NCBI GenBank assembly: GCA_913055805.1
Contig: CAJXLF010000001.1
Location: 458,761 to 522,760 of the forward strand
DNA: 64,000 bases
Origin: an uncultured Salinisphaerales bacterium
GTDB lineage: Bacteria > Pseudomonadota > Gammaproteobacteria > Nevskiales > CAJXLF01
Direction: 5' to 3'
Part shown: positions 1-64,000 of the stretch, piece by piece
Layout: every line of letters starts with the position of its first letter
Position numbering within the stretch: the first letter of the stretch is position 1
Made by a program: the position numbers and the translations under genes
Notes under the pieces: generated by a model
What the model saw: the letters and a program-made list of their open reading frames with translations, nothing else
The model's database searches: none
What the model was told of the DNA's origin: nothing

Positions 1-69
1 CAGGCGGAACTGGCCGAAGCGGCCGCCCGTCTGCATGCGGTGCAGACATTGAAGAAAGCACGCCGCTGA
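1..69 (+). CDS. atpC: F1Fo ATP synthase epsilon subunit, C-terminal end (partial)
   Basis: This is an open frame from the window edge encoding the last 22 residues and a TGA stop. The sequence (QAELAEAAARLHAVQTLKKA, then RR) is an Ala/Glu/Leu-rich helix with a basic tail, as at the end of the epsilon subunit, whose C-terminal helices regulate the F1 rotor. Its position directly upstream of glmU matches the usual gammaproteobacterial order atpC-glmU. The identification rests on context and helix character because almost the whole gene lies outside the window. A hairpin terminator follows. Confidence 0.7.
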   Translation, partial: QAELAEAAARLHAVQTLKKARR

Positions 70-93
70 TTCATTGCTTCAGCTGGCGACACG

Positions 94-127
94 AAAGCCA
101 CCCGACTGTCACGGTCCGGTGGCTTTT
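94..127 (+). terminator. Rho-independent terminator after atpC
   Basis: A 9-bp perfect stem (AAAGCCACC at 94-102 pairing with GGTGGCTTT at 118-126) encloses a 15-nt loop and runs into a T tract. It begins about 25 nt after the atpC stop and would close the ATP synthase operon, isolating it from the toxin-antitoxin pair. Confidence 0.85.
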
Positions 128-179
128 TTGTTTATGCTATGATTTCGTCATACGAATTTCTTATCGATAGGAGAAACGT

Positions 180-386
180 ATGGAAACAGTGACCTTGTCA
201 CCCAAATACCAGATCGTTATTCCGCGATCCATTCGCCAGGCGCTGAAGTTGAAGCCGGGTGAGAAAATCCAGGCTATCCGCTACGGGGACCGGGTCGAGT
301 TGATTCCGGCGCGCTCGATCAAGGCGGCGCGGGGTTCCCTGAAAGGTATCGATACCAGCATAGAGCGGGAGCCTGATCGCCTGTGA
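180..386 (+). CDS. vapB: AbrB/MazE-type antitoxin (VapB-like)
   Basis: A 68-residue protein with a SpoVT-AbrB swapped-hairpin DNA-binding fold over residues 1-45 (VTLSPKYQIVIPRSIRQAL, then LKPGEKIQAIRYGDRVELIP). Such antitoxins bind and neutralise a PIN-domain RNase and repress their own operon. An AGGAG ribosome binding site lies 6 nt before the ATG. The stop overlaps the toxin start by 4 nt, so the pair is translationally coupled. The C-terminal tail after residue 45 is the expected toxin-binding part. The naming as VapB follows the partner; the DNA-binding domain itself is of AbrB type. Confidence 0.85.
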   Translation: METVTLSPKYQIVIPRSIRQALKLKPGEKIQAIRYGDRVELIPARSIKAARGSLKGIDTSIEREPDRL

Positions 387-754
387 ATGTGGTGGACTCT
401 TCCGGCTGGCTCGAATACCTGGCGGATGAGGCTAATGCCGACTTTTTCGCCAAGCCGCTTTCCAGGGTTTCAAACCTGATCGTGCCTGCCATCAGTATCT
501 ATGAGGTCTTCAAGCGGGTTCTGCAGCAACGTGACGAGGGCGCCGCACTGGAAGTTGCCGCCCTGATGCAGCAGGGCAAGGTGGTGGAACTGGATTCCTC
601 ACTTTCCATGACTGCGGCAAGCCTGTCGGTGGAATACAAATTGCCCATGGCCGATAGCATCATTCTGGCGACTTCCAGGGAGCATAATGCTGTTTTGTGG
701 ACCCAGGATGCCGATTTTGCCGGCATTGACGGAGTAAAATACCGGGCGAAATAA
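383..754 (+). CDS. vapC: PIN-domain ribonuclease toxin (VapC-like)
   Basis: A 123-residue PIN-domain protein that starts with GTG inside the antitoxin stop (GTGA overlap). VapC toxins cleave specific RNAs such as tRNA and arrest growth. The acidic residues expected to hold the catalytic metal are present: Asp5 in VVDSSGW, Glu41 in IYEVFK, Asp91 in MADSIILATS, and Asp109/Asp111 in WTQDADF. The length is typical of the family and the frame is intact, so the module looks functional. It sits between atpC and glmU, which are normally neighbours, and so is probably a later insertion. Confidence 0.88.
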   Translation: MNVVDSSGWLEYLADEANADFFAKPLSRVSNLIVPAISIYEVFKRVLQQRDEGAALEVAALMQQGKVVELDSSLSMTAASLSVEYKLPMADSIILATSREHNAVLWTQDADFAGIDGVKYRAK

Positions 755-813
755 CTGAAAAATATGCCTGGAAGTGCCAAAATACTGATTTTACAGACGA
801 AATACTGAGCAGC

Positions 814-2199
814 ATGTCACTACACATCGTCATTCTCGCCGCCGGTCAGGGTACGCGTATGAAATCGCGTCTGCCCAAGGTATTGCAGCCGCTGGGCGAC
901 CGCCCGTTACTGACTCATGTGGTGGAAACTGCACTCGCGCTCAAGCCCGAACGGGTACACGTAGTCTACGGACACGGCGGTGACGTTGTGCAGGATCGTC
1001 TGGGTTATCTCGATGTGCAATGGGTGGAGCAGGCCGAACAGAAAGGCACCGGCCATGCCGTACAGCAGGCGATGCCGGAGATTCCCGATGAGGCACAGGT
1101 GCTGGTGTTGTACGGCGACGTGCCACTCACTTCTATCGAGACCTTGCAGTATCTGGTGGACGAAGCTGCTGGCCGTGCGGTTTCACTTCTGACCATGACA
1201 CTCGATGACCCTGCCGGTTATGGCCGTATCGTGCGGGATGATTCAGCTGCGATCGTCGGTATTGTCGAGCAAAAGGACGCCACGCCAGCGCAGCAGGCAA
1301 TTCGTGAGGTCAACACGGGCCTGCTGACCTGTCCCGCGGAAAGGCTGCGCCACTGGCTGGCAAATCTGGACAATGATAATGCCCAGGGCGAGTACTATCT
1401 GACCGACGTGATTGCCAAGGCAGTGCACGATGACGTGCCGGTGGTGTCGGTGCAGGTGCGGGATACCTGGGAAGCGGCAGGTGTGAATGACAAGCGCCAG
1501 CTGGCCACGCTCGAACGCATTTTTCAACAGCGCCAGGCCGAGCAGCTCATGATGCAGGGGCTGACACTGAAGGATCCGGCGCGATTCGATCTGCGCGGCA
1601 GTCTTGAATTCGGCAAGGATGTGATCATCGACGTCAACGTGGTGCTGGAAGGTCAGGTCAAACTGGCCGATGGCGTGCATGTCGGCCCCAACTGTGTGTT
1701 GAGAAACTGCGAGCTGGGCGAGGACACCCAGGTGCTGGAGAACTCGGTGATCGAGCACAGCCGCATAGGGGCTAATTGCCATATCGGTCCTTTCGCCCGT
1801 TTGCGCCCGGATACGGTTCTTGCCGACAAGGCGCGCATCGGCAATTTTGTCGAAACCAAGAAGGCCAACATCGGCCCGGGCAGCAAGATCAATCACCTGA
1901 GTTATGTCGGCGATGCCGAAGTGGGTCGCGACGTGAATATCGGCGCCGGGGTGATCACCTGCAACTACGACGGCGCCTATAAACACAAGACGGAAATCGG
2001 CGACAACGTATTCGTCGGCTCCGATGTGCAGCTGGTGGCGCCAGTGAAAGTGGCCGAGGGCGCCACCATCGGTGCGGGCTCTACCATTACCAAGGATGTC
2101 GAGGCCGGCCAGCTGGCCGTGAGCCGGGCGCGGCAGATTTCGCGTGATGGTTGGCTGCGTCCGAGTAAGGTCAGTAAGAAGAACGTGGATCAAGAGTAA
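814..2199 (+). CDS. glmU: Bifunctional UDP-GlcNAc pyrophosphorylase / GlcN-1-P N-acetyltransferase
   Basis: GlmU catalyses the last two steps of UDP-GlcNAc synthesis in the cytoplasm: acetylation of glucosamine-1-phosphate, then uridylylation. The 461 residues match the family (E. coli 456). The N-terminal half has the nucleotidyltransferase signature LAAGQGTRMKSRLPK at residues 8-22 and LYGDVPL near 105. The C-terminal half is a left-handed beta-helix of hexapeptide repeats (residues about 250-440), with YVGDAEVGRDVNIGAG and the acetyltransferase segment ITCNYDGAYKHKTEIGDNVF. glmS follows after 19 nt, so the two genes for cell-wall precursor supply are probably co-transcribed. Confidence 0.97.
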   Translation: MSLHIVILAAGQGTRMKSRLPKVLQPLGDRPLLTHVVETALALKPERVHVVYGHGGDVVQDRLGYLDVQWVEQAEQKGTGHAVQQAMPEIPDEAQVLVLYGDVPLTSIETLQYLVDEAAGRAVSLLTMTLDDPAGYGRIVRDDSAAIVGIVEQKDATPAQQAIREVNTGLLTCPAERLRHWLANLDNDNAQGEYYLTDVIAKAVHDDVPVVSVQVRDTWEAAGVNDKRQLATLERIFQQRQAEQLMMQGLTLKDPARFDLRGSLEFGKDVIIDVNVVLEGQVKLADGVHVGPNCVLRNCELGEDTQVLENSVIEHSRIGANCHIGPFARLRPDTVLADKARIGNFVETKKANIGPGSKINHLSYVGDAEVGRDVNIGAGVITCNYDGAYKHKTEIGDNVFVGSDVQLVAPVKVAEGATIGAGSTITKDVEAGQLAVSRARQISRDGWLRPSKVSKKNVDQE

Positions 2200-2218
2200 G
2201 GACTGAGAAGGACTGAGT

Positions 2219-4051
2219 ATGTGCGGTATTGTGGCGGCTGCGGCGCAGCGGGACGTAGTGCCCATTCTGGTAGAGGGTCTGAGGCGCCTGGAATACCGTG
2301 GTTATGACTCGGCCGGCGTAGCCGTGCTGACCGGTGACGAGATTCAGCGCCGCCGTCGTGTGGGCAAGGTGACGGAACTGGATCAGGCCATTCTCGATCA
2401 GCCGCTGCAGGGCGGGTTGGGGATTGCCCATACCCGCTGGGCGACCCACGGTGAGCCCACTGAGCACAATGCTCACCCGCATATTTCAGAAGACAACCTG
2501 GCCATCGTGCATAACGGCATCATCGAGAATCATGCCGAGCTCAAGGAAATGCTGAAAGCCAAGGGCTATCGTTTCGAGTCGGAGACCGACACCGAGGTGG
2601 TAGCGCATCTGGTCAATGACCAGACCAAACAGGGCAAGGATCTACTCGCTGCCGTTCAGGCCGCCATCCATGAACTGCAAGGCGCCTATGCACTGGTGGT
2701 GATGTCCAAAGCGGACACCTCACGCCTGGTAGCGGCCCGCATGGGTTGTCCGGTGGTGGTTGGTTTGGGCGAGGGCGAAAACTACATCGCCTCGGACGTG
2801 CAGGCGCTGTTGACCGAAACCCGGCGCTTCCAGTTTCTGGAGGATGGCGACGTAGCCGAAATGACGGTTTCCGGGGTGCGTATATTCGATACGGACGGTA
2901 ATCCCGTCGAGCGCAAGATCAGCGAATCTTCGCTGTCGGCTGATGCGGTGGAGAAGGGCGAATACGCTCATTACATGCTCAAGGAAATCTTCGAGCAGCC
3001 GCGGGCGCTGGCCGATACGCTGAGCGAGCGTGTGGCCGGCAACCGCATTCTCGAGGCGGTGTTCGGGCCGAAAGCGCAGGCCATATTTGAAAAGGTGAAA
3101 CGGGTGCATATCGTGGCCTGCGGCACCAGCTATCATGCAGGCCTGGTGGCCCAGTACTACATTGAACAGGGCGCCGGGCTGCCCTGCCGGGTGGAAGTGG
3201 CCAGTGAGTACCGTTACCGCAATCCGGTGGTCTCGGAAGGCGCGCTTTTCATAGCCATCTCCCAGTCCGGTGAAACGGCTGATACTCTGGCTGCTCTGCG
3301 TTATGCCAAGGAATCGGGTTACCTGGCCACGGCGGCTATTTGCAATGTACCCGAGTCTTCGCTGGTCAGAGAGTCCGATATCTGCCTGATGACCCGCGCC
3401 GGGCCGGAAATCGGCGTGGCCTCGACCAAGGCTTTTACCACCCAGTTGGTCGCACTCGCATTGCTGGGTGTGGCGCTGGCCCGGCACAACGGCATGACGG
3501 ACCGAATAGAGCGTGCCTATATACGGCAGTTGTTACATGTGCCGGTGCTGGTGGAGCATGCGCTCAAACTCGAACCGCAGATCAGGGAATGGGCGAAGCA
3601 CTTCGCCGACAAGCGCCATGCGCTGTTCCTGGGCCGCGGGCCAACCTATCCGGTGGCCATGGAAGGCGCGCTCAAGCTCAAGGAAATCTCCTATATCCAT
3701 GCCGAGGCTTATGCTGCCGGCGAACTCAAGCACGGTCCGCTGGCTCTGGTGGACGCCGAGATGCCGGTTGTGGCGGTGGCCCCCAACAACGCGCTGGTCG
3801 AAAAGCTCAAGTCCAATCTGGAAGAAGTGCGCGCACGCGGTGGCCGCCTCTTCATCTTTGCCGACCCGGATGCCGGTATCGAGCCGTCCGAAGGCATGGA
3901 AGTCATGACCATGCCGGACCACATCGAACCGCTGCAGGCGCCTCTGGTGTATACCGTACCCTTGCAGCTGCTGTCCTATCATGTGGCGCTCATCCGCGGT
4001 ACAGATGTGGATCAGCCGCGCAATCTGGCGAAGTCAGTCACAGTGGAATAA
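2219..4051 (+). CDS. glmS: Glutamine-fructose-6-phosphate aminotransferase (isomerizing)
   Basis: GlmS makes glucosamine-6-phosphate from fructose-6-phosphate and glutamine, the committed step towards peptidoglycan and LPS amino sugars. It has 610 residues (E. coli 609). The start MCGIVAA places Cys2 as the N-terminal nucleophile of the glutaminase domain after Met removal, followed by [12 protein letters not shown]. Two SIS sugar-isomerase domains follow (GTSYHAG near 303 and SQSGETADT near 349; then [18 protein letters not shown] near 475). The C-terminus [13 protein letters not shown] is the conserved end closing the active site. No glmS ribozyme-like leader is possible in the 19-nt gap after glmU. 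Confidence 0.97.
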
Positions 4052-4058
4052 ATCGGGA

Positions 4059-5012
4059 ATGAACAAAAAAGTAGTAGTAGTTGGAGCGGGCGCCTGGGGC
4101 AAAAATTTGGTTCGTAATTTTCACGAACTCGGGGCGCTGGGCGCAGTGGTGGATCCTGCCGAGTCGGTAAGGGAATTCAATGCCAGTGAATATGGCGTAG
4201 CCACTTACGAAGACTACAACGAAGCCCTGGCCAATCCGGAGATCGACGGTGTCGCGATTGCGACGCCTGTTTCCCTGCACTACGAAATGGGCCTGGCCGC
4301 GCTCAGAGCCGGCAAGGATGTGTACATCGAGAAACCGATGACGCACACGGTCGAAGAGGGCAAGGAACTGGTGCAGGTGGCTGAGGCCGAAGGCCGGGTT
4401 CTGATGATCGGCCATTTATTGCTGTATCAACCAGCGACCAACTGGATCAAGGAATACATAGCGTCCGGTCAACTGGGTGAGCTTTACGGTATTCATCTGG
4501 AAAGACTCACGCTTGGCCGCGTGCGCTCCTTCGAGTCCGTACTCTGGGACCTGGGCGTGCATGACATTGCCGTCATTCTGAATCTGGCAGGTGGTGAAGC
4601 CCCCAGTCGTATCCGCGCCGCCGGGCACCGCATCCTGCGGGAAAATCTGGAAGACGATGTCTATATCCACTTCGATTTTCCCAATGGCGTGCGTGCCGAC
4701 CTGCATACCTCGTGGCTGTGGCCGGAAATGCAGCGCCGCATGATTGTGCGTGGCTCCAAGGGGATGCTGCTTTACAACGAAGTCGAGCAGACCGTGACCT
4801 TGCACCGCAAGCGTATTGGCAGCGACTTGCAGAACGTCGATGAAGGCAGCGAAGTGATCTACAACGGTCACGGTCAGCCACTGAAGCTTGAACTGGAACA
4901 CTTCCTCGCCTGCATGGAAGACCGCCGTCCTCCATTATCCGATGGGGTAAGCGGGGTGGCCGTAATGCGTGTGCTGGAAAGCGTTTCGGAAATTCTGAAC
5001 CGCCACGCCTGA
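4059..5012 (+). CDS. Gfo/Idh/MocA-family NAD(P)-dependent sugar dehydrogenase
   Basis: A 317-residue Rossmann-fold oxidoreductase. The start MNKKVVVVGAGAWGKNLVRN carries the dinucleotide motif GxGxxG, and EKPMTH near residue 97 is the family's EKP motif with the catalytic Lys. The C-terminal Gfo/Idh/MocA fold (about 125-310) contains DLGVHDI near 166. The protein resembles the WlbA-type UDP-GlcNAcA 3-dehydrogenase group. Starting 7 nt after the glmS stop, it fits a role in modifying a UDP-GlcNAc-derived sugar for surface glycan. The ATG at 4059 was preferred because an upstream extension would overlap glmS. The substrate is inferred from context only. Confidence 0.8.
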   Translation: MNKKVVVVGAGAWGKNLVRNFHELGALGAVVDPAESVREFNASEYGVATYEDYNEALANPEIDGVAIATPVSLHYEMGLAALRAGKDVYIEKPMTHTVEEGKELVQVAEAEGRVLMIGHLLLYQPATNWIKEYIASGQLGELYGIHLERLTLGRVRSFESVLWDLGVHDIAVILNLAGGEAPSRIRAAGHRILRENLEDDVYIHFDFPNGVRADLHTSWLWPEMQRRMIVRGSKGMLLYNEVEQTVTLHRKRIGSDLQNVDEGSEVIYNGHGQPLKLELEHFLACMEDRRPPLSDGVSGVAVMRVLESVSEILNRHA

Positions 5013-5108
5013 ATTTTTGGCAGGTGCTTCAGTGCCCTGCTAGATTGCAATAAATCCATAGATGGGCAGGTCGTATTGTCGATAACGGCGCTACGCCCGG
5101 AGAAAACC

Positions 5109-6608
5109 ATGGCCAGCATACAACCTGAAGTTCAAGAAAGTCGCTCTGCCACTGTAGAGACACTGTCACAGTCCTCCGAAGGTCAGCTGAAGACCAAGTT
5201 CCAGCGCCAGAAGCAGGCCTTCCGGGCTGCCGCGCCACGCAGTTACCGTGAAAGGGTGGATGCACTGAATGCCTTGCTGGAAGGGGTGATACGCTACCAG
5301 GAAGATTTCGTTGAAGCCCTGAACCAGGACTATGGCAATCGGGCCGCCCAGGAAACCCGTTTGCTGGAAATCTTTCCCGTGGTGGATGAAATCCGTCACA
5401 CGCGGCGGCATCTCAGGAAATGGATGAAGCCACGCCGGGTCGCCTCCAACTGGCAGTTTTCCCCCAGTAAGGCACGGGTCATTTATCAGCCGCTGGGCGT
5501 GGTGGGTATTATCGGCGCCTGGAACTATCAGATTCTGTTGACCCTGTCGCCGCTGGTGAATGCCCTGGCGGCGGGCAACCACGCCATGATCAAGCCTTCT
5601 GAAATGGCGCCGGCCACCGCCGAGCTGATCAAGAAGATGATTGCCGATGTGTTTGACGAGGATTACGTCACAGTGATCACTGGTGGCCCTGAAGTTTCCG
5701 CAGAGTTCTCCGCCCTGCCTTTCGATCACCTGATCTTTACCGGCTCCAGCCGTATCGGCAAGCTCATCATGCGGGCGGCCAGCGAGAACCTGACACCCGT
5801 CACGCTGGAACTGGGCGGCAAGTCGCCGGCCCTGGTGCACCCTTCCTATTCGCATGCGAAGGCGGCGGATCGTATTTGTTCCGGTAAATTCTGGAACGCC
5901 GGGCAGACTTGCGTGGCGCCGGACTATGCGCTCGTGCAGCAACAGCACCTGGATGAATTCATCAGGGAGTCGCAGGCGGTGGTCGCCAGCCGTTACAAAT
6001 CGCTGACCACCAATGCCGACTACACCAGGGTGATCAACACGCGGGCTTATGAGCGTTTCGAGTCATTGCTGCAGGATGCCCGGGAGAAAGGGGCGAAGAT
6101 CGTCACCATCAACCCCGGCAACGATGTCTGCAATGTGGAAAACCGCGTTTTCCCGCCCACGCTGGTGACCAATGTCACGCCGGACATGCAGATCATGCAG
6201 GAAGAAATCTTCGGGCCGATCCTGCTGGTGGTGCCGTACAAGACCATCAACGAAGCCATTGAATACATCAACGACCGGCCCCGGCCCCTGGCGCTCTATT
6301 ATTTCGACCATGACAAGGGCCGCATCAACAAGGTGCTGAACGAGACCACCTCCGGCGGCGTCACCGTCAACGACACCATCTTCCACCTGCCGCAGAACAA
6401 CCTGCCTTTCGGTGGCGTGGGGCCAAGTGGCATGGGTGCCTATCACGGTGTCGATGGCTTCGAGACCTTTTCCAAGAAAAAGGGCGTGTTTCTGCAAAGC
6501 CGGCTGGTGGGCTGGTTCCTGAGCCTGGCGCTCAAGCCACCTTATACCCGGTTCTCGGATGCCTTTATCAAGCTGCTGATTTTCCGGCGTTCAAAGTCTG
6601 TTGACTAA
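5109..6608 (+). CDS. Aldehyde dehydrogenase, coniferyl-aldehyde-dehydrogenase-like
   Basis: A 499-residue NAD(P)-dependent aldehyde dehydrogenase that would oxidise aldehydes to acids. The catalytic Glu234 lies in TLELGGKSPALV and the nucleophile Cys268 in NAGQTCVAPDY. The NAD-binding GSSRIGKLIM segment precedes them. The C-terminal part NLPFGGVGPSGMGAYHG is typical of the fatty/coniferyl aldehyde group. The hydrophobic C-terminal stretch GWFLSLALKPPYTRF resembles the membrane anchor of fatty aldehyde dehydrogenases. The ATG at 5109 has a GGAG site 6 nt upstream; an in-frame TTG 33 nt earlier is less likely. The natural substrate is not determined by the sequence. Confidence 0.85.
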   Translation: MASIQPEVQESRSATVETLSQSSEGQLKTKFQRQKQAFRAAAPRSYRERVDALNALLEGVIRYQEDFVEALNQDYGNRAAQETRLLEIFPVVDEIRHTRRHLRKWMKPRRVASNWQFSPSKARVIYQPLGVVGIIGAWNYQILLTLSPLVNALAAGNHAMIKPSEMAPATAELIKKMIADVFDEDYVTVITGGPEVSAEFSALPFDHLIFTGSSRIGKLIMRAASENLTPVTLELGGKSPALVHPSYSHAKAADRICSGKFWNAGQTCVAPDYALVQQQHLDEFIRESQAVVASRYKSLTTNADYTRVINTRAYERFESLLQDAREKGAKIVTINPGNDVCNVENRVFPPTLVTNVTPDMQIMQEEIFGPILLVVPYKTINEAIEYINDRPRPLALYYFDHDKGRINKVLNETTSGGVTVNDTIFHLPQNNLPFGGVGPSGMGAYHGVDGFETFSKKKGVFLQSRLVGWFLSLALKPPYTRFSDAFIKLLIFRRSKSVD

Positions 6609-6615
6609 GAATCAG

Positions 6616-6715
6616 AACCACAGATGCACACAGATGAACACAGATAAAATGATGAGTATTGGTTCGAAACTGAACCTTTCTTTATATCTGTGCTCATCTG
6701 TGAATATCTGTGGTT
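6616..6715. repeat. Long imperfect inverted repeat built of CACAGATG-type units
   Basis: Two 31-nt arms (6616-6646 and 6685-6715) match as reverse complements at about 27 of 31 positions, separated by a 38-nt loop. Each arm consists of near-tandem units such as ACCACAGAT and ACACAGATG. It fills the gap between the convergent aldehyde dehydrogenase and xthA genes, where it could act as a bidirectional terminator. Similar CACAGATG inverted repeats occur between genes in many bacteria, so this looks like a dispersed element. Confidence 0.75.
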
Positions 6716-6719
6716 AAAA

Positions 6720-7508
6720 CTAAATATCAAACACTGCAGTCACCGGCGCATGATCCGAAGGGCGTTCCCAACGCCTCGGCTCCAGATCCACTCGGCAGTC
6801 GTTACACACCTGATTCAGGGCATCGCTGGCCAGCACATGGTCGATGCGCAGTCCCAGGTTCCTGCGGAAACCGGCGGCGCGGTAGTCCCACCAGGTAAAA
6901 CGCTCCTTGTTGTCCTCGGCGGTTGAATCGCCGTGGTCAAAACGTGACCAGGTATCGGTCAGCCCGAGTTCCAGCAGGGTATTCAAGGCAGCCCGCTCCA
7001 GTTCCGAGCAGAGAATCTTGCCCTCCCACTGTTCCGGATCATGTGTGTCTGCTGCATTGGGCGCGATGTTGTAGTCGCCCACCACCACCAGCTTTTCATG
7101 CTGCGCAAGCAATTGTTTTATATAAGCATTCAGGGAATTGAGCCAGCCGAGCTTGTATTCGTATTTGGGCGAGTCCAGCGCCTGGCCATTGGGTACATAG
7201 CAGTTCACCACATGCACGCCGTTGACAGTCGCCGCGATCACACGCTTCTGTTCATCGTCCAGGCCGGGGATGTCATGGGCGACATCGTCCAGATTATGCG
7301 GACTGATCAGTGCGACGCCGTTATAGGTTTTCTGGCCATTGAACGCCACCTGGAAACCCGCAGCCTCAATGGCTTCGCGTGGAAACTTGTCGTTATCCAT
7401 CTTGGTTTCCTGCACGGCCAGCACATCAACCGGGTTGGTCTTGAGCCAGTCCAGTACATGCGGCAGGCGGACATTGAGTGAGTTGACGTTCCAGGTAGTG
7501 ATTTTCAT
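6720..7508 (-). CDS. xthA: Exodeoxyribonuclease III
   Basis: A 262-residue AP endonuclease and 3'-5' exonuclease of base-excision repair (endonuclease/exonuclease/phosphatase fold). Visible signatures are MKITTWNVNSLNVRLPHVL at the start (Asn in the active site), VQETKMD near residue 34 with the metal-binding Glu, NCYVPNG near 108, VVGDYNIAP near 145, and the C-terminal RIDHVLAS and PSDHAPV, which holds the catalytic His. It is the XthA type with full family length. It converges with the aldehyde dehydrogenase. Confidence 0.95.
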   Translation of the reverse strand: MKITTWNVNSLNVRLPHVLDWLKTNPVDVLAVQETKMDNDKFPREAIEAAGFQVAFNGQKTYNGVALISPHNLDDVAHDIPGLDDEQKRVIAATVNGVHVVNCYVPNGQALDSPKYEYKLGWLNSLNAYIKQLLAQHEKLVVVGDYNIAPNAADTHDPEQWEGKILCSELERAALNTLLELGLTDTWSRFDHGDSTAEDNKERFTWWDYRAAGFRRNLGLRIDHVLASDALNQVCNDCRVDLEPRRWERPSDHAPVTAVFDI

Positions 7509-7679
7509 AGGTCAGAGATTCTGGTCGAAGGGAAGTCTCAAGGAATTGTACCCAGAACCGCAAACCGGTGTTGAGGGCCAAACTTGCAATAACGCATGAA
7601 CCCATGTTGAATGGGTCAAGAATTGAGGCTGTGTAATTTGCAGCCTGTATATCAAAAACCAAAAATAACGGGGTTAATA

Positions 7680-10600
7680 ATGCTGCGCTTTGGCGATAAT
7701 CGTTACGCTTTTTCCGTACTATTTTCCATCATTACACTTTGTGGTGCATTCTTTGCTCCGACCGACGTGGCTGCCGGCTGCGTGAAAGATGGTGGAGAGC
7801 AAATCTGTACCGCACAAGTTACTTTTTCCAAGCCGACTTACAGGCATATCTATACAGGTTGTTGGTCGCACCCCGCAGTTTATAAATCCATCTGCGAGAT
7901 TTGGTACAAGGGATCGTGGACAGGATCGCAGTGCCATAATCAGAGCCCAATCACCGAGTCCAACATGTCAGATCGGGCATTGCACTGGAATACTCGCGGA
8001 AACAGTTGCCCGGTTAGTGCGCACACAGATCATGGATGGCTTTCCAAAGGAGAGTCCATGGATACAGGCTGGTGTGCGTATGGTGTGGTTTATCCGACAT
8101 TCGTCAACGGTGTAGATACAGTCAACTGGCGGGAATTCATTACCAAAGGAAAAAAAGGGGATGAGTGTGCGGAGGAGCATACCGCTCGTAGTATCGTACG
8201 ACTTGATCGTAAAGCCGATGCGAAATGTGAGCCCGGCTACAAGTTGCGTTTGGTAGATGGCGTCTATGAGTGCTACAGGGTACTTGATCCCTGCGACGAT
8301 ATTACCGCTGGCAATCCGATTACCTGTGGCTCTGGAAACAAGCGGCAGTCCGAGAACGATTATCGAAGTGCAGGGGCCAGTCCTCTGGAATTTTCCCGCA
8401 TTTACAACAGCTTTGGCTCTTATCGGGCGCCAGGTCATCCAGACCGCGTTACCTCTTCAATGGGAGATTTGTGGCGTCATACCTATGATCGGTACGTTTT
8501 CGCCATTAGCCCGGATAGCCACGCCATGGCCAGCGTGGTACGCCCCGACGGGCAGGTGAAACTCTTCGATCACAATGGCCAGGAACTGGTCAGTCCGGGG
8601 CAAACACGTGAGTATCTGGAGAAAATGGTTGACGACGAAGGGGGTTTGACAGGCTGGCGTTTGCATACCTCTTCTGATGCTCTGGAAGTTTATGACGACA
8701 CGGGTCGTCTGCAATCCATAACAGATCGCAGGGGTGTCACCCAGACCCTGACCTACAGCGACGCAACAACTCCTGTCGAGACGGCCCTCGAGGCCGGCCT
8801 GCTGGTTCGTGTTGAAGACAGCTTCGGCAAGGCAATGTCTTTTACCTACAACGAAGGGGGTCTTCTCGCTTCCCTGACCGATCCCTCCGGTGCTGCGTAT
8901 GACTATGAATACGATGGCGTCGGCAATCTCATCACTGTGACCTATCCCTCACAAAGCAGCGATGCTGTACAACGCCAGTATCATTATGAGAACACTCAAT
9001 TCGAGCATGCACTGACAGGTATAACAGACGAAAACGGTGTGCGTTTTTCGACGTATGGCTATGACAGTGAGGGCCGCGCCATTTCCACCGAGCATGCGGG
9101 CGGTGTGGAAAAGTACACGCTAACCTATGGCGCCAACAGCAGTACGCTGACCGACCCGTTGGGAGAAGTGCGCACTTTCCAGTATGAAACGATCAAGGGG
9201 GTGCGCAGGGGTACCGGAGCCTCACAGCCTTGTCCCACCTGCGGTGGTAATGCCTCCGCCAGTTCCACCTACGATGACAACGGATTTCTTACTTCAAGAA
9301 CAGATTTCAGCGGCATCACCACCACTTATATTCGTGACAGCCGGGGCCGGGAAGTCTCCCGCACCGAAGCGGCTGGCACGGACTTGGAACGTAGCATCAC
9401 CACGGTTTGGCATGCGCAGTTAAACCTGCCTCTGCAGATCAATGAACCAGGGCGACGCACTGATTACAGCTATGACGCCAATGGTAATCGTCTTAGCCAA
9501 ACCATTACCGACACTGAAACGGATACCTCCCGCACCACCACTTGGACCTATACGACCCTGGGCCAGGTAGAGGCCGTGGATGGCCCACGAACAGACGTCA
9601 GCGATATTACAACTTACAGCTATGACAGTCAGGGCGACCTCACCAGTACTATCAATGCCATAGGCCAGGTCACCCAGATCACGGATTACGATGCACACGG
9701 CAACCCGCTGAGCATGCTTGATGACAATGGCGTGGTCACCCAGATGAGCTACGATGAGCGTCAGCGATTGACTTCGAAAACCGTCGCCGGAGCTACAACC
9801 ATTTATGAGTACGATCCGGCCGGGCAACTAATCCGGGTCACACAACCTAACGGAGCTGCGCTGAGTTATATCTACGACGACGCACACCGCTTGATCGGTA
9901 TTGAGGACAGCATGGGCAACCGGATGACCTATACCCTTGATGCCATGGGTAACCGTACCCAGGAGGAGGTTTTCGATCCCGAAGGCGTGCTGCGGCGCAG
10001 CCAGAGCCAGGTGTATGATCAGCTCAGTCGCCTGAAAGAGATTCACGGCGCCAACGGCCAGCTCACCGAGTATGAATATGACGCCAACGGCAACCGTACT
10101 GCCACCACCGCGGCCGGAATGTACAGCACCCTCAGTCAGTTTGATGCCTTGGAGCGGCTGATCAAGGTCACCGATGCCAATAATGGCGAAACTCTTTATA
10201 CCTATGATGCCTTGGGTCACCTGACCTCGGTGACAGATCCCGAAGGCCTGACTACTACGTTTACTTACAACGCTTTCGGTGACCTCATCGTGCAAGCCAG
10301 CCCGGATACCGGCACCACAAGCTATACCTATGACCAGGCAGGCAACCGCATTAGTCAGACAGACGCCCGGGGAATCACAGCCACTTACAGTTACGATGCC
10401 TTGAACCGCCTGACGGCCATTGACTATCCGGGCGCTGAGGAAGATGTCGCCTATCACTACGACGGGACTAACTACAGCACCTCCCTGGAGAATGGCATCG
10501 GACGTCAGACCGGGATTGAGGACCAAAGCGGGGCCACCACCTTCAGTTATGATGCCCGTGGCAACCTCATTACTGATGAGCGGGTGATCGGCGGCCAGAC

Positions 10601-12272
10601 CTATGCCACCCGATACCAATATGATCAGGCCGACAATCTCGTCGGGATCACCTATCCCTCCGGTCGGCAGCTGAACTTCACCCGGGATGCTGTCGGCCAG
10701 GTTACTGCATTGGAGGGAGCGGACGGCGGTATAGCTTCGTCGGTTTCCTACTTGCCCTTCGGGCCTGTCACCGGCCTGACCCTGGGCAACGGCATTGAGA
10801 TCAGCCGCAGCTATGACCTGGACTACCGCCTCACTGCCCTGGCTGACGGAACACTGCGGGACAAGCGCTATAGCTACGACCCCAGAAACCAGATCACAGA
10901 GATTGAGGATGTGCTTAATACAGGTAAAACCCAGACCTTCGCTTACGATGCCTCGGGACGCCTGACCGAGGCCCAAGGCAGTTATGGACAGATAACCTAC
11001 AACTACGACGCTGTAGGTAACCGCATTACCAGAACAATTGATGGCCTTACTGACGCTTACAGCTATGAATCCCACAGCCATCGCCTCTTGCTGGCCGGGG
11101 ACACGTCCTTTAGTTACGACGCTGCGGGCAACGCTGTGACCAGGGGGGATGATCAACTTGTCTACAATAATTCGGGTAGGCTGACCGAGGTCAATAACAC
11201 AGCCACCTCGCTATACAACGCCCTCGGGCAACGAGTCAGTCGCACGACTCCGGCTGGAACAATTCATTTCCACTATGGCCAGCAAGGTCAGCTGCTTGCG
11301 GAAACGGACGGCCAGGGCCGATTGTTGCGGGAATACTACTATTTGAATGGGCAGCCCGTGGAGATGTTTGAGAGAGTCGAAACCACCATTGAAATACCCG
11401 GAGAAGCGGTTTCAGAGACGCAATTCCCGATTTTTGGTGCTCTTCTCAATCAGTTCCTCAGAGACTTGGGATTATTGCCTCCCACATATGAAACAACGGT
11501 TGAGGAAGATCAATACGCCCTCCACGTCGACCACCTGGGTACACCGCAAATGGCAACGGATGAGGCGGGCAATATAGTCTGGAGTGCGGATTACCAACCC
11601 TTCGGCCAAGTTGACGTTACCCACGACACAATCAACGTACCGCTGAGGTTTCCGGGGCAGTATGCGGATGGGGAGTCTGGGCTGAACTACAACTATTTCA
11701 GGGATTATGATCCGGAGGCGGGTCGTTACATCCAAAGCGACCCCATCGGACTTGGCGGCGGGGTAAATACGTATGCTTACGTCGAGAACAACCCACTAAG
11801 CTTTATAGATCCAAAGGGACTTGTGCAGTGGGACGGCACGTACTTTCTCGGTAGTTTGATTATCGGAGTAGGCGCTGCCTATGGTGAGTTTCACTTAACT
11901 TCAGAATGTCTTAACGGTGAACGTTACAGGGTAAGAGTTGTAGCGATCGGGTCAGGCGGTGGATTATCGATAGGTGACAAAGGCTTAATTAGCCATATCT
12001 TCGGCAGAGGGTCAGTTTCAGGAGGGAAAATTACGTTCCTGGATCACAATTATTCAAAAGTAGACCCAGGCGTTTTTAACGGACTATTTGATATGCCTTC
12101 CTTTGGCTTCGCTCTGGGACCCGGCATCAGTGTAAGTCACATTGGATTGGGTAAAGCATGGTCAAGAGACACTATTTCATCGCAAGTCGGTGTTGAGCTA
12201 AATCTTGCATCTGGCGTTGTTGGGTCTTCAACCGTTGTTAGCAGTACAAAAAGCTCTTGTTGTGAGCAATAG
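7680..12272 (+). CDS. Secreted Rhs/YD-repeat protein with variable C-terminal module (CT1)
   Basis: A 1530-residue protein beginning with a Sec-type signal (MLRFGDNRYAFSVLFSIITL, then Ala-rich AAG). After a Cys-rich N-terminal segment comes a DUF6531-like start near residue 200 (DPCDDITAGNPITCGSGN), then roughly a thousand residues of YD repeats such as YSYDANGNRLS and YEYDANGNRT. The Rhs core ends near residue 1381 with GRYIQSDPIGLGGGVNTYAY and IDPKGL. The last 150 residues form a variable module rich in Gly and ending in a Cys pair. YD repeats form a shell that encloses a toxic C-terminus in characterised Rhs proteins. There is no PAAR or VgrG part, so the delivery route is unknown. The ATG at 7680 gives the signal peptide directly; a longer in-frame start at 7611 would bury it. 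Confidence 0.85.
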   Translation: MLRFGDNRYAFSVLFSIITLCGAFFAPTDVAAGCVKDGGEQICTAQVTFSKPTYRHIYTGCWSHPAVYKSICEIWYKGSWTGSQCHNQSPITESNMSDRALHWNTRGNSCPVSAHTDHGWLSKGESMDTGWCAYGVVYPTFVNGVDTVNWREFITKGKKGDECAEEHTARSIVRLDRKADAKCEPGYKLRLVDGVYECYRVLDPCDDITAGNPITCGSGNKRQSENDYRSAGASPLEFSRIYNSFGSYRAPGHPDRVTSSMGDLWRHTYDRYVFAISPDSHAMASVVRPDGQVKLFDHNGQELVSPGQTREYLEKMVDDEGGLTGWRLHTSSDALEVYDDTGRLQSITDRRGVTQTLTYSDATTPVETALEAGLLVRVEDSFGKAMSFTYNEGGLLASLTDPSGAAYDYEYDGVGNLITVTYPSQSSDAVQRQYHYENTQFEHALTGITDENGVRFSTYGYDSEGRAISTEHAGGVEKYTLTYGANSSTLTDPLGEVRTFQYETIKGVRRGTGASQPCPTCGGNASASSTYDDNGFLTSRTDFSGITTTYIRDSRGREVSRTEAAGTDLERSITTVWHAQLNLPLQINEPGRRTDYSYDANGNRLSQTITDTETDTSRTTTWTYTTLGQVEAVDGPRTDVSDITTYSYDSQGDLTSTINAIGQVTQITDYDAHGNPLSMLDDNGVVTQMSYDERQRLTSKTVAGATTIYEYDPAGQLIRVTQPNGAALSYIYDDAHRLIGIEDSMGNRMTYTLDAMGNRTQEEVFDPEGVLRRSQSQVYDQLSRLKEIHGANGQLTEYEYDANGNRTATTAAGMYSTLSQFDALERLIKVTDANNGETLYTYDALGHLTSVTDPEGLTTTFTYNAFGDLIVQASPDTGTTSYTYDQAGNRISQTDARGITATYSYDALNRLTAIDYPGAEEDVAYHYDGTNYSTSLENGIGRQTGIEDQSGATTFSYDARGNLITDERVIGGQTYATRYQYDQADNLVGITYPSGRQLNFTRDAVGQVTALEGADGGIASSVSYLPFGPVTGLTLGNGIEISRSYDLDYRLTALADGTLRDKRYSYDPRNQITEIEDVLNTGKTQTFAYDASGRLTEAQGSYGQITYNYDAVGNRITRTIDGLTDAYSYESHSHRLLLAGDTSFSYDAAGNAVTRGDDQLVYNNSGRLTEVNNTATSLYNALGQRVSRTTPAGTIHFHYGQQGQLLAETDGQGRLLREYYYLNGQPVEMFERVETTIEIPGEAVSETQFPIFGALLNQFLRDLGLLPPTYETTVEEDQYALHVDHLGTPQMATDEAGNIVWSADYQPFGQVDVTHDTINVPLRFPGQYADGESGLNYNYFRDYDPEAGRYIQSDPIGLGGGVNTYAYVENNPLSFIDPKGLVQWDGTYFLGSLIIGVGAAYGEFHLTSECLNGERYRVRVVAIGSGGGLSIGDKGLISHIFGRGSVSGGKITFLDHNYSKVDPGVFNGLFDMPSFGFALGPGISVSHIGLGKAWSRDTISSQVGVELNLASGVVGSSTVVSSTKSSCCEQ

Positions 12273-12305
12273 GTATTTATCAAGTCGAGGTTATTAAAAG
12301 TCGTG

Positions 12306-12647
12306 ATGATTTCAGCTCCGAATGCAACTGCAGTTTCTGGCTGGCTATTAACCGTATTTCTAATAGGGTTAGCAACTTTATTGGGTTATTACGGAGTGAT
12401 TGCTGAAGAAAGAACCTTGAGGTTACTTTCTACTGGGGCTTACCTGTGGTTATTGGCTGCCATATTGGGACTGTCTCTTCGTTTTCCTTCTGCGTGCCAA
12501 CTTTTTGGGCTGCTCAATAAATTACTCAAGCAAATTACTAGTGAAAAAAACAGTGGATTGGTTACCGCCACCGTAGCTTTATTATGCGCTATGGGCTTGA
12601 TTTCCATTTTAGGTGGTGCCGGGATCATTTCCATTGGAGGACTTTAA
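12306..12647 (+). CDS. Small multi-pass membrane protein, candidate immunity to Rhs CT1
   Basis: About 113 residues with three hydrophobic segments (near 10-30, 43-60 and 85-110). No family is recognised. It begins 33 nt after the Rhs stop, where an immunity gene normally sits in rhs loci, and base composition is lower in GC than the surrounding chromosome, as is common for such cassettes. A GTG at 12303 is an equally possible start, just before the ATG. The immunity role is inferred from position; a membrane location would fit a toxin that acts on the inner membrane. Confidence 0.6.
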   Translation: MISAPNATAVSGWLLTVFLIGLATLLGYYGVIAEERTLRLLSTGAYLWLLAAILGLSLRFPSACQLFGLLNKLLKQITSEKNSGLVTATVALLCAMGLISILGGAGIISIGGL

Positions 12648-13263
12648 TTCGCTTTTGGGTGAAATTTCACACTACAACTATTTTAGGGATTATGATCCTG
12701 AACTTGGGCGGTACGCCCAGCCTGATCCCATCGGACTGCAAGGTGGTGTCAATTTATTCAGCTACGTAGGTGGTAATCCGATAAGCAAATCTGATCCGCT
12801 TGGACTTCTCGAGTGGACAGGCACAGTCACTGGCGGGCATTTCTTTACTGCCGGATTTATGAGTTTCGTTCTTACCAGCGAATGTGTATATGGTGAAAAA
12901 GCAACAGCTACGATTTTGGCTACTGGGCCAGGCCTTGGATTGGGTCTGGACTTTTCAGCAACCAAATCCGATATAACATTTCAGGACTCACTTCACTTTA
13001 TTGAGCCCGGAGTATTTAACGGAGAATTTTTCTCTATTGGCGCAAACTTCTCGTGGCCACCCACTGCAGGTCAGCGCTTAGGGAAGATAATGGGCGGCGG
13101 AAGTGGTACTGGGCCTGATGGGTATGGAGCAAATGCAATTCGTTTAGGAAACGCAGGGTCGGTCGACGCAGGCCCAATTTATGGATTGAGTATTGGTGCA
13201 GGCTTTCTTTATGGGACTTCTACCGTGACCAGCGTGGAGAGGACGGATTGCGAATGCGACTAA
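12613..13263 (+). CDS. Orphan Rhs C-terminal module (CT2), displaced
   Basis: From about 12670 the frame repeats the end of the Rhs core (NYFRDYDPELGRYAQPDPIG, then GNPISKSDPLGLLEWTG) and then a C-terminal module related to CT1. Shared features include LTSEC, a Gly-rich stretch, DPGVFNG and a Cys-rich end (TDCECD versus SSCCEQ). The frame opens with GTG codons inside the preceding gene and a GGAGG at 12636-12640 has no well-spaced start codon. It therefore looks like a silent cassette that would be expressed after recombination into the full-length gene, as described for orphan rhs-CT modules elsewhere. Only about 30 residues of core remain. GC content is low. Confidence 0.75.
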   Translation: MVPGSFPLEDFNSLLGEISHYNYFRDYDPELGRYAQPDPIGLQGGVNLFSYVGGNPISKSDPLGLLEWTGTVTGGHFFTAGFMSFVLTSECVYGEKATATILATGPGLGLGLDFSATKSDITFQDSLHFIEPGVFNGEFFSIGANFSWPPTAGQRLGKIMGGGSGTGPDGYGANAIRLGNAGSVDAGPIYGLSIGAGFLYGTSTVTSVERTDCECD

Positions 13264-13667
13264 ACAATAGGACGGATCTAGCCGGAAGAATATGGCTCCC
13301 GATTTTCTTGCTGGGCTGTATTTTATTTATCCTTCAGGTGACGAACTTGTTTTCTCAGCCCCTTGGGGTAACAGGAACGGAACCTCCGCACGCCTTCATT
13401 CGGTTTGGGCCTTATTGTCTAATCCTATTTGGGCTGTATCTGCGTTTCCGAAAATCAGAAGTATCAAATCAGTCTCCAATTCTAAGGACCATAACGGTTG
13501 CGATTGGGGCTTATGCTCTTGCAGGTGGCGCATTTTTGCTACTTCTTATTGGGGGCACGTTTGTACTAGGGACAGATTTCTCAAATCAGCTCATTGATCA
13601 CTTAGGTCTCGTGTTGCTGATAAGTTTTCTCATCGCGTGTCCTATAACTTGGAAGTTACTCAAATAG
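13254..13667 (+). CDS. Small multi-pass membrane protein, candidate immunity to Rhs CT2
   Basis: A 137-residue protein with four hydrophobic segments (about 13-32, 46-62, 78-102 and 115-135). No known family was recognised. It overlaps the end of the orphan Rhs module by 10 nt, giving coupled expression. Its sequence is clearly different from the membrane protein after CT1, as expected if each module carries its own protector. A TTG at 13248 is an alternative start. Function is inferred from position. Confidence 0.6.
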   Translation: MRLNNRTDLAGRIWLPIFLLGCILFILQVTNLFSQPLGVTGTEPPHAFIRFGPYCLILFGLYLRFRKSEVSNQSPILRTITVAIGAYALAGGAFLLLLIGGTFVLGTDFSNQLIDHLGLVLLISFLIACPITWKLLK

Positions 13668-13728
13668 GTTATAGATCGGCACCCTAAATCAAATTAGCCG
13701 CCTTCTTCCCTGGCAGCGGTAGGGAACA

Positions 13729-13750
13729 GAAAAGGGGTCGGAGTAAATTA
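13729..13750. repeat. Left inverted repeat of the REP-associated transposase element
   Basis: The sequence GAAAAGGGGTCGGAGTAAAT lies 60 nt before the transposase start and is matched in reverse complement just after the gene (14517-14539). It continues into a short palindrome (GGAGTAAATTAACTCC, 13740-13755), the hairpin form expected of a recognition site for this transposase class. Confidence 0.8.
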
Positions 13751-13808
13751 ACTCCCGTTCCGTTTGTCGTATTCTTAGTCGAACAACTTCAAATAATTAT
13801 GATGGATC

Positions 13809-14522
13809 ATGCCAAGAAAACCACGCTACCTTTTGCCGGGCGTGCCCTGTCATATTGTCCAGCGGGGCAATAACCGTCAGGCCACATTCTTTTGCGAGAC
13901 GGATTATCGGGACTACCATGAGTGTGTGGCAGAAGCCGCGGCCAAGTATTCAGTGTCCGTGCATGCTTATGTGTTCATGACCAACCATGTGCACCTGCTT
14001 GCGACTGGTGAGCACAAAGATTCCATATCGAGAATGATGCAATCCGTGGGGCGGAAGTACGTTCGATACGTGAATGCTGCCTATCAGCGATCGGGGACGT
14101 TGTTTGAAGGTCGTTTCAAAGCATCCCTGATTGATAGCGAGCATTATCTTCTGTCCTGCTACCGGTATATCGAACTGAACCCTGTTAGGGCGGGCATGGT
14201 GGCGTCACCCGGTGAATATCCCTGGTCGAGTTATCACGTGCATGCCTTTGGGAAGAAAGATAACCTCGTCACTGACCATGAGGTTTATCTGAGGCTTTCA
14301 AGAGATGCGGATCAACGGCGGCATGCTTACCGAGAGTTGTTCAGACAGTCTTTGGGCGCTGAGCAGTTACATGCTTTTCGCGAGTCGATTCAATTGGGGG
14401 TGCCCGTGGGGAGTGCCCGATTCAGAGAGGAGATTGAGGAGGCACTGGGCAGAAAAATCAGTTATCGAAAACGAGGTCGGCCAAGAAAGGTGTTGGAAGT
14501 TGAGGGTGATGAGGAAAATTGA
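13809..14522 (+). CDS. REP-associated tyrosine transposase (RAYT, Y1_Tnp fold)
   Basis: A 237-residue HUH single-strand endonuclease related to IS200/IS605 TnpA. The start MPRKPRYLLPGVPCHIVQRG is typical of the family. The metal-binding HUH motif is in MTNHVHLLAT (about residues 57-66) and the candidate catalytic tyrosines are in SCYRYIELNPVRAGMV (Tyr118 and Tyr120). A basic C-terminal stretch (KISYRKRGRPRK) probably binds DNA. Family members cut and join REP hairpins rather than moving as ordinary insertion sequences. The gene is bracketed by inverted copies of a GGGGTCGGAGT repeat, and no tnpB is nearby. Confidence 0.92.
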   Translation: MPRKPRYLLPGVPCHIVQRGNNRQATFFCETDYRDYHECVAEAAAKYSVSVHAYVFMTNHVHLLATGEHKDSISRMMQSVGRKYVRYVNAAYQRSGTLFEGRFKASLIDSEHYLLSCYRYIELNPVRAGMVASPGEYPWSSYHVHAFGKKDNLVTDHEVYLRLSRDADQRRHAYRELFRQSLGAEQLHAFRESIQLGVPVGSARFREEIEEALGRKISYRKRGRPRKVLEVEGDEEN

Positions 14523-14557
14523 CTCCGACCCCTTTTCTCCCCCGACCCCTTTTCTCC
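14517..14557. repeat. Right inverted repeat of the transposase element, plus a second partial copy
   Basis: AATTGACTCCGACCCCTTTT at 14517-14536 is the reverse complement of the left repeat and overlaps the transposase stop. A second copy of CCGACCCCTTTTCTCC follows directly at 14542-14557. This gives a left and right boundary of about 830 bp for the element. Confidence 0.8.
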
Positions 14558-14620
14558 CCGATTTCAAGGCCAGCGGGGATTGTACACAGAAGTGCTCGGG
14601 TAACTGGAAGCCGATCGGAA

Positions 14621-15196
14621 TTAAAAGAGTCTTGTCTGCTCAGGTTCCGGGGGCAATGCAGCGCCCCGAAGACGGAAGGATTCGATGATTTCGTAGCGAA
14701 CAGGCCGCTCGTGCAGGATGCTGCGGATCAGGACAAACTCGGATACATGCCATTCGATAGCTTCGATGGCGAGCTGTTTCAGCGGACTATCGGCTTCACG
14801 GATGATGGTTACATGAGGGTTGAAGGGCGGCGAGCCTGTGGTGGCTTCGCTGGCCAGATGCGTCTCCAGTTTATCCGCAAGGTAGGTCAGGGCCTGAGGT
14901 GGTTTGTCGGGCCCCAGCCAGACGGGAATCTGCCGGTTGCGGAAGCAGCCGGCCGTATCCAGCCGCAGGGAGAAGGGCGGGCATTCAAGTGAGCCTGCCA
15001 CCTTGAGCACTCTGGCTTCTGCCTGCGCGCTGACATCGCCTAAAAAGAACAGCGTCATATGCAGACGCTCGGCTTTGATCAGTCTGCCACCCAGTTGATG
15101 GGCTTCACGCAGTTGTTTCGCCGTGCTGGCGATTCTCTGCCGCGCCGTTTCCGGTGGCGAGAGGGCGAAGAACAGGCGGTTATGTGCCGGACTCAC
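14621..15196 (-). CDS. thpR: RNA 2',3'-cyclic phosphodiesterase (LigT/ThpR)
   Basis: A 191-residue 2H phosphoesterase that hydrolyses 2',3'-cyclic phosphate ends of RNA to 2'-phosphates. Both HxT catalytic motifs are present: His46-Met-Thr48 in RLHMTLFFLG and His128-Val-Thr130 in NPHVTIIRE. The N-terminal RLFFALSPPE is conserved in the family. Length is normal (E. coli about 176). It lies 7 nt downstream of prlC on the same strand and is probably co-transcribed with it. Confidence 0.92.
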   Translation of the reverse strand: MSPAHNRLFFALSPPETARQRIASTAKQLREAHQLGGRLIKAERLHMTLFFLGDVSAQAEARVLKVAGSLECPPFSLRLDTAGCFRNRQIPVWLGPDKPPQALTYLADKLETHLASEATTGSPPFNPHVTIIREADSPLKQLAIEAIEWHVSEFVLIRSILHERPVRYEIIESFRLRGAALPPEPEQTRLF

Positions 15197-15203
15197 TCAA
15201 TGC

Positions 15204-17267
15204 TCAGGCCGCATCCAGCAAGCCGCTGTGTCTGAGTAGCGGTTCAATGGATGGCTCGCGGCCGCGGAAGGCGACAAACAGTTCCATGGCATCGGCGCTG
15301 CCGCCACGGGAAAGAACATTCTCGCGGAAGCGGGTGCCGGTGGCGGTATTGAAAATGCCTTCTTCCTCGAAAGCCGCGAAGGCGTCGGCGGACAGTACCT
15401 CGGCCCATTTGTAGCTGTAGTAGCCGGCCGCGTAGCCGCCGGCGAAGATGTGCGAGAAGCTGTTGGGAAAACGGTTGAAGGCCGGAGGACGCATTACGCT
15501 GACCTGGTCGCGCACGGCTTCAAGGGTTTCCATCACACGGCCGCCTTTTGCCGGGTCGTAATCCCGGTGCAGCAGAAAGTCGAACAGCGAGAACTCCAGT
15601 TGCCGCACCATCATCAGGGCGGCGTGGAAGTTGCGGGTGCGATGCAGGCGCTCGAACAGGTCAGCGGGCATGGGCTCGCTGGTTTCGTAATGGCGGGCGA
15701 ACAGATCCAGTGCCTCTTTCTCCCAGCACCAGTTCTCCAGAAACTGGCTGGGCAGTTCCACCGCATCCCAGGCCACGCCATTGATGCCGGCCACATCCGC
15801 GTAGTCCACCTGCGTCAGCATGTGATGCAACCCGTGGCCGAATTCATGGAACAGGGTCACCACCTCATCATGTGTGAGCAGCGCGGGCTTTCCGTCTACC
15901 GGCGGCGTGAAGTTACAGGTGAGAAAGGCAATCGGGCGCTGCAAACCGGCTTCGGTCAGGCGACGTCCCTGGCAGTCGTCCATCCATGCCCCGCCGCGCT
16001 TGGATTCGCGGGCATAGGGGTCGAGGTAGAAATGGCCGATGTGTTCACCCTGCGGTCCCAACACCCGGTAGGCAGTGACATCCGTATGCCAGACCACGAT
16101 GTCGCTGGCCGCTTCGAACTGCACGCCGAAGAGACGTCCGGCGACTTCAAACAGGCCCTGGATGACCTGCGGAGCAGGGAAGTAGGGGCGCAGTTCCTCG
16201 TCGGAGAGGTCAAAGCGCGCCTGGCGTAGTTTCTCGGCGTAGTAGCCGGTATCCCAGGCCTGCAGGTCGTCGAGGCCATCATGCTCCCTGGCAAAGGCAC
16301 GCAGTTCGTCCAGTTCCTCCTGCGCCTTCGGTTTGCTGCGGGTGGCCAGGTCCTGCAGGAATTCAACGACCTTGTCGGTCGATTCGGCCATCTTGGTGGC
16401 CAGTGAACGCTCGGCATAGTTGCTGAAACCCAGTAGCCGGGCGGCTTCGTGCCTCAGGGCCAGGGTTTCTTCCATCAGTGCCGCATTGTCCCAACGGCCG
16501 GCATGAGGTCCCTGGTCCGATGCGCGGGTGCAAAACGCGGTATACATTTCCTGTCGCAGGCTGCGGTCATCCGCATAGGTCATGACGGCGTGATAGCTGG
16601 GAAAATCCAGGCCGATAAGCCAGCCGTCCTTCTCCTTGGATGCGGCTTTCTGTTTGGCCATGGCCAAAGCCGATTCCGGCAGGCCTGCAAGTTGTTCTGC
16701 CTCGGTCAGATGCTTCGACCAGCCATCTGTCGCGTCAATCAGGTTTTCCTCGAATCTGGTGGAGAGTTCCGACAGGCGCTGCTGAATCTGTTTGTAGCGA
16801 TCCTGCTGTGCCTTGGGCAGGGCAATGCCGGACAGTTTGAAATCCCTCAAGGCATTGCTGATGACTTTCTTCTGGCCGGCGTCGAGCTGTGAATAATCCG
16901 TACTCTGGGTGATGGCTTCATAACAACGGAACAACCCCGCATGCTGACCCAGTTCGGTGCCGTATTCGCTTATCAGGGGCAGGCAGGCGTTGTAGGCATC
17001 GCGCCATGCCTGGGTACTGGTCACGCTGTTCAGGTGTCCCACAGGCGCGAAGGCGCGGTGCAGCCGGTCGTCCAGTACTTCCAGCGGGTGGATGAAGTTG
17101 TCCCAGTCGGGTGTGGGGTTGTCTGCCGTCAGTTTATCTATGGCAGCCCGGTTCTCATCCAGAATCTGGCGAATGGCGGGTTCAGCATGTTCCGGCTTTA
17201 TCTGGTTGAACGGGGGTAGGTCGTCAGCCAGTCGGCGATCTGCGTAATCGAGTATGGGGTTGCTCAT
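15204..17267 (-). CDS. prlC: Oligopeptidase A (M3 metallopeptidase)
   Basis: A 687-residue cytosolic zinc peptidase that degrades short peptides, including cleaved signal peptides. The HEFGH zinc motif is near residue 470 (VTLFHEFGHGLHHML) and the third ligand Glu follows in GVAWDAVELPSQFLENW. The end FAGGYAAGYYSYKWAEVLS and the overall length match E. coli PrlC (680). The ATG at 17267 gives the conserved start MSNPILDY; an extension to 17300 would add 11 unconserved residues. thpR follows 7 nt downstream. Confidence 0.96.
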   Translation of the reverse strand: MSNPILDYADRRLADDLPPFNQIKPEHAEPAIRQILDENRAAIDKLTADNPTPDWDNFIHPLEVLDDRLHRAFAPVGHLNSVTSTQAWRDAYNACLPLISEYGTELGQHAGLFRCYEAITQSTDYSQLDAGQKKVISNALRDFKLSGIALPKAQQDRYKQIQQRLSELSTRFEENLIDATDGWSKHLTEAEQLAGLPESALAMAKQKAASKEKDGWLIGLDFPSYHAVMTYADDRSLRQEMYTAFCTRASDQGPHAGRWDNAALMEETLALRHEAARLLGFSNYAERSLATKMAESTDKVVEFLQDLATRSKPKAQEELDELRAFAREHDGLDDLQAWDTGYYAEKLRQARFDLSDEELRPYFPAPQVIQGLFEVAGRLFGVQFEAASDIVVWHTDVTAYRVLGPQGEHIGHFYLDPYARESKRGGAWMDDCQGRRLTEAGLQRPIAFLTCNFTPPVDGKPALLTHDEVVTLFHEFGHGLHHMLTQVDYADVAGINGVAWDAVELPSQFLENWCWEKEALDLFARHYETSEPMPADLFERLHRTRNFHAALMMVRQLEFSLFDFLLHRDYDPAKGGRVMETLEAVRDQVSVMRPPAFNRFPNSFSHIFAGGYAAGYYSYKWAEVLSADAFAAFEEEGIFNTATGTRFRENVLSRGGSADAMELFVAFRGREPSIEPLLRHSGLLDAA

Positions 17268-17333
17268 GGTCTGCCTGCTGGTAAGTGCAATCCGGAGCAT
17301 ACACGCTACCGGGGCGAGTTCAATGTCTAAGAC

Positions 17334-18257
17334 TTATATGAGGCCGCGACCCGTCAACATCAAGGCCAGACCGCCACTGCCGATGAGAAAAAGCAGCAAC
17401 ATGAAGGCGGCCTGACGGCGGTAATGGCGCGAAATCTCTTCCTGTGAGCGGGTCGAGATCAGGAATTTCTGCTTGCTCTCCGGTTTGCACAGCACATGCA
17501 GTCCCGGCGTGACAGCGCGGTTCAGCTGGATTTCCCGGACTTTCTTCAGTGCCACGCGGCGGGCGGCTTCCCACTCAATGGCGCTGATCTGGCCATCCTT
17601 GTCCGTGTCGAAGGTTTTCAGCATTTTCTCGTGATCTTCCTTCCACTCACGCATCAGGGCGCTGACTTCCGAGCTTTCATCAAAATGGCCGTCTGAAGCG
17701 CGTTGAGTGCGAAACAGGCCCAGGGCATAAAGCGGTTCCTGCTCCAGAATCAGATGTTCGTGATAGCGGTAGGTGGCGAAGACGCTGAAGGGACTGGAGT
17801 TGGGACCGCGTGCCGGCCAGCGGCTACGGCCGTACCATTTACGCTTGTGGCTGGGATGCACGTCAGCGCCGGCCGGATCAATCAGACAGTCGCCGGTGTC
17901 GTCCTCCAGAATAAACATGGCCTCCGAGGCTTTCTTCTCAACCACTTTCCAGCGTGTGCGGCGGTTGCTCACCACCTTCTTTTCGATGACGTACATCCAC
18001 CACAGGCAGTGTTTGCCGGTGGTGGGCGAGATGATGGGGGAGTCGGGCAGTACACGGCCGCTGCCCTCCAGTTCTACATAACCCTGTGCGGCAGAACGGA
18101 TCTTGGAAGTGGGGATGTCTTCTACCAGCCGTGCCTTGCTGACGTGACGCAGACAGTTGATGAGGCTGAGCAGGGTGCCGACGGCCAGCAGGGCCGTCCA
18201 GAAATAGAATGTGTTCTGATCAGCCGACAGAATCAGCTGGGGCAGGAATTCCCGCAT
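17334..18257 (-). CDS. GIDE-domain membrane protein with an EF-hand loop
   Basis: A 307-residue protein with an N-terminal membrane segment (about 17-37) and a C-terminal one (about 285-303). The middle resembles the GIDE domain found in mitochondrial MUL1/MULAN and in bacterial proteins encoded beside LemA (AAQGYVELEGSGRVLPDSPI, then a WWMYVIEKK core). The RING finger of eukaryotic relatives is absent. Around residues 216-227 the segment DTDKDGQISAIE is a perfect canonical EF-hand calcium loop (acidic residues at 1, 3, 5 and 12, Gly at 6, Ile at 8). It starts 7 nt after the lemA stop on the same strand. No molecular function is established for the bacterial members. Confidence 0.75.
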   Translation of the reverse strand: MREFLPQLILSADQNTFYFWTALLAVGTLLSLINCLRHVSKARLVEDIPTSKIRSAAQGYVELEGSGRVLPDSPIISPTTGKHCLWWMYVIEKKVVSNRRTRWKVVEKKASEAMFILEDDTGDCLIDPAGADVHPSHKRKWYGRSRWPARGPNSSPFSVFATYRYHEHLILEQEPLYALGLFRTQRASDGHFDESSEVSALMREWKEDHEKMLKTFDTDKDGQISAIEWEAARRVALKKVREIQLNRAVTPGLHVLCKPESKQKFLISTRSQEEISRHYRRQAAFMLLLFLIGSGGLALMLTGRGLI

Positions 18258-18264
18258 GGGCGTA

Positions 18265-18855
18265 TCAGCTGAACAGAGCCTTCACATCAACGTCGCGGGT
18301 TTCTTCCTCACTGAATTCCAGCAGATCGGCAGCCACGAACTTGAACATCCTGGCAATGATGACATCGGGAAACTGCTCGATGCGCACGTTGTTGAGATTC
18401 ACGCTCTCGTTGTAGAACTCGCGCCGGTCGGCAATGTTGTCCTCCAGGCCGCTGATGCGTGCCTGCAGATGCTGGAAGGTCTCATTGGCCTTCAGCTCCG
18501 GGTAAGCCTCGGCTACCGCAAACAGCTTGCCCAGCCCGAAACGCATGTCGGTTTCCGCCCGGCCCACACCCTTGACGTCACCGGCCTGCCGCGCCTGATT
18601 GGCAGCGGCGCGTGCTTCCATCACCTTCTGCAGGGTTTCCTGCTCAAAGCCCATGTACTGTTTGCAGGTTTCCACCAGCTTGGGCAACTCGTCATGGCGC
18701 TGGCGCAGAAGCACATCGATATTGCTCCAGGCCTTGCTCACGCCATGTTTCAGCGTCACCAGGTTGTTGTAGATCATGATGGCGTACAGCACCAGTAGTA
18801 CTGCGCCACCCAGCATGACGTAATTGAAAATGGTGCCGGTGTCGACGTCGTTCAT
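18265..18855 (-). CDS. LemA family protein
   Basis: A 196-residue LemA protein: one N-terminal membrane segment (about residues 8-27, with YNNLVTLKHGVSKAWSNIDV next) followed by a long helical periplasmic or cytosolic domain. Family-typical stretches are LLRQRHDELPKLVETCKQYM and DNIADRREFYNESVNLNNVR. The biochemical role of LemA is unknown; it is commonly paired with GIDE- or TPM-domain genes, as here with the downstream gene at 17334-18257. Confidence 0.93.
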   Translation of the reverse strand: MNDVDTGTIFNYVMLGGAVLLVLYAIMIYNNLVTLKHGVSKAWSNIDVLLRQRHDELPKLVETCKQYMGFEQETLQKVMEARAAANQARQAGDVKGVGRAETDMRFGLGKLFAVAEAYPELKANETFQHLQARISGLEDNIADRREFYNESVNLNNVRIEQFPDVIIARMFKFVAADLLEFSEEETRDVDVKALFS

Positions 18856-18929
18856 GCGAACCTCCCGTTGTTATCTGTCCTAGTTTTCTCGGAGTTGGCG
18901 GTCGACGCAAGCCGGCAAGCCTGTCTGTT

Positions 18930-19649
18930 CTAGAAAAGACTGTCTCTGAGCTCAACCGGGGGCAGGGGGCGGTGCGCCACTTCGTCGGCCTGTTCGTTGG
19001 TCAAACCCAGTATCTGCAGCACGGTGCTGGCCGTCCGTTCCGGGATGTTTTCCAGGTTCAGACCGAGTTGCTGGGCAACCTTTTTGGCCGTGGAATCCGC
19101 CGGTGCGAACTCCATCTGCGCGGTGAGCGCGCCTATGACAGTGCCGCCTACCGAGGTAAAGGCCATCAGTGGATCCTTGAGTTTGAAACGGCCGGAGGCG
19201 ATGCCCCGCTGGATATCCCGCAGCATGTACTGGCCCAGGCCGCTGAGGATGTCGGCTGAAAGCGCCGTCTGAATCAGAAAACGCCCCCACACCGGATTAT
19301 CGGCCGAGCGCTGCACGGCGTAGCGCACCGCTGTGCTCAGGATTTCCGCAGGATCTTCCAGATTGTTGGAGATGTGATCCATGGTTTCGCCGAAGCTGTT
19401 CAGCACTTCCCTCATCAGTTCGGCGTGGATCGCTTCCTTGGAGTCGAAGTGGTTGTAGAAGGAACCGAACCCTACGTCGGCCGCTTCGGTAATCTCGTTG
19501 ATGGCGACACCGTCCATGCCACGTGCGGCCATCAGTTCCAGGGCTGCCTTCATCAGGCGCTGGCGCGTTTCGCGTTTTCTGCGCGCGCCGCGTGGTTCCT
19601 TGGCAGGTGCTTCTGTAGTGGCGGCTGATCCCGTTTTGGTCTGACTCAT
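18930..19649 (-). CDS. TetR/AcrR-family repressor of the divergent catabolic operon
   Basis: A 239-residue TetR-type regulator. After a basic tail, residues about 25-72 form the helix-turn-helix (RQRLMKAALELMAARGMDGV, then INEITEAADVGFGSFYNHF). The C-terminal part is a ligand-binding helical domain. The ATG at 19649 is preceded by GGGAAACAAA, a workable ribosome binding site; the open frame extends farther upstream but through the operator. The gene is divergent from the FAD-hydroxylase operon. An 18-bp motif at 19723-19740 overlaps its own -35 element and that of the operon, so autoregulation and repression of the operon are likely. The inducer is unknown. Confidence 0.88.
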   Translation of the reverse strand: MSQTKTGSAATTEAPAKEPRGARRKRETRQRLMKAALELMAARGMDGVAINEITEAADVGFGSFYNHFDSKEAIHAELMREVLNSFGETMDHISNNLEDPAEILSTAVRYAVQRSADNPVWGRFLIQTALSADILSGLGQYMLRDIQRGIASGRFKLKDPLMAFTSVGGTVIGALTAQMEFAPADSTAKKVAQQLGLNLENIPERTASTVLQILGLTNEQADEVAHRPLPPVELRDSLF

Positions 19650-19700
19650 TTTGTTTCCCTGCGGGGCAGCCCGTCGAAGAACTGCCTGAATGATGTGACA

Positions 19701-19729
19701 AGTATAGATCATATTCTCAAACTTGACAA
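19701..19729 (-). promoter_or_regulatory. Candidate sigma-70 promoter of the tetR gene
   Basis: On the minus strand TTGTCA (19724-19729) and TATACT (19701-19706) are separated by exactly 17 nt. This would start transcription about 45 nt before the tetR ATG. The -35 element lies inside operator A, fitting autorepression. Confidence 0.7.
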
Positions 19730-19740
19730 AATTATCAGTT
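19723..19740. promoter_or_regulatory. Operator A, TetR-type site between divergent genes
   Basis: The plus strand reads TTGACAAAATTATCAGTT, whose complement AACTGATAATTTTGTCAA fits the consensus AACTGATRAWWWTRTCAA shared with two sites at 38202-38254. Its TTGACA can serve as the -35 element of the plus-strand operon (a weak -10 may lie 17 nt on, near 19746). It overlaps the -35 of the tetR promoter on the other strand. Confidence 0.7.
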
Positions 19741-19794
19741 ATGAGTAATTCTATTAAAAAGCGCGATGGCGTAGAGCCCGTGGAGGAGAGATTC

Positions 19795-21492
19795 GTGACT
19801 GATATCAACACAGCAGCGATGAATGAAGACCGGATCAGCGAGGTTGCCGGATTGCCCGCAGGCACCGATGTACTGATTGTCGGTTTCGGGCCGGTTGGCG
19901 CCACCCTGGCCAACTTCCTCGGCCGCTATGGCATCAACACCGTGGTGATCGACAGTGCGCCGGACATGCTCAACATGCCGCGCGCCATCGGCATGGATCA
20001 CGAAGGCTTGCGCATTCTGCAGCAGGCCGGGCTGGAGGAGGGCGACTTCGAAGTGCTCGGCATCAACAAGATGCACATGATCAGCCCCTATCTGGGTAAA
20101 TACATCACCTTTAATGCTGCCGGCGCCATTGATGGCCATGCGCGTCAGGTCATGTACTACCAGCCGGACCTTGAAAAGGCGTTGCGCCACCGTCTGCAGG
20201 CGCATACATCCGTCAAGACCTTTGCCAGCACCGAACTGCTTACCCTGGAAGATCAGGGCGATAAGGTAGTGGCCGGCATACGGCAGGCCGATGGTCGGGA
20301 AGTTTCCCTGACGGCGAAGTACGTGATCGGCGCAGATGGCGCCAACTCCGCCGTGCGCCGCTTCATCGGCCAGGACTTCAAGGGCCAGTCCTATGCCGAG
20401 GACTGGCTGATCGTCGACGTGAAGAACTCGCCCTGGAAACTGCGTGATGTGGATTTCTATTGCGGTCCCGGCAAACCCGGCCCGCATATTCCCACCGTGG
20501 GCAACCGCCAACGCTGGGAATTCATGCTTGGCAAAAACGATGACGCCGAATCCATTCTGAAGGAAGAAAAGATTCATGAGCTGCTTGCCCCCTGGGCCAG
20601 GCCCGAAGAAATCGAGATCGAGCGCAAGGCGGTGTACCGTTTTCATGCCCGCAGTTGCGACAACTACTCGGTGGGCCGGGTGTTCCTGGCAGGCGATGCC
20701 GCCCACATCACGCCGCCCTTTATCGGGCAGGGGCTGGTCTCGGGCATGCGTGACGCCGTGAATCTGTGCTGGAAACTGGCCTGGGTGCTCAAGGGGCATG
20801 CCGACCCCGGCATCCTGCCCAGCTACGACATCGAGCGCCGTCCGCATGCCAAACACATGATCAACCTGGCCCGCTTTCTGGGTTACTGGATCATGCCGCA
20901 AAGCCCGCTGCGTGCATTCCTCATTCACGGCACGGTGCGTCTGTTGCGCTTCATTCCGCCGGTCCGCCAATACCTGGATGAAGCCAAGATCAAGCCCTTC
21001 CATGTATTCAAGAAGGGCCTGTTCCGGTCAGACACCCGCACCCGCAATCTACGCAACAAGAAGTTCTACCCGGGCTCGCTTTTTCCCCAGAGCTGGGTGC
21101 GCACGGCCGGCAAGGACATCCTGCTCAGTGATGATGTGCTGGGCGACCACTTCAGCATTGTCGGTTTCGGCGTCGATCCCCGGACCTGCCTGGACGAACG
21201 GACCATCAGCGAGTGGCGGGCCATTGGCGGCAACTTCGTGCAGATAGCCCGCCGCAGCCAGTACCTGGACCGGGCGGATGATGCCATCGAAGACCTCACC
21301 GGCGAGCTGGTGCCCGGTGCGGCGCCTGATGGTTGGGTGGCGGTGGTGCGGCCCGACAAGACCGTGCTGCACGAAGGCCCGCTCAAGGACGTGAAACGCC
21401 TCATCCGCGAGAGCCGCGAAGTACTGGGCCTGTCCTCCCCGCATGAAGTTTCGATACCACTGACGGCGGCAAACGCCGGGAGTCATTCATGA
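19795..21492 (+). CDS. FAD-dependent aromatic hydroxylase (MhpA-like)
   Basis: A 565-residue flavoprotein monooxygenase resembling 3-(3-hydroxyphenyl)propionate hydroxylase. The FAD-binding GFGPVGATLANFLGRYG is near residue 30, GADGANSAVR near 182 and the second FAD motif FLAGDAAHITPPFIGQGL near 300. Such enzymes add an ortho hydroxyl to a phenolic ring with NAD(P)H and O2. The GTG at 19795 is preferred: it has GGAGGAG just upstream and lies downstream of the predicted promoter, while the ATG at 19741 abuts the operator. The stop overlaps the next start by 4 nt. Together with the downstream dioxygenase it suggests hydroxylation followed by ring cleavage. Confidence 0.85.
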   Translation: MTDINTAAMNEDRISEVAGLPAGTDVLIVGFGPVGATLANFLGRYGINTVVIDSAPDMLNMPRAIGMDHEGLRILQQAGLEEGDFEVLGINKMHMISPYLGKYITFNAAGAIDGHARQVMYYQPDLEKALRHRLQAHTSVKTFASTELLTLEDQGDKVVAGIRQADGREVSLTAKYVIGADGANSAVRRFIGQDFKGQSYAEDWLIVDVKNSPWKLRDVDFYCGPGKPGPHIPTVGNRQRWEFMLGKNDDAESILKEEKIHELLAPWARPEEIEIERKAVYRFHARSCDNYSVGRVFLAGDAAHITPPFIGQGLVSGMRDAVNLCWKLAWVLKGHADPGILPSYDIERRPHAKHMINLARFLGYWIMPQSPLRAFLIHGTVRLLRFIPPVRQYLDEAKIKPFHVFKKGLFRSDTRTRNLRNKKFYPGSLFPQSWVRTAGKDILLSDDVLGDHFSIVGFGVDPRTCLDERTISEWRAIGGNFVQIARRSQYLDRADDAIEDLTGELVPGAAPDGWVAVVRPDKTVLHEGPLKDVKRLIRESREVLGLSSPHEVSIPLTAANAGSHS

Positions 21493-22562
21493 TTCAGCAA
21501 TGCACGCCACAGCCGGCGCGCCACCCCAATCCTACGGTGAAGGCGCAGCGCCTGGCGCATATTATTTTCGAGCGTCCGGACCTGGAGAAGGCGGAGAAAT
21601 TCCTGCATCACTTCGGGCTGCATACGGCCGATCGCACTGACGACACACTCTATCTGCGTGGCGCTGCGGAAGCGCCGTATTGCTACGTGGTGCGTAAAGG
21701 CAGCAAGGCCCGTTTTGCCGGTTTCGGCCTGGAAGTGGCAAGCCGCGAAGACCTCGACAAGCTGGTGAAACTGCCCGGCGCCAGCGTTGTGGAGCCACTC
21801 AACACACCGGGTGGTGGCGAGGTTGTACGCCTCACCGATCCGGCCGGTTTCAGGGTCGAGGTGGTTCATGGCCAGACACCGTATCCGGCCAAGCCGGTGC
21901 GTGAGCCGCTGTCACTCAACAGCCAGCAGGCCACCGTGCGTGTGAATGCCACCCAGCGCGCACCGGCCTGCCCACCAGAGATTCTCAAGCTGGGCCACAT
22001 CGTGCTGGAAGTTACCGACTACCAGGCCGTCTGCGCCTGGTACACGAAGCACTTCGGGCTGATCCCCAGCGATGTGCAGCTGCTGCCGGACAACGTGCCG
22101 TTCATCACCTTCTTCCGCCTCGACCTGGGCGACACGCCGGCCGATCACCACACGCTCACCTTCGGCCAGGGCCTGTGGAACCAGTTCAATCACTCGGCCT
22201 ACGAGGTGGTCGACCAGGACGCCGTGGCAATGGGCCAGCGTGTGCTACGCGACAAGGGTTACAACCACGCCTGGGGCATTGGCCGGCACTTGCTCGGCAG
22301 CCAGATTTTCGACTACTGGCGCGACCCCTGGGGCTTCAAGCATGAGCATTACTGCGACGGTGACGTGTTCACCGCCGACAACCCCACCGGCGTCAGCTAC
22401 GCCAGCAAGGCCAGCATCTTCCAGTGGGGGCCACCGGTTCCGGATAACTTCCTCAAACCGAAGTTCAGCCTGTCTGCCATTATCGAGTTACTGAAAAACC
22501 TGCGCCGCAGCCCCGACCTGTCCGTGGGTAAGCTCGTACTGATGGCAAGGACACTTTTATGA
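21489..22562 (+). CDS. Extradiol-type ring-cleavage dioxygenase (VOC family)
   Basis: A 357-residue two-domain vicinal oxygen chelate protein. The C-terminal domain keeps the three metal ligands of type I extradiol dioxygenases: His in KLGHIVLEV (about residue 163), the second His in PADHHTLTFG (about 221) and Glu in DPWGFKHEHYCDG (about 285). The N-terminal domain is degenerate, as usual. These enzymes open a catechol ring next to the hydroxyls using Fe(II) and O2. ATGA overlaps on both sides couple it to the hydroxylase and the hydrolase. The substrate is not predictable; 2,3-dihydroxybiphenyl-type compounds are the closest analogy. Confidence 0.83.
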   Translation: MIQQCTPQPARHPNPTVKAQRLAHIIFERPDLEKAEKFLHHFGLHTADRTDDTLYLRGAAEAPYCYVVRKGSKARFAGFGLEVASREDLDKLVKLPGASVVEPLNTPGGGEVVRLTDPAGFRVEVVHGQTPYPAKPVREPLSLNSQQATVRVNATQRAPACPPEILKLGHIVLEVTDYQAVCAWYTKHFGLIPSDVQLLPDNVPFITFFRLDLGDTPADHHTLTFGQGLWNQFNHSAYEVVDQDAVAMGQRVLRDKGYNHAWGIGRHLLGSQIFDYWRDPWGFKHEHYCDGDVFTADNPTGVSYASKASIFQWGPPVPDNFLKPKFSLSAIIELLKNLRRSPDLSVGKLVLMARTLL

Positions 22563-23701
22563 CTGATCGTTCGGATGTCGACCAGCGCCGCCGGCGTTTG
22601 CTGCAAGGCAGTGCCGCCGTGGCCGCAGGCTCCGTGCTGCCCAGGGCGGTACTGGCTGCCGGCATGACCGAAGAAACCAACACAGCGGGTGCGGCCAGTG
22701 AAAGCGGCGCCCGGACACAGCATTCAACCGCTTTAAAGAGGGCAAAGTCCATGAGTATCAACACAGCACGTTTTGAGCATAACGGTGAAATAAAGTGGGG
22801 CGTCGTGCGCGGCGATCAGATCACGCCGGTACCGGGTCAGTTCGCAACCACCGCTGACTTCGTTTCGTCGGTGAGCGTGGCCGAGCTGCGCCAGCTGAGT
22901 GGCGAAACCATCGCCATCGATCAGGTAAAGATCCTGTCGCCGGTCACACAGAACCAGCGCTTCGTGTGCCAGGGCGCCAACTACCGCAAGCACATGATTG
23001 AGTCCGGCATGAATCCGGACGACAAGAAGTTCAACATGATCTTCACCAAGGCCACCAGCTGCATGTCGCCAGCCGACACCGACATCATCCGTCCGCCCGT
23101 ATGCAACTTTCTCGACTACGAAGTGGAGCTGGGTGTGGTGCTGAAGAAGGCCATTACCGGGCAGGTCAGCATCAACGACAGCAACCTGCATGAATACGTG
23201 GCCGGCATCACCATCGTCAACGATGTGAGCGCCCGCGACGTACAGGTGCCGCAGATGCAGTTCTACAAAGGCAAGAGCTTCCGTACCTTCGGTCCCATCG
23301 GGCCGTTCATCTGTCTGCTCGACAAGGAAGACATGCATTACATCGACGAAATGCAGCTCACCCTCAAGGTGAACAACGAAGTGCGTCAGGACGAAAACAC
23401 CTCCGACCTGGTGTTCCGTCCGGGCGAAACGCTCACGGAACTGTCCGGCGTGCATGACTTCGCACCCGGCGACCTGCTGGCCACCGGCACGCCGGCCGGT
23501 TGTGCGCTGTCGGCCCCCTCGCCAATGAAGCAGAAACTGGGCGCCCTGCTACCGGAAGCGACCAAGTGGAAGATCTTCCTCAAGATCCAGGCCAAGCGTC
23601 CGCAGTACCTGCAGCCGGGTGACAGGATCGAAACCGCCATCCGCTCGCTGGACGGCGCCATCAATCTAGGCGTGCAGCGCAATACCGTGGTGCAGGGATA
23701 G
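22559..23701 (+). CDS. Fumarylacetoacetate-hydrolase-family protein with a Tat-like leader
   Basis: A 380-residue FAH-fold protein that would hydrolyse or hydrate a ring-cleavage product. The catalytic core has the metal-binding acidic residues in NFLDYEVELGVVLKK and IVNDVSARDVQ, and the end of the fold in LLATGTPAGC. Unusually the first 36 residues contain a twin-Arg stretch and a hydrophobic Ala/Val run (QRRRRLLQGSAAVAAGSVLP), like a Tat export signal. A second start at 22751 (MSINTARFEHNGE) has a GAGGG site 8 nt upstream and would give a normal cytosolic form of 316 residues. The 4-nt overlap with the dioxygenase favours use of the first start. Both products are possible. Confidence 0.85.
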   Translation: MTDRSDVDQRRRRLLQGSAAVAAGSVLPRAVLAAGMTEETNTAGAASESGARTQHSTALKRAKSMSINTARFEHNGEIKWGVVRGDQITPVPGQFATTADFVSSVSVAELRQLSGETIAIDQVKILSPVTQNQRFVCQGANYRKHMIESGMNPDDKKFNMIFTKATSCMSPADTDIIRPPVCNFLDYEVELGVVLKKAITGQVSINDSNLHEYVAGITIVNDVSARDVQVPQMQFYKGKSFRTFGPIGPFICLLDKEDMHYIDEMQLTLKVNNEVRQDENTSDLVFRPGETLTELSGVHDFAPGDLLATGTPAGCALSAPSPMKQKLGALLPEATKWKIFLKIQAKRPQYLQPGDRIETAIRSLDGAINLGVQRNTVVQG

Positions 23702-23703
23702 CC

Positions 23704-24555
23704 ATGACCCAGAAAGTGGGACAAGTTCTCGACTTCCAGCCCCCCTCGAAGACGGCCATGCGGGCCATGTTCGCCCCGCTGCGAACATGGTTCTCGCCGG
23801 TCTTCATGGGCCTGGAAGAACTCGACCTGCAAAAGCCGGCGCTGTTCGTGGGCAACCACACCATCTACGGCATGACCGACGCCACGCTGATGATCGAGCA
23901 CCTGTATACGCAGCACGACCTCATGCTGCGTTCGCTGGGCGACCGTTTTCATTTCAACATCCCCGGCTGGGGAAAGTTGCTGGTGAAGAACGGCATGGTG
24001 CTCGGCTCGCCGGAGAACTGTTCCACCCTGATGCAGGCCGGCAGATCCATCCTGGTGTTCCCCGGCGGCGGCCGCGAAGTGATGCGCCGCAAGGGCGAGG
24101 CCTACACGCTCATCTGGAAAAAACGCACCGGCTTTGCCCGCCTCGCCATCGAGCATGGCTACGACATCATTCCCTTCGCCTCGGTGGGGCCAGACGACGC
24201 CCTGAAAATCCTGCTGGACGGCAACGACGTGATGGCCACCCGCCTGTGGCAGTGGCTGGCCGACAACACCCCGGTCAACAACCTCACCCGCAAGGGCGAC
24301 ATGCTGCCGCCACTGGTGCGCGGCATCGGCCCGAGCATGCTGCCGCGCCCGCAGCGTTACTACCTGGGTTTTGGCGAGCGCATTCCCACCGCCCAGGTGC
24401 AGGGCCGGCAGGACGATGCCGACGTCGCCTGGGCCATCCGCGAGCAGGTGGCCGCCGCCATTGAAGATCAGATCGAACAGCTCAAGGCCTACCGCCTTGA
24501 AGACCGTGAACAGAACTGGAGCCGCCTGCGCCGCTGGCTGGCGCCAATTCATTAA
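23704..24555 (+). CDS. Lysophospholipid/diacylglycerol acyltransferase-like protein
   Basis: A 283-residue PlsC-superfamily acyltransferase. The probable catalytic His and Asp are in VGNHTIYGMTDATLM (about residues 54-68), with a spacing wider than the usual HX4D. LVFPGGGREVMRRKGE near 118 corresponds to the phosphate-binding block in a form typical of the DGAT2/hemolysin-like branch. It starts 2 nt after the hydrolase stop and so belongs to the ring-cleavage operon. Its role there is unclear; it might modify membrane lipids or acylate a pathway product. Confidence 0.75.
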   Translation: MTQKVGQVLDFQPPSKTAMRAMFAPLRTWFSPVFMGLEELDLQKPALFVGNHTIYGMTDATLMIEHLYTQHDLMLRSLGDRFHFNIPGWGKLLVKNGMVLGSPENCSTLMQAGRSILVFPGGGREVMRRKGEAYTLIWKKRTGFARLAIEHGYDIIPFASVGPDDALKILLDGNDVMATRLWQWLADNTPVNNLTRKGDMLPPLVRGIGPSMLPRPQRYYLGFGERIPTAQVQGRQDDADVAWAIREQVAAAIEDQIEQLKAYRLEDREQNWSRLRRWLAPIH

Positions 24556-24562
24556 ACACTCA

Positions 24563-24745
24563 TCTCCCTCGGTGGGAGAGGCCAGAGTCAGCAATTCCCT
24601 CTCCTTTAGGTGGAGAGGCTGTCTCTTTTATCCCCTCTCCCCTGGCGGGAGAGGGCTAGGCCCCAACAAGTTCCCTCACCCTGGCGGGAGAGTGTTAGGC
24701 CCCAACAAATTCCCTCTCCCCTGGCGGGAGAGGGTTAGGGAGAGG
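24563..24745. repeat. Tandem array of CCCTCTCCC-GGGAGAGGG hairpin repeats
   Basis: Five related hairpins follow one another (around 24563-24581, 24596-24618, 24632-24655, 24672-24693 and 24711-24737), each with arms like CCCTCTCCC and GGGAGAGGG around a short CTGGC-type loop. The last three are separated by the same linker (GCCCCAACAA). The array fills the gap between the acyltransferase and MDR genes and may weaken readthrough. The same family recurs at 45038-45075. Confidence 0.85.
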
Positions 24746-24774
24746 GGGAATAAACAGATGAACAGGACCAAATC

Positions 24775-25911
24775 ATGACCACTACAAGCAACCACTTCGT
24801 ACGTTTCGTAAAGCGCCCCGAAGGCGCCCCCACACCGGACGTCTTCGAACTCGGCGAAGCCCCTGTGCCCGAACTCAAAGACGGCCAGTTCCTGATCAAG
24901 GTCTGCTACCTCTCCATGGACCCGGCCCTGGTCGGTCGCATGCGTGCCGAAAGCAACTACGCCGACTTCGTGGAAGTGGGCGAGATCATGCACGGCTACG
25001 GCATCGGACAGGTGATTCGATCCCGCCATCCAAAAGTAAAAGTCGGCGAGGTGCGGCTGGGGCAGTTCAACATGCAGGAATACTGTGTGTGCAGCGATGC
25101 CGAGGATTCCACTCAGATCAACAGCGGCCTGGCCGAGCCCAGTTGGTACCTGAGCGTCACCGGCATCACCGGCATGACGGCCTACTTCGCCCTCAATGAC
25201 ATATGCAAACCGAAGGCCGGCGAAACCATGGTGGTATCCGCCGGCGGCAGTTCGGTCGGCGTGATTGCGGCGCAGATGGTGAAGCAAATCGGTTGCCGTA
25301 CCGTGGCTATCGTCAGCACCGACGAAAAGGCCGCGCAGATCAAAGCAGAATGGGGCTACGATGCGGCCGTCAGCTATCGGGGCAAGAGCGTCGACCAGCT
25401 ACAGGCTGATCTGGAAAAGGCCTGTCCAAACGGTATCGATATCTACTTCGACAACACCTCGGGCGATATCTCCGAGGCGCTGCTCGACCTCTACAACGAC
25501 TATGCCCGCATCGCCGTTATCGGTCGCCTGGGCATTGCCCATCTGAACGACACCCGGCAGGACATCGGCCGCCGCGACAACAATGTCACGCTGGCCAAGC
25601 GCCTCACCAAGAAGGGCATGGTGCTGTTCGACTACAAGCCGCGTTCCATGGAAGCCATCGTGCAACTGGCCCGCATGATCCAGCGCGGCGAGCTGAAGTT
25701 CAGCGAGGATATCGTCGAAGGCATCGAAAATATGCCCGCCGCCTTCTTCCGCATGCTTGAGGGCAAGAACCAGGGCAAGCAACTGGTGAAGCTGGCCGAC
25801 GTGGATGCCGGCATTGATCCGGCCCCGGTCGTCATCGGCAAACTGCTGCGCTCCAGCGACATGCTCACCGGCCTGGTAGCCAAGCTCGGTTCACGTAAAA
25901 AGGCAGCTTAA
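24775..25911 (+). CDS. Zinc-free MDR NADP-dependent oxidoreductase
   Basis: A 378-residue medium-chain reductase of the leukotriene-B4-dehydrogenase/CurA group, which reduces the double bond of alpha,beta-unsaturated ketones. Family features are CYLSMDPALVGRMR near residue 43 (YxSxDP type), the Rossmann motif VVSAGGSSVGVIAAQMVKQI near 153, and IDIYFDNTSGDISEALLDLY near 222. No zinc-binding Cys cluster is present. It may reduce an unsaturated intermediate of the preceding ring-cleavage pathway; this is inferred from position only. Confidence 0.87.
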   Translation: MTTTSNHFVRFVKRPEGAPTPDVFELGEAPVPELKDGQFLIKVCYLSMDPALVGRMRAESNYADFVEVGEIMHGYGIGQVIRSRHPKVKVGEVRLGQFNMQEYCVCSDAEDSTQINSGLAEPSWYLSVTGITGMTAYFALNDICKPKAGETMVVSAGGSSVGVIAAQMVKQIGCRTVAIVSTDEKAAQIKAEWGYDAAVSYRGKSVDQLQADLEKACPNGIDIYFDNTSGDISEALLDLYNDYARIAVIGRLGIAHLNDTRQDIGRRDNNVTLAKRLTKKGMVLFDYKPRSMEAIVQLARMIQRGELKFSEDIVEGIENMPAAFFRMLEGKNQGKQLVKLADVDAGIDPAPVVIGKLLRSSDMLTGLVAKLGSRKKAA

Positions 25912-25990
25912 ACGTCATCTCGACCGAGTGAAACGAGTGGAGAGATCTCATCCAGTTGAGATTCCTCGGCTGCGCTCGGAATGACAGGGA
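25912..25990. repeat. Dispersed intergenic repeat (CATCTCGACCGA...GGAATGAC type)
   Basis: The gap between the MDR and GST genes is filled by an imperfect inverted repeat: CATCTCGACCGAGTG and GTGGAGAGATCTCA on the left, TGAGATTCCTCGGC and GCTCGGAATGAC on the right. This composition is familiar as a widespread bacterial intergenic repeat family. No promoter is evident. Confidence 0.75.
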
Positions 25991-25997
25991 ACCAACC

Positions 25998-27095
25998 ATG
26001 ACCAAACCCTACACCCTCTACGGCACCGACCACTCCTACTACACGGGCAAGGTGCGGCCCTACCTGCGCTACAAGGGCATTCCCTACCGGGAAAAGCTGG
26101 CCACGCTGTGGCAGTTCAAGCGCTTCATCATCCCGCGCACCGGCCAGCGCTTCATCCCGGTGCTGCACACCCCGGATGACGAAGTGGTGCAGGACACCAC
26201 CGACATCATCGACTTCCTCGAAGGCCGCTTCCCGGAGCGCGGCATCTATCCAGCGTCACCAAAACAGAAACTGGTGGCCCTGCTGTTCGAAGTCTACGGC
26301 GATGAATGGTTTCCCCTGCCGGCCATGCACTACCGCTGGAGCTACTTCAACGAGCAGAGAACCTACATCATGGATTCATTCGGCGTGGTGGCCGGGCGAT
26401 TCGTGCCCAGGCTGGCCCGGCGGCAGGTCGGCCGCCTCATCTGGGGGCCGTTCAAGGGTGCCCTCGGGCCGCTCGGCATTAGCGACAAAACCGGCCCGGC
26501 CATCGAGGCCTGGTTTGAGCAGTTTCTCAACCACTTCGAAACCCACCTGGCAAAGCACGACTACCTGCTCGGCAGCCGCCCCAGCATCGGCGACTTCGCC
26601 CTGGCCGGGCCCCTATATGCCCACATCTGGCTGGACCCGGTGCCCCGGCAACTGCTGAAAGACAAACTCAACGTCACGAGCTGGATTCAACGCATCAACG
26701 CCGAGAGCCAGCCCGAAGGTGAGTTCCTGCCCGGCGACAAAGTGCCGGTAACCCTCATGCCCATGCTCAAACACCTGTTTGCCGAGCAATGGCCGCTGTT
26801 GCTGGATACTTCGACAAAGCTGGCCGCCTGGCTGGAAGCGAATCCAAACAAACAAAGAATCTCCCGCGCCATCGGCGAGCATCAGCTACACATCAACGGC
26901 GCTACCGAAAAACGCCTCATCTTCCCCTATGCCCAGTGGATGATGCAGCGGCCCATGGACCACTACCGGTCATTGAAGGGCGAGGACAAAGCCGCGGCCG
27001 ATGAACTACTGACACACTGCGACGGCTACCAGGCCATGCAATTCAACATCCCCCGCAGAGTGAGCCGCAATTACAACAAACTCGTCGCCGCATGA
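25998..27095 (+). CDS. Glutathione S-transferase family protein, long form
   Basis: A 365-residue protein with an N-terminal thioredoxin-like GST domain (YTLYGTDHSYYTGKVRPYLR to FLEGRFPERG, about residues 4-78) and a C-terminal helical GST domain (YLLGSRPSIGDFALAGPLYA near 190). It is much longer than the usual 200-230 residues, with an extra C-terminal segment of about 120 residues that has no recognised domain. The ATG at 25998 follows the repeat; the frame open upstream is repeat sequence. It is probably part of the detoxification gene set of this region. Confidence 0.82.
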   Translation: MTKPYTLYGTDHSYYTGKVRPYLRYKGIPYREKLATLWQFKRFIIPRTGQRFIPVLHTPDDEVVQDTTDIIDFLEGRFPERGIYPASPKQKLVALLFEVYGDEWFPLPAMHYRWSYFNEQRTYIMDSFGVVAGRFVPRLARRQVGRLIWGPFKGALGPLGISDKTGPAIEAWFEQFLNHFETHLAKHDYLLGSRPSIGDFALAGPLYAHIWLDPVPRQLLKDKLNVTSWIQRINAESQPEGEFLPGDKVPVTLMPMLKHLFAEQWPLLLDTSTKLAAWLEANPNKQRISRAIGEHQLHINGATEKRLIFPYAQWMMQRPMDHYRSLKGEDKAAADELLTHCDGYQAMQFNIPRRVSRNYNKLVAA

Positions 27096-27127
27096 TCTGT
27101 CATTGCGAGCAAAGCGAAGCAATCTCC
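27096..27127. repeat. Fragment of an ATTGCGAGCAAAGCGAAGCAA-type dispersed repeat
   Basis: TGTCATTGCGAGCAAAGCGA followed by AGCAATCTCC lies between the GST and SDR genes. It matches the left half of a very common proteobacterial intergenic repeat; the complementary half is missing. Confidence 0.65.
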
Positions 27128-27141
27128 TACAGGAATATTCC

Positions 27142-27966
27142 ATGAACCGAACAGTATTAATCACCGGCTGCTCCACCGGCATCGGCCGCGCCCTCGCACA
27201 AGCCTTCAACAAAAAAGGCGACACTGTCATCGCCACGGCCAGACGCCTGGAATCTCTCGATGAACTCAAGGCCCAGGGCTGCGAAACCGAATCACTGGAT
27301 GTCACCAACGCAGACAGCATCGACCAACTGGTGAAACACATCGAAGCCCGCCACGGCCATATCGACATCCTCATCAACAACGCCGGCATCGCCACCATGG
27401 GCCCCATGGCCGAAATCCCGGCCGACAAGTTACGCCAGCAGTTTGAAACCAACGTCATCGCGCCGACTGTCATGGTGCAGCAATGCCTGCCCCTGCTCAG
27501 ACAAAGCCAGCAGGCCATGATCATCAACATCGGCAGCATCTCCGGCGTCCTCACCACGCCCTTTGCCGGACCGTACTGTGCAAGCAAGGCCGCCATTCAT
27601 TCCATCTCCGAAGCCATGCGGCTGGAACTCGCACCCTTCGGAATTCGAGTCGTCACCGTGCAGCCCGGTGGCATCCAGTCCAACTTTGGTGAAAACGCCT
27701 CGGCCGATGTCGCCGAATGGCTGGATGAAAACTCCCTCTACGCCCCCATCCGCAACGGCATCATGGCAAGGGCCAATGCTTCGCAGGACAAGGCTACGCC
27801 GGCAGAAGAGTTTGCAAGGACTCTGGTGCAGTCAGTTGAGAAGGATTCCAGCTCCACCTGGAATATCGGGCACGGCAGTCGGCTGTACCCGTTCATTGCC
27901 CGCTGGTTGCCGCAAGCAACCAGAACCAGGGTGATGAGCAGGAAATTTTCGTTAGCTAAGTTATAG
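27142..27966 (+). CDS. Short-chain dehydrogenase/reductase
   Basis: A 274-residue classical SDR. The cofactor motif TGCSTGIGRALAQAF is at residues 8-22, NNAGIATMGPM near 83, the active-site Ser in NIGSISG near 134 and the Tyr-Lys pair in GPYCASKAAIHS near 150. It would oxidise or reduce an alcohol/ketone with NAD(P). AGGA precedes the ATG at 27142. The gene lies on the same strand as the GST but after a repeat fragment. The substrate is unknown. Confidence 0.9.
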   Translation: MNRTVLITGCSTGIGRALAQAFNKKGDTVIATARRLESLDELKAQGCETESLDVTNADSIDQLVKHIEARHGHIDILINNAGIATMGPMAEIPADKLRQQFETNVIAPTVMVQQCLPLLRQSQQAMIINIGSISGVLTTPFAGPYCASKAAIHSISEAMRLELAPFGIRVVTVQPGGIQSNFGENASADVAEWLDENSLYAPIRNGIMARANASQDKATPAEEFARTLVQSVEKDSSSTWNIGHGSRLYPFIARWLPQATRTRVMSRKFSLAKL

Positions 27967-28009
27967 ATTTCTGGAATAGGCTAGTAATCACTAAACGCTC
28001 ACGGCTTTG

Positions 28010-28855
28010 ATGATGGCTGGCCTGAAATCAACACAAAACGCCATGGCGATGCACAGCCTGTGGAGTGCAGGCATGGCAATCGCTCTCATGACTATCGCCT
28101 TATGGCGATACTTCCGTGGACTGCCGGGCAGCGTTGAAATGCTGTACTTCATGGCACTGGCCCTGTTCCACGGCATCTTCGCCATCTGGTTCTGGCAGGG
28201 CAGGCAGCTCACAGCATTTGTTCACGCCAGTGTCGTCGCCCGCTTGCTCACCGGCAGTGTTTACTTAGTCACCGCGTGGCTTGTGTATGAAGCGGATGGT
28301 TCTATCGAACTGCCGGAGGCCGCCATCAAGGGCTATCTGGTTTATCTGCTGCTACAAGGCACGGTCGACCTGGCCGGTTCAGTCCTGACCTGGACCGCGC
28401 TTGCCGGGCCGCAGCAGACAGCGTCGCCAGACCCAACATCAGCAGACAGAAAGCTGAGCCTGGAAATCAAAAACCGCTTTGCCTTCGCCATCTACATGCT
28501 GTTTCTGGGAGCATGGGTTTTACTGGCTACCGAAAGCTTCCTTTCCGTCTTTCACCTGCCAGCAACCCTGTTCCCGAGCTGGAACGCAACCGATGCATTC
28601 ATTTCTGGGCCAGTTCACCTGTTTGCCGTGCAGGTCATCGTGTTGGCTATCTACAACCTGGTAGCCGTCCGATATCGCCTGGCCAGGCTGATTAGCGCGG
28701 GGATCCGTGGTGGCCTGTTCACCTGTGTGTTTGTTTTATTGCTGGTGGTGGCCGGGATATTGCACCCCATCACACTGCTGCTGCCTGCCGTGGATCTGAT
28801 CAGTGTGGGGTTCATTCTCTCGCATCGATTGGTGGGGCTGATAAAGGCGGCCTGA
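28010..28855 (+). CDS. Seven-helix membrane protein of unknown function
   Basis: About 281 residues with roughly seven hydrophobic segments, for example MAIALMTIALWRYF near the start, YFMALALFHGIFAIWFW, VARLLTGSVYLVTAWLVYEA, a central charged loop around 140-155, then MLFLGAWVLLATESFLSVF and a strongly hydrophobic C-terminal pair. No family recognised. ATG codons at 28010 and 28013 are alternative starts. It converges with the nuclease-like gene on the other strand. Confidence 0.6.
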   Translation: MMAGLKSTQNAMAMHSLWSAGMAIALMTIALWRYFRGLPGSVEMLYFMALALFHGIFAIWFWQGRQLTAFVHASVVARLLTGSVYLVTAWLVYEADGSIELPEAAIKGYLVYLLLQGTVDLAGSVLTWTALAGPQQTASPDPTSADRKLSLEIKNRFAFAIYMLFLGAWVLLATESFLSVFHLPATLFPSWNATDAFISGPVHLFAVQVIVLAIYNLVAVRYRLARLISAGIRGGLFTCVFVLLLVVAGILHPITLLLPAVDLISVGFILSHRLVGLIKAA

Positions 28856-28885
28856 TAGGCTTATTTACTAAGGCCGGGCCAGTGC

Positions 28886-31348
28886 TCACATTCTGCGTAT
28901 ACAACACTTCTTATATTTTTTGCCGCTGCCACAAGGACATGGTTCGTTACGACCGATATTCCGTTTCCGAGCCCTGGCTGAGCTAATCCGTTTCGAGCGC
29001 AGTTTTTCTGCGTTTTCTTTGAGGCGCGGCAGCTCAGTGGGTGAAATGTCTGAGGCGGCTATCCATTCCCAGTTAACATCGGTAAGCACGCCGTCTTGGG
29101 AGTAACTCAGTTCTAGCAGCAGGCGATTCTTTTCATCGTTGATTAACAGGACGGATTTTGCGTGATCTTCAGCAAAGCCAGTATCTCGGCTAACCCAAGG
29201 GTCGGTATAGCAAAAGGCGGTTAATGCCACATCGCCATGAGTAGAAAAAGGTTTGGGCCGTTTGTTTTCAGGCTGGCTTAGGATTTCTTGTTCTATGGAT
29301 GCCGCAACAAGTTTTCGTGTCTCTGAATCAAGGTCGAGTAGATAACCAGATAGTGTTGCCCTAGCCGGAGCCGCGCTTGCGGCAAGTTTATCGATTATTT
29401 CTATTATGCGGCTTGGTGTGTCCTGTTTAAGAGGGCAAGGGGCGGAGGGGTCCAGAAGGCGAGCGTTGAAAAATTTGTCTATTTCCGTTCGGTAGCCCGT
29501 AAAGTGCATTTGAGCACCGGAGGCTCCCTGCATCTCTTTGGCGTATAGACTGTAGTTGTTATGTTTTAGATAAAGGCCGAGATGGTCCAGTTCGTCATCT
29601 AGCTCGATCAATTCTGACTTAAACGCCAGCATCCTTTCGTCTACGTAGTGCAGGAATCTCAAGGGGTTTTCGAATATATCTGCGTATACACGCAGATCGT
29701 CCAGAGAGATGGCCCAGACGGGGGCGCTACCGACATCAACCCCAATTTTTCTTAGGTGTTGAATCTGGGCAGCCATTTCGGTGAAGGGGTCAAGGGTAAC
29801 CGGGCAGATGACGACCTTCTCAAAATCTGATTTTCTAAGTTCGCCGACCTTTTCTCGGTCCTGGTTGAAGAGTGGAATATTTTCTGCGCTATCCAGATAG
29901 TTTAGGAAACGCTTGCCTTGAGCGGCTGGTTTTAGAACAAGGTTTTCTAGCGATGAAATGAAAGCCGGAAAATCGTTTGCCGGCGATGTGTAAGTGAAAG
30001 CACCTGCTTTGACTTCGATTACAAAAAGGCGGTTGTCGTAGACGAGTAAACCATCGACTTCGCACCAATCCTTTGTAGTAGCGCTTTCGCTGGGGAACCA
30101 GCGGTAATTTACGGATCGCCATATAGTTGCACCAGGGAGTAATTTTTCGAGGTGCTGAAACGGTAACGTTTCCGATTGGTTTTTTTGGATATTATTCCAT
30201 GTTTGCCGATAATCTGGCTTGAGGCGCATGATGATGCGCTCCATACCCCTATATATGTTGTCGAACAGGCCGTGTAGATCGAAGCAGTAGCTTTGCCCAT
30301 CTAGACGGATAAGGGGGCGCTTAAATACAGGCCAAATTCGTAGTGGCCATCCGCGAAAGTCCCCGTCGGCGAAAAATTCAGTATCTTCCCCGGCCTCCCA
30401 TGTGAGTTCGTCAATTAGTGCCTTTGGCAGGGAAGTGATCTTTTCCACATTGCATAAATCAGAGCCAATAACCCGCCCAAGGACTCTCACCTGCCTTTTC
30501 TGCCATCCATTCTCAAGGATAACCTTTTGAATGATTTCCTCTAGAGGTAATTCTCTTAAGGAGGAGTCTGCCTTCAACTTTTCCTCGACTGCGGCCATTG
30601 AGTCTTTTTGGAAGGCTTCCATCTCTTCAAATGCTTCACCTATGCCAAAAGTTTGTGAATGCCAGATGCTGGATAGCTCATCGACGAATTGGTCTGCCGT
30701 GATACCAAATAACTCAGCTAGCACATCTGTATGTGGCAGGAATAGCTCGCGCAGGTAGGCAAGCATATGAACTTGATAGCGATTTCCACGGACATTGCAC
30801 CAGTAGAGTTGTGCCTTGAAGTAGTAATCTTCCAGATTATCGTTGTAATTTTCGTCTTCGGCTTTTTTCTTTGCTGTCCGGCAGATTTGGTAATCGAGGT
30901 TTACTTTTCCGAATAGCTGATCGACAAGATCGCGCAGCTTGTCCCATTCCTCATCAGTCAGATCCTCCCGCTGGTCGGGTGAAGGTTTAACTGATGCAAT
31001 GACACTTTGTATGTAATCGATCATGCGCATGGCCACTGAGTCGTCATGATCTAGATCGGATTCGGCCTCTGCCTTCAGAACCAGAACGGCCAGTTCCCAC
31101 CAAGCACGGTGTAGAAGTTTCTCTGGCGGAAGTTCGCTTACTAGCTTAGCTATCTCATTAACAAGCTGGTTTATCTGCTTGACAATTTCGGGGTACTCGG
31201 CGGCCGATCTTTTTTGCATTTCGGCGTGAGCACCCTCTGGCCAGTTAGTCTCCATGAGCACGCTACTACCGTAGCGAGCGACACGCAGCGGCCCCTTCGC
31301 AAAGAATTCATCTGGCTTTACAGGCTTATTTTTTCTTTTCTTGGCCAT
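28886..31348 (-). CDS. Large PD-(D/E)XK nuclease-like protein with a C-terminal SEC-C motif
   Basis: An 820-residue protein. Around residues 430-447 the pattern EVDGLLVYDNRLFVIEVKAG is a good PD-(D/E)XK-type nuclease core (Asp, then ExK). The last 20 residues contain a SEC-C zinc motif (RNEPCPCGSGKKYKKCC), as at the end of SecA and of several nucleic-acid-acting proteins. The first 350 residues are mostly helical with no recognised domain. The gene is clearly lower in GC than its neighbours, which suggests transfer. It lies 34 nt downstream of the dUTPase gene on the same strand. A role in defence against foreign DNA is possible but not shown. Confidence 0.7.
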   Translation of the reverse strand: MAKKRKNKPVKPDEFFAKGPLRVARYGSSVLMETNWPEGAHAEMQKRSAAEYPEIVKQINQLVNEIAKLVSELPPEKLLHRAWWELAVLVLKAEAESDLDHDDSVAMRMIDYIQSVIASVKPSPDQREDLTDEEWDKLRDLVDQLFGKVNLDYQICRTAKKKAEDENYNDNLEDYYFKAQLYWCNVRGNRYQVHMLAYLRELFLPHTDVLAELFGITADQFVDELSSIWHSQTFGIGEAFEEMEAFQKDSMAAVEEKLKADSSLRELPLEEIIQKVILENGWQKRQVRVLGRVIGSDLCNVEKITSLPKALIDELTWEAGEDTEFFADGDFRGWPLRIWPVFKRPLIRLDGQSYCFDLHGLFDNIYRGMERIIMRLKPDYRQTWNNIQKNQSETLPFQHLEKLLPGATIWRSVNYRWFPSESATTKDWCEVDGLLVYDNRLFVIEVKAGAFTYTSPANDFPAFISSLENLVLKPAAQGKRFLNYLDSAENIPLFNQDREKVGELRKSDFEKVVICPVTLDPFTEMAAQIQHLRKIGVDVGSAPVWAISLDDLRVYADIFENPLRFLHYVDERMLAFKSELIELDDELDHLGLYLKHNNYSLYAKEMQGASGAQMHFTGYRTEIDKFFNARLLDPSAPCPLKQDTPSRIIEIIDKLAASAAPARATLSGYLLDLDSETRKLVAASIEQEILSQPENKRPKPFSTHGDVALTAFCYTDPWVSRDTGFAEDHAKSVLLINDEKNRLLLELSYSQDGVLTDVNWEWIAASDISPTELPRLKENAEKLRSKRISSARARKRNIGRNEPCPCGSGKKYKKCCIRRM

Positions 31349-31382
31349 TTTTTAATAAATAGAACGAATCAAGCAAATGTTT

Positions 31383-32063
31383 CTATTCGTCTTTATAAAC
31401 CTGTTCAAGCTGCTGATAAACAAAATTATAAAGATCCTCTCCACCCGTCCCATCAGCATCAATCCTTTTCTTTAACGCAGCCAGGTGCACATTGTCTTCC
31501 TTACCATTCCAGATTTTCTGGTAGGTGCCTTCGGCATAGCCATGCTTCTGACGGAAGATATTCAGCACGTTCTTGTAGACGTAGTACTCGTAGAGTTTGC
31601 TGAAGTCGAGGTCGAAGGCCTTGCAGGCGCGGCCGAATTTCAGGCCGATGTCGACTGAGGATTCTGAATTCAGTGCCTCGGCGGCGACGCCTTCGATGGC
31701 GTCTTGCTGATCCTTGAAGGGCTCTCCCGTACCGGTGAAGAAACTGCCGGCTACGGTTTCAGCATCAATGCTTTCTTCAATAAACATGCTGAGCAGGAAG
31801 TGCCAGATGTCGACCAGTTCGATCTGCTGCTGCTCAAGGTCGCTTTCCGGGGCGGACTTCCACCATTTCCATGGCTGGCGTTCCATCATTTCAGCCGCTT
31901 CCATCCAGATGGCGCGATACCACTCGCGGCCGAGGTCTTTCCAGGAATCGCTGCCTGTATCGGCCACGTCCTTGCGGTTGGTGTAGGTGTTGAGTTCGTC
32001 CTGTAGTTCCAGCATACGCTGGGCCTGGGCGATGTGGTTGGTATTTGGTGTTGCTGTCGTCAT
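31383..32063 (-). CDS. dUTP diphosphatase, dimeric all-alpha type
   Basis: A 226-residue protein of the dimeric dUTPase/MazG-like fold, which hydrolyses dUTP to dUMP and PPi. Metal-binding acidic residues are in the helix pair WMEAAEMMERQPWKWWK (about 53-69) and QQIELVDIWHFLLSMF (about 78-93), followed by a third conserved segment near VYKNVLNIFRQKHGY and a KIWNGKEDN element. This type is common in phages and some bacteria in place of trimeric Dut. It precedes the nuclease-like gene on the same strand. Confidence 0.83.
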   Translation of the reverse strand: MTTATPNTNHIAQAQRMLELQDELNTYTNRKDVADTGSDSWKDLGREWYRAIWMEAAEMMERQPWKWWKSAPESDLEQQQIELVDIWHFLLSMFIEESIDAETVAGSFFTGTGEPFKDQQDAIEGVAAEALNSESSVDIGLKFGRACKAFDLDFSKLYEYYVYKNVLNIFRQKHGYAEGTYQKIWNGKEDNVHLAALKKRIDADGTGGEDLYNFVYQQLEQVYKDE

Positions 32064-32156
32064 TTTTCAGTTGATAGGTGATGAGTGCTGGCATCAGTAG
32101 TGATTGAGTAGCACCGAATCTTACAGCAATACATCAACCGATTAATCCTTGCTAGA

Positions 32157-32177
32157 CTATACGCAAATTGCGTATAG
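32157..32177. promoter_or_regulatory. Perfect palindromic operator before the HigA-like gene
   Basis: The 10-bp arm CTATACGCAA is followed by one central A and then its exact reverse complement TTGCGTATAG. It lies 10 nt before the ATG at 32187. HigA-type antitoxins bind such palindromes near their start, so this is the probable autoregulatory site. Confidence 0.8.
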
Positions 32178-32186
32178 ATTAATTTG

Positions 32187-32519
32187 ATGGGTCAGCAGGA
32201 AATGAAGACCAAACGGAATTTGTTTGCAGAGGTTTCAGAAGGCCTGGATGCTTTGGCCGAGGAGCGCGAGGGTAAGCGTACCTTGCGGACCCATGCAGTT
32301 ACTGCCAAGCCGATTAAAACCATTTCTCCTGAAGAACTGATCCGGATTCGGGCCCGGTTCAATATGTCGAGAGCCGTATTTGCGACTTATCTCTCCATTA
32401 ACCCCAGGACGCTGGAAAACTGGGAGCAGGGAAGAGCAGAGCCGAATAAACAGGCTTTGGTCTTGCTGAGGATGCTCGACAAGTATCCGGATACGCTACA
32501 AAGGATTACTGCGATCTAG
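32187..32519 (+). CDS. Solitary HigA-like XRE regulator (antitoxin-type)
   Basis: A 110-residue protein with a C-terminal XRE helix-turn-helix (ISPEELIRIRARFNMSRAVF to PRTLENWEQGRAEPNKQAL, about residues 48-92), the layout of HigA/NadS antitoxins that follow a RelE-like toxin. No toxin gene is found on either side, so it is an orphan regulator or a remnant of a toxin-antitoxin pair. A perfect palindrome lies just upstream. ATG at 32187 was chosen; TTG at 32184 and ATG at 32202 are alternatives. It is divergent from the dUTPase gene. Confidence 0.78.
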   Translation: MGQQEMKTKRNLFAEVSEGLDALAEEREGKRTLRTHAVTAKPIKTISPEELIRIRARFNMSRAVFATYLSINPRTLENWEQGRAEPNKQALVLLRMLDKYPDTLQRITAI

Positions 32520-32533
32520 AATCCCGGTGCTTT

Positions 32534-33331
32534 CTACAGCACAAAAGGAATGATCGCTTTGCGCTCTGGCGGGTATTGGTCGCCGAAGTGTTTCTGGTAC
32601 CAGCGATGCGCGTTGAGCGCCTGGGCCATCAGGGGCAGGGCGATCCATATCGCGAATACCAGGCCGACAATGGACCAGGACATGATGGCGAAGCCGATCC
32701 ATTCCAGCATTTCGCCAAAGTAGTTGGGGCAGGACACCCAGCGGAAAAAGCCGCCGCGCGGCAGTTTGTATTCGGTTTCGTCTGGTTTGCGCAGGTTGAT
32801 GAGGATGTTGTCGGAGTGGATGTTGATAGCCATGCCGATGACGAACATCGCCAGCCCCAGGCCAAAGCGCGGGTCGGCCAGCCAGCTGCTGTCGTAGGCC
32901 TTAAAGGCGCCGAAGTAGTAACCGATGATGTAGCCGTTGATGATGTAGAAGCTCATTGCGAACAGCATGATCAGCACCGGCATGCGCTTGCCCTTCACCT
33001 TGAGGCGGTAGGGATAGATCAGGGCACGGTGGAAGTAGTGCACGAAGAAGGCCGCAACGAATACCACTGACCCGTTGATGTCACTGCCTGAAGCCTGCAC
33101 CCCGGCCAGGTAGCAAAAGACCACGGTGACCAGCACCGGGGTTTCGAGAATGATCCAGCCGGTTTTTTTGTCGATATCGCCAAGGATCAGCAGGCCGGAG
33201 CGTTGCTCGCGGTTGCTGATGGGCATCATGCCGGCAAAGTGCATGGCTGCGGCCGAGATCACACACAGCAGCACCCACACCAGCAGGATGAGGTCGAAGC
33301 TGGCGCGGTCCAGTTGGGGCAGCAGATCCAT
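32534..33331 (-). CDS. Steroid 5-alpha-reductase family membrane protein
   Basis: A 265-residue integral membrane protein with about six hydrophobic segments. The C-terminal part carries the family pattern: SDNILINLRKPDETEYKLPR near 165, then GGFFRWVSCPNYFGEMLEWI and AHRWYQKHF followed by YPPERKAIIPFVL at the end. Members reduce the delta-4 double bond of 3-oxo-steroids with NADPH. The bacterial substrate is unknown; a sterol- or steroid-like molecule is the obvious guess. It follows the membrane protein gene at 33341 by 9 nt and both are divergent from a TetR gene. Confidence 0.85.
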   Translation of the reverse strand: MDLLPQLDRASFDLILLVWVLLCVISAAAMHFAGMMPISNREQRSGLLILGDIDKKTGWIILETPVLVTVVFCYLAGVQASGSDINGSVVFVAAFFVHYFHRALIYPYRLKVKGKRMPVLIMLFAMSFYIINGYIIGYYFGAFKAYDSSWLADPRFGLGLAMFVIGMAINIHSDNILINLRKPDETEYKLPRGGFFRWVSCPNYFGEMLEWIGFAIMSWSIVGLVFAIWIALPLMAQALNAHRWYQKHFGDQYPPERKAIIPFVL

Positions 33332-33340
33332 GGGGATTGA

Positions 33341-34153
33341 TTATGCTGCTTTGCTGGCCGCCAGGTCTTCACGCAACAGCTTGTATCCGAGCACCCCGAA
33401 AATGAGCGGGAAGACGAAATACTGGTACTGCGTCCACACCAGCGCCAGCAGGGTGTCGGCCACGCCGCCCACCATGTTCTCGAAGCCGGCAAAGACCTCG
33501 GTGAAGGAAAAGATGAAGGTGGAGGCCACTGGTTCGCCGCAGCCGATCACGGCCACCAGGTAGCGATGCGGTGAGCCCTTCTTGTTGAGGTAGAAGAAGT
33601 AGATCACGGTGAGCAGGTTGACGAAGGCATACAGCTCCAGTGTGTAGAAGGTGGGGTCGCGATTGATGGTGCGCAGGTCCACCGAAGCAAACGAGCCCAG
33701 CGACCACCAGTACATGTGCAGAATGCTTTCACGCATGTATTCGGTATGGGCGAGCAGGTCGTCGAGGCTGTGCATGTCCACGAACAGGATGGGCGAGAAG
33801 ATCAGCCAGGGAATCTCCCACACTACGTTGGTGAAGGCGTAGCTGAGCATCCAGATGGCCAGCGCGTCGTGGAAGAGATCCGAGCGTGTACGGTTGGCGC
33901 CGGGACGCAGCAGGAAGACCAGCAGCCAGCCGTTCAGCCAGATGCTGATGCCATAGAGGGAGATGCGGCTGCTGTCGCGGAAATCCAGGGCGCCCAGATA
34001 GAAGGCCACGGCGCAGGCCCCGGCCAGCCCCCACCACAGGGCGGTCCAGCCCATGAACAGGCGGCTTACGGCGGGATCCATCAGGCGCGGTGTCACGCCG
34101 CCGAGTGGGGTGGATAGGGAGATGCCTTGCTCCGCTGTGATGCTGTGATTCAT
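33341..34153 (-). CDS. Multi-pass membrane protein in an operon with the 5-alpha-reductase-like gene
   Basis: A 270-residue protein with about seven hydrophobic segments. Conspicuous residues inside them are His and Asp in SDLFHDALAIWMLSYAF (about 105-121) and Glu in NVVWEIPWLIF near 127; the arrangement recalls emopamil-binding-protein-type sterol isomerases, but the match is weak and not a firm call. The start at 34153 is preferred to an upstream frame that would cross the operators. First gene of the operon with 32534-33331, directly downstream of two TTACA-N4-TGTAA sites. Confidence 0.6.
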   Translation of the reverse strand: MNHSITAEQGISLSTPLGGVTPRLMDPAVSRLFMGWTALWWGLAGACAVAFYLGALDFRDSSRISLYGISIWLNGWLLVFLLRPGANRTRSDLFHDALAIWMLSYAFTNVVWEIPWLIFSPILFVDMHSLDDLLAHTEYMRESILHMYWWSLGSFASVDLRTINRDPTFYTLELYAFVNLLTVIYFFYLNKKGSPHRYLVAVIGCGEPVASTFIFSFTEVFAGFENMVGGVADTLLALVWTQYQYFVFPLIFGVLGYKLLREDLAASKAA

Positions 34154-34184
34154 GGGGTGTCCTCCAGCCGGCCGCTTCATTAAC

Positions 34185-34198
34185 TTACAATGCTGTAA
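34185..34198. promoter_or_regulatory. TetR-type operator 1 (TTACA-N4-TGTAA)
   Basis: TTACAATGCTGTAA is a perfect 5-bp inverted repeat with a 4-nt spacer. It lies between the divergent membrane-protein and TetR genes. A second copy with the same arms and spacing lies 28 nt away at 34213-34226. Confidence 0.75.
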
Positions 34199-34212
34199 TA
34201 TTAACAACAATC

Positions 34213-34226
34213 TTACAAATATGTAA
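34213..34226. promoter_or_regulatory. TetR-type operator 2 (TTACA-N4-TGTAA)
   Basis: TTACAAATATGTAA has the same arms and spacer as operator 1 and ends 9 nt before the TetR start codon. Two copies in an 83-nt divergent gap suggest control of both the regulator and the steroid-reductase-like operon. Confidence 0.75.
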
Positions 34227-34235
34227 AATTAAAGG

Positions 34236-34856
34236 ATGGCAAAGACTGAAGACGGCAGAAGCAAGCCCCGCCCGGGCATCGAGGCCCAGCGGGAAGTGAT
34301 CCTTGAGACGGCGGTGGCGCTGTTTATCGAGCAGGGCGCCCAGGCGGTGTCCATCGCCCAGATCTGCCAGCGGGCGCATATCTCGCGGCCCACCTTCTAT
34401 CGCTGTTTCGAGGACAAGGATGCCTTGGTGGATAGTCTCTACCAGCAATCCATCTTCGTGCCTGTTCAGCAGATTCTGCTGGCACGTCTGCCGGAAATGG
34501 GCAATGACCCCGACGGCTTGCGCGCCACATTGGACGCCATGCTCGACGCCATTTTCGATCAGGCGCGCTTCGCCGAGCTGGTGTTTGCCGAGTCCAATAA
34601 CCCGGACTCGCCGGCCCATCGCATCGTGAACGAAGCCTTCGAGCAGACAGCCGATGTGGTGGATGCCTGGCTCAGGCAGCGTGGTCACGGCAAGCTGCCG
34701 CGGCCCTTTCTGAAGTCGGTGATGGCGGCCTGCCAGTGGCTGGTGCACGACGCCATTCGCGCCGGCCTGTCACCCAGACAACGTGAGGTCGCCAAGGAAT
34801 CGACCTGGCTGCTGGTGTCCAGCCTGATGGCGGGCTTGCCCCGGTCATCAGACTGA
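34236..34856 (+). CDS. TetR/AcrR-family regulator (second)
   Basis: A 206-residue TetR protein. The HTH spans about residues 18-62 (REVILETAVALFIEQGAQAV, then QICQRAHISRPTFYRCFEDK). The rest is a helical ligand domain. It is divergent from the membrane protein and 5-alpha-reductase-like genes and sits beside two identical-arm operators, so it probably represses that operon and itself in response to a hydrophobic ligand. It ends 4 nt before the stop of the convergent NmrA-like gene. Confidence 0.88.
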   Translation: MAKTEDGRSKPRPGIEAQREVILETAVALFIEQGAQAVSIAQICQRAHISRPTFYRCFEDKDALVDSLYQQSIFVPVQQILLARLPEMGNDPDGLRATLDAMLDAIFDQARFAELVFAESNNPDSPAHRIVNEAFEQTADVVDAWLRQRGHGKLPRPFLKSVMAACQWLVHDAIRAGLSPRQREVAKESTWLLVSSLMAGLPRSSD

Positions 34857-34860
34857 GCCG

Positions 34861-35736
34861 CTATATCTGTTCAGCACCTTCCCAGTAAGCCAGGGTGTCG
34901 TTCACGAAATTCTTCAGGTTTCTGGGCGCATGGCCGGTGATCTTCTCCACGTCGGGGCTGGCCTTGGAACCCGAGCCCTGGTGGAACATGCGGATAATCT
35001 GTTTGCGATGTTCAATAGACCAGCGGTCCAGTCCCTTCAGGCGCAGCACAATGCCCAGCAGGCCCAGCGGAATGGCCTTGAATTTCACTTTGCGGCCCAG
35101 GATCTGGCTCAGCACAAAAGCCAGTTCGGCAAATGACGAGGCGGCGCCGGTAATCTCATAAGTGTCATGCAGGGGTTGCCCGGCCATCAGGCAGCGGGCG
35201 GCGCATGCACCGATGTCGCGGGTATCGACAAAGCTGATCGGCAGGTCCTTGGGGAAGGGCATCTTCAGCGTCTGACCTTTGCTGACCATCTTGGCGGGCA
35301 GGTCGAGCAGGTTCTGCATGAAGAAATTGGGCCGCAGCATGGCGTATTCCAGACCACTCTGCTTGATGGCCTGCTCAATGGCCCAGTGTTCGCGGCCCGT
35401 GTCGGCCGGGCTGTGCTGTTCAACAGTGTTGGGCGAGCCGGAGACCTTGACGATGCGTTTTATGCCCGCCTGTTTCGCGGCTTCCACCGCACGCAGCTGG
35501 CGGGCCTCCATGGTGGGGCCATGGACGCACAGCAGGAAGAGCGCGTCGCAGCCGGCAAAGGCCTTTAGCATGCTGGCCGGGTTGTCCATGTCGCCCTGGA
35601 CGATGGACACATCGCCCAACTTTGGCCGGGCGGCGTCAGGGTTGCGGGCCATGACGCGGAAGTCCGCGTTGGCTTTTTTCAGTTCAGCCACGACATGCTG
35701 GCCAATGTTGCCGGTGGCGCCGGTGATTACAATCAT
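34861..35736 (-). CDS. NmrA-like NAD(P)-binding protein (atypical SDR)
   Basis: A 291-residue protein starting with MIVITGATGNIGQHVVAELK, the GxxGxxG motif of atypical SDRs. The central VKVSGSPN and the missing classical YxxxK pair point to the NmrA/quinone-oxidoreductase-2 group, which includes NAD(P)H:quinone reductases and redox sensors. Third gene in a minus-strand operon with two GST genes (19 nt after the GST at 35756). It could reduce a quinone or ketone intermediate; this is inferred. Confidence 0.8.
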   Translation of the reverse strand: MIVITGATGNIGQHVVAELKKANADFRVMARNPDAARPKLGDVSIVQGDMDNPASMLKAFAGCDALFLLCVHGPTMEARQLRAVEAAKQAGIKRIVKVSGSPNTVEQHSPADTGREHWAIEQAIKQSGLEYAMLRPNFFMQNLLDLPAKMVSKGQTLKMPFPKDLPISFVDTRDIGACAARCLMAGQPLHDTYEITGAASSFAELAFVLSQILGRKVKFKAIPLGLLGIVLRLKGLDRWSIEHRKQIIRMFHQGSGSKASPDVEKITGHAPRNLKNFVNDTLAYWEGAEQI

Positions 35737-35755
35737 GATGTTTCTCCTTGCGGGT

Positions 35756-36583
35756 TCAGGCCGGTATGAAGGCGCAGAAGTCGGTGCCTGTCATGCGGCG
35801 GTAAGCGGTGTAAATGCCCATGGCACGAATAGCACCCTTGGGCTCCCAGTTCTGTAAGGCGCCGCGGTAGGACTTGCGCTGGCGCATGCGGGCAAACCAC
35901 TGCGAATAATTTGGAAATCGCCGGGTGGGAAAACCCATAAGGGCATAGCGGTGGGCGCTGATCATCCAGGCGGCATCGGCAATGGAAAAGTGCTTGCCGG
36001 CGATGTAAGGCTGGTTTGCGAGTTGCTGATCTAGTGCTGAGGTGTCGGCCATGATCCTGGCCACTGAATCCTGGATCAGTTTTTTTGGCAGGCCATTCTT
36101 CGATGAAAACATTTCATGGAATTCCACCAGCCCGGGATTATGCTGCTGCAGGCGTTTGAAGCGAGCCAGCGCCTCGGGTGATTTGCGGGCTTTGAGCTTG
36201 AACAGGAATTCGTGGGAGGTAACCTTGAGGGCATATTGCTGCTCATCGCAGCGCTCCACCCAGTAATGTGTTTCCGCCGGGTTGCCGGCGTTCAGTGAAG
36301 GGCCGTCGAAGGTTTTGTCGATGTAGGCCAGGATGTCCGCCGATTCGATGTGCACGACGCCATCGTGCACCAGGGTGGGCACAACCCCCTTCGGGTTGAT
36401 AGTGGGGTAGTCGCTGGTGACATGCTCGTCGTTGGCGATGTCGATGACGTGGCTTTCCCAGGGCAGGCCTTTCTCCTCCAGTGCTACCCGCACGCGCTGG
36501 GAACAACTCGACAGGCCCGCATGATACAGGTGCAGACCCTTCAGTTGTCGCACCTCAAGATTCGGAGGATTGATGATGGCCAT
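35756..36583 (-). CDS. Glutathione S-transferase
   Basis: A 275-residue GST. The N-terminal thioredoxin domain has LYHAGLSSCSQRVRVALEEK (about residues 18-37), with Ser-Cys at the position of the active-site residue, then NPKGVVPTLVHDG near 65 and HIESADILAYID with the Glu-Ser pair that binds the glutathione gamma-glutamyl part. The C-terminal domain includes PYIAGKHFSIADAAWMISAH near 197. It starts 2 nt after the stop of the fused GST gene, so both are co-expressed. Confidence 0.9.
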   Translation of the reverse strand: MAIINPPNLEVRQLKGLHLYHAGLSSCSQRVRVALEEKGLPWESHVIDIANDEHVTSDYPTINPKGVVPTLVHDGVVHIESADILAYIDKTFDGPSLNAGNPAETHYWVERCDEQQYALKVTSHEFLFKLKARKSPEALARFKRLQQHNPGLVEFHEMFSSKNGLPKKLIQDSVARIMADTSALDQQLANQPYIAGKHFSIADAAWMISAHRYALMGFPTRRFPNYSQWFARMRQRKSYRGALQNWEPKGAIRAMGIYTAYRRMTGTDFCAFIPA

Positions 36584-36585
36584 GG

Positions 36586-38136
36586 CTAGGCCTCCTGCAT
36601 CGCAGGAGTGATGGATTCTTTGTCGCCGAGCTGAAGTTCAACGGCGGTTATCCACTTCTGCACACGGGGATAGTCTTCAAGGTCGTGACTGCCGAAGTCG
36701 GCGCAGTAGGTCTGCAGGCGGCGGGCGGTGACGATGTCGGCAAAGCCGAACGCTTGATCCAGCCAGTCCCCATCCGCCAATGCGGCATCCACCTGCTTGA
36801 TCTGTTGCCGAATGAAGCCGCGCGCCGCCTCCAGAATTTCGGGCGGGCAATGTTCTGTATCCAGCGCCGGCTTGAGATACTTGGTTTCGCCTTCCTTGTC
36901 GCCGCCGACCCAGATACGCGCCCGGGCCCGGGCGTAGGCGTCGGCAGGAAACCCCCTGGCGGCCTGCGGCAGTGCCCGGTGCAGCACATCGACAATGGTC
37001 GGCAGGCCTTGCACGCTGACCTCATCCAGGGTGAGCGAGGGCAGGGCAGCATTGCTGATCTGCCCGCTGCAGTCCGCGCCCAGCCAGTGCAGCAGGTCGC
37101 GGGCCGTCTGGCCTTCTTCCGTGGCCGGGTTGTAGTGCAGGACCAGCCGGGACGGAGGGCTTGCGGGGGCGGCCGCTTCTGCAACCGGCACCGTGTGGCG
37201 GCGACGGGGCAGGGTCTTGCGGATGCGGCTCACCGCACGTTCCAGTTTCATGGCATCCAGCGAAAACAGCTTGCGCATGATTTTCAGGCGCAGTCTTTCC
37301 GACAGCGAAAGTTTCGAGGCGGGCTGCAGGGAGCGGAAGCGTGCCCAGCGGATCATACGCAGCATGAGCGGGTTGGACATCATCTGCTCATTGGCCGTCA
37401 TGGAGGCATGCATGCTGGGATGGGCGGCTACCCGATCCAGCCATTGGCGCGTACGCGGATAGCCTGTGGCGCTCACCTCGATACCCAGAAAAGTCAGCAT
37501 GCGTATGCGGGGGAACACGGATATATCGGCCTGGCTGAATCGGGCGCCTATCAAATAGGGCCGCCCGTCTGACAGGCAGTCTTCCATGGTCTGGATGCCG
37601 TTTTCCAGCACCTGCACATGGCCGGCTTCTTCCTGCTCGCTTAAGAGCGTGCCCAGGTAGGCCTTCTTGTTGAATTCGATAAAGGCCGGGTCATCGCTCT
37701 GAAGCCTGATGCCAGCAATGAACTGCTCGATATTCGCTTTCGACACGCGCATGAAGACGCCGACCGTGCGGTGATACATGAGCATGAAGAAGGACTGGGC
37801 AAAGCGGATTTCGAAAGCCTGCCATTCCCGCACCCTTGCATAGTCCCCGGCGTCGGTCGGGTAGAGCGGTGCGCCGGGAAAGGCCTCGTCCAGGTACTGG
37901 GTGATGATGTTGGATTCCCACAGCGGCCGGCCGTTGTGCATCAGCGCCGGCACCTTGCCGAAGGGGTTGATGGCCTTGTAGGCCGCCGTCTTCTGCTCGG
38001 CCCGGCTGATATCCACGTATTGCACCTGGTGCGGGATCCGTTTGGCCGCCAGCGTCACCCGTACGCGCCGTGCACAGGGCGACAGCGGCGAATCGTAGAA
38101 CACCAGGCTTTCCTTCTTGATGTCTGTAGAAATCAT
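36586..38136 (-). CDS. Tandem (fused) glutathione S-transferase
   Basis: A 516-residue protein with two GST units. The first (residues 1 to about 255) is complete: VFYDSPLSPCARRVRVTLAA with a Cys near the active-site position, NPFGKVPALMHNG, WESNIITQYLDE and YLIGARFSQADISVFPRIRM. A basic linker (about 270-320) leads to a second unit (about 330-505), which starts VLHYNPATEEGQTARDLLHW and lacks the usual SxxC/SNAI motifs, so it is probably inactive or structural. First gene of the minus-strand operon GST-GST-NmrA; its upstream region holds two operator copies. Confidence 0.85.
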   Translation of the reverse strand: MISTDIKKESLVFYDSPLSPCARRVRVTLAAKRIPHQVQYVDISRAEQKTAAYKAINPFGKVPALMHNGRPLWESNIITQYLDEAFPGAPLYPTDAGDYARVREWQAFEIRFAQSFFMLMYHRTVGVFMRVSKANIEQFIAGIRLQSDDPAFIEFNKKAYLGTLLSEQEEAGHVQVLENGIQTMEDCLSDGRPYLIGARFSQADISVFPRIRMLTFLGIEVSATGYPRTRQWLDRVAAHPSMHASMTANEQMMSNPLMLRMIRWARFRSLQPASKLSLSERLRLKIMRKLFSLDAMKLERAVSRIRKTLPRRRHTVPVAEAAAPASPPSRLVLHYNPATEEGQTARDLLHWLGADCSGQISNAALPSLTLDEVSVQGLPTIVDVLHRALPQAARGFPADAYARARARIWVGGDKEGETKYLKPALDTEHCPPEILEAARGFIRQQIKQVDAALADGDWLDQAFGFADIVTARRLQTYCADFGSHDLEDYPRVQKWITAVELQLGDKESITPAMQEA

Positions 38137-38201
38137 TCCTGCTCCTCCTCAGACGCTCTGCGCCTGCTGCTCCGCACAAAAAATAAATAGAAAAATCATA
38201 G

Positions 38202-38219
38202 TTGACAAATTCATCAGTT
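38202..38219. promoter_or_regulatory. Operator B, same motif as operator A
   Basis: The plus strand reads TTGACAAATTCATCAGTT, complement AACTGATGAATTTGTCAA. It agrees with operator A (19723-19740) at 16 of 18 positions. Its TTGACA fits as the -35 of the rightward promoter for the DUF1302 gene. Confidence 0.72.
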
Positions 38220-38236
38220 ATCGCTAGCCTAGCTCA

Positions 38237-38254
38237 AACTGATAAATATATCAA
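38237..38254. promoter_or_regulatory. Operator C, inverted copy of the same motif
   Basis: The plus strand reads AACTGATAAATATATCAA, matching the complement of operators A and B. It is in opposite orientation to B with 35 nt between centres. It overlaps the -35 of the leftward promoter for the GST operon. Confidence 0.72.
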
Positions 38255-38329
38255 TAACGATAATTCATAGTATTTATAAGCAAGTCACTGCGATTGGGTG
38301 CATAAACACAAGGTGTCCGGAGGAAGACG

Positions 38330-40480
38330 ATGAGAGGTTCACAAGCTGCCGTGAGTGCCGTGGCATTGCTGTTTGTCCTGTGGTTGGGGCATGCCGGCCG
38401 CAGCTGGGCCTGGGAAACCCAGTGGGGTGCGTTCGATGTGAGCATCAATAACCGCATCAGTCTCGGTGGCGCGTGGCGCGTGGAAGACCGCGACCCGAAC
38501 CTGATCGGCAAGCTGAATCTGAATCCGCATCTCTGTGACGGCGATGACTGCCTGTCGCTGGAGGGTGACCCGGAACCGAACCGGCGGCTGGTGAATGCCC
38601 CCGGCGCCTTCTCCGGGCATAACAATGACGACGGCAATATGAACTACGACAAGGGTGATGCCGTTGCCGCTGTAGCCAAGCTGACGACGGATATCAACGT
38701 GATGTGGGAAGACCTGGTGTTCAAGGCCCGGGGGATCGCTTTCTACGATGAAGTGAATACGGATTTTGAGGAAACCCACTTCAATACCACCTACCAGCCC
38801 GGCAAAACCAAACGCGATGGCCGGCTGGAAGAACTGGTGGGCAACGACGTTGAGCTGGCGGAGCTTTATCTGAGTGGCAGTTATTACATTGGTGGCCGGG
38901 CGCTGGGCTTTACCATCGGCCAGCAGAAGATTCCCTGGGGCGTGGCCAACCTGGTTGCCCTTAATGGTATTAATGAATGGAACCCACCCGACGCGCGGCG
39001 TCTGCACCAGCCGGGCTTCCAGCTCAATGAACTGCACCGGCCGATACCGGCCGCGCTGGTATCTTTTGATCTGACACCGAATCTCACCCTGGAAGGCGTG
39101 TACCAGTTCGGCTGGGAGCCGGTGGTGGCCGACCCGGCCGGCAGCTTCTTCGGCCCGGCGGACCAGCTCTACCGCGAGAATGCCTATGGTCTGGCCGGCA
39201 TGGGCCAGTTCCCGGAAGACCCGGACGGGCAGCACCGACTACAGCATCCGCTGGCGGCCCTGGTCACCGACACCTCCTTTACTAATGTGCTGTTGCCGGA
39301 TCGTGAGCCCGAGGACGGGGGGCAGTTTGGCGCCCGCCTGACCTGGTTTGCCGAGGAGATCAACAACGGCACCGAGTTCGGTTTCTATGCCATGAATTAT
39401 CACAGCCGTCTGCCGTACGGCAGCGGCATTGCGGCAGATCGTAGTTGCCTGCGGGACATGCAGACCGACAACGTGGCCGAGGCCTTTGTGGTATGTCGCG
39501 GCTTCAGTGGCCTGCTCAGTGGCGGTACCGGGGAGGAACCCCTGTTGCTGGACACCGCCAAGCTGTTCCTGGAATACCCGGAAGACATTCGCATGTTCGG
39601 GGCCAGCTTCGCTACCAATATCGGGGCCTGGGCGGTGTCGGGCGAATACGCCTATCGACCCGATATGCCGACACAGGTGTCATTGATCGACGTAGGCTTT
39701 GCCGCTCTGCAGCCGGGCACACCGGATCGGGATATCGTGATTGGCCTGGAAGGGCTGACCCAACTCGCCTTGCTCAGCGGTGTGGATGATCTGGTCGGCC
39801 TGTTGCTGGGCAGCGCCGGGTTGCCATTGGGCTTCCCGGTCACGATTCCCAGCGGCCAGCGCCTGATTCCCGATTATCTGCAGACCCGTTACCGCGGCCA
39901 GACGGCCGTGGCCGGCCAGTATGTGCGGGGTTATGAAGAGCTGGATGCGCACCAGCTTTCGGTATCCGGCCTGCGTCTTTTTGGCAGCAGCAACCCGCTG
40001 AAGGCCGACACCATCATCCTGATGCTGGAACTCGGCATGATGTTTTACCCGGATATGCCGTCGCTGGATGTGCTGCAGTTCGAGGGTGGTTCGCCGCAGA
40101 ACACACACTACAGCCCCGGTGCGGACGGCACGGGTGGCGGGGCGATGGACACCAGCCGTTTCAATCCCACCCAGCAGACCGATGGTTTCGCCGACGACTT
40201 CTCCATGGGTTATCGCGCCCTGCTGCGGCTGGAATACAACGACGTGATCTGGGGCATGTCGCTGAATCCCATGCTGGTGCTGTTCCACGATGTGAAGGGG
40301 ACTGCGCCACTACCTGTACAGAATTTCCTCGAAGACCGCATCGAGGCGGTCTTCGGGCTGGAAGTGCTCAAGGGCCAGCACTGGGGCGGCATGCTGACCT
40401 ATCAGTACCTAGATGGCGACGAGCATAACCCCGTACGCGACCGCGACAACATTTCATTCAGTATTTCTTATACCTTCTAG
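38330..40480 (+). CDS. DUF1302 outer-membrane beta-barrel protein
   Basis: A 716-residue protein with a signal peptide (AVSAVALLFVLWLGHAG, then WAW) and a barrel-type C-terminus ending in Phe (NISFSISYTF). DUF1302 proteins occur in bacteria that use hydrophobic compounds and are almost always paired with DUF1329, as here 9 nt downstream. Repeated aromatic beta-strand patterns such as FTIGQQKIPWGVANLV and GGMLTYQYLDGDEHN support a barrel. Probable role: passage of a hydrophobic substrate through the outer membrane. Expression is predicted to be controlled by operators B and C. Confidence 0.85.
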   Translation: MRGSQAAVSAVALLFVLWLGHAGRSWAWETQWGAFDVSINNRISLGGAWRVEDRDPNLIGKLNLNPHLCDGDDCLSLEGDPEPNRRLVNAPGAFSGHNNDDGNMNYDKGDAVAAVAKLTTDINVMWEDLVFKARGIAFYDEVNTDFEETHFNTTYQPGKTKRDGRLEELVGNDVELAELYLSGSYYIGGRALGFTIGQQKIPWGVANLVALNGINEWNPPDARRLHQPGFQLNELHRPIPAALVSFDLTPNLTLEGVYQFGWEPVVADPAGSFFGPADQLYRENAYGLAGMGQFPEDPDGQHRLQHPLAALVTDTSFTNVLLPDREPEDGGQFGARLTWFAEEINNGTEFGFYAMNYHSRLPYGSGIAADRSCLRDMQTDNVAEAFVVCRGFSGLLSGGTGEEPLLLDTAKLFLEYPEDIRMFGASFATNIGAWAVSGEYAYRPDMPTQVSLIDVGFAALQPGTPDRDIVIGLEGLTQLALLSGVDDLVGLLLGSAGLPLGFPVTIPSGQRLIPDYLQTRYRGQTAVAGQYVRGYEELDAHQLSVSGLRLFGSSNPLKADTIILMLELGMMFYPDMPSLDVLQFEGGSPQNTHYSPGADGTGGGAMDTSRFNPTQQTDGFADDFSMGYRALLRLEYNDVIWGMSLNPMLVLFHDVKGTAPLPVQNFLEDRIEAVFGLEVLKGQHWGGMLTYQYLDGDEHNPVRDRDNISFSISYTF

Positions 40481-40489
40481 GAGACAGCC

Positions 40490-41881
40490 ATGACGACACG
40501 CAACCTGATCAAATTGATGCTGTTGGTCTGGCTCATGGCCAGGGCTGCGACCGGTCAGGCCGCTGTCAGCGCCGAAGAGGCCGCGAGACTGGGCCAGGGC
40601 CTGACACCGGTGGGCGGTCTGAAAGCCGCTAACGGGGACGGCAGCATTCCCGAATGGCGGGGCGCCAGCCTGTACAACGATGCGCAGAAAAATGTGCAAG
40701 GCCATCCGGATGACGCTCAACTGGTCGAACTGGTGAAAGGCCTGAATTCTGGCGATGCTCCGTTGTTCACAATCACCAGGGCCAACATGGCCGAGCACAC
40801 CGGCAAGCTGACCGAGGGGCAGAAGGCTTTGTTGCAAGGGCGCGAAGGTTACGCCATCCCGGTATATGCTTCGCAGCGCGGTGCTTTTTATCCGGCCACG
40901 ATCAATGAAGCGACGATCAGGAACGCCACTTCCGCGAGGCTGGAGGGTACGGATACCGTGACTGGCGCGCGGCTGGGCTATGCTTTTCCCATTCCCCAGT
41001 CCGGCGCCGAAGTGATCTGGAATCACAAGCTGCGTTACCGCGGTGATTCGCTGGTGCGAAACAATAACGAAGCCATTGTGGAACTGGACGGCAGCTTCCA
41101 GCTGACCAAGAAACTGGAGGACGTGTTCTTTGCCTATGGCAACATCGCCAACCCCGGTCAACTCGAAGATACGCCTATCGCCTACTTCCTGGGCCGCATA
41201 ACCGCGCCGGCCCGCGTGGCCGGCCAACTGGCGCTGGTGCATGAGAAGGCCGGCCTGGGCAGCAGCGGTCGCCTGGCCTGGATTTTCAACCCCGGCATGG
41301 GGCGCATCACGCGCGCCCCCAGTGTCGGATACGATGCGCCCAGCCCCGGCACTGACGGTGAGCAGTTCAACGACCAGATCGATATGTTCAATGGCGCGCT
41401 GGATCGCTATGACTGGAAACTGGTGGGCAAGAAGGAAATCTATATTCCGTATAACAGCACGGCCATGAATGTGCCGGGCACCCGATATGCGGATTTTATT
41501 GGCCCCAAATTCATTCGACCGGAGTACACCCGATATGAGTTGCATCGGGTGTGGGTGGTGGAAGCCACCATGCGCGAGGGTATTCGCCATCAACTGAGCC
41601 GCCGCACTTTCTATGTGGATGAGGATTCCTGGTCTATAGCCGCCATGGATGGTTACGACGGACGCGGCGAGTTATGGAAGTACCAGGAAGGCCATCTCAT
41701 CACCATCCCCTGGGTGCCGACCACGACGGGGAGTCCGGAAGTCTCCTACGACCTGCAGAGCGGTCGTTACTTCATGACCATGCTGCATAGTGAAGACGAA
41801 TTCCCGGATTTCACCCAGAGCTTCGAAGAAGGCTACTTCACGCCGAACAACATGAAGCGTCTCGCCAAGCGGCTGAAGTAA
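40490..41881 (+). CDS. DUF1329 family periplasmic protein
   Basis: A 463-residue protein with a signal peptide (LIKLMLLVWLMARAATGQAA). DUF1329 has a LolA/LppX-like fold that could hold a lipid or hydrophobic molecule. Family-typical stretches include LTPVGGLKAANGDGSIPEW near residue 40 and YVDEDSWSIAAMDGYDGRGE near 378. It follows DUF1302 by 9 nt and would shuttle the compound admitted by that protein across the periplasm. The transport role is inferred from the constant pairing. Confidence 0.87.
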   Translation: MTTRNLIKLMLLVWLMARAATGQAAVSAEEAARLGQGLTPVGGLKAANGDGSIPEWRGASLYNDAQKNVQGHPDDAQLVELVKGLNSGDAPLFTITRANMAEHTGKLTEGQKALLQGREGYAIPVYASQRGAFYPATINEATIRNATSARLEGTDTVTGARLGYAFPIPQSGAEVIWNHKLRYRGDSLVRNNNEAIVELDGSFQLTKKLEDVFFAYGNIANPGQLEDTPIAYFLGRITAPARVAGQLALVHEKAGLGSSGRLAWIFNPGMGRITRAPSVGYDAPSPGTDGEQFNDQIDMFNGALDRYDWKLVGKKEIYIPYNSTAMNVPGTRYADFIGPKFIRPEYTRYELHRVWVVEATMREGIRHQLSRRTFYVDEDSWSIAAMDGYDGRGELWKYQEGHLITIPWVPTTTGSPEVSYDLQSGRYFMTMLHSEDEFPDFTQSFEEGYFTPNNMKRLAKRLK

Positions 41882-41895
41882 GGCGTTTAGCAGTC

Positions 41896-42132
41896 ATGCT
41901 GATGGAAGTCCGTGAAACCCGGAAACTTCTCTGTACTGAAGCATTGACGCCCCGGGAGCTTGAAGTGCTGGGGCTGGTTGCCGATGGCATGAGTAATCGG
42001 GAGATCGCCCGGCTGCTCAATGTAAAGAAGCCCACGGTGGGATCGCATCTTCGTAACATTTACCAGAAGCTGTATTGCCGAACGCGTGCTCACGCGGCCG
42101 TTACGGCGCTGCGCCTGGGGATTATTAATTGA
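41896..42132 (+). CDS. Solitary LuxR/GerE-type helix-turn-helix protein
   Basis: Only 78 residues, consisting of a LuxR-type DNA-binding domain (LTPRELEVLGLVADGMSNRE, then KKPTVGSHLRNIYQKLYCRT) and a 17-residue leader. No receiver or ligand domain is present. It starts 14 nt after the DUF1329 stop and is likely co-transcribed. It may be a real stand-alone regulator or the end of a MalT-like protein whose upstream part was lost; the frame shows no remnant of such a part upstream. Confidence 0.75.
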   Translation: MLMEVRETRKLLCTEALTPRELEVLGLVADGMSNREIARLLNVKKPTVGSHLRNIYQKLYCRTRAHAAVTALRLGIIN

Positions 42133-42203
42133 GCATTGAAACAAGAAATCTGTGAAACCGCCGGTCTGCTAAGTTAGCCTTATTCATTTTCAGGAGATGC
42201 CGC

Positions 42204-43553
42204 ATGGCGCAGGCTTCTTATGACTACATCGTAATCGGCGGTGGCAGCGGCGGTATTGCCTCGGCGCGCCGGGCGGCACAATACGGCGCCCGCGTGGCCC
42301 TGATCGAAGACAATCTGCTGGGCGGCACCTGCGTCAACGTGGGCTGTGTGCCGAAAAAGCTGATGTGGCATGCCGCTGGCTTTGCCGAGGCTATTGAAAA
42401 CAGTGCCGGCTATGGCTTCAATGTTGAGGGCTGGTCGCTGGACTGGGGCAAGCTGGTGCAACGCCGCGAAGCCTATCTGCGCCGCCTGAACGGTATCTAT
42501 GGCAGCAACCTGGAGAAGGACGAGGTCACGCTTTATCGCGGCCAGGCGAGTTTTGTGGATCGTCATGTAGTGGCCGTGGACGGTCAGCAACTCACCGCGC
42601 CGCATATCCTCATTGCCACCGGCTCGCAGCCGAGCTGGCCGGAAGTGCCGGGCGCCGCCCTGGGCATGGACTCCGATGGCTTCTTTGCGTTGCAGACGCA
42701 ACCCAAACGCGTGGTGATTGTCGGCAGCGGTTATATCGCGGTGGAGCTGGGCGGTTTGCTGCATACCCTGGGTTCGCATGTGGATCTGCTGTTGCGGCGT
42801 GATCATCTGCTGAAAGAATTCGATCCCATGCTCGGCAGTCATTTGCTGGAGCTGATGCAGGTGGATGGGCCGACCGCGCATATCGAAACCGAGGTGGAGC
42901 GCATTGATGAGGGCGAGGGTGGTCTGCAGGTGACATTGAAGAATGGCAAGGGCGTGCTGGAAACCGATGCCCTGATCTGGGCCATTGGTCGTGAGCCCAA
43001 TATCCATGCCCTGAATCTGGAGGCGGCCGGCCTGGAGCCGGATACCCGCGGCGCCGTGCGAACCGATCGTTATGAGAACACCAGCGCCGAAGGCATTTAT
43101 GCGGTGGGGGATGTGACGGGCAAGGCCGCGCTGACGCCAGTGGCGATCGCCGCCGGGCGGCGTCTGTCCGACCGTCTGTTCGGCAAGCGGCTGGATCGGC
43201 ATCTTGACTATGACAACATCCCGACCGTGGTCTTCAGCCATCCGCCGATTGGCACTGTAGGCTTGACCGAACCCAAGGCCCGCGAACTTTTCGGCGATAA
43301 AGTGAAGGTCTACAGCGCCCAGTTCAACGCCCTGCAATACGGCTTGCTGGACGAAAAGCGTGCAACCCGCATGAAGCTCATTACAACCGGTGATAATGAG
43401 CGTATTGTGGGACTGCATGTCATTGGAGAGGGTGCAGACGAAATGACCCAGGGTTTTGCCGTGGCGTTGAAGATGGGCGCCACGAAAAAGGATTTTGATG
43501 ACACGGTGGCGATTCACCCGACCTCGGCCGAAGAATTCGTCACCATGCGCTAG
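42204..43553 (+). CDS. gor: Glutathione-disulfide reductase
   Basis: A 449-residue flavoprotein that regenerates glutathione with NADPH. The FAD motif GGGSGGIASARRAAQYGA is at residues 12-29, the redox disulfide in GGTCVNVGCVPKK (Cys43 and Cys48), the NADPH motif GSGYIAVELGG near 174, FAD binding GVYAVGDVTG-type (AEGIYAVGDVTGKA) near 300, and the C-terminal active-site His-Glu in IHPTSAEEF. It suits a region with several glutathione S-transferases. Confidence 0.95.
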   Translation: MAQASYDYIVIGGGSGGIASARRAAQYGARVALIEDNLLGGTCVNVGCVPKKLMWHAAGFAEAIENSAGYGFNVEGWSLDWGKLVQRREAYLRRLNGIYGSNLEKDEVTLYRGQASFVDRHVVAVDGQQLTAPHILIATGSQPSWPEVPGAALGMDSDGFFALQTQPKRVVIVGSGYIAVELGGLLHTLGSHVDLLLRRDHLLKEFDPMLGSHLLELMQVDGPTAHIETEVERIDEGEGGLQVTLKNGKGVLETDALIWAIGREPNIHALNLEAAGLEPDTRGAVRTDRYENTSAEGIYAVGDVTGKAALTPVAIAAGRRLSDRLFGKRLDRHLDYDNIPTVVFSHPPIGTVGLTEPKARELFGDKVKVYSAQFNALQYGLLDEKRATRMKLITTGDNERIVGLHVIGEGADEMTQGFAVALKMGATKKDFDDTVAIHPTSAEEFVTMR

Positions 43554-43573
43554 GGCTCGGGAATATCCAAGGC

Positions 43574-44119
43574 ATGATCAAGGGATTTGAAGGCAAGAAG
43601 CCCTCGTTCGGGGATTACGTTTACGTAGACGAACAGGCCCTGGTGCTGGGCGATGTATCCATGGGTGACCACGTATCTGTCTGGCCGATGGCGGTAGTGC
43701 GGGGCGACGTCAACAGCATCCATGTCGGGCCGCGCACCAATATCCAGGACAACGCCGTATTGCATGTGACTCACGATGGTCCCTACACAAAAGGCGGCGT
43801 GGGGCTGACGGTGGGCGGTGATGTCACCATCGGGCATCGCGTCATCCTGCATGCCTGTACGGTCGGCGACCGTTGTTTGATCGGCATGGGCGCCATCGTG
43901 ATGGACAAGGCCGTGCTGGAGGACGAGGTCTATCTGGCAGCTGGAACCCTGGTGCCGCCTGGCAAGCATCTGCAAGGCGGTTATCTCTATCGTGGCAGCC
44001 CGGTGGAACAGGTGCGGCCCATCACAGATGAGGAACGCGCCATGCTCAAGTATTCCGCCGAGCACTACGTACGCCTGAAAAAGCGTCATATGGTCGATCT
44101 GCCCAGGGTGCCGTACTGA
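43574..44119 (+). CDS. Gamma-carbonic-anhydrase family protein (YrdA-like)
   Basis: A 181-residue left-handed beta-helix protein of hexapeptide repeats. The metal-binding His positions are visible in NAVLHVTHDGP (about residue 61) and VTIGHRVILHACTVGD (about 88-103). Members bind Zn or Fe; many, like E. coli YrdA, show little measured anhydrase activity. It starts 20 nt after gor and probably shares its transcript. Confidence 0.88.
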   Translation: MIKGFEGKKPSFGDYVYVDEQALVLGDVSMGDHVSVWPMAVVRGDVNSIHVGPRTNIQDNAVLHVTHDGPYTKGGVGLTVGGDVTIGHRVILHACTVGDRCLIGMGAIVMDKAVLEDEVYLAAGTLVPPGKHLQGGYLYRGSPVEQVRPITDEERAMLKYSAEHYVRLKKRHMVDLPRVPY

Positions 44120-44177
44120 ATCTGTTAAAATGCGCGCCCTCTGAAATCTTTATTCCAAGCATCGGGAGAGTCGCCCC

Positions 44178-44927
44178 ATGAGCACGCGCCTTGTCTTACT
44201 GCGCCACGGCCAGAGCCAGTGGAACCTGGAAAACCGTTTCACCGGGTGGGTGGACGTGGATATCACCGAACAGGGGCGCGAGGAAGCGCGTCGTGCCGGG
44301 CAGTTGCTCAAGGAAGAGGGCTTCGAATTCGACCTGGTTTTCACCTCGGTGCTCAAGCGCGCCATCCGCACCATGTGGATTGCGCTGGACGAACTGGACC
44401 AGATGTGGGTGCCGGTGACGCGTTCATGGCGTCTGAACGAACGCCACTACGGTGCCCTGCAGGGCCTGAACAAGGCCGAGACTGCCGAGAAGCATGGCGA
44501 GGATCAGGTCAAGGTGTGGCGTCGCAGCTTTGACATTCCGCCGCCGGAAATGCCGGTCGAAGATCCGGGGCATCCTTGCCACGACCGTCGCTACGCGCAT
44601 CTCGATCCCAAGCTGCTGCCGGGCACCGAATCACTGAAAATCACGCTGGACCGCGTACTGCCGTACTGGGATGAAGCCATCGTGCCGCATATCCACGACG
44701 GCAAGACGGTGCTCATCGTGGCCCACGGCAACAGCCTGCGCGCCCTGGTGAAGCATCTGGACGGCATCTCCGACGACGACATCATCGGTGTGAATATCCC
44801 CACCGGCATTCCGCTCATGTACGAGCTGGGCGAGGACATGGAAGTGCTGGACCGGCGCTACCTCGGTGATGCCGAAGCGGCCAGGAAAGCCGCCGAAGCC
44901 GTGGCCAATCAGGCCAAGGCCGGCTAG
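44178..44927 (+). CDS. gpmA: 2,3-bisphosphoglycerate-dependent phosphoglycerate mutase
   Basis: A 249-residue glycolytic enzyme interconverting 3- and 2-phosphoglycerate. The phosphorylated His10 is in [20 protein letters not shown], the second His in [16 protein letters not shown] near 182, and Glu in [19 protein letters not shown] near 87. Length matches the E. coli enzyme (250). It is followed by hairpin repeats that may end the transcript. Confidence 0.96.
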
Positions 44928-44948
44928 TTTTTCTTACCCCTATCCCGG

Positions 44949-44970
44949 CCTTCCCCCTCAAGGGGGAAGG
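44949..44970 (+). terminator. Hairpin after gpmA
   Basis: CCTTCCCCC (44949-44957) pairs perfectly with GGGGGAAGG (44962-44970) around a TCAA loop, 22 nt after the gpmA stop. There is no T tract directly after it, so it may be a stabilising hairpin or repeat unit rather than a true terminator. Confidence 0.5.
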
Positions 44971-45037
44971 GGTGATCTGCTCGCCACTGAGGTGCGGCGG
45001 TCATTAGTTTCCTCTGGCACCAGGGCCATATTTTTCT

Positions 45038-45075
45038 CCCTCTCCCCCGGCGGGAGAGGGTTGGGGTGAGGGGGT
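45038..45075. repeat. CCCTCTCCC/GGGAGAGGG hairpin repeat
   Basis: CCCTCTCCC (45038-45046) pairs with GGGAGAGGG (45052-45060) and continues with TTGGGGTGAGGGGG. It is the same family as the array at 24563-24745 and lies between convergent gpmA and the GST gene. Confidence 0.85.
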
Positions 45076-45080
45076 AAACC

Positions 45081-45704
45081 CTAGCCCAGCTTCGACTCCA
45101 CCCGGGCCTTCCAGGCCAGCAGGTTTTTCTGTTCTTCCGTGGGTTTTACCTTGACCCAGCCAGCGAAGTCGGTGATGACGAAAGCGTCGATGTCAGCTTG
45201 ACTCAGCGAGTTGCCGACCAGATATTCCCGGCCTTCCAGCCCCTGATCCAGGCTGCTGAAAAACGTCCTAAGCCGCTGCAGTCCGCGCTGAGCCAGTTCG
45301 GGAATCTGGGGGATATCCACCGGGCCGGGCATGGCGCGGTTCTTCATGGCGGGACTGCTGTTACGCAGGGCTTCGGCAGCAGCCATGAATCCATCGACGA
45401 AAATCTTGTGCATCCAGTTCACGACCTCGGCGCGTTCCTGAGCCGTTGTGCCGAACGCCGGTGGATTCGGATACAGGCTGTCCAGAAACTGGGTAATGGC
45501 GATGACTTCAGTCAGACAAGTGCCGTCATCCAGAATCAGCGTCGGTACCGTGCAGCGCGGGTTGATCTGGCGGAATTCGGGCCGCATCTGTGCGCCGTTG
45601 CGCAGGTCCACCATTTCAGTGTCGAGCTCAACGTCCTTGTACTTGAGCATCAGTTCCACCCGTAACGGGCTCGGTGCGCCGGGTGCGAGATAGAGCTTCA
45701 TCAT
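45081..45704 (-). CDS. Glutathione S-transferase
   Basis: A 207-residue GST of ordinary length. The N-terminal domain starts KLYLAPGAPSPLRVELMLKY, with Ser near the active-site position; NPRCTVPTLILDDGT near 49 has the cis-Pro, and CLTEVIAITQFLDSLYP follows. The C-terminal domain contains YLVGNSLSQADIDAFVITDF near 160. It is 14 nt downstream of the HExxH protein gene on the same strand. The specific substrate is unknown. Confidence 0.9.
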   Translation of the reverse strand: MMKLYLAPGAPSPLRVELMLKYKDVELDTEMVDLRNGAQMRPEFRQINPRCTVPTLILDDGTCLTEVIAITQFLDSLYPNPPAFGTTAQERAEVVNWMHKIFVDGFMAAAEALRNSSPAMKNRAMPGPVDIPQIPELAQRGLQRLRTFFSSLDQGLEGREYLVGNSLSQADIDAFVITDFAGWVKVKPTEEQKNLLAWKARVESKLG

Positions 45705-45718
45705 GGCCTCCAGTCGGT

Positions 45719-46234
45719 TTATTGCTTGCGTAACTGCCAGGTGGGCAGGGCCTGCGGGTCGATCAGATTATGCGCCAGCAGCCAGGCCCGGGCATCCTCG
45801 GCATCCTGCTCGAACCAGGCCTGTGCCGAGCCGAGACGGAAGCTGTAACCCCAGGTATCCATGTCGGCCCACATGCGTTGGCGGCCCATCTCGGGGAGTT
45901 CATCGGCCAGCAGAATCTGCAGGTAGCAGACGCCGTTTTCCTCGTCATAGTCACCCCCGGCGTTGGTGTCCAGACCGCTGCGCCGGATTTCATCCATGCA
46001 AATGTAATGACAGGCTTCGTGCAGAATCGAATGGATGGGTGTGTCCGGCCGGGCATAAAGCCGGTTCTCGATCAGGCCTGCTTCTTCATCGCCCCAGAAG
46101 CTGCCGGGGATATTCGAGGTGGTTTCTGTTTCCACCAGTTCGAGGCCAAAACGCGCCAGCAGGGTAAGCAGGCTTTCCCGCTTGACGTCGTCTCGCTGCA
46201 ATACAGCATGCACAGTGGGGGTGGCTTGGGTCAT
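45719..46234 (-). CDS. Uncharacterised protein with a HExxH zinc motif
   Basis: A 171-residue soluble protein. IHSILHEACHYICMDEIRR near residue 70 contains HEACH, the HExxH signature of zincin metallopeptidases, with a possible third ligand among the acidic residues about 20 positions on (GGDYDEENGVCYLQIL). The rest gives no recognised family. Whether it is an active peptidase is not certain. Co-directional with a GST and divergent from the acylase-family gene. Confidence 0.6.
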   Translation of the reverse strand: MTQATPTVHAVLQRDDVKRESLLTLLARFGLELVETETTSNIPGSFWGDEEAGLIENRLYARPDTPIHSILHEACHYICMDEIRRSGLDTNAGGDYDEENGVCYLQILLADELPEMGRQRMWADMDTWGYSFRLGSAQAWFEQDAEDARAWLLAHNLIDPQALPTWQLRKQ

Positions 46235-46322
46235 AATCGGCTATATCCAAGGGGTCACAGAATATTAACTGGTAATTACATTGTGAACCGGCGAAGACCG
46301 GTCCCTGGATTCGGAGGAGAGC

Positions 46323-49300
46323 ATGAGGCAGGGCAGCATGGGTCATCTTGCAGGATGGCTGACGATTTCTATTCTCGCCGCGGGCATGAGCGCCTGCAGT
46401 AACAGTGACAACGACGACGGCGGCGGAGGCAACAACCCGCCTATCACCGACGGCGACAGTATTTTCATGAACATTGTGCCGGCCGGCAGCAACGGTAATG
46501 CAGCCGGTGGTGTGGGTGCGCCCGTGCCAGGCGTGCCGGCCCTGTCATTCCCGGACAACTACCGGGACCAGCTCGATCTCTACGGCAACCTGGCCTATGC
46601 GCAGATGGGGCTCAAGTCCGACAGCTGCGTACCGCCCAACAGTATCGACCAGCACCAGGCTTCCTCTGATCAGGCCTGCAACTACTTCAAGCCGGCCGGC
46701 CTGCGTCCGGTGGAAGGCACTGTGGTTTCCAGCCGCGAACTGACGGCGCCCAATGGCAGCAAGGTCACCATTGAACGTGACCAGTGGGGTGTGCCTTATG
46801 TGCTGGGTGATGACCGTTCCGCCGCCCAGTTCGGTCTCGGTTTCGCATCTGCGCAGGACCGCTTGTGGCTGTGGGATTTGTTGCGCGATGTCGGCCGCGG
46901 CGAGGCTTCAAAGAAGCTGGGGCCTTCGGAAACCACCTTTGACCTGGATCTCGAATTCGGCGTGCCCGGCGGTTACAACGAACAGGAACTGACGGCCATC
47001 GTGAATACGGCAGTCGCCAAGATCGGCGATCTGGGGCCCATATTCCTGAATGACACGGAAATGTTCGTGGCCGGCATGAACGCCTATGTGGCCTATCTGC
47101 AGACGCCGGAAGGGTTGGCCGAGGTGCCGCCGGAATACGCCACGCTGGGCCTGAAAATACCACCGCTGTTTCCACCGCGTCCCTTCACGGTGAACGACAT
47201 CGTGGCCAACGCTGTGCTGATCCAGTCAGCCCTGGGTCTGGGCGGTGGCGGAGAGGCCAGCAACTTGCAGCTGTTGCAGAAGCTGGATGCCAGTTTCGGG
47301 CCGGGCTCTACCAGTATTCCCGAGGCGGCCTGCGAGTTCTGGCGCGATATCCGCCATGCCGATGATCCGGAAACTACCCATTCCACCAACCGGCGTTTCG
47401 CCACCCAATCGCCGCCCAGCGTGAGTGAAAACTGTCCGCAGAATCTGCCAGCCGGTGTGGCGATCTGGGATGTGGACAGCCTGGTCGGGCGTGAATTCCT
47501 GCGCCGCGACAGCGGTGCGCCTCTGCCGCTGATCGATCTGGGGGGCGTCCCTTTCCTGGGTGATCTGCTGGGGCAGATTACGGGTGCCCTGACCGGAGGC
47601 GCGCCGGATCTGGAAGCGCCTGTCGGCGGGGGTGGCGGTCTTGTGCAGCTGCAGCAGGAAGAGTGGCATCCTCCCCTGAAACCTGCGAAGGGGGTCGAAG
47701 CACAAAGCCTGATGGCTTCGGTGGATCCGAACAGTATTCACCATACGCTGGAACAATACGGTTTGCCGCGCACCACGTCCAACTGGATTGCGGTCAGCGC
47801 GGACCAGACCCAGTCCGGCGTTCCGATCATGGTAGGCGGGCCGCAGACCGGTTACTTCCAGCCGCAGCTGCTGTGGGAAGCGGCAGTGGTGTCCACCGGC
47901 GGCACGGAATTCGATATCGCGGCGCGCGGTATCACCACCGTCAATGTGCCGTATATCACCATCGGTCGTGGACGTGATTTCGCCTGGTCGCCGACGTCAG
48001 CCAGTTCCGACTTCACCGATATCCGCGTGTCGATGATGTGTAATACCGACGGCAGCCCGGCGTCGCGTGACGATGGCGATGACGATGGCTTTCCCGATGC
48101 TGACGGCTACATGTTCGATGGCGAGTGTGTGAAGTTCTACCGCCGTACCGATACCTGGGATGCGGTGCCGACGCCGGCCAGCATCGCCCTGGGCGGCTCG
48201 CCGACCGCGGAGGCGATCAGCCGCTTCATTATGCGTACGCACTATGGTCCGGTGGTGGCAACGGCCACCGTCAATGGCGCGCCGGTGGCGGTGTCTACCC
48301 AGCGTTCCACCTTCATGGCGGACGTGGATGCCACGATTCCCTTCGCCACTATGGTGAACAATGGCGAGGACATGGATCATCGCCGTTTCCGCGAGCTGTT
48401 CAACAGCATGACCAGTACCTTCAACTGGGTGTATGCGGACGGTAGTGATATCGCTTTCATCCAGAGCGGCCTGTACCCCAGGCGTCATCCCCAGCAGCAT
48501 CCGGAGTTGCCGGTGTGGGGCGACGGTAACTATGAGTGGGAGGTCGATCAGAATCTGGGTCCCGCCTTCTTTACCAGCTATGGCGGTGATGCCGAGGATG
48601 GCGCCGTAACCTTCCCGACACGCGCCGTTCCGGTGGAAGCCGACAGTGTCAGCGGGCGGCCGGGCTACTTTGAATGGCCGGGGTATCTGTCGCTGGATGC
48701 CCATGTACAGGACGTGAACCCGCCCTCCGGTTTTCTGGCCAACTGGAATAACAATGGCGCGCCGGGCTGGTGGGCAGCCGATACCAAGAGTGACTATGGG
48801 CCGGTACACCGTGTGAACCATCTGTCCGAGCGTTTGCAGGCTTTCAAGGCCAGTGGCCGCAAGCATGATCTGGCCAGCATGATCGAGATCATGGGTGATG
48901 CCGCCTATACCGACCTGCGGGGTCTGGATGTGGTGCCGCTGCTGGTCGAGGTGCTGGAAACCGACACCCTGACGGCTGATCAACAGTCGATTGTCGACTT
49001 GCTTGAAGCCTGGATGGGGGATGGGTCACAGCAATGGATCAATGGCGGAAACGGGCTGGGGTCGCTGCGCCGTGACCGTGACCAGGACGGCGCCTATGAC
49101 CATCGTGCCGCCGTAGTGTTCATCGATGCCTGGTTCCAGCATCTGAATGAAACCCTGTTGCCGCAGCTCGCGGCGGTCGGCGGGCCGGTGATCCAGGGTC
49201 GCCTGGACGCGCCGGGGCCGGTCGGTTCCGCCTTCCAGGGCGGCTGGTTCCAGTTCATGTACCGCGTGCTGCGTACGGCCCTGAACAAGTCCGGCCGTAC

Positions 49301-49562
49301 CGATTACAAGGTGCTGCGTTGTGCCGATTCTGATGCGCTGGCCGATTGCCGTGCTGCGGTGGTCAGCGCCATGGATATGGCGTTGAGTGATCTGGGCGGC
49401 CTGGGCAATCAGGCGGCCTGGGACGGCACGCAGATTTATGGCGGCACTACGGTGGAGGATCACGATGCCGTGGAGGCGACTTCATTCGCCTTCCTGCCGA
49501 CGCCACCGATTCACTGGATTAACCGGCCGACATTCCAGCAGGCGGTTGAAATACACGAATAG
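46323..49562 (+). CDS. Penicillin-acylase-family N-terminal-nucleophile hydrolase (lipoprotein)
   Basis: A 1079-residue protein starting with a lipoprotein signal whose lipobox is AGMSAC (Cys near residue 25). It belongs to the Ntn-hydrolase family of penicillin G acylases and N-acyl-homoserine-lactone acylases. The alpha part has IERDQWGVPYVLGDDRSAAQ near 150. The self-cleavage site and nucleophile is Ser486 in LPRTTSNWIAVSAD, followed by GGPQTGYFQP. It is longer than AHL acylases (about 760-850) because of extra sequence before the nucleophile, including a Gly-rich linker near 435-445. The substrate could be an AHL or another amide; sequence alone does not decide. Confidence 0.85.
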   Translation: MRQGSMGHLAGWLTISILAAGMSACSNSDNDDGGGGNNPPITDGDSIFMNIVPAGSNGNAAGGVGAPVPGVPALSFPDNYRDQLDLYGNLAYAQMGLKSDSCVPPNSIDQHQASSDQACNYFKPAGLRPVEGTVVSSRELTAPNGSKVTIERDQWGVPYVLGDDRSAAQFGLGFASAQDRLWLWDLLRDVGRGEASKKLGPSETTFDLDLEFGVPGGYNEQELTAIVNTAVAKIGDLGPIFLNDTEMFVAGMNAYVAYLQTPEGLAEVPPEYATLGLKIPPLFPPRPFTVNDIVANAVLIQSALGLGGGGEASNLQLLQKLDASFGPGSTSIPEAACEFWRDIRHADDPETTHSTNRRFATQSPPSVSENCPQNLPAGVAIWDVDSLVGREFLRRDSGAPLPLIDLGGVPFLGDLLGQITGALTGGAPDLEAPVGGGGGLVQLQQEEWHPPLKPAKGVEAQSLMASVDPNSIHHTLEQYGLPRTTSNWIAVSADQTQSGVPIMVGGPQTGYFQPQLLWEAAVVSTGGTEFDIAARGITTVNVPYITIGRGRDFAWSPTSASSDFTDIRVSMMCNTDGSPASRDDGDDDGFPDADGYMFDGECVKFYRRTDTWDAVPTPASIALGGSPTAEAISRFIMRTHYGPVVATATVNGAPVAVSTQRSTFMADVDATIPFATMVNNGEDMDHRRFRELFNSMTSTFNWVYADGSDIAFIQSGLYPRRHPQQHPELPVWGDGNYEWEVDQNLGPAFFTSYGGDAEDGAVTFPTRAVPVEADSVSGRPGYFEWPGYLSLDAHVQDVNPPSGFLANWNNNGAPGWWAADTKSDYGPVHRVNHLSERLQAFKASGRKHDLASMIEIMGDAAYTDLRGLDVVPLLVEVLETDTLTADQQSIVDLLEAWMGDGSQQWINGGNGLGSLRRDRDQDGAYDHRAAVVFIDAWFQHLNETLLPQLAAVGGPVIQGRLDAPGPVGSAFQGGWFQFMYRVLRTALNKSGRTDYKVLRCADSDALADCRAAVVSAMDMALSDLGGLGNQAAWDGTQIYGGTTVEDHDAVEATSFAFLPTPPIHWINRPTFQQAVEIHE

Positions 49563-49579
49563 CCCGGGGGAGAGTGTGA

Positions 49580-49606
49580 AAGCCCCGCTTCGGCGGGGCT
49601 TCTTTG
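49580..49606 (+). terminator. Rho-independent terminator after the acylase gene
   Basis: AAGCCCCGC (49580-49588) pairs perfectly with GCGGGGCTT (49593-49601) around a TTCG tetraloop, followed by TCTTTG. It lies 18 nt after the stop codon. Confidence 0.9.
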
Positions 49607-49716
49607 TTTCTGAAACGCCTGCCCTCACAACTGTCATTTCCACAGCCCCTCGATCCTTCCTTGACTCAAAAGGGGAGAGTTGTCGGGCCCTGTGATGGGT
49701 TCGTTGGCTGTAACTT

Positions 49717-50100
49717 TCAGCGGATGGTGTGGACCGAGGCTTCCCAGTTCTGGCCGTCGAAATCCTTGATCCGAATATCCTGGATGTGATCTCTGTCCAG
49801 GCAGTTCACATTGACGCTGTAGCCGTCAGGATGTGAGCGCGGAACGTAGAAGGACTTGATGCCGCAGTGCTGGCAGAAGTAATGCTGGGCGGTGCCGGTG
49901 TTGAACCTGTAGGTGGTCAGGTCGTCGCCACCCTGTTCCAGCGTAAAGTCATCCTTTTCCACGATCAGGTGCAGGAATCCCGTCATGCTGCAGATGGAAC
50001 AGTTGCAGCGCGTGGCAGGTATCACCGCCGGTGCGCGGACGGAAAAGCGCACCGCGCCGCAGTGGCAGCCGCCGTGATGGGTGGTGAGCTCATTATTCAT
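49717..50100 (-). CDS. GFA-family (glutathione-dependent formaldehyde-activating-like) protein
   Basis: A 127-residue Cys-rich zinc protein. The GFA pattern is visible: HHGGCHCGAVRFSVRAPA near residue 8, RCNCSICSMTGFLHLIV near 31, and YFCQHCGIKSFYVPRSHPDG near 75. Family members include Gfa, which was linked to S-hydroxymethylglutathione formation, but many have unknown function. The ATG at 50100 directly precedes the conserved part; the frame remains open upstream through the zur gene on the other strand without meaningful similarity. Confidence 0.87.
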   Translation of the reverse strand: MNNELTTHHGGCHCGAVRFSVRAPAVIPATRCNCSICSMTGFLHLIVEKDDFTLEQGGDDLTTYRFNTGTAQHYFCQHCGIKSFYVPRSHPDGYSVNVNCLDRDHIQDIRIKDFDGQNWEASVHTIR

Positions 50101-50190
50101 GCCAGCATGATGGCAGGATCTAAAAGGAAGGCAAGAGGCTGATGCCGACACCTGATAGACTGTTACATTATTCGGGTTGTTGGCCTGCTT

Positions 50191-50649
50191 ATGCGTAAAA
50201 GTGAATTGAACCGCTTTCTGGACCAGGCACAGGCTATGTGCGACGAGCGTGGTGTGCGCCTCACGGCCCAGCGACGCGAAGTGCTGGGTATTATCCATGC
50301 GGCGGGCCAGCCGATCGGCGCCTATGAAATTCTGGAAAGGATGAGGCAGGGTGGCCGCAAGCCCGCACCGCCCACCGTTTACCGCGCCCTGGAATTTCTT
50401 CTTCAGGAACATCTCATCCACAAGCTGGAAACCCTGCATGCCTATGTGGCCTGCAGCCATCCCGATCATCCGCATGCCAGCCAGTTTCTGATCTGCAGCC
50501 AGTGCGGCGAGGTGGATGAGCTGGAAAGCGCCGGCCTCGACGGCACGTTGAGCGACCTGGCTCGCACCCGTGGCTTCCGGCCGCAATCCCATACGGTCGA
50601 GGTTTCTGGCACCTGTGCGGAGTGTGCGCAGGGCAAGTCAGCCGGTTAG
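50191..50649 (+). CDS. zur: Fur-family zinc uptake regulator
   Basis: A 152-residue Fur-type repressor. The winged helix occupies about residues 15-85 (RGVRLTAQRREVLGIIHAAG, then PPTVYRALEFLLQEHLIHKL). The structural zinc site is formed by LICSQCGEVDEL near 99 and GTCAECAQG at the end. The HPDHPHASQFL segment and the neighbouring zinc genes indicate Zur rather than Fur. It would repress zinc uptake when zinc is plentiful. Three similar candidate Zur boxes lie at 50681, 51573 and 56421. Confidence 0.9.
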   Translation: MRKSELNRFLDQAQAMCDERGVRLTAQRREVLGIIHAAGQPIGAYEILERMRQGGRKPAPPTVYRALEFLLQEHLIHKLETLHAYVACSHPDHPHASQFLICSQCGEVDELESAGLDGTLSDLARTRGFRPQSHTVEVSGTCAECAQGKSAG

Positions 50650-50680
50650 TTTGAACCTGCGGCGCCAGTCGTGGTCTTAG

Positions 50681-50697
50681 TATGTTATAAAGTTTCA
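50681..50697. promoter_or_regulatory. Candidate Zur box 1
   Basis: TATGTTATAAAGTTTCA lies 27 nt before the lipoprotein gene at 50725. It matches the minus-strand reading of box 3 (AATGTTATAAAGTAACATT) at most positions. The right half is weaker than in boxes 2 and 3. Confidence 0.65.
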
Positions 50698-50724
50698 CTT
50701 TTACATCGGTGAAGCAGGACTGCT

Positions 50725-51192
50725 ATGCCAGACAATCTGTACAAATGCCTGTTGCCGGCCATGCTGTTACTGCTGGCTGCCTGTTCGGATCGGGGCCAGG
50801 TGCATGTCGAGCATGCCTGGATGTCAGTACCGGCAGAGGGCGTCGAAACCACGGGATTTCTTGAGGTGATGAATCCGGGCGCGGAGGCGGTGGAAATCGT
50901 TTCAGCTTCCAGCGAGGCTTTCGAAACGGTGACTTTCCATCTGCGCGAGGGCGATCACTTCCGGCCGGCACAAAGCCTGACCGTACCGGCACGCGGCCGC
51001 CTGGAGCTTGATGGCGACAACGGTCGGCTCGGCCTGGCCGGTCCGCAGCAAGGCATCAAGGACGGTGATCATCTGCCTCTGGCGCTGGCAGTGCGCCTGC
51101 ACAACGGTCAGCTGATGACGCTGGAGGCTGAACTACATGTGCACGAGGGTGAGGCAGAGCATGACCCAGAGCATGGTCACGAAGATCACTGA
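50725..51192 (+). CDS. PCuAC-like periplasmic metal-binding lipoprotein with a His-rich tail
   Basis: A 155-residue lipoprotein (signal ending LLLLAAC, Cys near 16) with the cupredoxin-like fold of PCuAC copper chaperones (HVEHAWMSVPAEGVETTGFL to MTLEAELHVHEG). The Met/His ligands typical of PCuAC are mostly lost, while the last 15 residues are rich in His and acidic residues (EAEHDPEHGHEDH). Together with the Zur box upstream this suggests zinc rather than copper binding. The set resembles the zinc-repressed PA4063-PA4066 operon of Pseudomonas aeruginosa. Confidence 0.75.
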   Translation: MPDNLYKCLLPAMLLLLAACSDRGQVHVEHAWMSVPAEGVETTGFLEVMNPGAEAVEIVSASSEAFETVTFHLREGDHFRPAQSLTVPARGRLELDGDNGRLGLAGPQQGIKDGDHLPLALAVRLHNGQLMTLEAELHVHEGEAEHDPEHGHEDH

Positions 51193-51557
51193 CTGGCGAT
51201 TTTCAGGCGCAGGCGGAGGTTCATGCTATGGGCAAATACGATCAGCAAGGCGCCGCCGCTGAGGATCCAGGGCTCATATTGCTCGCCCAGACCGCCCTTG
51301 AAGGCGTAAAGCAGGAAACCCACGAGTGCACAGGCCAGCGGCCACATCTGTCCATGATAATGGCGATAGCCATTGAGCAGGGCATAGCTGGCGATGGCGA
51401 TGGAAATGGCCAGCACGGTACTTTCGAAACCGGGTTGGGCAATCCATTGCAGGCCCAGCAAAGGCAGCACCGGTATGATCGCTGGCAGGATGAAACAGTG
51501 AATGGCGCAGGCAGATGTGGCGCAGATTCCGACGATGTCCCAGCTGCGTTGCCGCAT
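51186..51557 (-). CDS. MerC-domain membrane protein
   Basis: A 123-residue protein with four hydrophobic segments and the MerC-type Cys pair in ATSACAIHCFILPAIIPVLP (about residues 13-32). MerC proteins of mercury operons carry Hg(II), while chromosomal copies next to zur are common and are thought to handle zinc. It overlaps the lipoprotein gene end by 7 nt on the opposite strand and is divergent from the ABC gene, with a Zur box between. Confidence 0.85.
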   Translation of the reverse strand: MRQRSWDIVGICATSACAIHCFILPAIIPVLPLLGLQWIAQPGFESTVLAISIAIASYALLNGYRHYHGQMWPLACALVGFLLYAFKGGLGEQYEPWILSGGALLIVFAHSMNLRLRLKIASQ

Positions 51558-51572
51558 TTTTCACCTCACAAG

Positions 51573-51590
51573 ACGTTATAACATAACATT
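51573..51590. promoter_or_regulatory. Candidate Zur box 2
   Basis: ACGTTATAACATAACATT contains the palindrome GTTAT-AAC-ATAAC. It lies between the divergent merC-like and ABC transporter genes and ends at the base before the ABC start codon, so one bound repressor could block both. Confidence 0.75.
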
Positions 51591-52250
51591 ATGCAACAAA
51601 AGCAGGGCGCATCGCTAGTAATACAGGGTCTGGAGCACCGCTATGGCAGCCGCAGTGTGCTCACCCTGCCGGATTACCGGGTCGGCGGCGGTGAGCATCA
51701 TCTGATTCTTGGCCCCTCTGGCAGTGGCAAGACCACATTGCTGCATGTAATCGCCGGGTTGCTCAAGCCCTCGTCTGGCAGCATCGATATCGACGGACAG
51801 GCGCTTTACGCCATGAACGAAACCGGGCGCGACCGTTTCCGCGGCAGCCATATGGGTATCGTGTTCCAGCGCCTGCATCTGCTTCCGTCATTGACGGTGA
51901 CGGCCAATATTCTTCTCGCCCAGTATCTCGCGCGACAGCCACAGCAGTCCCGGCAGGTGCAGGTATTGCTCGAGGCGCTGGGCCTGGGACACCGGTTGCA
52001 TGCCTATCCCGGCGATCTGTCGCTGGGGGAGGCGCAGCGGGTGGCCATTGCCCGCGCCGTGGCCAACCGGCCGCGCCTGCTGCTGGCCGATGAGCCCACT
52101 TCCAGCCTCGACGACGCCAATGCGGCAACGGTGATCAACCTGCTGCGCAACCAGGCCGATGCGATCGGCGCGACCCTGCTGGTGGTGACGCATGACGCCC
52201 GTATCCAGGGGCACTTCGAGCAGCGTCTGGTGCTGGAGGCGGCGGCATGA
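51591..52250 (+). CDS. ABC transporter ATP-binding protein (LolD/MacB-like)
   Basis: A 219-residue ATPase. Walker A is GPSGSGKTTLLHV near residue 37, the signature is LSLGEAQRVAIARAVANRPR near 143, and Walker B LLLADEPTSSLDD. The closest general type is LolD/MacB, which works with FtsX-type permeases. It overlaps the permease gene by 4 nt. In the analogous PA4063-4066 set this ATPase/permease pair is zinc-repressed; what it moves is not known. It is not a ZnuC-type ATPase. Confidence 0.9.
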   Translation: MQQKQGASLVIQGLEHRYGSRSVLTLPDYRVGGGEHHLILGPSGSGKTTLLHVIAGLLKPSSGSIDIDGQALYAMNETGRDRFRGSHMGIVFQRLHLLPSLTVTANILLAQYLARQPQQSRQVQVLLEALGLGHRLHAYPGDLSLGEAQRVAIARAVANRPRLLLADEPTSSLDDANAATVINLLRNQADAIGATLLVVTHDARIQGHFEQRLVLEAAA

Positions 52251-53410
52251 ACCTGTGGACCCTGGCGCTGGCCTATCTGCGGCGCAATCGCCTGGCGTCG
52301 GCCCTGAATGTGCTGCTGATGGCGATCGGCATTGCCACCATTGTGCTGCTGGCCCTGTTTGCGCAGCAGATGAACCAGCGTATGAGCCGTGATGCCGCGG
52401 GGGTCGACCTGGTGCTGGGCGCCAAGGGCAGTCCGGTGCAGCTGATTCTCTCGGCCGTGTATCACGCCGATGTGCCGACCGGCAATATCGACTATGCCGA
52501 AGCTCGACGCTGGGCGCAGCACCCCATGGTGCGGCGGGCCATTCCGCAGGCGCTGGGCGATTCCTGGCGCGGCTTCCGTATTGTCGGCACCAGTCATGAC
52601 TACCCGGCGCATTACGGCGCGGCAATCGCCGAGGGCCGGCTGTGGCAAGCGCCCGGCGAAGTCACGGTAGGCGCCGAGGTGGCGGCAGCCGGCATGCAAA
52701 TAGGGCAAAGCTTCTTCGGCGTGCACGGTTTCAGTGAAAGAGGTCATGCCCACGAGAACAGCGAATACCGGGTAGTCGGCGTGCTGCAGGCCACCGGCAC
52801 CGTGGCGGACCGGTTGATATTCACCGGCCTGGAAAGCGTATGGGCGGTACACGGCGATGCGGCGCCCGAGGCGCCGGAAATCACCTCCATGCTGCTCAAC
52901 TACAAGACCCCGCTGGCGGCCACCCAGCTGCCGCGCCAGATCAACACTCAGTCGCAGCTGCAGGCTGCTTCGCCGGCCTTTGAAACGGCGCGCCTGCTCA
53001 ATCTGGTGGGCATTGGCCTGGACGGTTTCCGCCTGTTTGGCTGGTTGCTGGTGGCGACCGCCGGCATCGGTATTTTCGTGGCGCTGTATCACGCCCTGGA
53101 AGCGCGGCGCTATGACCTGGCGATGATGCGCTGCCTGGGTGCCAGCCGCTGGCAGGTAATCGCCAGCCTGGTGATCGAGGCATTGCTGCTGACCCTGGCC
53201 GGTGCCGTGCTGGGCCTGTTGCTGGGACATGCGGCGGCGGAATTGCTGGGCGCCGTCACGGATGAACGGCTGGTGCTGAGCGGGGCACAGTTCCTGCCGC
53301 AGGAGCTGGCCATCGTGGCGGCGGCCCTGGCAGTGGGCATGGTGGCGGCCGCGCTGCCGGCCATCCGGCTTTACCGCGCCGATGTGGCGCGCATACTGAG
53401 TGAAGGCTGA
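52247..53410 (+). CDS. FtsX/MacB-type ABC transporter permease
   Basis: A 387-residue permease: an N-terminal membrane helix (about 18-40), a periplasmic MacB-PCD-like domain (about 45-250) and three more helices (about 265-290, 310-335 and 350-372) forming the FtsX domain. This class uses mechanical coupling to act on lipoproteins or periplasmic partners instead of carrying a solute through a channel. It overlaps the ATPase gene by 4 nt and the DUF3299 gene by 1 nt. Confidence 0.9.
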   Translation: MNLWTLALAYLRRNRLASALNVLLMAIGIATIVLLALFAQQMNQRMSRDAAGVDLVLGAKGSPVQLILSAVYHADVPTGNIDYAEARRWAQHPMVRRAIPQALGDSWRGFRIVGTSHDYPAHYGAAIAEGRLWQAPGEVTVGAEVAAAGMQIGQSFFGVHGFSERGHAHENSEYRVVGVLQATGTVADRLIFTGLESVWAVHGDAAPEAPEITSMLLNYKTPLAATQLPRQINTQSQLQAASPAFETARLLNLVGIGLDGFRLFGWLLVATAGIGIFVALYHALEARRYDLAMMRCLGASRWQVIASLVIEALLLTLAGAVLGLLLGHAAAELLGAVTDERLVLSGAQFLPQELAIVAAALAVGMVAAALPAIRLYRADVARILSEG

Positions 53411-54303
53411 TGTTATTACGTTTTGTTCTGGTCGCGGGTTTCTGCACTCTGGCCGCTTGCGGTGCCTCGGATGAAGTTTCTGAAGCGCCGGCGGTGGGTG
53501 ATAATTCGCAGCCGGCATCGGCCGTGATGGACAGCGACGCCGGCCGCGTGCAGACGGCGAAAGCGCCTGACAAGGGCAACCCGCAGGAACCGCCGCCGGT
53601 CACGGTCGAGCTCTATAACGAGGGCCTGTATCAGAATGAGCAGGGCGTGAGGATGCTGGATGTGATTGCCGGTCAGTTGGCCTTTATCGACGTCACGCTC
53701 ATGGACCGGGAAGGCATTCCGGTCTCCGATCAAGGCCTGAAAATACATTCTTCGCGGAGTAGTGCCTTCATCGGTGCCGAGCGACTCACCGATGATGCCG
53801 GCGTCATGCAGTTTGCGGTGCGTCCGGTGCAGCAGGGTGAGGATGTGATCAGCGTGTCCTGGAACGGCGTCAAACAGCAGATCCTGCTCAACGTGATCGC
53901 CGACGAGGCCCTGCAGTGGCAGGGGGTGGATGCCGCGGAGGGCGTTGTCACCTGGGAAACACTGCTGGGTTCGCGCGTGACCTACCTCGACGATGCGGTC
54001 CGCATCGACTTCACCGAAGAAGTACAGGCGCTGGACGGCCAGGAAGTATCAGTGATCGGCTTCATCATGCCGCTGGAGTCCATGGACAAGCAGCAGCATT
54101 TCCTGCTGGTTTCCACGCCACCTTCCTGTTTCTTCCACCTGCCCGGCGGTCCGGTTGGCGCTATCGAGGTGTTTGCCGAGAAGGGCCTGGAATTTGGTTG
54201 GGGGCCGGTGCGGCTCAAGGGTCGCTTCAAGCTGTATGCGCCGGATGAATACGGCGCGGTCTACCGCCTGCATGATGCGAAGCAGGAAGCGCTGGGTTCC
54301 TAG
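53410..54303 (+). CDS. DUF3299-type lipoprotein
   Basis: A 297-residue lipoprotein (signal ending CTLAAC, Cys near 17). Residues about 60-170 look like an Ig-type beta domain; residues 175-290 resemble DUF3299 (ALDGQEVSVIGFIMPLESMD, then PPSCFFHLPGGPVGAIEVFA). DUF3299 proteins often accompany zinc-regulated MacB-like pairs. The single-base TGATG overlap couples it to the permease. A strong terminator follows. It may be the periplasmic partner of the ABC pair. Confidence 0.8.
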   Translation: MLLRFVLVAGFCTLAACGASDEVSEAPAVGDNSQPASAVMDSDAGRVQTAKAPDKGNPQEPPPVTVELYNEGLYQNEQGVRMLDVIAGQLAFIDVTLMDREGIPVSDQGLKIHSSRSSAFIGAERLTDDAGVMQFAVRPVQQGEDVISVSWNGVKQQILLNVIADEALQWQGVDAAEGVVTWETLLGSRVTYLDDAVRIDFTEEVQALDGQEVSVIGFIMPLESMDKQQHFLLVSTPPSCFFHLPGGPVGAIEVFAEKGLEFGWGPVRLKGRFKLYAPDEYGAVYRLHDAKQEALGS

Positions 54304-54320
54304 TCGCCAGGGTAAACACA

Positions 54321-54354
54321 AAAAAAGGGGCCTGCATCCAGCAGGCCCCTTTTC
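54321..54354. terminator. Bidirectional Rho-independent terminator
   Basis: AAAGGGGCCTGC (54324-54335) pairs perfectly with GCAGGCCCCTTT (54341-54352) around a 5-nt loop, with an A tract before and T tract after. It separates the convergent DUF3299 and AztD-like genes and can stop transcription from both sides. Confidence 0.92.
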
Positions 54355-54365
54355 CATCTACTCCC

Positions 54366-56405
54366 CTAGTCCAGTCTTCCCACGCCCTGGTCGTGAATCT
54401 CCAGCGCGTGAGCGATGCCTTCAAGAACCGCGGCGGGTAAATCCTCATCACTGATAGTGGACAGGTCGATGTCCTCGAGGATATGCGCGTAGTTCAGCGC
54501 AACCACCAGGTGATAATGGTTCTCTCCGACACTCAGCGGCTCCAGGTCCAGGGTGACCGTATGCGCCAGCGGCAGGCCGCTGCTGTCGACGGATTTCTCT
54601 GACTCCTCGCCGCCCACGGTCTGGTGCCACTGCAGGTGGAAGCCCTTGCCCATCATGTCCGGATCATCCGGCATGCCGAAGGCGTCTTCCTGGGCGGGTA
54701 CCACTGACAGGCGCAGTTTGCAGTAGCGGCCCTGTTCGACCCGCATGTTGCCCAGTATCAGCAGGGCCTCGTCCGGCTCCATGAGGTTGATGACGTGCGC
54801 GCGGTTCAGGTTGCGCTGGTCGTCCGGCACCTCGTTGCCGCCACCGCCGTGATCATGTCCATGATTATGACCGTCCTGAGCCATGGCGGTGCCGATGATG
54901 CCGCTGAAAGTCTGCTGCATCAGGCTGGCCACGCTCGTACATTTGACCAGTTCGAAACCGTCTACTACCAGATAGGCCGCTTCCAGTTCAACGGTGTTGC
55001 CAGCCGCATCTTCGAGCACTTTGGCTTCGTCGTGTTCATGATCGTGCTCTTCTTCTGATTCTTCATGCACATGTTCGTCGTGCTCATCCTCACCGGCGAT
55101 GCCGAGCCAGGTGAGATCGAAGGGTGCGAACCCGGGGTTGATGTGTCCCTCGATGTCGCCATGTTCGAGATTGACGATGGTGATACGTTCATTGGCCGGG
55201 TCGGTGATGAATGCCAGTTCTTCTGCATGGCTGAGGGCGATGCGGATAGCGGGGTCGCCGTCTCCGGCGGTGGCGACACCGGTGACAAAGGCCGCCGTCT
55301 GCCAGGCATCGTGAGGATCAAGAATGTGCAAGGTGCCTTCATCGTCCAGGATCAGGAAATGCTCGCCGTGTGCGTCCATGGCATGGGCCACGCGCTCGAT
55401 GTCCGCGCCGTTGCGCCAGTTGATTTCCGTGGCGGTTTCAGCTTCGGGATTGATGGCATACAGCACGCTGCCGCTGAAGCCGGCAAATTCTTCCAGTTCG
55501 TGATGTCCGGCCAGTTGTGAGATCCGGTGCGGGGTCGACAGCTTGAAATCATGAAAATCTTCGACCGTATCGCCTTCCTGGTGAATCACCAGCACGCCGT
55601 CAGTGCAACCGAAGAGACTGTAATCGTGATTGGAGAAACTGCCGTGCAGACCGTCGCACAGGGTGGCAAAGCGGTGCTCGTGATGGAAATGATCCCCATG
55701 CAGTTCGTACAGGTCCACCTGGTTGGGCAGGCTGCCTTCGGCATCGGATTCGCGGTGGGTGGCCAGCAGCCAGTCGCCACGGGGTTCCGCGGTGCCATGC
55801 ATCCAGGTCGGGAACACCTGCTCGGCAATAATCTGGCCGTTGCCGATGCTGGCGTCCGACAGCAGGTTCACGCTGGCGGGCAGTTCTTCGGTGTCCAGAC
55901 CGTCGCAGAACAGGGCGGCCAGGCCCTCGTGCGCTTCGTAGTGGGTCGGGCGGATGCAGTTATCCAGCTGCATGGCCAGTAGCAGGGGATCTTCCTCGTG
56001 CACATGCGCGTGATCATCGTGTTCTTCCGACCACAGACCGCCGTCGATGAAATTGACATGGCTGTCGTCACGCTGGGCGATCAGCGCATAGCGTTGAGCC
56101 GGGCTGGCATGGATGGCGCTTACCGCGTGATCGAACTCAAACTCCTCCAGGTTGGCTTCAGTCTCCAGATCGTAGACATACACATGGGAGTGCTCGCCCT
56201 CGACTTCGCCGAAAACCAGGCGGCCGCCGCTTTCAGACTCATGTTCATGCTCGTCTTCCTCGTGATCATGCTCGTCGCCGAGCTGTGTCTGTGCGACCTG
56301 TACATGACCTTCGTTGTAGTCATCGCTGTCGCCGGGGCAGCCGCTCAGAAGCAGCGCCAGTACCGACATCAGCGATACAGTGAAAAAATGCTTTCCCTGT
56401 GTCAT
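54366..56405 (-). CDS. His-rich beta-propeller zinc chaperone lipoprotein (AztD-like) with an extra C-terminal domain
   Basis: A 679-residue lipoprotein (signal ending LLLSGC). Residues about 60-440 look like a beta-propeller with YVYDLETEANLEEF and ITIVNLEHGDIEGHINPGF, as in the periplasmic zinc chaperone AztD. At least three His/Asp/Glu-rich stretches interrupt it: GDEHDHEEDEHEHESE near 43, SEEHDDHAHVHEED near 127, and EDEHDEHVHEESEEEHDHEH near 445. A further region (about 500-679), with GHNHGHDHGGGG and GRYCKLRLSVVPAQED, is not part of AztD and resembles the MbnP-type domain. It is the last gene after a metal ABC permease and binding protein, and a Zur box lies just upstream. Confidence 0.75.
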   Translation of the reverse strand: MTQGKHFFTVSLMSVLALLLSGCPGDSDDYNEGHVQVAQTQLGDEHDHEEDEHEHESESGGRLVFGEVEGEHSHVYVYDLETEANLEEFEFDHAVSAIHASPAQRYALIAQRDDSHVNFIDGGLWSEEHDDHAHVHEEDPLLLAMQLDNCIRPTHYEAHEGLAALFCDGLDTEELPASVNLLSDASIGNGQIIAEQVFPTWMHGTAEPRGDWLLATHRESDAEGSLPNQVDLYELHGDHFHHEHRFATLCDGLHGSFSNHDYSLFGCTDGVLVIHQEGDTVEDFHDFKLSTPHRISQLAGHHELEEFAGFSGSVLYAINPEAETATEINWRNGADIERVAHAMDAHGEHFLILDDEGTLHILDPHDAWQTAAFVTGVATAGDGDPAIRIALSHAEELAFITDPANERITIVNLEHGDIEGHINPGFAPFDLTWLGIAGEDEHDEHVHEESEEEHDHEHDEAKVLEDAAGNTVELEAAYLVVDGFELVKCTSVASLMQQTFSGIIGTAMAQDGHNHGHDHGGGGNEVPDDQRNLNRAHVINLMEPDEALLILGNMRVEQGRYCKLRLSVVPAQEDAFGMPDDPDMMGKGFHLQWHQTVGGEESEKSVDSSGLPLAHTVTLDLEPLSVGENHYHLVVALNYAHILEDIDLSTISDEDLPAAVLEGIAHALEIHDQGVGRLD

Positions 56406-56420
56406 GAATAAATCTCCAAT

Positions 56421-56439
56421 AATGTTACTTTATAACATT
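56421..56439. promoter_or_regulatory. Candidate Zur box 3
   Basis: AATGTTACTTTATAACATT has 7-bp perfect arms (AATGTTA and TAACATT) around 5 nt. It overlaps the end of the permease gene and lies 16 nt upstream of the AztD-like start, suggesting a separate zinc-controlled promoter for that gene inside the operon. Confidence 0.78.
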
Positions 56440-57198
56440 GCATATTAGCATGCTTATCGCCGCCGCGGTTACGCTCATGCCAGCTAGTGTCAACACCACC
56501 AGCGGGCCGGAGGGCAGGTCGAAAAGTGCGGAGCAGGCCAGACCCAGCGTGTAACCCGCAATGCCGACGACGCCGGCGATGGCAAAAGCCGGCAGTGTCG
56601 GCCGTTTGACCACGGCCAGCGCCGGCAGGATGAGGGTGGCAAATACCAGGAAGATGCCGACCAGTTGTACGGATACCGTTACGCTCACGGCAAACAGCAC
56701 ATAGAAGCCCCAGATGTTGCGGACTACGCCCAGCGCCATGGCGGCAAGCACAGCCAGAGTAATCATCAATGGCGCCAGCAGATCATCGAAAGTGACCCAG
56801 AGTATCTGTCCGGCAAGTAGCTGGTTGAGCTGTTCATGGCCATGGGCGGCATTGGCGAGCAGCAGTAGCATCACGCAGGCTGAAAGCACATACAGGCTGC
56901 CGATCAGGGCTTCCTGAATCTGTGGCCAGCGGCGTTCTGTCCATGCCAGCAGCAATGCTGCAGCCAGCGCGCCAGCGGTGGCCGACAGTTGTGCGTGCCA
57001 GTCTGCATGTTCATGCCCGGGTCCGTGGTTCCAGAGCATCTCCATGGTCACGCCCAGCGCCGCAACCTGGGCCACGGTCAGATCCAGGAAGATAATGCCC
57101 CGCTCCAGCACACGCCGCCCCAGCGGAATGTGCGTGATGCAGACCAGTAACCCCGCGCACAGCGGGGCCGCCAGCAGGCTCCAGTCGAATCCCGTCAC
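56425..57198 (-). CDS. Metal ABC transporter permease (AztB/ZnuB family)
   Basis: A 257-residue permease with about eight hydrophobic segments, of the ABC-3 family that imports zinc or manganese. GRRVLERGIIFLDLTVAQVA near residue 27 and FYVLFAVSVTVSVQLVGIFL near 169 are family typical. Its start overlaps the end of the binding-protein gene by 4 nt. No ATP-binding partner of the ZnuC/AztA type is found in the window. The neighbouring chaperone gene points to the Azt-type system. Confidence 0.9.
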   Translation of the reverse strand: MTGFDWSLLAAPLCAGLLVCITHIPLGRRVLERGIIFLDLTVAQVAALGVTMEMLWNHGPGHEHADWHAQLSATAGALAAALLLAWTERRWPQIQEALIGSLYVLSACVMLLLLANAAHGHEQLNQLLAGQILWVTFDDLLAPLMITLAVLAAMALGVVRNIWGFYVLFAVSVTVSVQLVGIFLVFATLILPALAVVKRPTLPAFAIAGVVGIAGYTLGLACSALFDLPSGPLVVLTLAGMSVTAAAISMLICNVIK

Positions 57199-58112
57199 GA
57201 ACTGCTCTCTGCCTGAGCCGTCTTCAGCAGCATGCTGATCATTGTCGTGTAGAGCCTTTCCAGCGTGTTCGTTCCCTCAACGCCACCTACTGTGGTCGGC
57301 AGGATGACGATGGGGTAGCGGGTGCGCTCCGCCAGCCATTCTGCCGGTCGGTTCGACTGGTAAGTGGCCGCCAAGATCATGCTCGCAGGTTCCGTTTTCA
57401 GTTCGGCCAGCAACTTGTTGAGGTAGGCCGCGCTGGGCGGGATGCCGGGCTTGGGCTCGAGGTTATTCACTTCCACTATGCCCAGCCAGTCAAACAGATA
57501 GCTGAAGGACTTGTGATGAGCCACCACCTTCACGCCCTTGAGGGGCGCTGCCTGTGCTTCCCAGCTGCTGATTTTGCCCTGCCATACCTTCTCGAAGGTG
57601 GCCTGGCGGCGGGCATAGACATCCGCATTGGCAGGATCAAGCTGTGCCATTTTCCCGGCCAGACGCTTGCTGATGGGGATCATGTTCCTTGGATCCAGAT
57701 GCACATGCGGGTTGCCCTGCGGGTGGACATCGCCGTCGGCCCGGTCCAGGCGTTCGGGGATTTCCAGCATATCCAGGCCCTCACTGGCAAAAAACAAGCC
57801 GGCACCTCCCGGACGCAGGGCGGGGTTACCTCCGCTGTTCTGCAGTACCGGCAGCCAGCCGATTTCCAGATCCGCACCGGTGCATATGCCAAGATCCGCC
57901 TGGCGGAATTTGGCGATGAGGCTCGGCCTTGGCTGGATGAGGTGGGGGTCCTGCTGGGCAGTGGTGGCGCTGAATGCTTCCACATGCTCGCCCCCGAGTT
58001 CCTTGCTCAGCGCAGCCCATTCCGGTTCACAGGCGAAAACCTTCAGCCCAGCATGAGCGAGTCCAGCCTGCATGAGGAACACCATGCAGGCTGCATTGAT
58101 GAATACTCGCAT
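57195..58112 (-). CDS. Zinc ABC transporter substrate-binding protein (ZnuA/AztC-like)
   Basis: A 305-residue periplasmic binding protein with a signal peptide ending LAHAG. His ligands are visible in AQQDPHLIQPRPS near residue 55, GNPHVHLDPRN near 135 and VVAHHKSFSYLFDWLG near 195. It lacks the long His-rich loop of ZnuA, like AztC. It would collect zinc in the periplasm and deliver it to the permease encoded next. Nine nucleotides separate it from the barrel-protein gene upstream. Confidence 0.9.
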   Translation of the reverse strand: MRVFINAACMVFLMQAGLAHAGLKVFACEPEWAALSKELGGEHVEAFSATTAQQDPHLIQPRPSLIAKFRQADLGICTGADLEIGWLPVLQNSGGNPALRPGGAGLFFASEGLDMLEIPERLDRADGDVHPQGNPHVHLDPRNMIPISKRLAGKMAQLDPANADVYARRQATFEKVWQGKISSWEAQAAPLKGVKVVAHHKSFSYLFDWLGIVEVNNLEPKPGIPPSAAYLNKLLAELKTEPASMILAATYQSNRPAEWLAERTRYPIVILPTTVGGVEGTNTLERLYTTMISMLLKTAQAESSS

Positions 58113-58121
58113 GATTTTCTC

Positions 58122-59339
58122 CTAGTACTGGTGAGCCGGGTGTGAACCCAGACTCATGATGTATTGCAGGAATACCTGGTTGTCGACTTCACCACCGGGT
58201 TGTGACTCATCGCGGTTGTACTGAATTCTGAAACGGGAGAATTCACTGCGTGAGAAATCAACCATGGCACTGATGCGCTGTGGGTCGTCATTGTTCAGCA
58301 GATTGTTGAACTGACCAGCCGGGTTGTTCGGCAGGTCGTTATCAGTTTCCAGCCAGTCATATCTCAGACCGACACGCCAGCGTGGTACAAACTGATAGAT
58401 GACCTGACCATACCAGGCCTGAGGGGACGCCTCGTAGGCGCTCGATACTGCACCCAGGGTGCCGTTGTCACTGAAGTCGAGTGTGCCGTCTTCATCGCCA
58501 ATGATGTACTCGGCCTGCACGATGAGATGACATTCTCTTGGGTTGCCGTTGGGCGCCCACTTCACAACCATGTCGACGCCGCTGCGAGTGGTGTCACCGG
58601 TGAAGTCAAATATTTCATTGGTGGCGCCGTCGCCAAAGCTTTGGCGGCCTTCTGCGTCGCCATCCAGATGCCAGATCCCGAGTCGCCAGGAGGTGTCGGT
58701 GCCAAAGTCGCCGCCGAGGTGGCCGAAGACGGTGACGGTGTTAATGCCGCTGCAATCTTCGCAGTTGGTCGGGAAACTGGCGCCACGCATGGCTTCTGCA
58801 CCCACTTCCATAAACAGATCAGTCGGCGCAATCCATTTCAGCTGGATACCGTCATCACGATAGTTATTGGCAAGCAGTACCCGGTAGCCCAGTGGCTGAT
58901 CGATAAAGTCCCAGGCGTGGCTATGGGTTTTATTCAGATAGCCAATGTCAGAGAAGAAGCGCCCAAACTTGGCCGTGAAGCCCTGTGGCAGGCTGAGTGT
59001 GTTGATATAGGCTTCTTCCACATCAATCTCGGTTTCACCGTCGTGCTCATGCAGGCCGAGAGTGACCCAGCCACGGTAGGCATCGTCGATATTGGCTTCT
59101 GCGGCAATTTCGGTTTCCACCAGTGAAAAGCCGTCAGCTCGCAGCTCGGATTCGCCGCCAAGCAGAGAACCGCGCACGGCCGAATCGCCCTCGGAATAAT
59201 CGGCGTAACTGCCCTGCAGGATGAGGCTTATCTTGGGGTTGAAACCGCTGCCGGAACCACCGTTCTGGGCCTGGGTCAGGGATGGCATAAGTAACAAAAA
59301 TGCGGCGCCTGCCAGGGCGCCTATACGGAACATTCGCAT
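58122..59339 (-). CDS. Outer-membrane beta-barrel protein of the zinc operon
   Basis: A 405-residue protein with a signal peptide (LAGAAFLLLMPSLTQA) and alternating beta-strand pattern (PKISLILQGSYADYSEG, GFTAKFGRFFSDIGYLNK and RWRVGLRYDWLETDNDLP). Three short acidic or His segments occur (LGLHEHDGETEIDVEEA). It resembles uncharacterised porins found in front of zinc uptake genes. Being first in line before the binding protein and permease, it probably admits zinc or a zinc complex. It does not look like a TonB-dependent receptor: there is no plug domain. Confidence 0.75.
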   Translation of the reverse strand: MRMFRIGALAGAAFLLLMPSLTQAQNGGSGSGFNPKISLILQGSYADYSEGDSAVRGSLLGGESELRADGFSLVETEIAAEANIDDAYRGWVTLGLHEHDGETEIDVEEAYINTLSLPQGFTAKFGRFFSDIGYLNKTHSHAWDFIDQPLGYRVLLANNYRDDGIQLKWIAPTDLFMEVGAEAMRGASFPTNCEDCSGINTVTVFGHLGGDFGTDTSWRLGIWHLDGDAEGRQSFGDGATNEIFDFTGDTTRSGVDMVVKWAPNGNPRECHLIVQAEYIIGDEDGTLDFSDNGTLGAVSSAYEASPQAWYGQVIYQFVPRWRVGLRYDWLETDNDLPNNPAGQFNNLLNNDDPQRISAMVDFSRSEFSRFRIQYNRDESQPGGEVDNQVFLQYIMSLGSHPAHQY

Positions 59340-59402
59340 GTTCTAAACTCCATTCAATCACTGAATGCAGGCGGATTTTGCCTGCCAGATTCAAACAATC
59401 AG

Positions 59403-59690
59403 TCAGAGAATGGTGTGAGGTGGGGCGCGGATATTGGCCTCGGCCAGGCGCACATCAGCCGGTGCAGGCGATGATTGGCTGGCGGGCACGAAGCGGGCCG
59501 CAATCGCCGGCAGTGAAACGATGCTGCTGGTCTGGGCCTGCTCAAGGTTGTGGCTCTGAATACAGATGACGCAGAGGCCATCATGAGTTTGTTGAGGCGC
59601 GGTATGTTCAGCACTGTGCGCAAGCACAGTCCACTGCCCCGCAAGCAGTGCCAGGGCGAGCAGTAACCATTTGGGCTGAAAACGCTTCAT
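59403..59690 (-). CDS. Small secreted protein with a CxxC motif
   Basis: A 95-residue protein with a signal peptide (WLLLALALLAGQWTVLAHSA) and a short mature part containing several His and the motif DGLCVICIQSHNLEQ. It resembles DUF2946-type proteins seen near metal transport genes. The ATG at 59690 gives a clean signal. It lies 63 nt upstream of the barrel-protein gene on the same strand and is divergent from dapF. A metal-related role is plausible from context only. Confidence 0.65.
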   Translation of the reverse strand: MKRFQPKWLLLALALLAGQWTVLAHSAEHTAPQQTHDGLCVICIQSHNLEQAQTSSIVSLPAIAARFVPASQSSPAPADVRLAEANIRAPPHTIL

Positions 59691-59751
59691 AACCGCACGA
59701 TTATAGGGCATTTGCTCGCTCGGGCAATGAGTGGCCGGTATCATGTGCGCC

Positions 59752-60594
59752 ATGAACAGATCTTTTACCAAAATGCACGGCCTGGGTAATGACTTCGTGG
59801 TGTTTGACGCTACGCAGCAGCCTCTCAGCCTGACGACAGAGCAGGCCCGCTTTATTGCGGACCGGCGCTATGGTATTGGCTGTGACCAGATCCTTGTTGT
59901 TGAGCCGCCGCCGGATGCTTCGGCAGATTTCCGTTACCGCATCTTCAATGCCGACGGCTCCGAGGTAGGGCAGTGCGGCAACGGTGCGCGCTGCTTTGCC
60001 CGTTTTGTGCATGACAAGGGCTTGTTCGAGGGCGATGAAATCCGTGTGGTGACCTGTACCGGCCCCTTGCGCCTGATCCTGCTTCCCGATGGCCAGGTGA
60101 CGGTGAATATGGGCGTGCCGCGCTTTGAGCCGGCAGATATTCCCTTTCAGGCTGAGTCGATGCAGACATTTTATTCGCTGGAAGTGGACGGGCGGAGTCT
60201 GGACATATCCGCCCTGAGTATGGGTAATCCCCATGCGGTGACTCTGGTGGACGATGTGGACAGCGCCCCGGTGGAAACTCTGGGTCCGCTCATTGAATCG
60301 CATCCCCGTTTCCCGCAGCGGGTCAATGCCGGCTTCCTGCAGGTGGTGGATGATCGACATGCCCGTCTACGGGTTTTCGAACGTGGCTCGGGGGAAACCC
60401 TGGCCTGTGGCAGTGGCGCCTGCGCCGCCATGGTGGCTGGTCGCCAGCGGGGTTTGCTGAGTGAGCAGGCGGAAATGGCGCTCAGGGGCGGTATACTGCA
60501 ATTACAATGGGCCGGGGAGGGAGAACCGGTTCTGATGACCGGGCCGGCGACCACCGTTTTTGAAGGTGAGATCGACCTCGGCCAGGCCGGATAA
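59752..60594 (+). CDS. dapF: Diaminopimelate epimerase
   Basis: A 280-residue enzyme converting LL- to meso-diaminopimelate for lysine and peptidoglycan. The two catalytic Cys are in [11 protein letters not shown] (about residue 73) and [15 protein letters not shown] (about residue 220). The start [20 protein letters not shown] is characteristic. Full family length (E. coli 274). It leads the dapF-DUF484-xerC cluster; DUF484 begins 22 nt after the stop. Confidence 0.97.
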
Positions 60595-60616
60595 AACAAC
60601 AGCACTGTGAGGAGAC

Positions 60617-61354
60617 ATGTCTGAAACGTCAACCAGGAAGGCCAAGGCTGCAGAGACCAGCGAGGAAGGGGTCGTAGCCTATTTGCGCGAACATAGCGAT
60701 TTCTTCGATCACCATCCCGAATTGCTGGAACACCTGACGCTCAAACATGCCAGCGGTAGCGCCGTTTCGCTGATCGAGCGGCAGATCGAGGTGATCCGCA
60801 GTCGCAATCACCAGTTACAGCAGCGCCTGGCCACGTTGCTGGAAACGGCCCGGGAAAACGAAAACCGGGTTATGCATCTGAATAGCCTGGCGCGGGCACT
60901 GATTGCTTCAACGACGCCAGCCGAAGTGTTGCAAGGTCTGGAAACCTGTCTGACGCGTGATTTTGGCGTGGATGCGCTGTTCCTCGGCATCAAGATTCTG
61001 GGTGATAACACGCCTGAGACAACACCGGTCAAGGGACTGCGTTATCTGGCAGGCGAAGATCCGGTGCTGGTCAGCTATGAGAACTTCTTCCGCATGGGGC
61101 AGGTGGAGTGTGGCGGGCTGGCGGCAGAGCAGGCCAACCTGCTGTTTCCGAACTGGAAGAAGAGCAAGCCACTGCGTTCGGCTGCCCTGGTGCCGCTGGG
61201 CAAGCCCAGCACCATGGGCATGCTGGCGCTGGCCAGTGTCGATGCCGATCACTTCCAGTCGGACATGGGCACCATGTTCCTGGAACTGATGGCGGACCTG
61301 GTGGCGGCTTCGCTGCGCGATCTCTTCGAACAGGTACCGGCAGCGACCGAGTAG
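60617..61354 (+). CDS. DUF484 family protein
   Basis: A 245-residue protein of the DUF484 family, a GAF-like domain regularly encoded between dapF and xerC in gammaproteobacteria. VVAYLREHSDFFDHHPELLE near residue 19 and SLIERQIEVIRSRNHQLQQR near 55 are conserved; a coiled coil leads to the GAF-like core (about 95-240). Its function is unknown. It ends 1 nt before xerC. Confidence 0.93.
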   Translation: MSETSTRKAKAAETSEEGVVAYLREHSDFFDHHPELLEHLTLKHASGSAVSLIERQIEVIRSRNHQLQQRLATLLETARENENRVMHLNSLARALIASTTPAEVLQGLETCLTRDFGVDALFLGIKILGDNTPETTPVKGLRYLAGEDPVLVSYENFFRMGQVECGGLAAEQANLLFPNWKKSKPLRSAALVPLGKPSTMGMLALASVDADHFQSDMGTMFLELMADLVAASLRDLFEQVPAATE

Positions 61355-61355
61355 G

Positions 61356-62264
61356 ATGCAGCCGGCGCAAGGTGAGTGGCTGGAGAAGTTTCAACGCCAT
61401 CTGCTGGCTGAGCGCCGCCTTTCCGAACATACCGCCGCGGCCTATCTCAACGACCTGAAATTGCTGCAGGCTTTTTGTATTGATCAGGGCCTGGAGCACT
61501 GGCAAACCCTGGACCATAACCACGTACAGCGCCTGCTGGCGCAGCGTCATCGCGGCGGCGCCTCGCCGGCCAGTCTGCAACGGCTGCTGTCCTCCATTCG
61601 CAGCTTTTACCGCTATCTGCGAAACCAGCACATTGTGACGCAGGACCCCACGGCCGATGTGCGTGCGCCCAAACAGAAACGCAAGCTGCCCAAGGCGCTG
61701 GACACCGGGCATGTGGAGCGGCTGCTGTCACAGAAGGGACGTGCTCCGGCCGATCTGCGTGATCAGGCCATGCTGGAGCTGTTCTATTCCTCGGGATTGC
61801 GCCTGTCGGAACTGCTGGACCTGGATATGCGCCACGCGCAGCAGATTGCCGGCGGTGAATTGATGGTGAAGGGCAAGGGCAGCAAGGAGCGTGTGGTGCC
61901 AGTAGGCGGGCCGGCTGCCGAGGCCGTCCGGAATTGGCTGGTGGCGCGTCCTGAGATGGCAGTCAGGGATGAGGTGGCCTTGTTTGTGGGGCAGCGTGGC
62001 CGGCGTATCTCCCGTTCCACCATCCAGCAGCGATTTGACTACTGGAGCAAGCGGCTGGGGTTGGGGCGGCATGTGCATCCACATATGCTGCGGCATTCCT
62101 TTGCTACTCATTTGCTGGAATCCAGTGGTGATTTGAGAGCCGTGCAGGAATTGCTCGGGCACGCCAACATCAGTACTACGCAAATCTACACGCATCTGGA
62201 TTTCCAGCGCCTGGCCAAGGTCTACGACGATGCCCATCCCAGGGCGAAGAAGTCGAAAAACTGA
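61356..62264 (+). CDS. xerC: Tyrosine recombinase XerC
   Basis: A 302-residue tyrosine recombinase that resolves chromosome dimers at dif together with XerD. The catalytic residues are all present: Arg in YSSGLRLSEL near 149, Lys in KGKGSKERVVPVG near 172, His and Arg in PHMLRHSFATHLL near 245, His in LLGHANISTTQIYTHLDF near 268 and the nucleophile Tyr in the same segment. Its place after dapF-DUF484 identifies it as XerC rather than a phage integrase. Confidence 0.95.
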   Translation: MQPAQGEWLEKFQRHLLAERRLSEHTAAAYLNDLKLLQAFCIDQGLEHWQTLDHNHVQRLLAQRHRGGASPASLQRLLSSIRSFYRYLRNQHIVTQDPTADVRAPKQKRKLPKALDTGHVERLLSQKGRAPADLRDQAMLELFYSSGLRLSELLDLDMRHAQQIAGGELMVKGKGSKERVVPVGGPAAEAVRNWLVARPEMAVRDEVALFVGQRGRRISRSTIQQRFDYWSKRLGLGRHVHPHMLRHSFATHLLESSGDLRAVQELLGHANISTTQIYTHLDFQRLAKVYDDAHPRAKKSKN

Positions 62265-62669
62265 CGGCAGAGTCACTGTATTGCTGTGATGATGGTTTCT
62301 CGCAGAGCCCGCAAGGACAATAAGACCTCACGCAAAGGCGCTAAGGCGCTAATGTGCAAGAAGAAAGACGTTCCGGGCAGAGCTCGCATGGAAAACCAGG
62401 CTGCGAGTCCGAAGGGTGAAGCTATCCCCAATTTAACGTCATTCCCGCGAAAGGGGAGCCCACGGGCGGAAAAGATTGGTTTATCACCAGGTGCTCGTGG
62501 ATTCCGGACAAATGCTGCGCATTTTCCGGAAAGACAATCAGTTTTATCTCGGCGTCCTGTGCGATCTCTGCGTGAGATATCTTCTTTACGCCTTCCTGCC
62601 TTGATTTCATCTGCACACGTCCCCATAAATCAGCTATAGATTCATCAGAATTCCCAGCAAGGAGCCACA
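62265..62669. repeat. 405-nt intergenic region made of dispersed repeat pieces
   Basis: No gene is seen here. It holds CTCACGCAAAGGCGCTAAGG-type sequence near 62329, the CGTCATTCCCGCGAAAGGGG piece near 62439, and GCGATCTCTGCGTGAGATAT near 62562, which is partly an inverted partner of the first. These are familiar intergenic repeat families. The ribosome binding site AAGGAG for hslV is at its right end (62659-62664). Confidence 0.7.
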
Positions 62670-63212
62670 GTGGAGCAATTCCGGGGCACAACCATTCTCG
62701 CTGTCCGGCGGGGCGGCAAGGTCGCAATTGGCGGCGACGGTCAGGTCTCCATGGGCAATACCATGGTCAAGGGCAATGCCCGCAAGGTGCGGCGCTTATA
62801 CAAGGATCAGGTGCTGGCGGGTTTTGCCGGCGGAACGGCAGATGCTTTTACCCTGTTCGAGCGTTTCGAGGCCAAACTGGAGATGCACAGCGGTAATCTG
62901 ACCCGCGCGGCCGTGGATATGGCCAAGGACTGGCGTACAGATCGCGCCTTGCGGCGCCTGGAGGCGCTGCTGATCGTGGCCGACAAGGAGGCCACCCTGA
63001 TGATTTCCGGCAACGGGGACGTGATGGAGCCCGAACACGAGGTCATGGCCATTGGTTCCGGTGGCTCTTTTGCACAGGCAGCGGCGCAGGCGCTGGTCGA
63101 TAACACGGAATTACCCGCTGATGAAATTGTCCAACGCGCCATGAAAATTGCCGCGGATATCTGTATTTACACCAACCATAATCTGACGCTGGAGGTCATC
63201 GGTGATGAATGA
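62670..63212 (+). CDS. hslV: ATP-dependent protease peptidase subunit HslV
   Basis: A 180-residue threonine protease of the HslUV complex. GTG start with AAGGAG 5 nt upstream. After removal of the leader MEQFRG the N-terminal Thr of [20 protein letters not shown] becomes the nucleophile. The Gly-rich [18 protein letters not shown] segment near 125 is conserved. Length is close to E. coli (176). It overlaps hslU by 8 nt. Confidence 0.96.
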
Positions 63213-64000
63213 GGCTACCCGGATGATCACCGAAGAAGACGCGCAGAACACTTCCGGCCTGATGCCGCAATCCTTCGCGGCCGTGATGACGCCGCGCGAA
63301 ATAGTGGCGGAACTGGACAAGCACATTGTCGGTCAGCAGGATGCCAAGCGTGCTGTCGCCATTGCCTTGCGTAACCGTTGGCGCCGTCTGCAGCTGGACG
63401 AGCAGATGCGGGCCGAGATTACCCCGAAGAACATTCTGATGATCGGTCCGACCGGTGTCGGCAAGACCGAAATCGCACGGCGTCTGGCCAAGCTGGCTGC
63501 CGCCCCGTTTATCAAGGTGGAGGCGACCAAGTTCACCGAGGTCGGCTACGTTGGCCGTGAAGTGGATTCCATTATCAAGGACCTGGCCGATATCGCCGTC
63601 AAGATGGTGCGCGAACGGGCCATGAGCAAGGTGCGGGCGGAAGCCGAACTGGCGGCGGAAGAGCGTGTGCTGGATGCGCTGCTGCCCCCAGCCCAGGGCA
63701 AGGCCGATGAGCCTTCCGAGAGTGAAGCGAGTGCGACTCGCCAGGTATTCCGCAAACGCCTGCGCGAAGGCAAGCTCGACGACAAGGAAGTGGAGCTGGA
63801 TTTGCAGCAGGCTTCGCCGCATGTGCAGATCATGGCGCCGCCGGGCATGGAAGAAATGACCGACCAGCTGCAGGGTCTGTTCCGCAATATGAGTGGCGGC
63901 GGACGTTCCAAGCGCACCAAGCTCAAGATCAAGGACGCGTTCAAGCAACTGGTCGAGGAAGAAGCCGCCCGCCGCGTTAACGAAGAAGAGATCAAGTCTG
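63205..64000 (+). CDS. hslU: HslU ATPase subunit, N-terminal part (cut by window edge)
   Basis: The first 265 codons of the AAA+ unfoldase that feeds Hsl[21 protein letters not shown] and [11 protein letters not shown] are the classical N-terminus and the Walker A motif [16 protein letters not shown] follows near residue 85. The I-domain ([14 protein letters not shown] to [16 protein letters not shown]) is partly visible. The ATG at 63205 follows GGAGG with 9-nt spacing and adds 27 residues before the standard MTPREIV start; ATGs at 63223, 63262 and 63286 are alternatives. Confidence 0.93.

Follow-up and report, generated by a model that had tools for sequence, protein, structure and literature searches.

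The window analysed here is a stretch of 64,000 nucleotides from the genome of an uncultured Salinisphaerales bacterium. Two genes for membrane proteins, P0001 and P0002, lie on its minus strand and a gene of the TetR family, P0003 (tetR), is oriented divergently from them. The locus comprises the following features:

32534-33331, minus strand: P0002, a Steroid_dh (SRD5A-like) membrane reductase of 265 residues, assigned by PF02544, PDB entries 7c83 and 7bw1 and a residue map
33341-34153, minus strand: P0001, a multi-pass membrane protein of 270 residues with no Pfam or NCBIfam match, characterised by an AF2 model with an EBP-like fold, hhalign and conserved residues
34185-34198: operator 1, TTACA-ATGC-TGTAA, predicted, near the expected transcription start of P0001-P0002
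34198-34227, minus strand: promoter-like match TTTACA-18-TAATAT towards P0001-P0002, 9 of 12 consensus positions, weak alone
34201-34229, plus strand: promoter-like match TTAACA-17-TAAAAT towards tetR, 10 of 12 consensus positions, weak alone
34213-34226: operator 2, TTACA-AATA-TGTAA, predicted, overlapping the tetR-side -10-like hexamer and the P0001-side -35-like hexamer
34236-34856, plus strand: P0003, divergent TetR-family regulator and probable autorepressor
34861-35736: NmrA-like gene (family match), after tetR
35756-38136: GST-fold genes (family match), after the NmrA-like gene

Co-transcription of P0001 and P0002 is likely because of their common strand and a gap of only 9 bases, which agrees with the two-gene operon of the original prediction; the two TTACA-N4-TGTAA sites and the divergent TetR gene proposed there were also all found, between 34185 and 34856. 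An alternative P0001 start, a TTG codon 57 bases upstream, would give a protein of 289 residues and place operator 1 inside the reading frame.

The operators are spaced 28 bases apart, start to start. Two exact copies of TTACA-N4-TGTAA were counted in the window, where 100 dinucleotide-shuffled versions averaged 0.00, and the whole 3.38-Mb genome contained the pattern at four places, two of them at the P0001/tetR locus, and a control pattern at none. Inspection by eye placed one of the other two sites in front of a ccmA-like gene and the other within a gene, and as neither had a link to steroids, a wider regulon of the TetR protein was rejected. The two divergent promoter-like matches (1.0 expected in shuffles) are weak by themselves and overlap the operators. 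Predicted palindromic sites at its own divergent promoter, as expected for a TetR-family regulator, were found at the P0003 locus, and the TetR_N domain of P0003 scored 52.2 bits against a cut-off of 24 (E 5.2e-14).

P0002 matched Steroid_dh (PF02544) with 182.1 bits at a cut-off of 22.6 (E 8.1e-54), as anticipated from its earlier assignment to the steroid-5-alpha-reductase family. In the PDB it matched 7c83 (E 4.2e-50) and human SRD5A2, 7bw1 (E 7.5e-45), and the alignment of its residues 16-264 with residues 11-257 of 7c83 indicates homology over nearly the full length. SRD5A residues E57 and Y91 are kept (as E63 and Y99), as are N160, D164, R171, N193, E197 and Y235; L62, Q237 and A241 replace Q56, R227 and H231. 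The QEY motif, described as a feature of the studied 5-alpha-reductases (PMC7815742), is incomplete in P0002, its glutamate and tyrosine being retained and its glutamine replaced by L62, next to E63. Q56 is also missing in the 12 other bacterial homologues that were aligned, PbSRD5A aside; these 12 come from 29 other places at which homologues were located. In the NADPH site, six of eight residues are kept, the exceptions being R227 and H231; among 15 aligned rows, glutamine and alanine at these two positions were common only to P0002 and its two closest orthologues (59% and 55%), which lie near the end of an acyl-CoA ligase gene and an acyl-CoA dehydrogenase gene as judged by eye. For human SRD5A2, Q56L is reported to have abolished activity and H231A to be the sole variant without a significant loss (PMC7815742).

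Identification of P0001 by sequence alone was abandoned, as searches of Pfam, NCBIfam and PDB sequences gave nothing useful. No Pfam family was matched at E up to 1 and no NCBIfam model at all, and the EBP family PF05241, which two other proteins of the same genome match, was absent from the five Pfam families matched by any of 23 P0001-family members (E up to 10). A faint likeness to sterol isomerases had been noted earlier, with a structure-based search of the 270-residue protein as the proposed check. In this search the AF2 model (pLDDT 82.1, pTM 0.80) gave as best PDB folds human EBP with Z 12.6 and 12.3 and the sigma-2 receptor with Z 10.6-10.4, followed by a next row at 7.4, where it has to be considered that helical bundles can score Z of about 13 from their arrangement alone. 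The best EBP superposition extended over P0001 residues 48-269 (189 residues, 4.6 Å, 14% identity) and those with TMEM97/sigma-2 structures over 154-156 residues (3.1-3.2 Å). Foldseek assigned a probability of 1.00 to both EBP chains, with none of its matches reaching E 0.001. A Pfam-recognised EBP paralogue modelled likewise, from four sequences only (pLDDT 68.9), reached Z 11.4 with the next row at 6.9.

The paralogue also provided a link between profiles. With hhalign, the P0001-family alignment (A1, without L023, a fragment of 31 residues) matched the alignment of the EBP-type paralogue (A4) over 158 columns with a probability of 96.1 and E 3.1e-9, and A4 in turn matched the human EBP segment with a probability of 97.25 and E 2.7e-11 (hmmsearch E 7.9e-14), whereas the controls, A1 and A4 each against the SRD5A alignment (A3), gave a probability of 0.2. 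The direct hhalign comparison of A1 with the human EBP segment failed (probability 0.15), so that the relation runs via the paralogue. The modelled fold, the acids at EBP positions 80 and 108 and the profile chain support the placement of P0001 in a divergent branch of the EXPERA (EBP/TMEM97) superfamily. The suspected kinship with sterol isomerases was thereby supported, and a structure unrelated to isomerases was not what the search returned.

The alanine scan of EBP lists eleven residues, including H76, E80, D108, R110, Y111, E122, N193 and W196 (PMC4263179). These eight were placed in P0001, and W101, Y104 and T125 were left out for lack of a confident placement. The equivalents of E80, D108, R110 and E122 are kept in all 27 P0001-family members; H76, N193 and W196 are uniformly replaced by N, Q and Y (27 of 27) and Y111 by T (26 of 27). 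The invariant residues of P0001 are N109, E113, W150, D159, R161, E173, Q242 and Y245, of which E113 and D159, present in every member, correspond to EBP positions 80 and 108 according to hhalign. Because H76, Y111, N193 and W196 are replaced, EBP's own reaction cannot be assumed for P0001. The invariant carboxylates together with the R110 equivalent suggest chemistry, and P0001 is likely a steroid or sterol ring double-bond isomerase, a function that is putative.

The usual description of TMEM97 (the sigma-2 receptor) is that of a membrane protein which binds sterols or lipids without catalysis, and P0001 might be of the same kind, its amount being tuned by the TetR protein to the sterol or lipid load of the membrane. 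The rank of the TMEM97 structures directly after EBP, the replacement of three EBP residues (H76, N193 and W196) and the lack of a constant pathway partner at the other loci examined all agree with this explanation. It is nevertheless considered rather unlikely, given the four EBP equivalents that do not vary in the family and the presence of a reductase-family gene 9 bases away at this locus.

Homologues of P0003 with 42-50% identity adjoin P0001 homologues in five other genomes (L002, L014, L064, L065 and L066), which are spread across three parts of a tree in which support for the deep forks is only moderate or weak. An operator with at most one mismatch was found upstream of the P0001 homologue at four of these five TetR-linked loci and at none of 18 unlinked loci scanned (Fisher p 5.6e-4), the four of five being no independent test because L014 and L066 were already known to have an exact operator. 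The exception was L002, where the scan allowing one mismatch found no operator upstream; L004 and L015, for which no upstream sequence was at hand, and L063, with a TetR gene of another type, were left out. The link between TetR gene and operator claimed for the locus consequently recurs in other bacteria.

The same does not hold for the reductase. In tblastn searches of 27 other loci (23 plus L063-L066; flanks of up to about 10 kb, several of them short), no P0002 homologue was found beside the EXPERA gene, and the reductase-isomerase pair of the original prediction was rejected as a conserved arrangement. A P0002 homologue was present somewhere in 17 of the 27 carrier genomes; since P0002 was sought in carrier genomes only, co-occurrence of the two proteins cannot be claimed. 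From these comparisons, the recurrent unit is a TetR regulator with an EXPERA protein, and the reductase adjoins it only here among the loci examined. The relatives of P0001 were collected by a peptide-pattern scan that was not exhaustive, and sampling of Myxococcota added four more. A constant neighbourhood was also rejected, as the flanking genes of the relatives were mixed, based on rough gene calls. Three actinobacterial loci have a common divergent gene of the IclR family instead, G126 and L017 carry TetR genes other than the P0003 type, and inspection by eye of the flanks of L064, L065 and L066 revealed no clear steroid cluster.

With regard to the host, a lipid-transfer-type thiolase was found above the model cut-off, and HsaA, HsaC and KstD matches scored 378, 271 and 597 bits, all below the respective cut-offs of 450, 450 and 789. 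Judged from these genes, the genome likely carries a steroid-catabolism island and the host is likely a steroid degrader. An HsaA-like gene with at least 344 bits was present in 12 of 22 carrier genomes (L023 left out), and five of the 22 (G101, G104, G107, G113 and G114) lacked any HsaA match reaching E 1e-30. In a Myxococcota sample (n=282), an HsaA-like gene occurred in 6 of 12 carriers and in 27 of 270 non-carriers (Fisher p 9e-4, relatedness ignored), where 8 of the 12 carriers were already known hosts and two draws were taken as the same genomes. Among the six hosts with a P0003-linked locus, a strong HsaA-like gene was seen only in three (the own genome, G193 and G251), G370 having been tested only at E 1e-85. 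The steroid-related interpretation of the original prediction is hence upheld in part: isomerase kinship, the likely steroid island and the recurrence of TetR gene and operator favour it, while the non-conserved pair, the departures of P0002 at Q56, R227 and H231 and the carriers without the HsaA marker weigh against it.

TetR regulators often control detoxification. The locus may therefore serve the TetR-controlled detoxification or biotransformation of another hydrophobic compound, such as a terpenoid, an aromatic or an antibiotic, to which the adjoining NmrA-like and GST-fold genes, the mixed flanks elsewhere and the five carriers without an HsaA-like gene would fit. Against a non-steroid substrate stand the characterised members of the superfamilies of both operon proteins, which act on sterols or steroids, and the likely catabolic island, and this explanation is likewise regarded as improbable.

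A role in de novo sterol synthesis, like that of eukaryotic EBP, is very unlikely: a homologue for C-8 isomerisation is named in the sterol cluster of Calothrix (PMC10202945) and a squalene epoxidase match of at least 64 bits was found in 4 of 27 carriers, but the enzyme was absent at E 1e-5 in 20 and weak (30-34 bits) in 3, the match of the own genome scoring 34 bits and covering 93 of the model's 276 positions, and the setting here looks catabolic.

The preferred reading, to which we assign about an even chance, is a locally repressed ring double-bond isomerase with an ene-reductase in a steroid degrader, both functions being putative. From the anatomy of the locus and its recurrence across species, P0003 on its two operators over the divergent promoters would keep itself and the two-gene operon switched off. 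Binding of a hydrophobic ligand, the likeliest candidates being a steroid and an intermediate of steroid catabolism, would release P0003 from the DNA. P0001 would then shift a steroid ring double bond by acid-base chemistry via E113, D159 and E173, and P0002, using a nicotinamide cofactor, would reduce the enone so formed. In this way the two proteins would bring a steroid with inconveniently placed double bonds into the main pathway, or render it harmless. At the loci examined in other bacteria, the EXPERA gene was observed with no reductase next to it, but often with its own regulator.

A more far-reaching version, which is put forward tentatively and as possible rather than probable, is that P0001 founds a bacterial EXPERA enzyme branch, occurring in several phyla and escaping Pfam, in which the EBP carboxylates and a recast N/Q/Y pocket move a steroid double bond that EBP does not. 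In this lineage it would be combined with an SRD5A-like reductase whose cofactor site is altered, as an inducible 'isomerise then reduce' module under a steroid-sensing TetR regulator.

EXPERA proteins such as EBP, TMEM97 and TM6SF2 matter in human disease and, to our knowledge, have been studied mainly in eukaryotes. The word 'bacteria' is absent from the main text of the founding EXPERA paper (PMC4263179), and in titles and abstract openings no bacterial EXPERA protein with a TetR regulator or in steroid degradation was found among the matches listed. Bacterial relatives that keep these acids but have a different and uniformly conserved pocket, linked to a repressor and operator usable as reporter, would offer a tractable test of EXPERA chemistry. 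If the TetR protein answers to steroids, it would be a natural steroid biosensor, and the system could help to explain how bacteria handle sterols whose double bonds misfit the standard catabolic route.

Compared with known systems, P0001 has the same fold and the same E80/D108/E122/R110 as human EBP, the 3-beta-hydroxysteroid delta8-delta7 isomerase (PDB 6oht, 8w0r), but differs in the replaced H76/N193/W196/Y111, in being bacterial, TetR-linked and undetected by Pfam, and, judging by the aligned ranges, in roughly one additional N-terminal helix. With TMEM97 (PDB 7m94, 7mfi, 7m95) it has the EXPERA core in common, although P0001 is longer and nearer to EBP in Z and coverage. P0002 is homologous to SRD5A (human SRD5A2, 7bw1; bacterial PbSRD5A, 7c83), to PbSRD5A over almost all of its own length, but carries Q56 to L, R227 to Q and H231 to A. 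KstR-type TetR regulators control steroid catabolism in steroid-degrading hosts; P0003 belongs to the same TetR family, but its operator is local, with two of the four sites in the genome lying here, and the curated KstR model gave it 15.7 bits at a cut-off of 280. Finally, 8,14-Bsr, a bacterial 8,14-sterol reductase of the NTF2 superfamily, is described as unrelated in sequence to characterised proteins and as reducing and isomerising nuclear sterol double bonds in sterol producers and Mycobacteriales (PMC13277303); according to this account it performs both steps as a single protein, whereas P0001 and P0002 are two predicted multi-pass membrane proteins.

The locus comprises a closely spaced gene pair and a divergently transcribed regulatory gene, with two identical-arm sites between them:

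32534-33331, minus strand: P0002, SRD5A-like protein of 265 aa, 9 bases from P0001
33341-34153, minus strand: P0001, multi-pass protein of 270 aa
34185-34198, between P0001 and P0003: operator-like site 1, TTACA-ATGC-TGTAA
34213-34226, between P0001 and P0003: operator-like site 2, TTACA-AATA-TGTAA
34236-34856, divergent from P0001-P0002: P0003, TetR regulator gene

The motif TTACA-N4-TGTAA occurs twice in the window against 0 in 100 shuffles, and at four places across the 3.38-Mb own genome. The two sites lie on or next to divergent promoter-like matches; such matches are weak evidence alone. Since no steroid genes were seen by eye near the two genomic sites outside the locus, the P0003 switch looks local. 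Nearby, a small HTH protein with weak, below-cut-off likeness to MqsA antitoxin (32184-32519) is convergent with P0002, an 820-aa protein (28886-31348) carries a weak, below-cut-off NERD nuclease-related match and a C-terminal SEC-C motif, and a DUF1302 (716 aa) and DUF1329 (463 aa) gene pair lies at 38330-41881. At 19741-28855, behind what by eye is a TetR-like gene (18930-19553), a series of genes for FAD monooxygenase, glyoxalase/dioxygenase-superfamily, FAA hydrolase, acyltransferase, ADH, GST and SDR proteins resembles a separate ring-cleavage pathway.

P0001 was not recognised by Pfam, NCBIfam or PDB sequences. Scanning the genome collection with a sequence pattern returned 22 usable relatives (56-68% identity) together with one fragment. 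Their genomes carry the labels Myxococcota, Deltaproteobacteria, Pseudomonadales, Cellvibrionales, Desulfobacterales, Mycobacterium, Actinomycetes and Thermoleophilia, which may err because almost all of them were assembled from metagenomes. In a relatives search of 100 genomes only the own genome was positive. The family was connected to EBP, the human sterol delta8-delta7 isomerase, through one of two PF05241 proteins encoded elsewhere in the own genome. This paralogue (C12:99169-99984; L028:9170-9985) matched human EBP at E 6.4e-4 and P0001 at 22% identity (BLASTP, E 3e-7 for a single comparison). Aligned with three relatives, it matched the human EBP segment (hhalign E 2.7e-11; hmmsearch E 7.9e-14) and the P0001-family alignment (probability 96, E 3.1e-9), with an SRD5A alignment as control at probability 0.2; direct comparison of the P0001-family alignment with the human EBP segment alone gave no match. 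The second PF05241 protein (C1:7062-7538; L027:7062-7538) scored above cut-off and was closest, among solved structures, to TMEM97, the sigma-2 receptor (E 1.6e-6). The own genome thus has three different proteins of the type of EXPERA, the superfamily including EBP, TMEM97 and TM6SF. The EBP-like paralogue itself keeps most EBP catalytic residues, with Gln for H76, and its gene has as neighbours an NAD-dependent epimerase-like gene and what by eye is a DUF1302-like porin gene.

The AlphaFold model of P0001 (pLDDT 82.1, pTM 0.80) was matched by Foldseek to two human EBP chains with probability 1.00, yet with E-values of 5.3e-3 and 0.15. In the VIA ranking the EBP chains scored Z 12.6 and 12.3, followed by three sigma-2 rows (Z 10.6-10.4) and an unrelated row at 7.4; as a yardstick, a paralogue called EBP by Pfam, whose model is weaker than that of P0001, scored Z 11.4. 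Residues essential in EBP by alanine scanning, as listed in PMC4263179, were placed on the P0001 family through the paralogue alignment, the listed W101, Y104 and T125 being without confident placement. The equivalents of E80, D108, R110 and E122 are kept in the family (27 sequences), while H76 is replaced by N, N193 by Q and W196 by Y in 27/27 and Y111 by T in 26/27. P0001 thus belongs to the EXPERA superfamily but, judged by these residues, is no EBP.

P0002 is a Steroid_dh member (PF02544, E 8.1e-54) homologous to PbSRD5A (7c83, E 4.2e-50) and human SRD5A2 (7bw1, E 7.5e-45). Eleven catalytic and NADPH residues of SRD5A are named in PMC7815742; eight of these are kept in P0002, and a residue map on the alignment showed Q56 replaced by Leu, R227 by Gln and H231 by Ala. 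PbSRD5A aside, Gln at position 56 occurred in none of 12 other bacterial homologues aligned, a subset of the 29 other places found, so the Leu need not mean that function is lost. Among the aligned rows, Gln at R227 is common to P0002 and its two closest orthologues only (L070, 59%; L071, 55%), and it therefore looks like a subfamily feature rather than decay. By eye, an acyl-CoA ligase end lies near the former orthologue and an acyl-CoA dehydrogenase gene near the latter.

P0003-like TetR genes (42-50% identity) adjoin the P0001 homologue at five loci (L002, L014, L064, L065, L066), in divergent and both co-directional orders. These loci fall in three parts of the P0001-family tree, whose deep forks have moderate or weak support and in which the window's branch is long and unsure in position. 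The exact operator was found at L066 and at L014, there with a second copy with one mismatch, and a one-mismatch operator at L064 and L065; at L002 it is absent (best, four mismatches) despite the linked TetR gene. All 18 other loci scanned had at least three mismatches. A divergent IclR-family gene takes the place of TetR beside the EXPERA gene in three actinobacteria (L016, L019, L020), and TetR genes of other kinds adjoin it at L017 and in G126. No P0002 homologue stood beside a P0001 homologue at 27 other loci. What recurs is a TetR gene together with the EXPERA gene, the reductase being an addition observed up to now at the window locus alone. A P0002 homologue was present somewhere in 17 of 27 carriers of P0001 homologues, own genome included, a count from carriers alone that has no bearing on co-occurrence.

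The own genome has six PF02544 matches, three strong ones on contig C12, and two of these C12 SRD5A paralogues directly adjoin SnoaL/NTF2-like genes (L037:9356-10951, L041:13945-15000). That fold includes known steroid isomerases, e.g. ketosteroid isomerase. The 8,14-sterol reductase also belongs to the NTF2 superfamily, according to PMC13277303. Given these neighbours of the C12 paralogues, the placing of a reductase next to a possible isomerase may be a repeated theme.

Contig C12 (107 kb) is rich in likely steroid-catabolism genes and also carries three further SRD5A homologues and the EBP-family gene (L037-L041, L028). Its lipid-transfer-type thiolase scores above the cut-off of its model; HsaA-, HsaC- and KstD-like proteins score strongly, all below cut-offs. 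By eye there are also genes resembling IpdA, IpdB and IpdC and genes for acyl-CoA dehydrogenase and ligase. At E 1e-20, NCBIfam gave nothing for the IpdA- and IpdB-like proteins; for the IpdC-like protein the sole match was to a FabK model, below cut-off, and for a P450 all matches were to unrelated P450 models. An HsaA-like gene of at least 344 bits was found in 12/22 carrier genomes. In a Myxococcota sample, uncorrected for relatedness and with two draws taken as identical, HsaA-like genes at E 1e-85 occurred in 6/12 carriers versus 27/270 non-carriers. As evidence to the contrary, two carriers with P0003-like TetR genes (G101, G113) had no HsaA-like gene at E 1e-30. Squalene epoxidase of at least 64 bits was found in only 4/27 carriers.

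We regard superfamily membership and TetR control as highly probable, give even chances to steroid isomerase activity of P0001, and consider it somewhat doubtful that P0001 and P0002 act as coupled enzymes, given that P0002 homologues were counted in carriers alone. On the favoured reading, the locus encodes a repressed isomerase-reductase pair that would handle an unsaturated steroid in a steroid-degrading host. The nearest systems in print are EBP and TMEM97, the SRD5A enzymes, a homologue for C-8 isomerisation encoded in the sterol cluster of a cyanobacterium (PMC10202945) and the NTF2-type 8,14-sterol reductase 8,14-Bsr (PMC13277303).

Follow-up and report, generated by a model that had tools for sequence, protein, structure and literature searches.

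A conserved barrel, binding protein and ABC-3-fold permease module without an ATPase gene, and a neighbouring AztD-like fusion protein, in an uncultured Salinisphaerales bacterium

Genes and Zur-like sites at the locus

The window analyzed here is a stretch of 64,000 nucleotides from an uncultured Salinisphaerales bacterium (GCA_913055805.1 CAJXLF010000001.1:458761-522760). Five genes on its minus strand, which an earlier note had described as an Azt-like zinc operon, were all confirmed by gene calls and by Pfam and NCBIfam matches. These genes and the associated features are as follows.

59403..59690, minus strand: small secreted CxxC protein, DUF2946-like (ATG at 59690, end at 59403)
58122..59339, minus strand: outer-membrane barrel with an OprP/OprO-like fold (predicted model and fold match)
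57195..58112, minus strand: ZnuA/AztC-like periplasmic binding protein, SBP (PF01297, E 8.6e-39)
56425..57198, minus strand: ABC-3-fold permease without an ATPase partner (PF00950, E 1.5e-15)
54366..56405, minus strand: AztD-like beta-propeller lipoprotein of 679 aa with His-rich tracts and a fused extra C-terminal domain
54366..55028, minus strand: the extra C-terminal domain, about residues 460-679 of the AztD-like protein
56419..56441: Zur-box-like palindrome, 17/22, which overlaps the 3' end of the permease gene and stands 14 bp ahead of the AztD-like start
51570..51592: second Zur-box-like site, 16/22, where the LolD-like operon of the opposite strand begins
59700..59727, minus strand: promoter-like site, TTGCCC-16-TATAAT, immediately ahead of the small CxxC gene

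The zinc-related character of this set and its AztB-, AztC- and AztD-like parts was borne out by Pfam and NCBIfam, with all window matches to the AztB, AztC and AztD models lying far below their cut-offs (for the permease, 47.6 bits against an AztB cut-off of 280 bits). The small CxxC protein matches PF11162 at an E value of 0.021, below the cut-off, and the promoter-like site ahead of it is weak, with 1 found versus 1.5 expected. The SBP and permease genes overlap by 4 bp and a gap of 19 bp separates the permease from the AztD-like gene, a packing that leaves no space for an ATPase gene in the locus. The opposite strand of the window carries a zinc regulon, consisting of a Zur-like regulator, a PCuAC protein, a LolD-like ATPase, a MacB-like permease, and a DUF3299 protein (Pfam, NCBIfam). 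The LolD-like ATPase at 51591 was considered as a partner for the ABC-3-fold permease and rejected, as it is of the LolD/MacB type, overlaps its own MacB-like permease, and together with the latter resembles the zinc-responsive PA4064-PA4065 of Pseudomonas aeruginosa.

Zur-like sites were scored, out of 22, against the E. coli Zur consensus, with an expectation of 0.04 sites scoring at least 16 per 64 kb. The two sites listed above score highest in the whole window, and the consensus scan found no Zur box before the barrel operon. Since the best match lies between the permease and the AztD-like gene, this gene looks like a separate Zur-controlled unit. The locus is therefore probably two units and not the single Azt operon first proposed, and the CxxC-barrel-SBP-permease genes form an independent, widespread ATPase-free module apart from the AztD-like unit.

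The AztD-like protein matches the AztD model NF038015 with an E value of 3.9e-20 and 72 bits, below the cut-off of 400 bits, and 58 of its 679 residues are histidines. The His-rich loops to which the earlier note drew attention are present but ordinary for the family, as AztD homologues commonly have His-rich tracts, either at their ends or inserted (PMC6689063). The added C-terminal domain held up as a distinguishing feature: four AztD-like relatives in the host's order (426-447 aa) are without it and match residues 43-462 only, and it was seen in no other AztD-like protein. Three of these relatives come after a TonB receptor, and the one receptor scanned is ZnuD-like; in Alcanivorax, a copy situated after the module and a receptor-like gene terminates with its His tail. 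Among 274 sampled genomes the extra domain occurs in 6, with G015 as a further carrier; only the window copy is fused, the domain standing alone beside an MbnH gene in every other case. No MbnH scored above the cut-off in the host genome, and neither the MbnP model PF20243 nor any other Pfam model matched the whole protein or the stand-alone relatives L024 and L025. The extra domain is a real fusion, and the chaperone fusion is seen only here; from the place of the stand-alone copies beside MbnH, the domain may have a metal-related role.

Compared with AztD (6cmk, 6ck1), the propeller body aligns over most of its length, His-rich tracts are shared, and at least two of the three site 1 histidines are aligned: H155 and H203 align with His124 and His167, and H254 lies opposite a conserved His whose match to the published number 218 is uncertain. 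In site 2 (His99, His102, Asp104, and His408), H129 and H132 align and H134 takes the place of Asp104, while the C-terminal histidine is not assignable because of the fusion. Apart from this substitution, the protein differs from AztD in its extra domain, in having its own Zur box, and in not belonging to an aztABCD operon.

A recurrent module and the search for its ATPase

Homologous permeases, with 52-57% identity over most of their length, occur in 12 further genomes of the host's order; in one further genome the permease is in pieces, and in another the identity is 38%. No ATPase is adjacent to any of these permeases. Scanning genome contigs brought up 52 loci, which belong to Gamma-, Beta-, and Alphaproteobacteria, Campylobacterales, Nitrospirae, and Omnitrophota. 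Removal of recognized duplicates left 73 permease loci from these same groups, a count in which one genome (L057/L084) still figures twice and a few more duplicates are possible. The SBP is adjacent in 71 and the barrel in 63 of these 73, most loci without one or the other being cut by contig ends, and a CxxC-like gene stands ahead of the barrel in 40/73 at a loose threshold. An ABC ATPase within 1 kb on the same strand was found at a single locus (L072), the ATPase there being LolD-like with a MacB-like permease after it. When all open frames were clustered, barrel, SBP, and permease emerged as the sole common content of the loci, and the clustering revealed neither a conserved neighbor able to supply energy or function nor a regulator or signaling gene conserved beside the module. 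A Sulfurovum plasmid annotated in RefSeq shows the same arrangement (hypothetical barrel, zinc SBP, metal ABC permease, no ATPase), a Vibrio campbellii replicon also bears the module, and in the window, G004, and G211 the module adjoins Zur or znu genes. At the level of sequence, a conserved ATPase-free porin-binder-permease module is solidly supported. No description of an ATPase-free ABC-3 module was found in the open literature searched, which is weak evidence of absence.

The absence of the ATPase (AztA/ZnuC), which the earlier note had pointed out, is borne out both in the operon and in the host genome (G000), which is 95.7% complete and has a single ABC-3 permease and no second. The search for a ZnuC/AztA homologue elsewhere in the genome, which the note had proposed, found none, the ZnuC model giving at most 101 bits in G000. 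With this model, no ZnuC-like ATPase exceeded 105 bits in the host genome and 14 carriers of its order, and none was found in the single-contig carriers G163, G165, and G208. As a positive control, ZnuC-like ATPases beside canonical ZnuB scored 113-324 bits in the same search; G221 and G224, however, have a canonical permease yet gave no match at that cut, so that the ZnuC model misses some metal ATPases. A profile of the ATPase from the sister variant described below scored 306-327 bits in two sister genomes versus at most 93 in G000, G080, G163, G165, and G208. The whole-genome tests for an ATPase consist of the ZnuC model and this profile and cover the genomes named here; for the 12 most distant permease members, the absence refers to the surroundings of the module.

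No orphan ABC ATPase was present in G000 among the matches examined in gene context. These comprised ABC-2 types, MlaF, a BtuD-like ATPase beside its own FecCD permease, LptB, LolD, FtsE, YbbA, ModC, Opp/Dpp, PstB, SufC, CcmA, a heme type, MsbA-like, ABC-F, and others, names that are a reading of sequence and neighbors without a model scan for each ATPase, the permease of the heme type not being delimited. A ZIP transporter was not found in G000, and none scored over the cut-off in the single-contig relative G080. The premise that every importer of this kind needs an ATPase is called into question by the ATPase-free family.

Module proteins and the sister variant with an ATPase

Among the NCBIfam models, the SBP matches AztC best, below its cut-off, and the protein matches solved ZnuA-like chains with an E value of 5.4e-13. 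In the alignment, three ligand histidines are conserved and the canonical Asp is absent, in the ATPase-free and sister variants alike. The barrel model (pLDDT 87.1) matches the phosphate porins OprP/OprO in fold, with a Z score of 28.5 to 2o4v over 316 residues (rmsd 2.9). In contrast to these porins, with which it shares 15% identity, the module barrel has invariant acidic and His residues (E77, D85, E108, H139, H141, H400, and H403), and its substrate is presumably a metal cation rather than phosphate. From the strand order, H139 and H141 are putatively placed in the constriction loop. Pfam Porin_O_P matched 1/37 barrel members, and the window barrel matches only BBP2, below the cut-off.

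The family profile of the permease matches ZnuB (9oko) with an E value of 4.6e-17, and the model of the window permease (pLDDT 91.9) matches PsaC (7kyp) with a Z score of 22.6 over 242 residues (rmsd 3.5). The stretch from GQILW to VG measures 71 residues in every canonical and sister permease, 48-52 in 54 near ATPase-free members, and 56-68 in 12 distant ones. The near members are without about 19 cytoplasmic residues that are present in 32/32 canonical ATP-driven relatives, and the structure prediction for the window permease shows a short loop in their place. When profiles are aligned to solved ZnuB and PsaC, the gap falls immediately ahead of the helix leading into the coupling region, which reads PAATARxFARxPEQM in many canonical permeases; in the near members this consensus is gone and the region is usually two residues shorter, whereas the 12 distant members have it at full length and largely keep the cytoplasmic segment. 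In type II importers, the ATPase is bound by a coupling helix located on the cytoplasmic side between TM6 and TM7 (PMC5136619), and the corresponding stretch of the present fold may play the same part.

The metal path appears to be altered as well. An Asp-His-Asp metal triad is essential in the MntBC permease (PMC8487065). At the triad positions H51 and D94, the canonical His and Asp are present in 32/32 canonical permeases and are replaced by Gln and Glu in 66/66 ATPase-free ones, in which an Asp is shifted by one position and a His occupies position 23 (66/66); the Vibrio campbellii permease has Asn there instead. The conserved residues in the window permease are H23, D39, Q44, and E96. Taken together, the ATPase-free permeases do not form one well-supported clade in the permease tree.

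A sister variant, found at five loci (L147, L148, L154, L161, and L162), has the order barrel-SBP-ATPase-permease. Its barrel and SBP belong to the same families and stand in the same gene order as in the ATPase-free module, while its ATPase is AztA-like (91-99 bits) and its full-length permease is very distant from the ATPase-free ones. With canonical ZnuA as the outgroup, the sister SBPs branch within the ATPase-free family, with the proteobacterial ATPase-free clade as their neighbor, the latter placement being weak (86/62). This nesting favors, and does not prove, that the ATP-driven permease-ATPase pair was swapped in later. The sister variant also differs from the module in its Zur boxes, with four of the five loci reaching scores of 15-19 of 22. 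Few of the ATPase-free loci reach 15 (L079 and L094) and most modules are without a Zur box, bearing in mind that motifs outside the Gammaproteobacteria may differ from the E. coli consensus, so that absence there means little. The Vibrio campbellii module has a site of 16 of 22 about 70 bp before the barrel.

A candidate ATP-free route for zinc and its alternatives

The composition and conservation of the module, the absence of an ATPase, the loss of the cytoplasmic segment, and the positions of the Zur boxes are read from sequence; the substrate, the direction, the energy source, and a zinc hand-over are inferred. Our proposal, to which we give an even chance of being right, is that the CxxC-barrel-SBP-permease module is complete in itself and takes zinc through both membranes without the help of an ATPase. 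Zinc would enter the periplasm through the OprP-like pore with its conserved acidic and His residues, would be caught by the three-His ZnuA-like protein, and would be handed to a dimer of the ABC-3-fold permease, reaching the cytoplasm along the rewired His/Asp/Gln/Glu path. The membrane potential and very low free cytosolic zinc, perhaps with proton coupling, might drive this movement instead of ATP. The AztD-like fusion would then be a periplasmic chaperone under a Zur control of its own, and it may load the SBP at zinc scarcity. Zinc is favored as the cargo because SBP and barrel are common to the sister form, which has Zur boxes and an ATPase, and because of the Vibrio campbellii Zur box and the Zur and znu neighbors noted above. 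Against the proposal stand the lack of a Zur box at most modules, the window included, the 12 distant permeases that keep much of the cytoplasmic segment and the full coupling length, and the consideration that free diffusion would need to release zinc from a tight binder without ATP.

Like importers of the ZnuABC, AztABC, and PsaBCA type (cluster A-I), the module joins a ZnuA/AztC-like SBP and an ABC-3-fold permease in one operon. It differs from them in having no ATPase gene, in the missing cytoplasmic residues, in the replaced Asp-His-Asp triad, and in an outer-membrane barrel that belongs to the module. Because the searches gave no ATPase for it, we do not file it as an ABC importer, although a similar mode of working, powered in some other way, is conceivable. 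Uptake without ATP is known from the binding-protein-dependent TRAP and TTT systems and from solitary, ATPase-free BioY, which would resemble the module in their mode of import and are unrelated to it in membrane fold and substrate.

Two alternatives deserve most weight, and both seem unlikely at present. The permease may belong to an ordinary ABC importer whose ATPase comes from another locus, such as the BtuD-like or the heme-type ATPase serving a related FecCD permease. Some sugar importers do share one ATPase (MsmK), the permease has a type II importer fold, and G000 does contain type II ATPases of these two kinds; however, the alignments show the presumed docking segment and the coupling consensus of the canonical permeases to be gone in the near members, G000 has no orphan ATPase, and none is conserved beside the module. 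It is equally improbable, in our estimate, that the cargo of the module is some other divalent metal (Mn, Fe, Co, Ni, or Cu) and that its Zur-regulon neighborhood is incidental. A cluster A-I binding protein may have Zn, Mn, or Fe as its metal (PMC7731109), and a cargo other than zinc would suit both the scarcity of Zur boxes and the weakly DUF2946-like CxxC protein, but the AztC match and three conserved histidines of the SBP, as well as the Zur boxes of the sister form and of Vibrio campbellii, point to zinc.

It is quite improbable that the module senses zinc, buffers it in the periplasm, or exports it by using the pore outward. The lack of an energy source, the mostly missing Zur control, and the changed polar residues of the path would all agree with such a function, yet no regulator or signaling gene is conserved beside the module, and the sister form, in which this barrel and SBP go together with an ATPase and Zur, fits uptake. 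That an ATPase gene was lost by assembly error, or very recently in the host genome alone, has next to no probability in spite of the weak AztB, AztC, and AztD matches and the incomplete genome, as the genes abut or overlap and the same ATPase-free layout recurs in dozens of genomes of several phyla, single-contig ones included, which refutes the assembly-error reading for the family.

Returning to the ATP-free route, we propose, tentatively and with somewhat less than even confidence, that binding-protein-dependent metal importers of the ABC-3 fold without an ATPase, built as porin, binder, and permease, are widespread, and that one lineage later exchanged its permease for an ATP-driven pair. 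ABC importers are defined by their ATPase, and this family keeps the binder and permease folds without it and with a much reduced presumed docking surface. If the proposal is true, a type II fold can serve as a secondary transporter or facilitator, and the sister form with an ATPase and the same barrel and binder provides a natural control. The module also names a candidate outer-membrane metal pore, and it could explain how zinc enters bacteria in which neither ZnuABC nor ZIP has been detected.

Sister variant with an ATPase, and single-locus oddities

In a sister variant of the module, the genes run in the order barrel, binding protein, ATPase and permease; the permease is of its own, distant type and matched none of the NCBIfam models searched. 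Zur boxes precede most of these loci:

L147, 7008-10668
L148, 13268-17080
L154, 2935-6809
L161, 2896-6811
L162, 3017-6904

At L062 (9949-13580), near the distant permease copy, the repeated peptides RFIPAGAGNT/VHPRRRGEH fill long open frames, which probably represent the translation of a CRISPR array. The Vibrio campbellii record L194 (NZ_CP050465.1) is filed as a plasmid and, judging by its 2.06-Mb size, is probably chromosome II. At L057 (24-395 and 5732-6007), a second, short piece of the binding-protein gene sits about 5 kb away from the module and may reflect either partial duplication or an assembly seam.

Relatives and partners of the AztD-like protein

The C-terminal domain of the window's AztD-like protein is related to an unnamed lipoprotein family (about 245-270 aa, no match in Pfam or NCBIfam), whose genes adjoin MbnH in every case:

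L024, 5497-6234
L025, 6194-6994
L187-L190

Elsewhere, AztD-like genes lie directly 3' of TonB receptor genes, a recurring receptor-chaperone pair, and the one receptor scanned among them is ZnuD-like:

L020, 6037-9555
L021, 6417-10004
L022, 6665-10190

Zur-associated genes in the window

A strong Zur box accompanies the window's genes for Zur, PCuAC, MerC, LolD-like/MacB-like and DUF3299 proteins (50191-54303), which resemble PA4063-PA4066, an uncharacterised operon of Pseudomonas aeruginosa.
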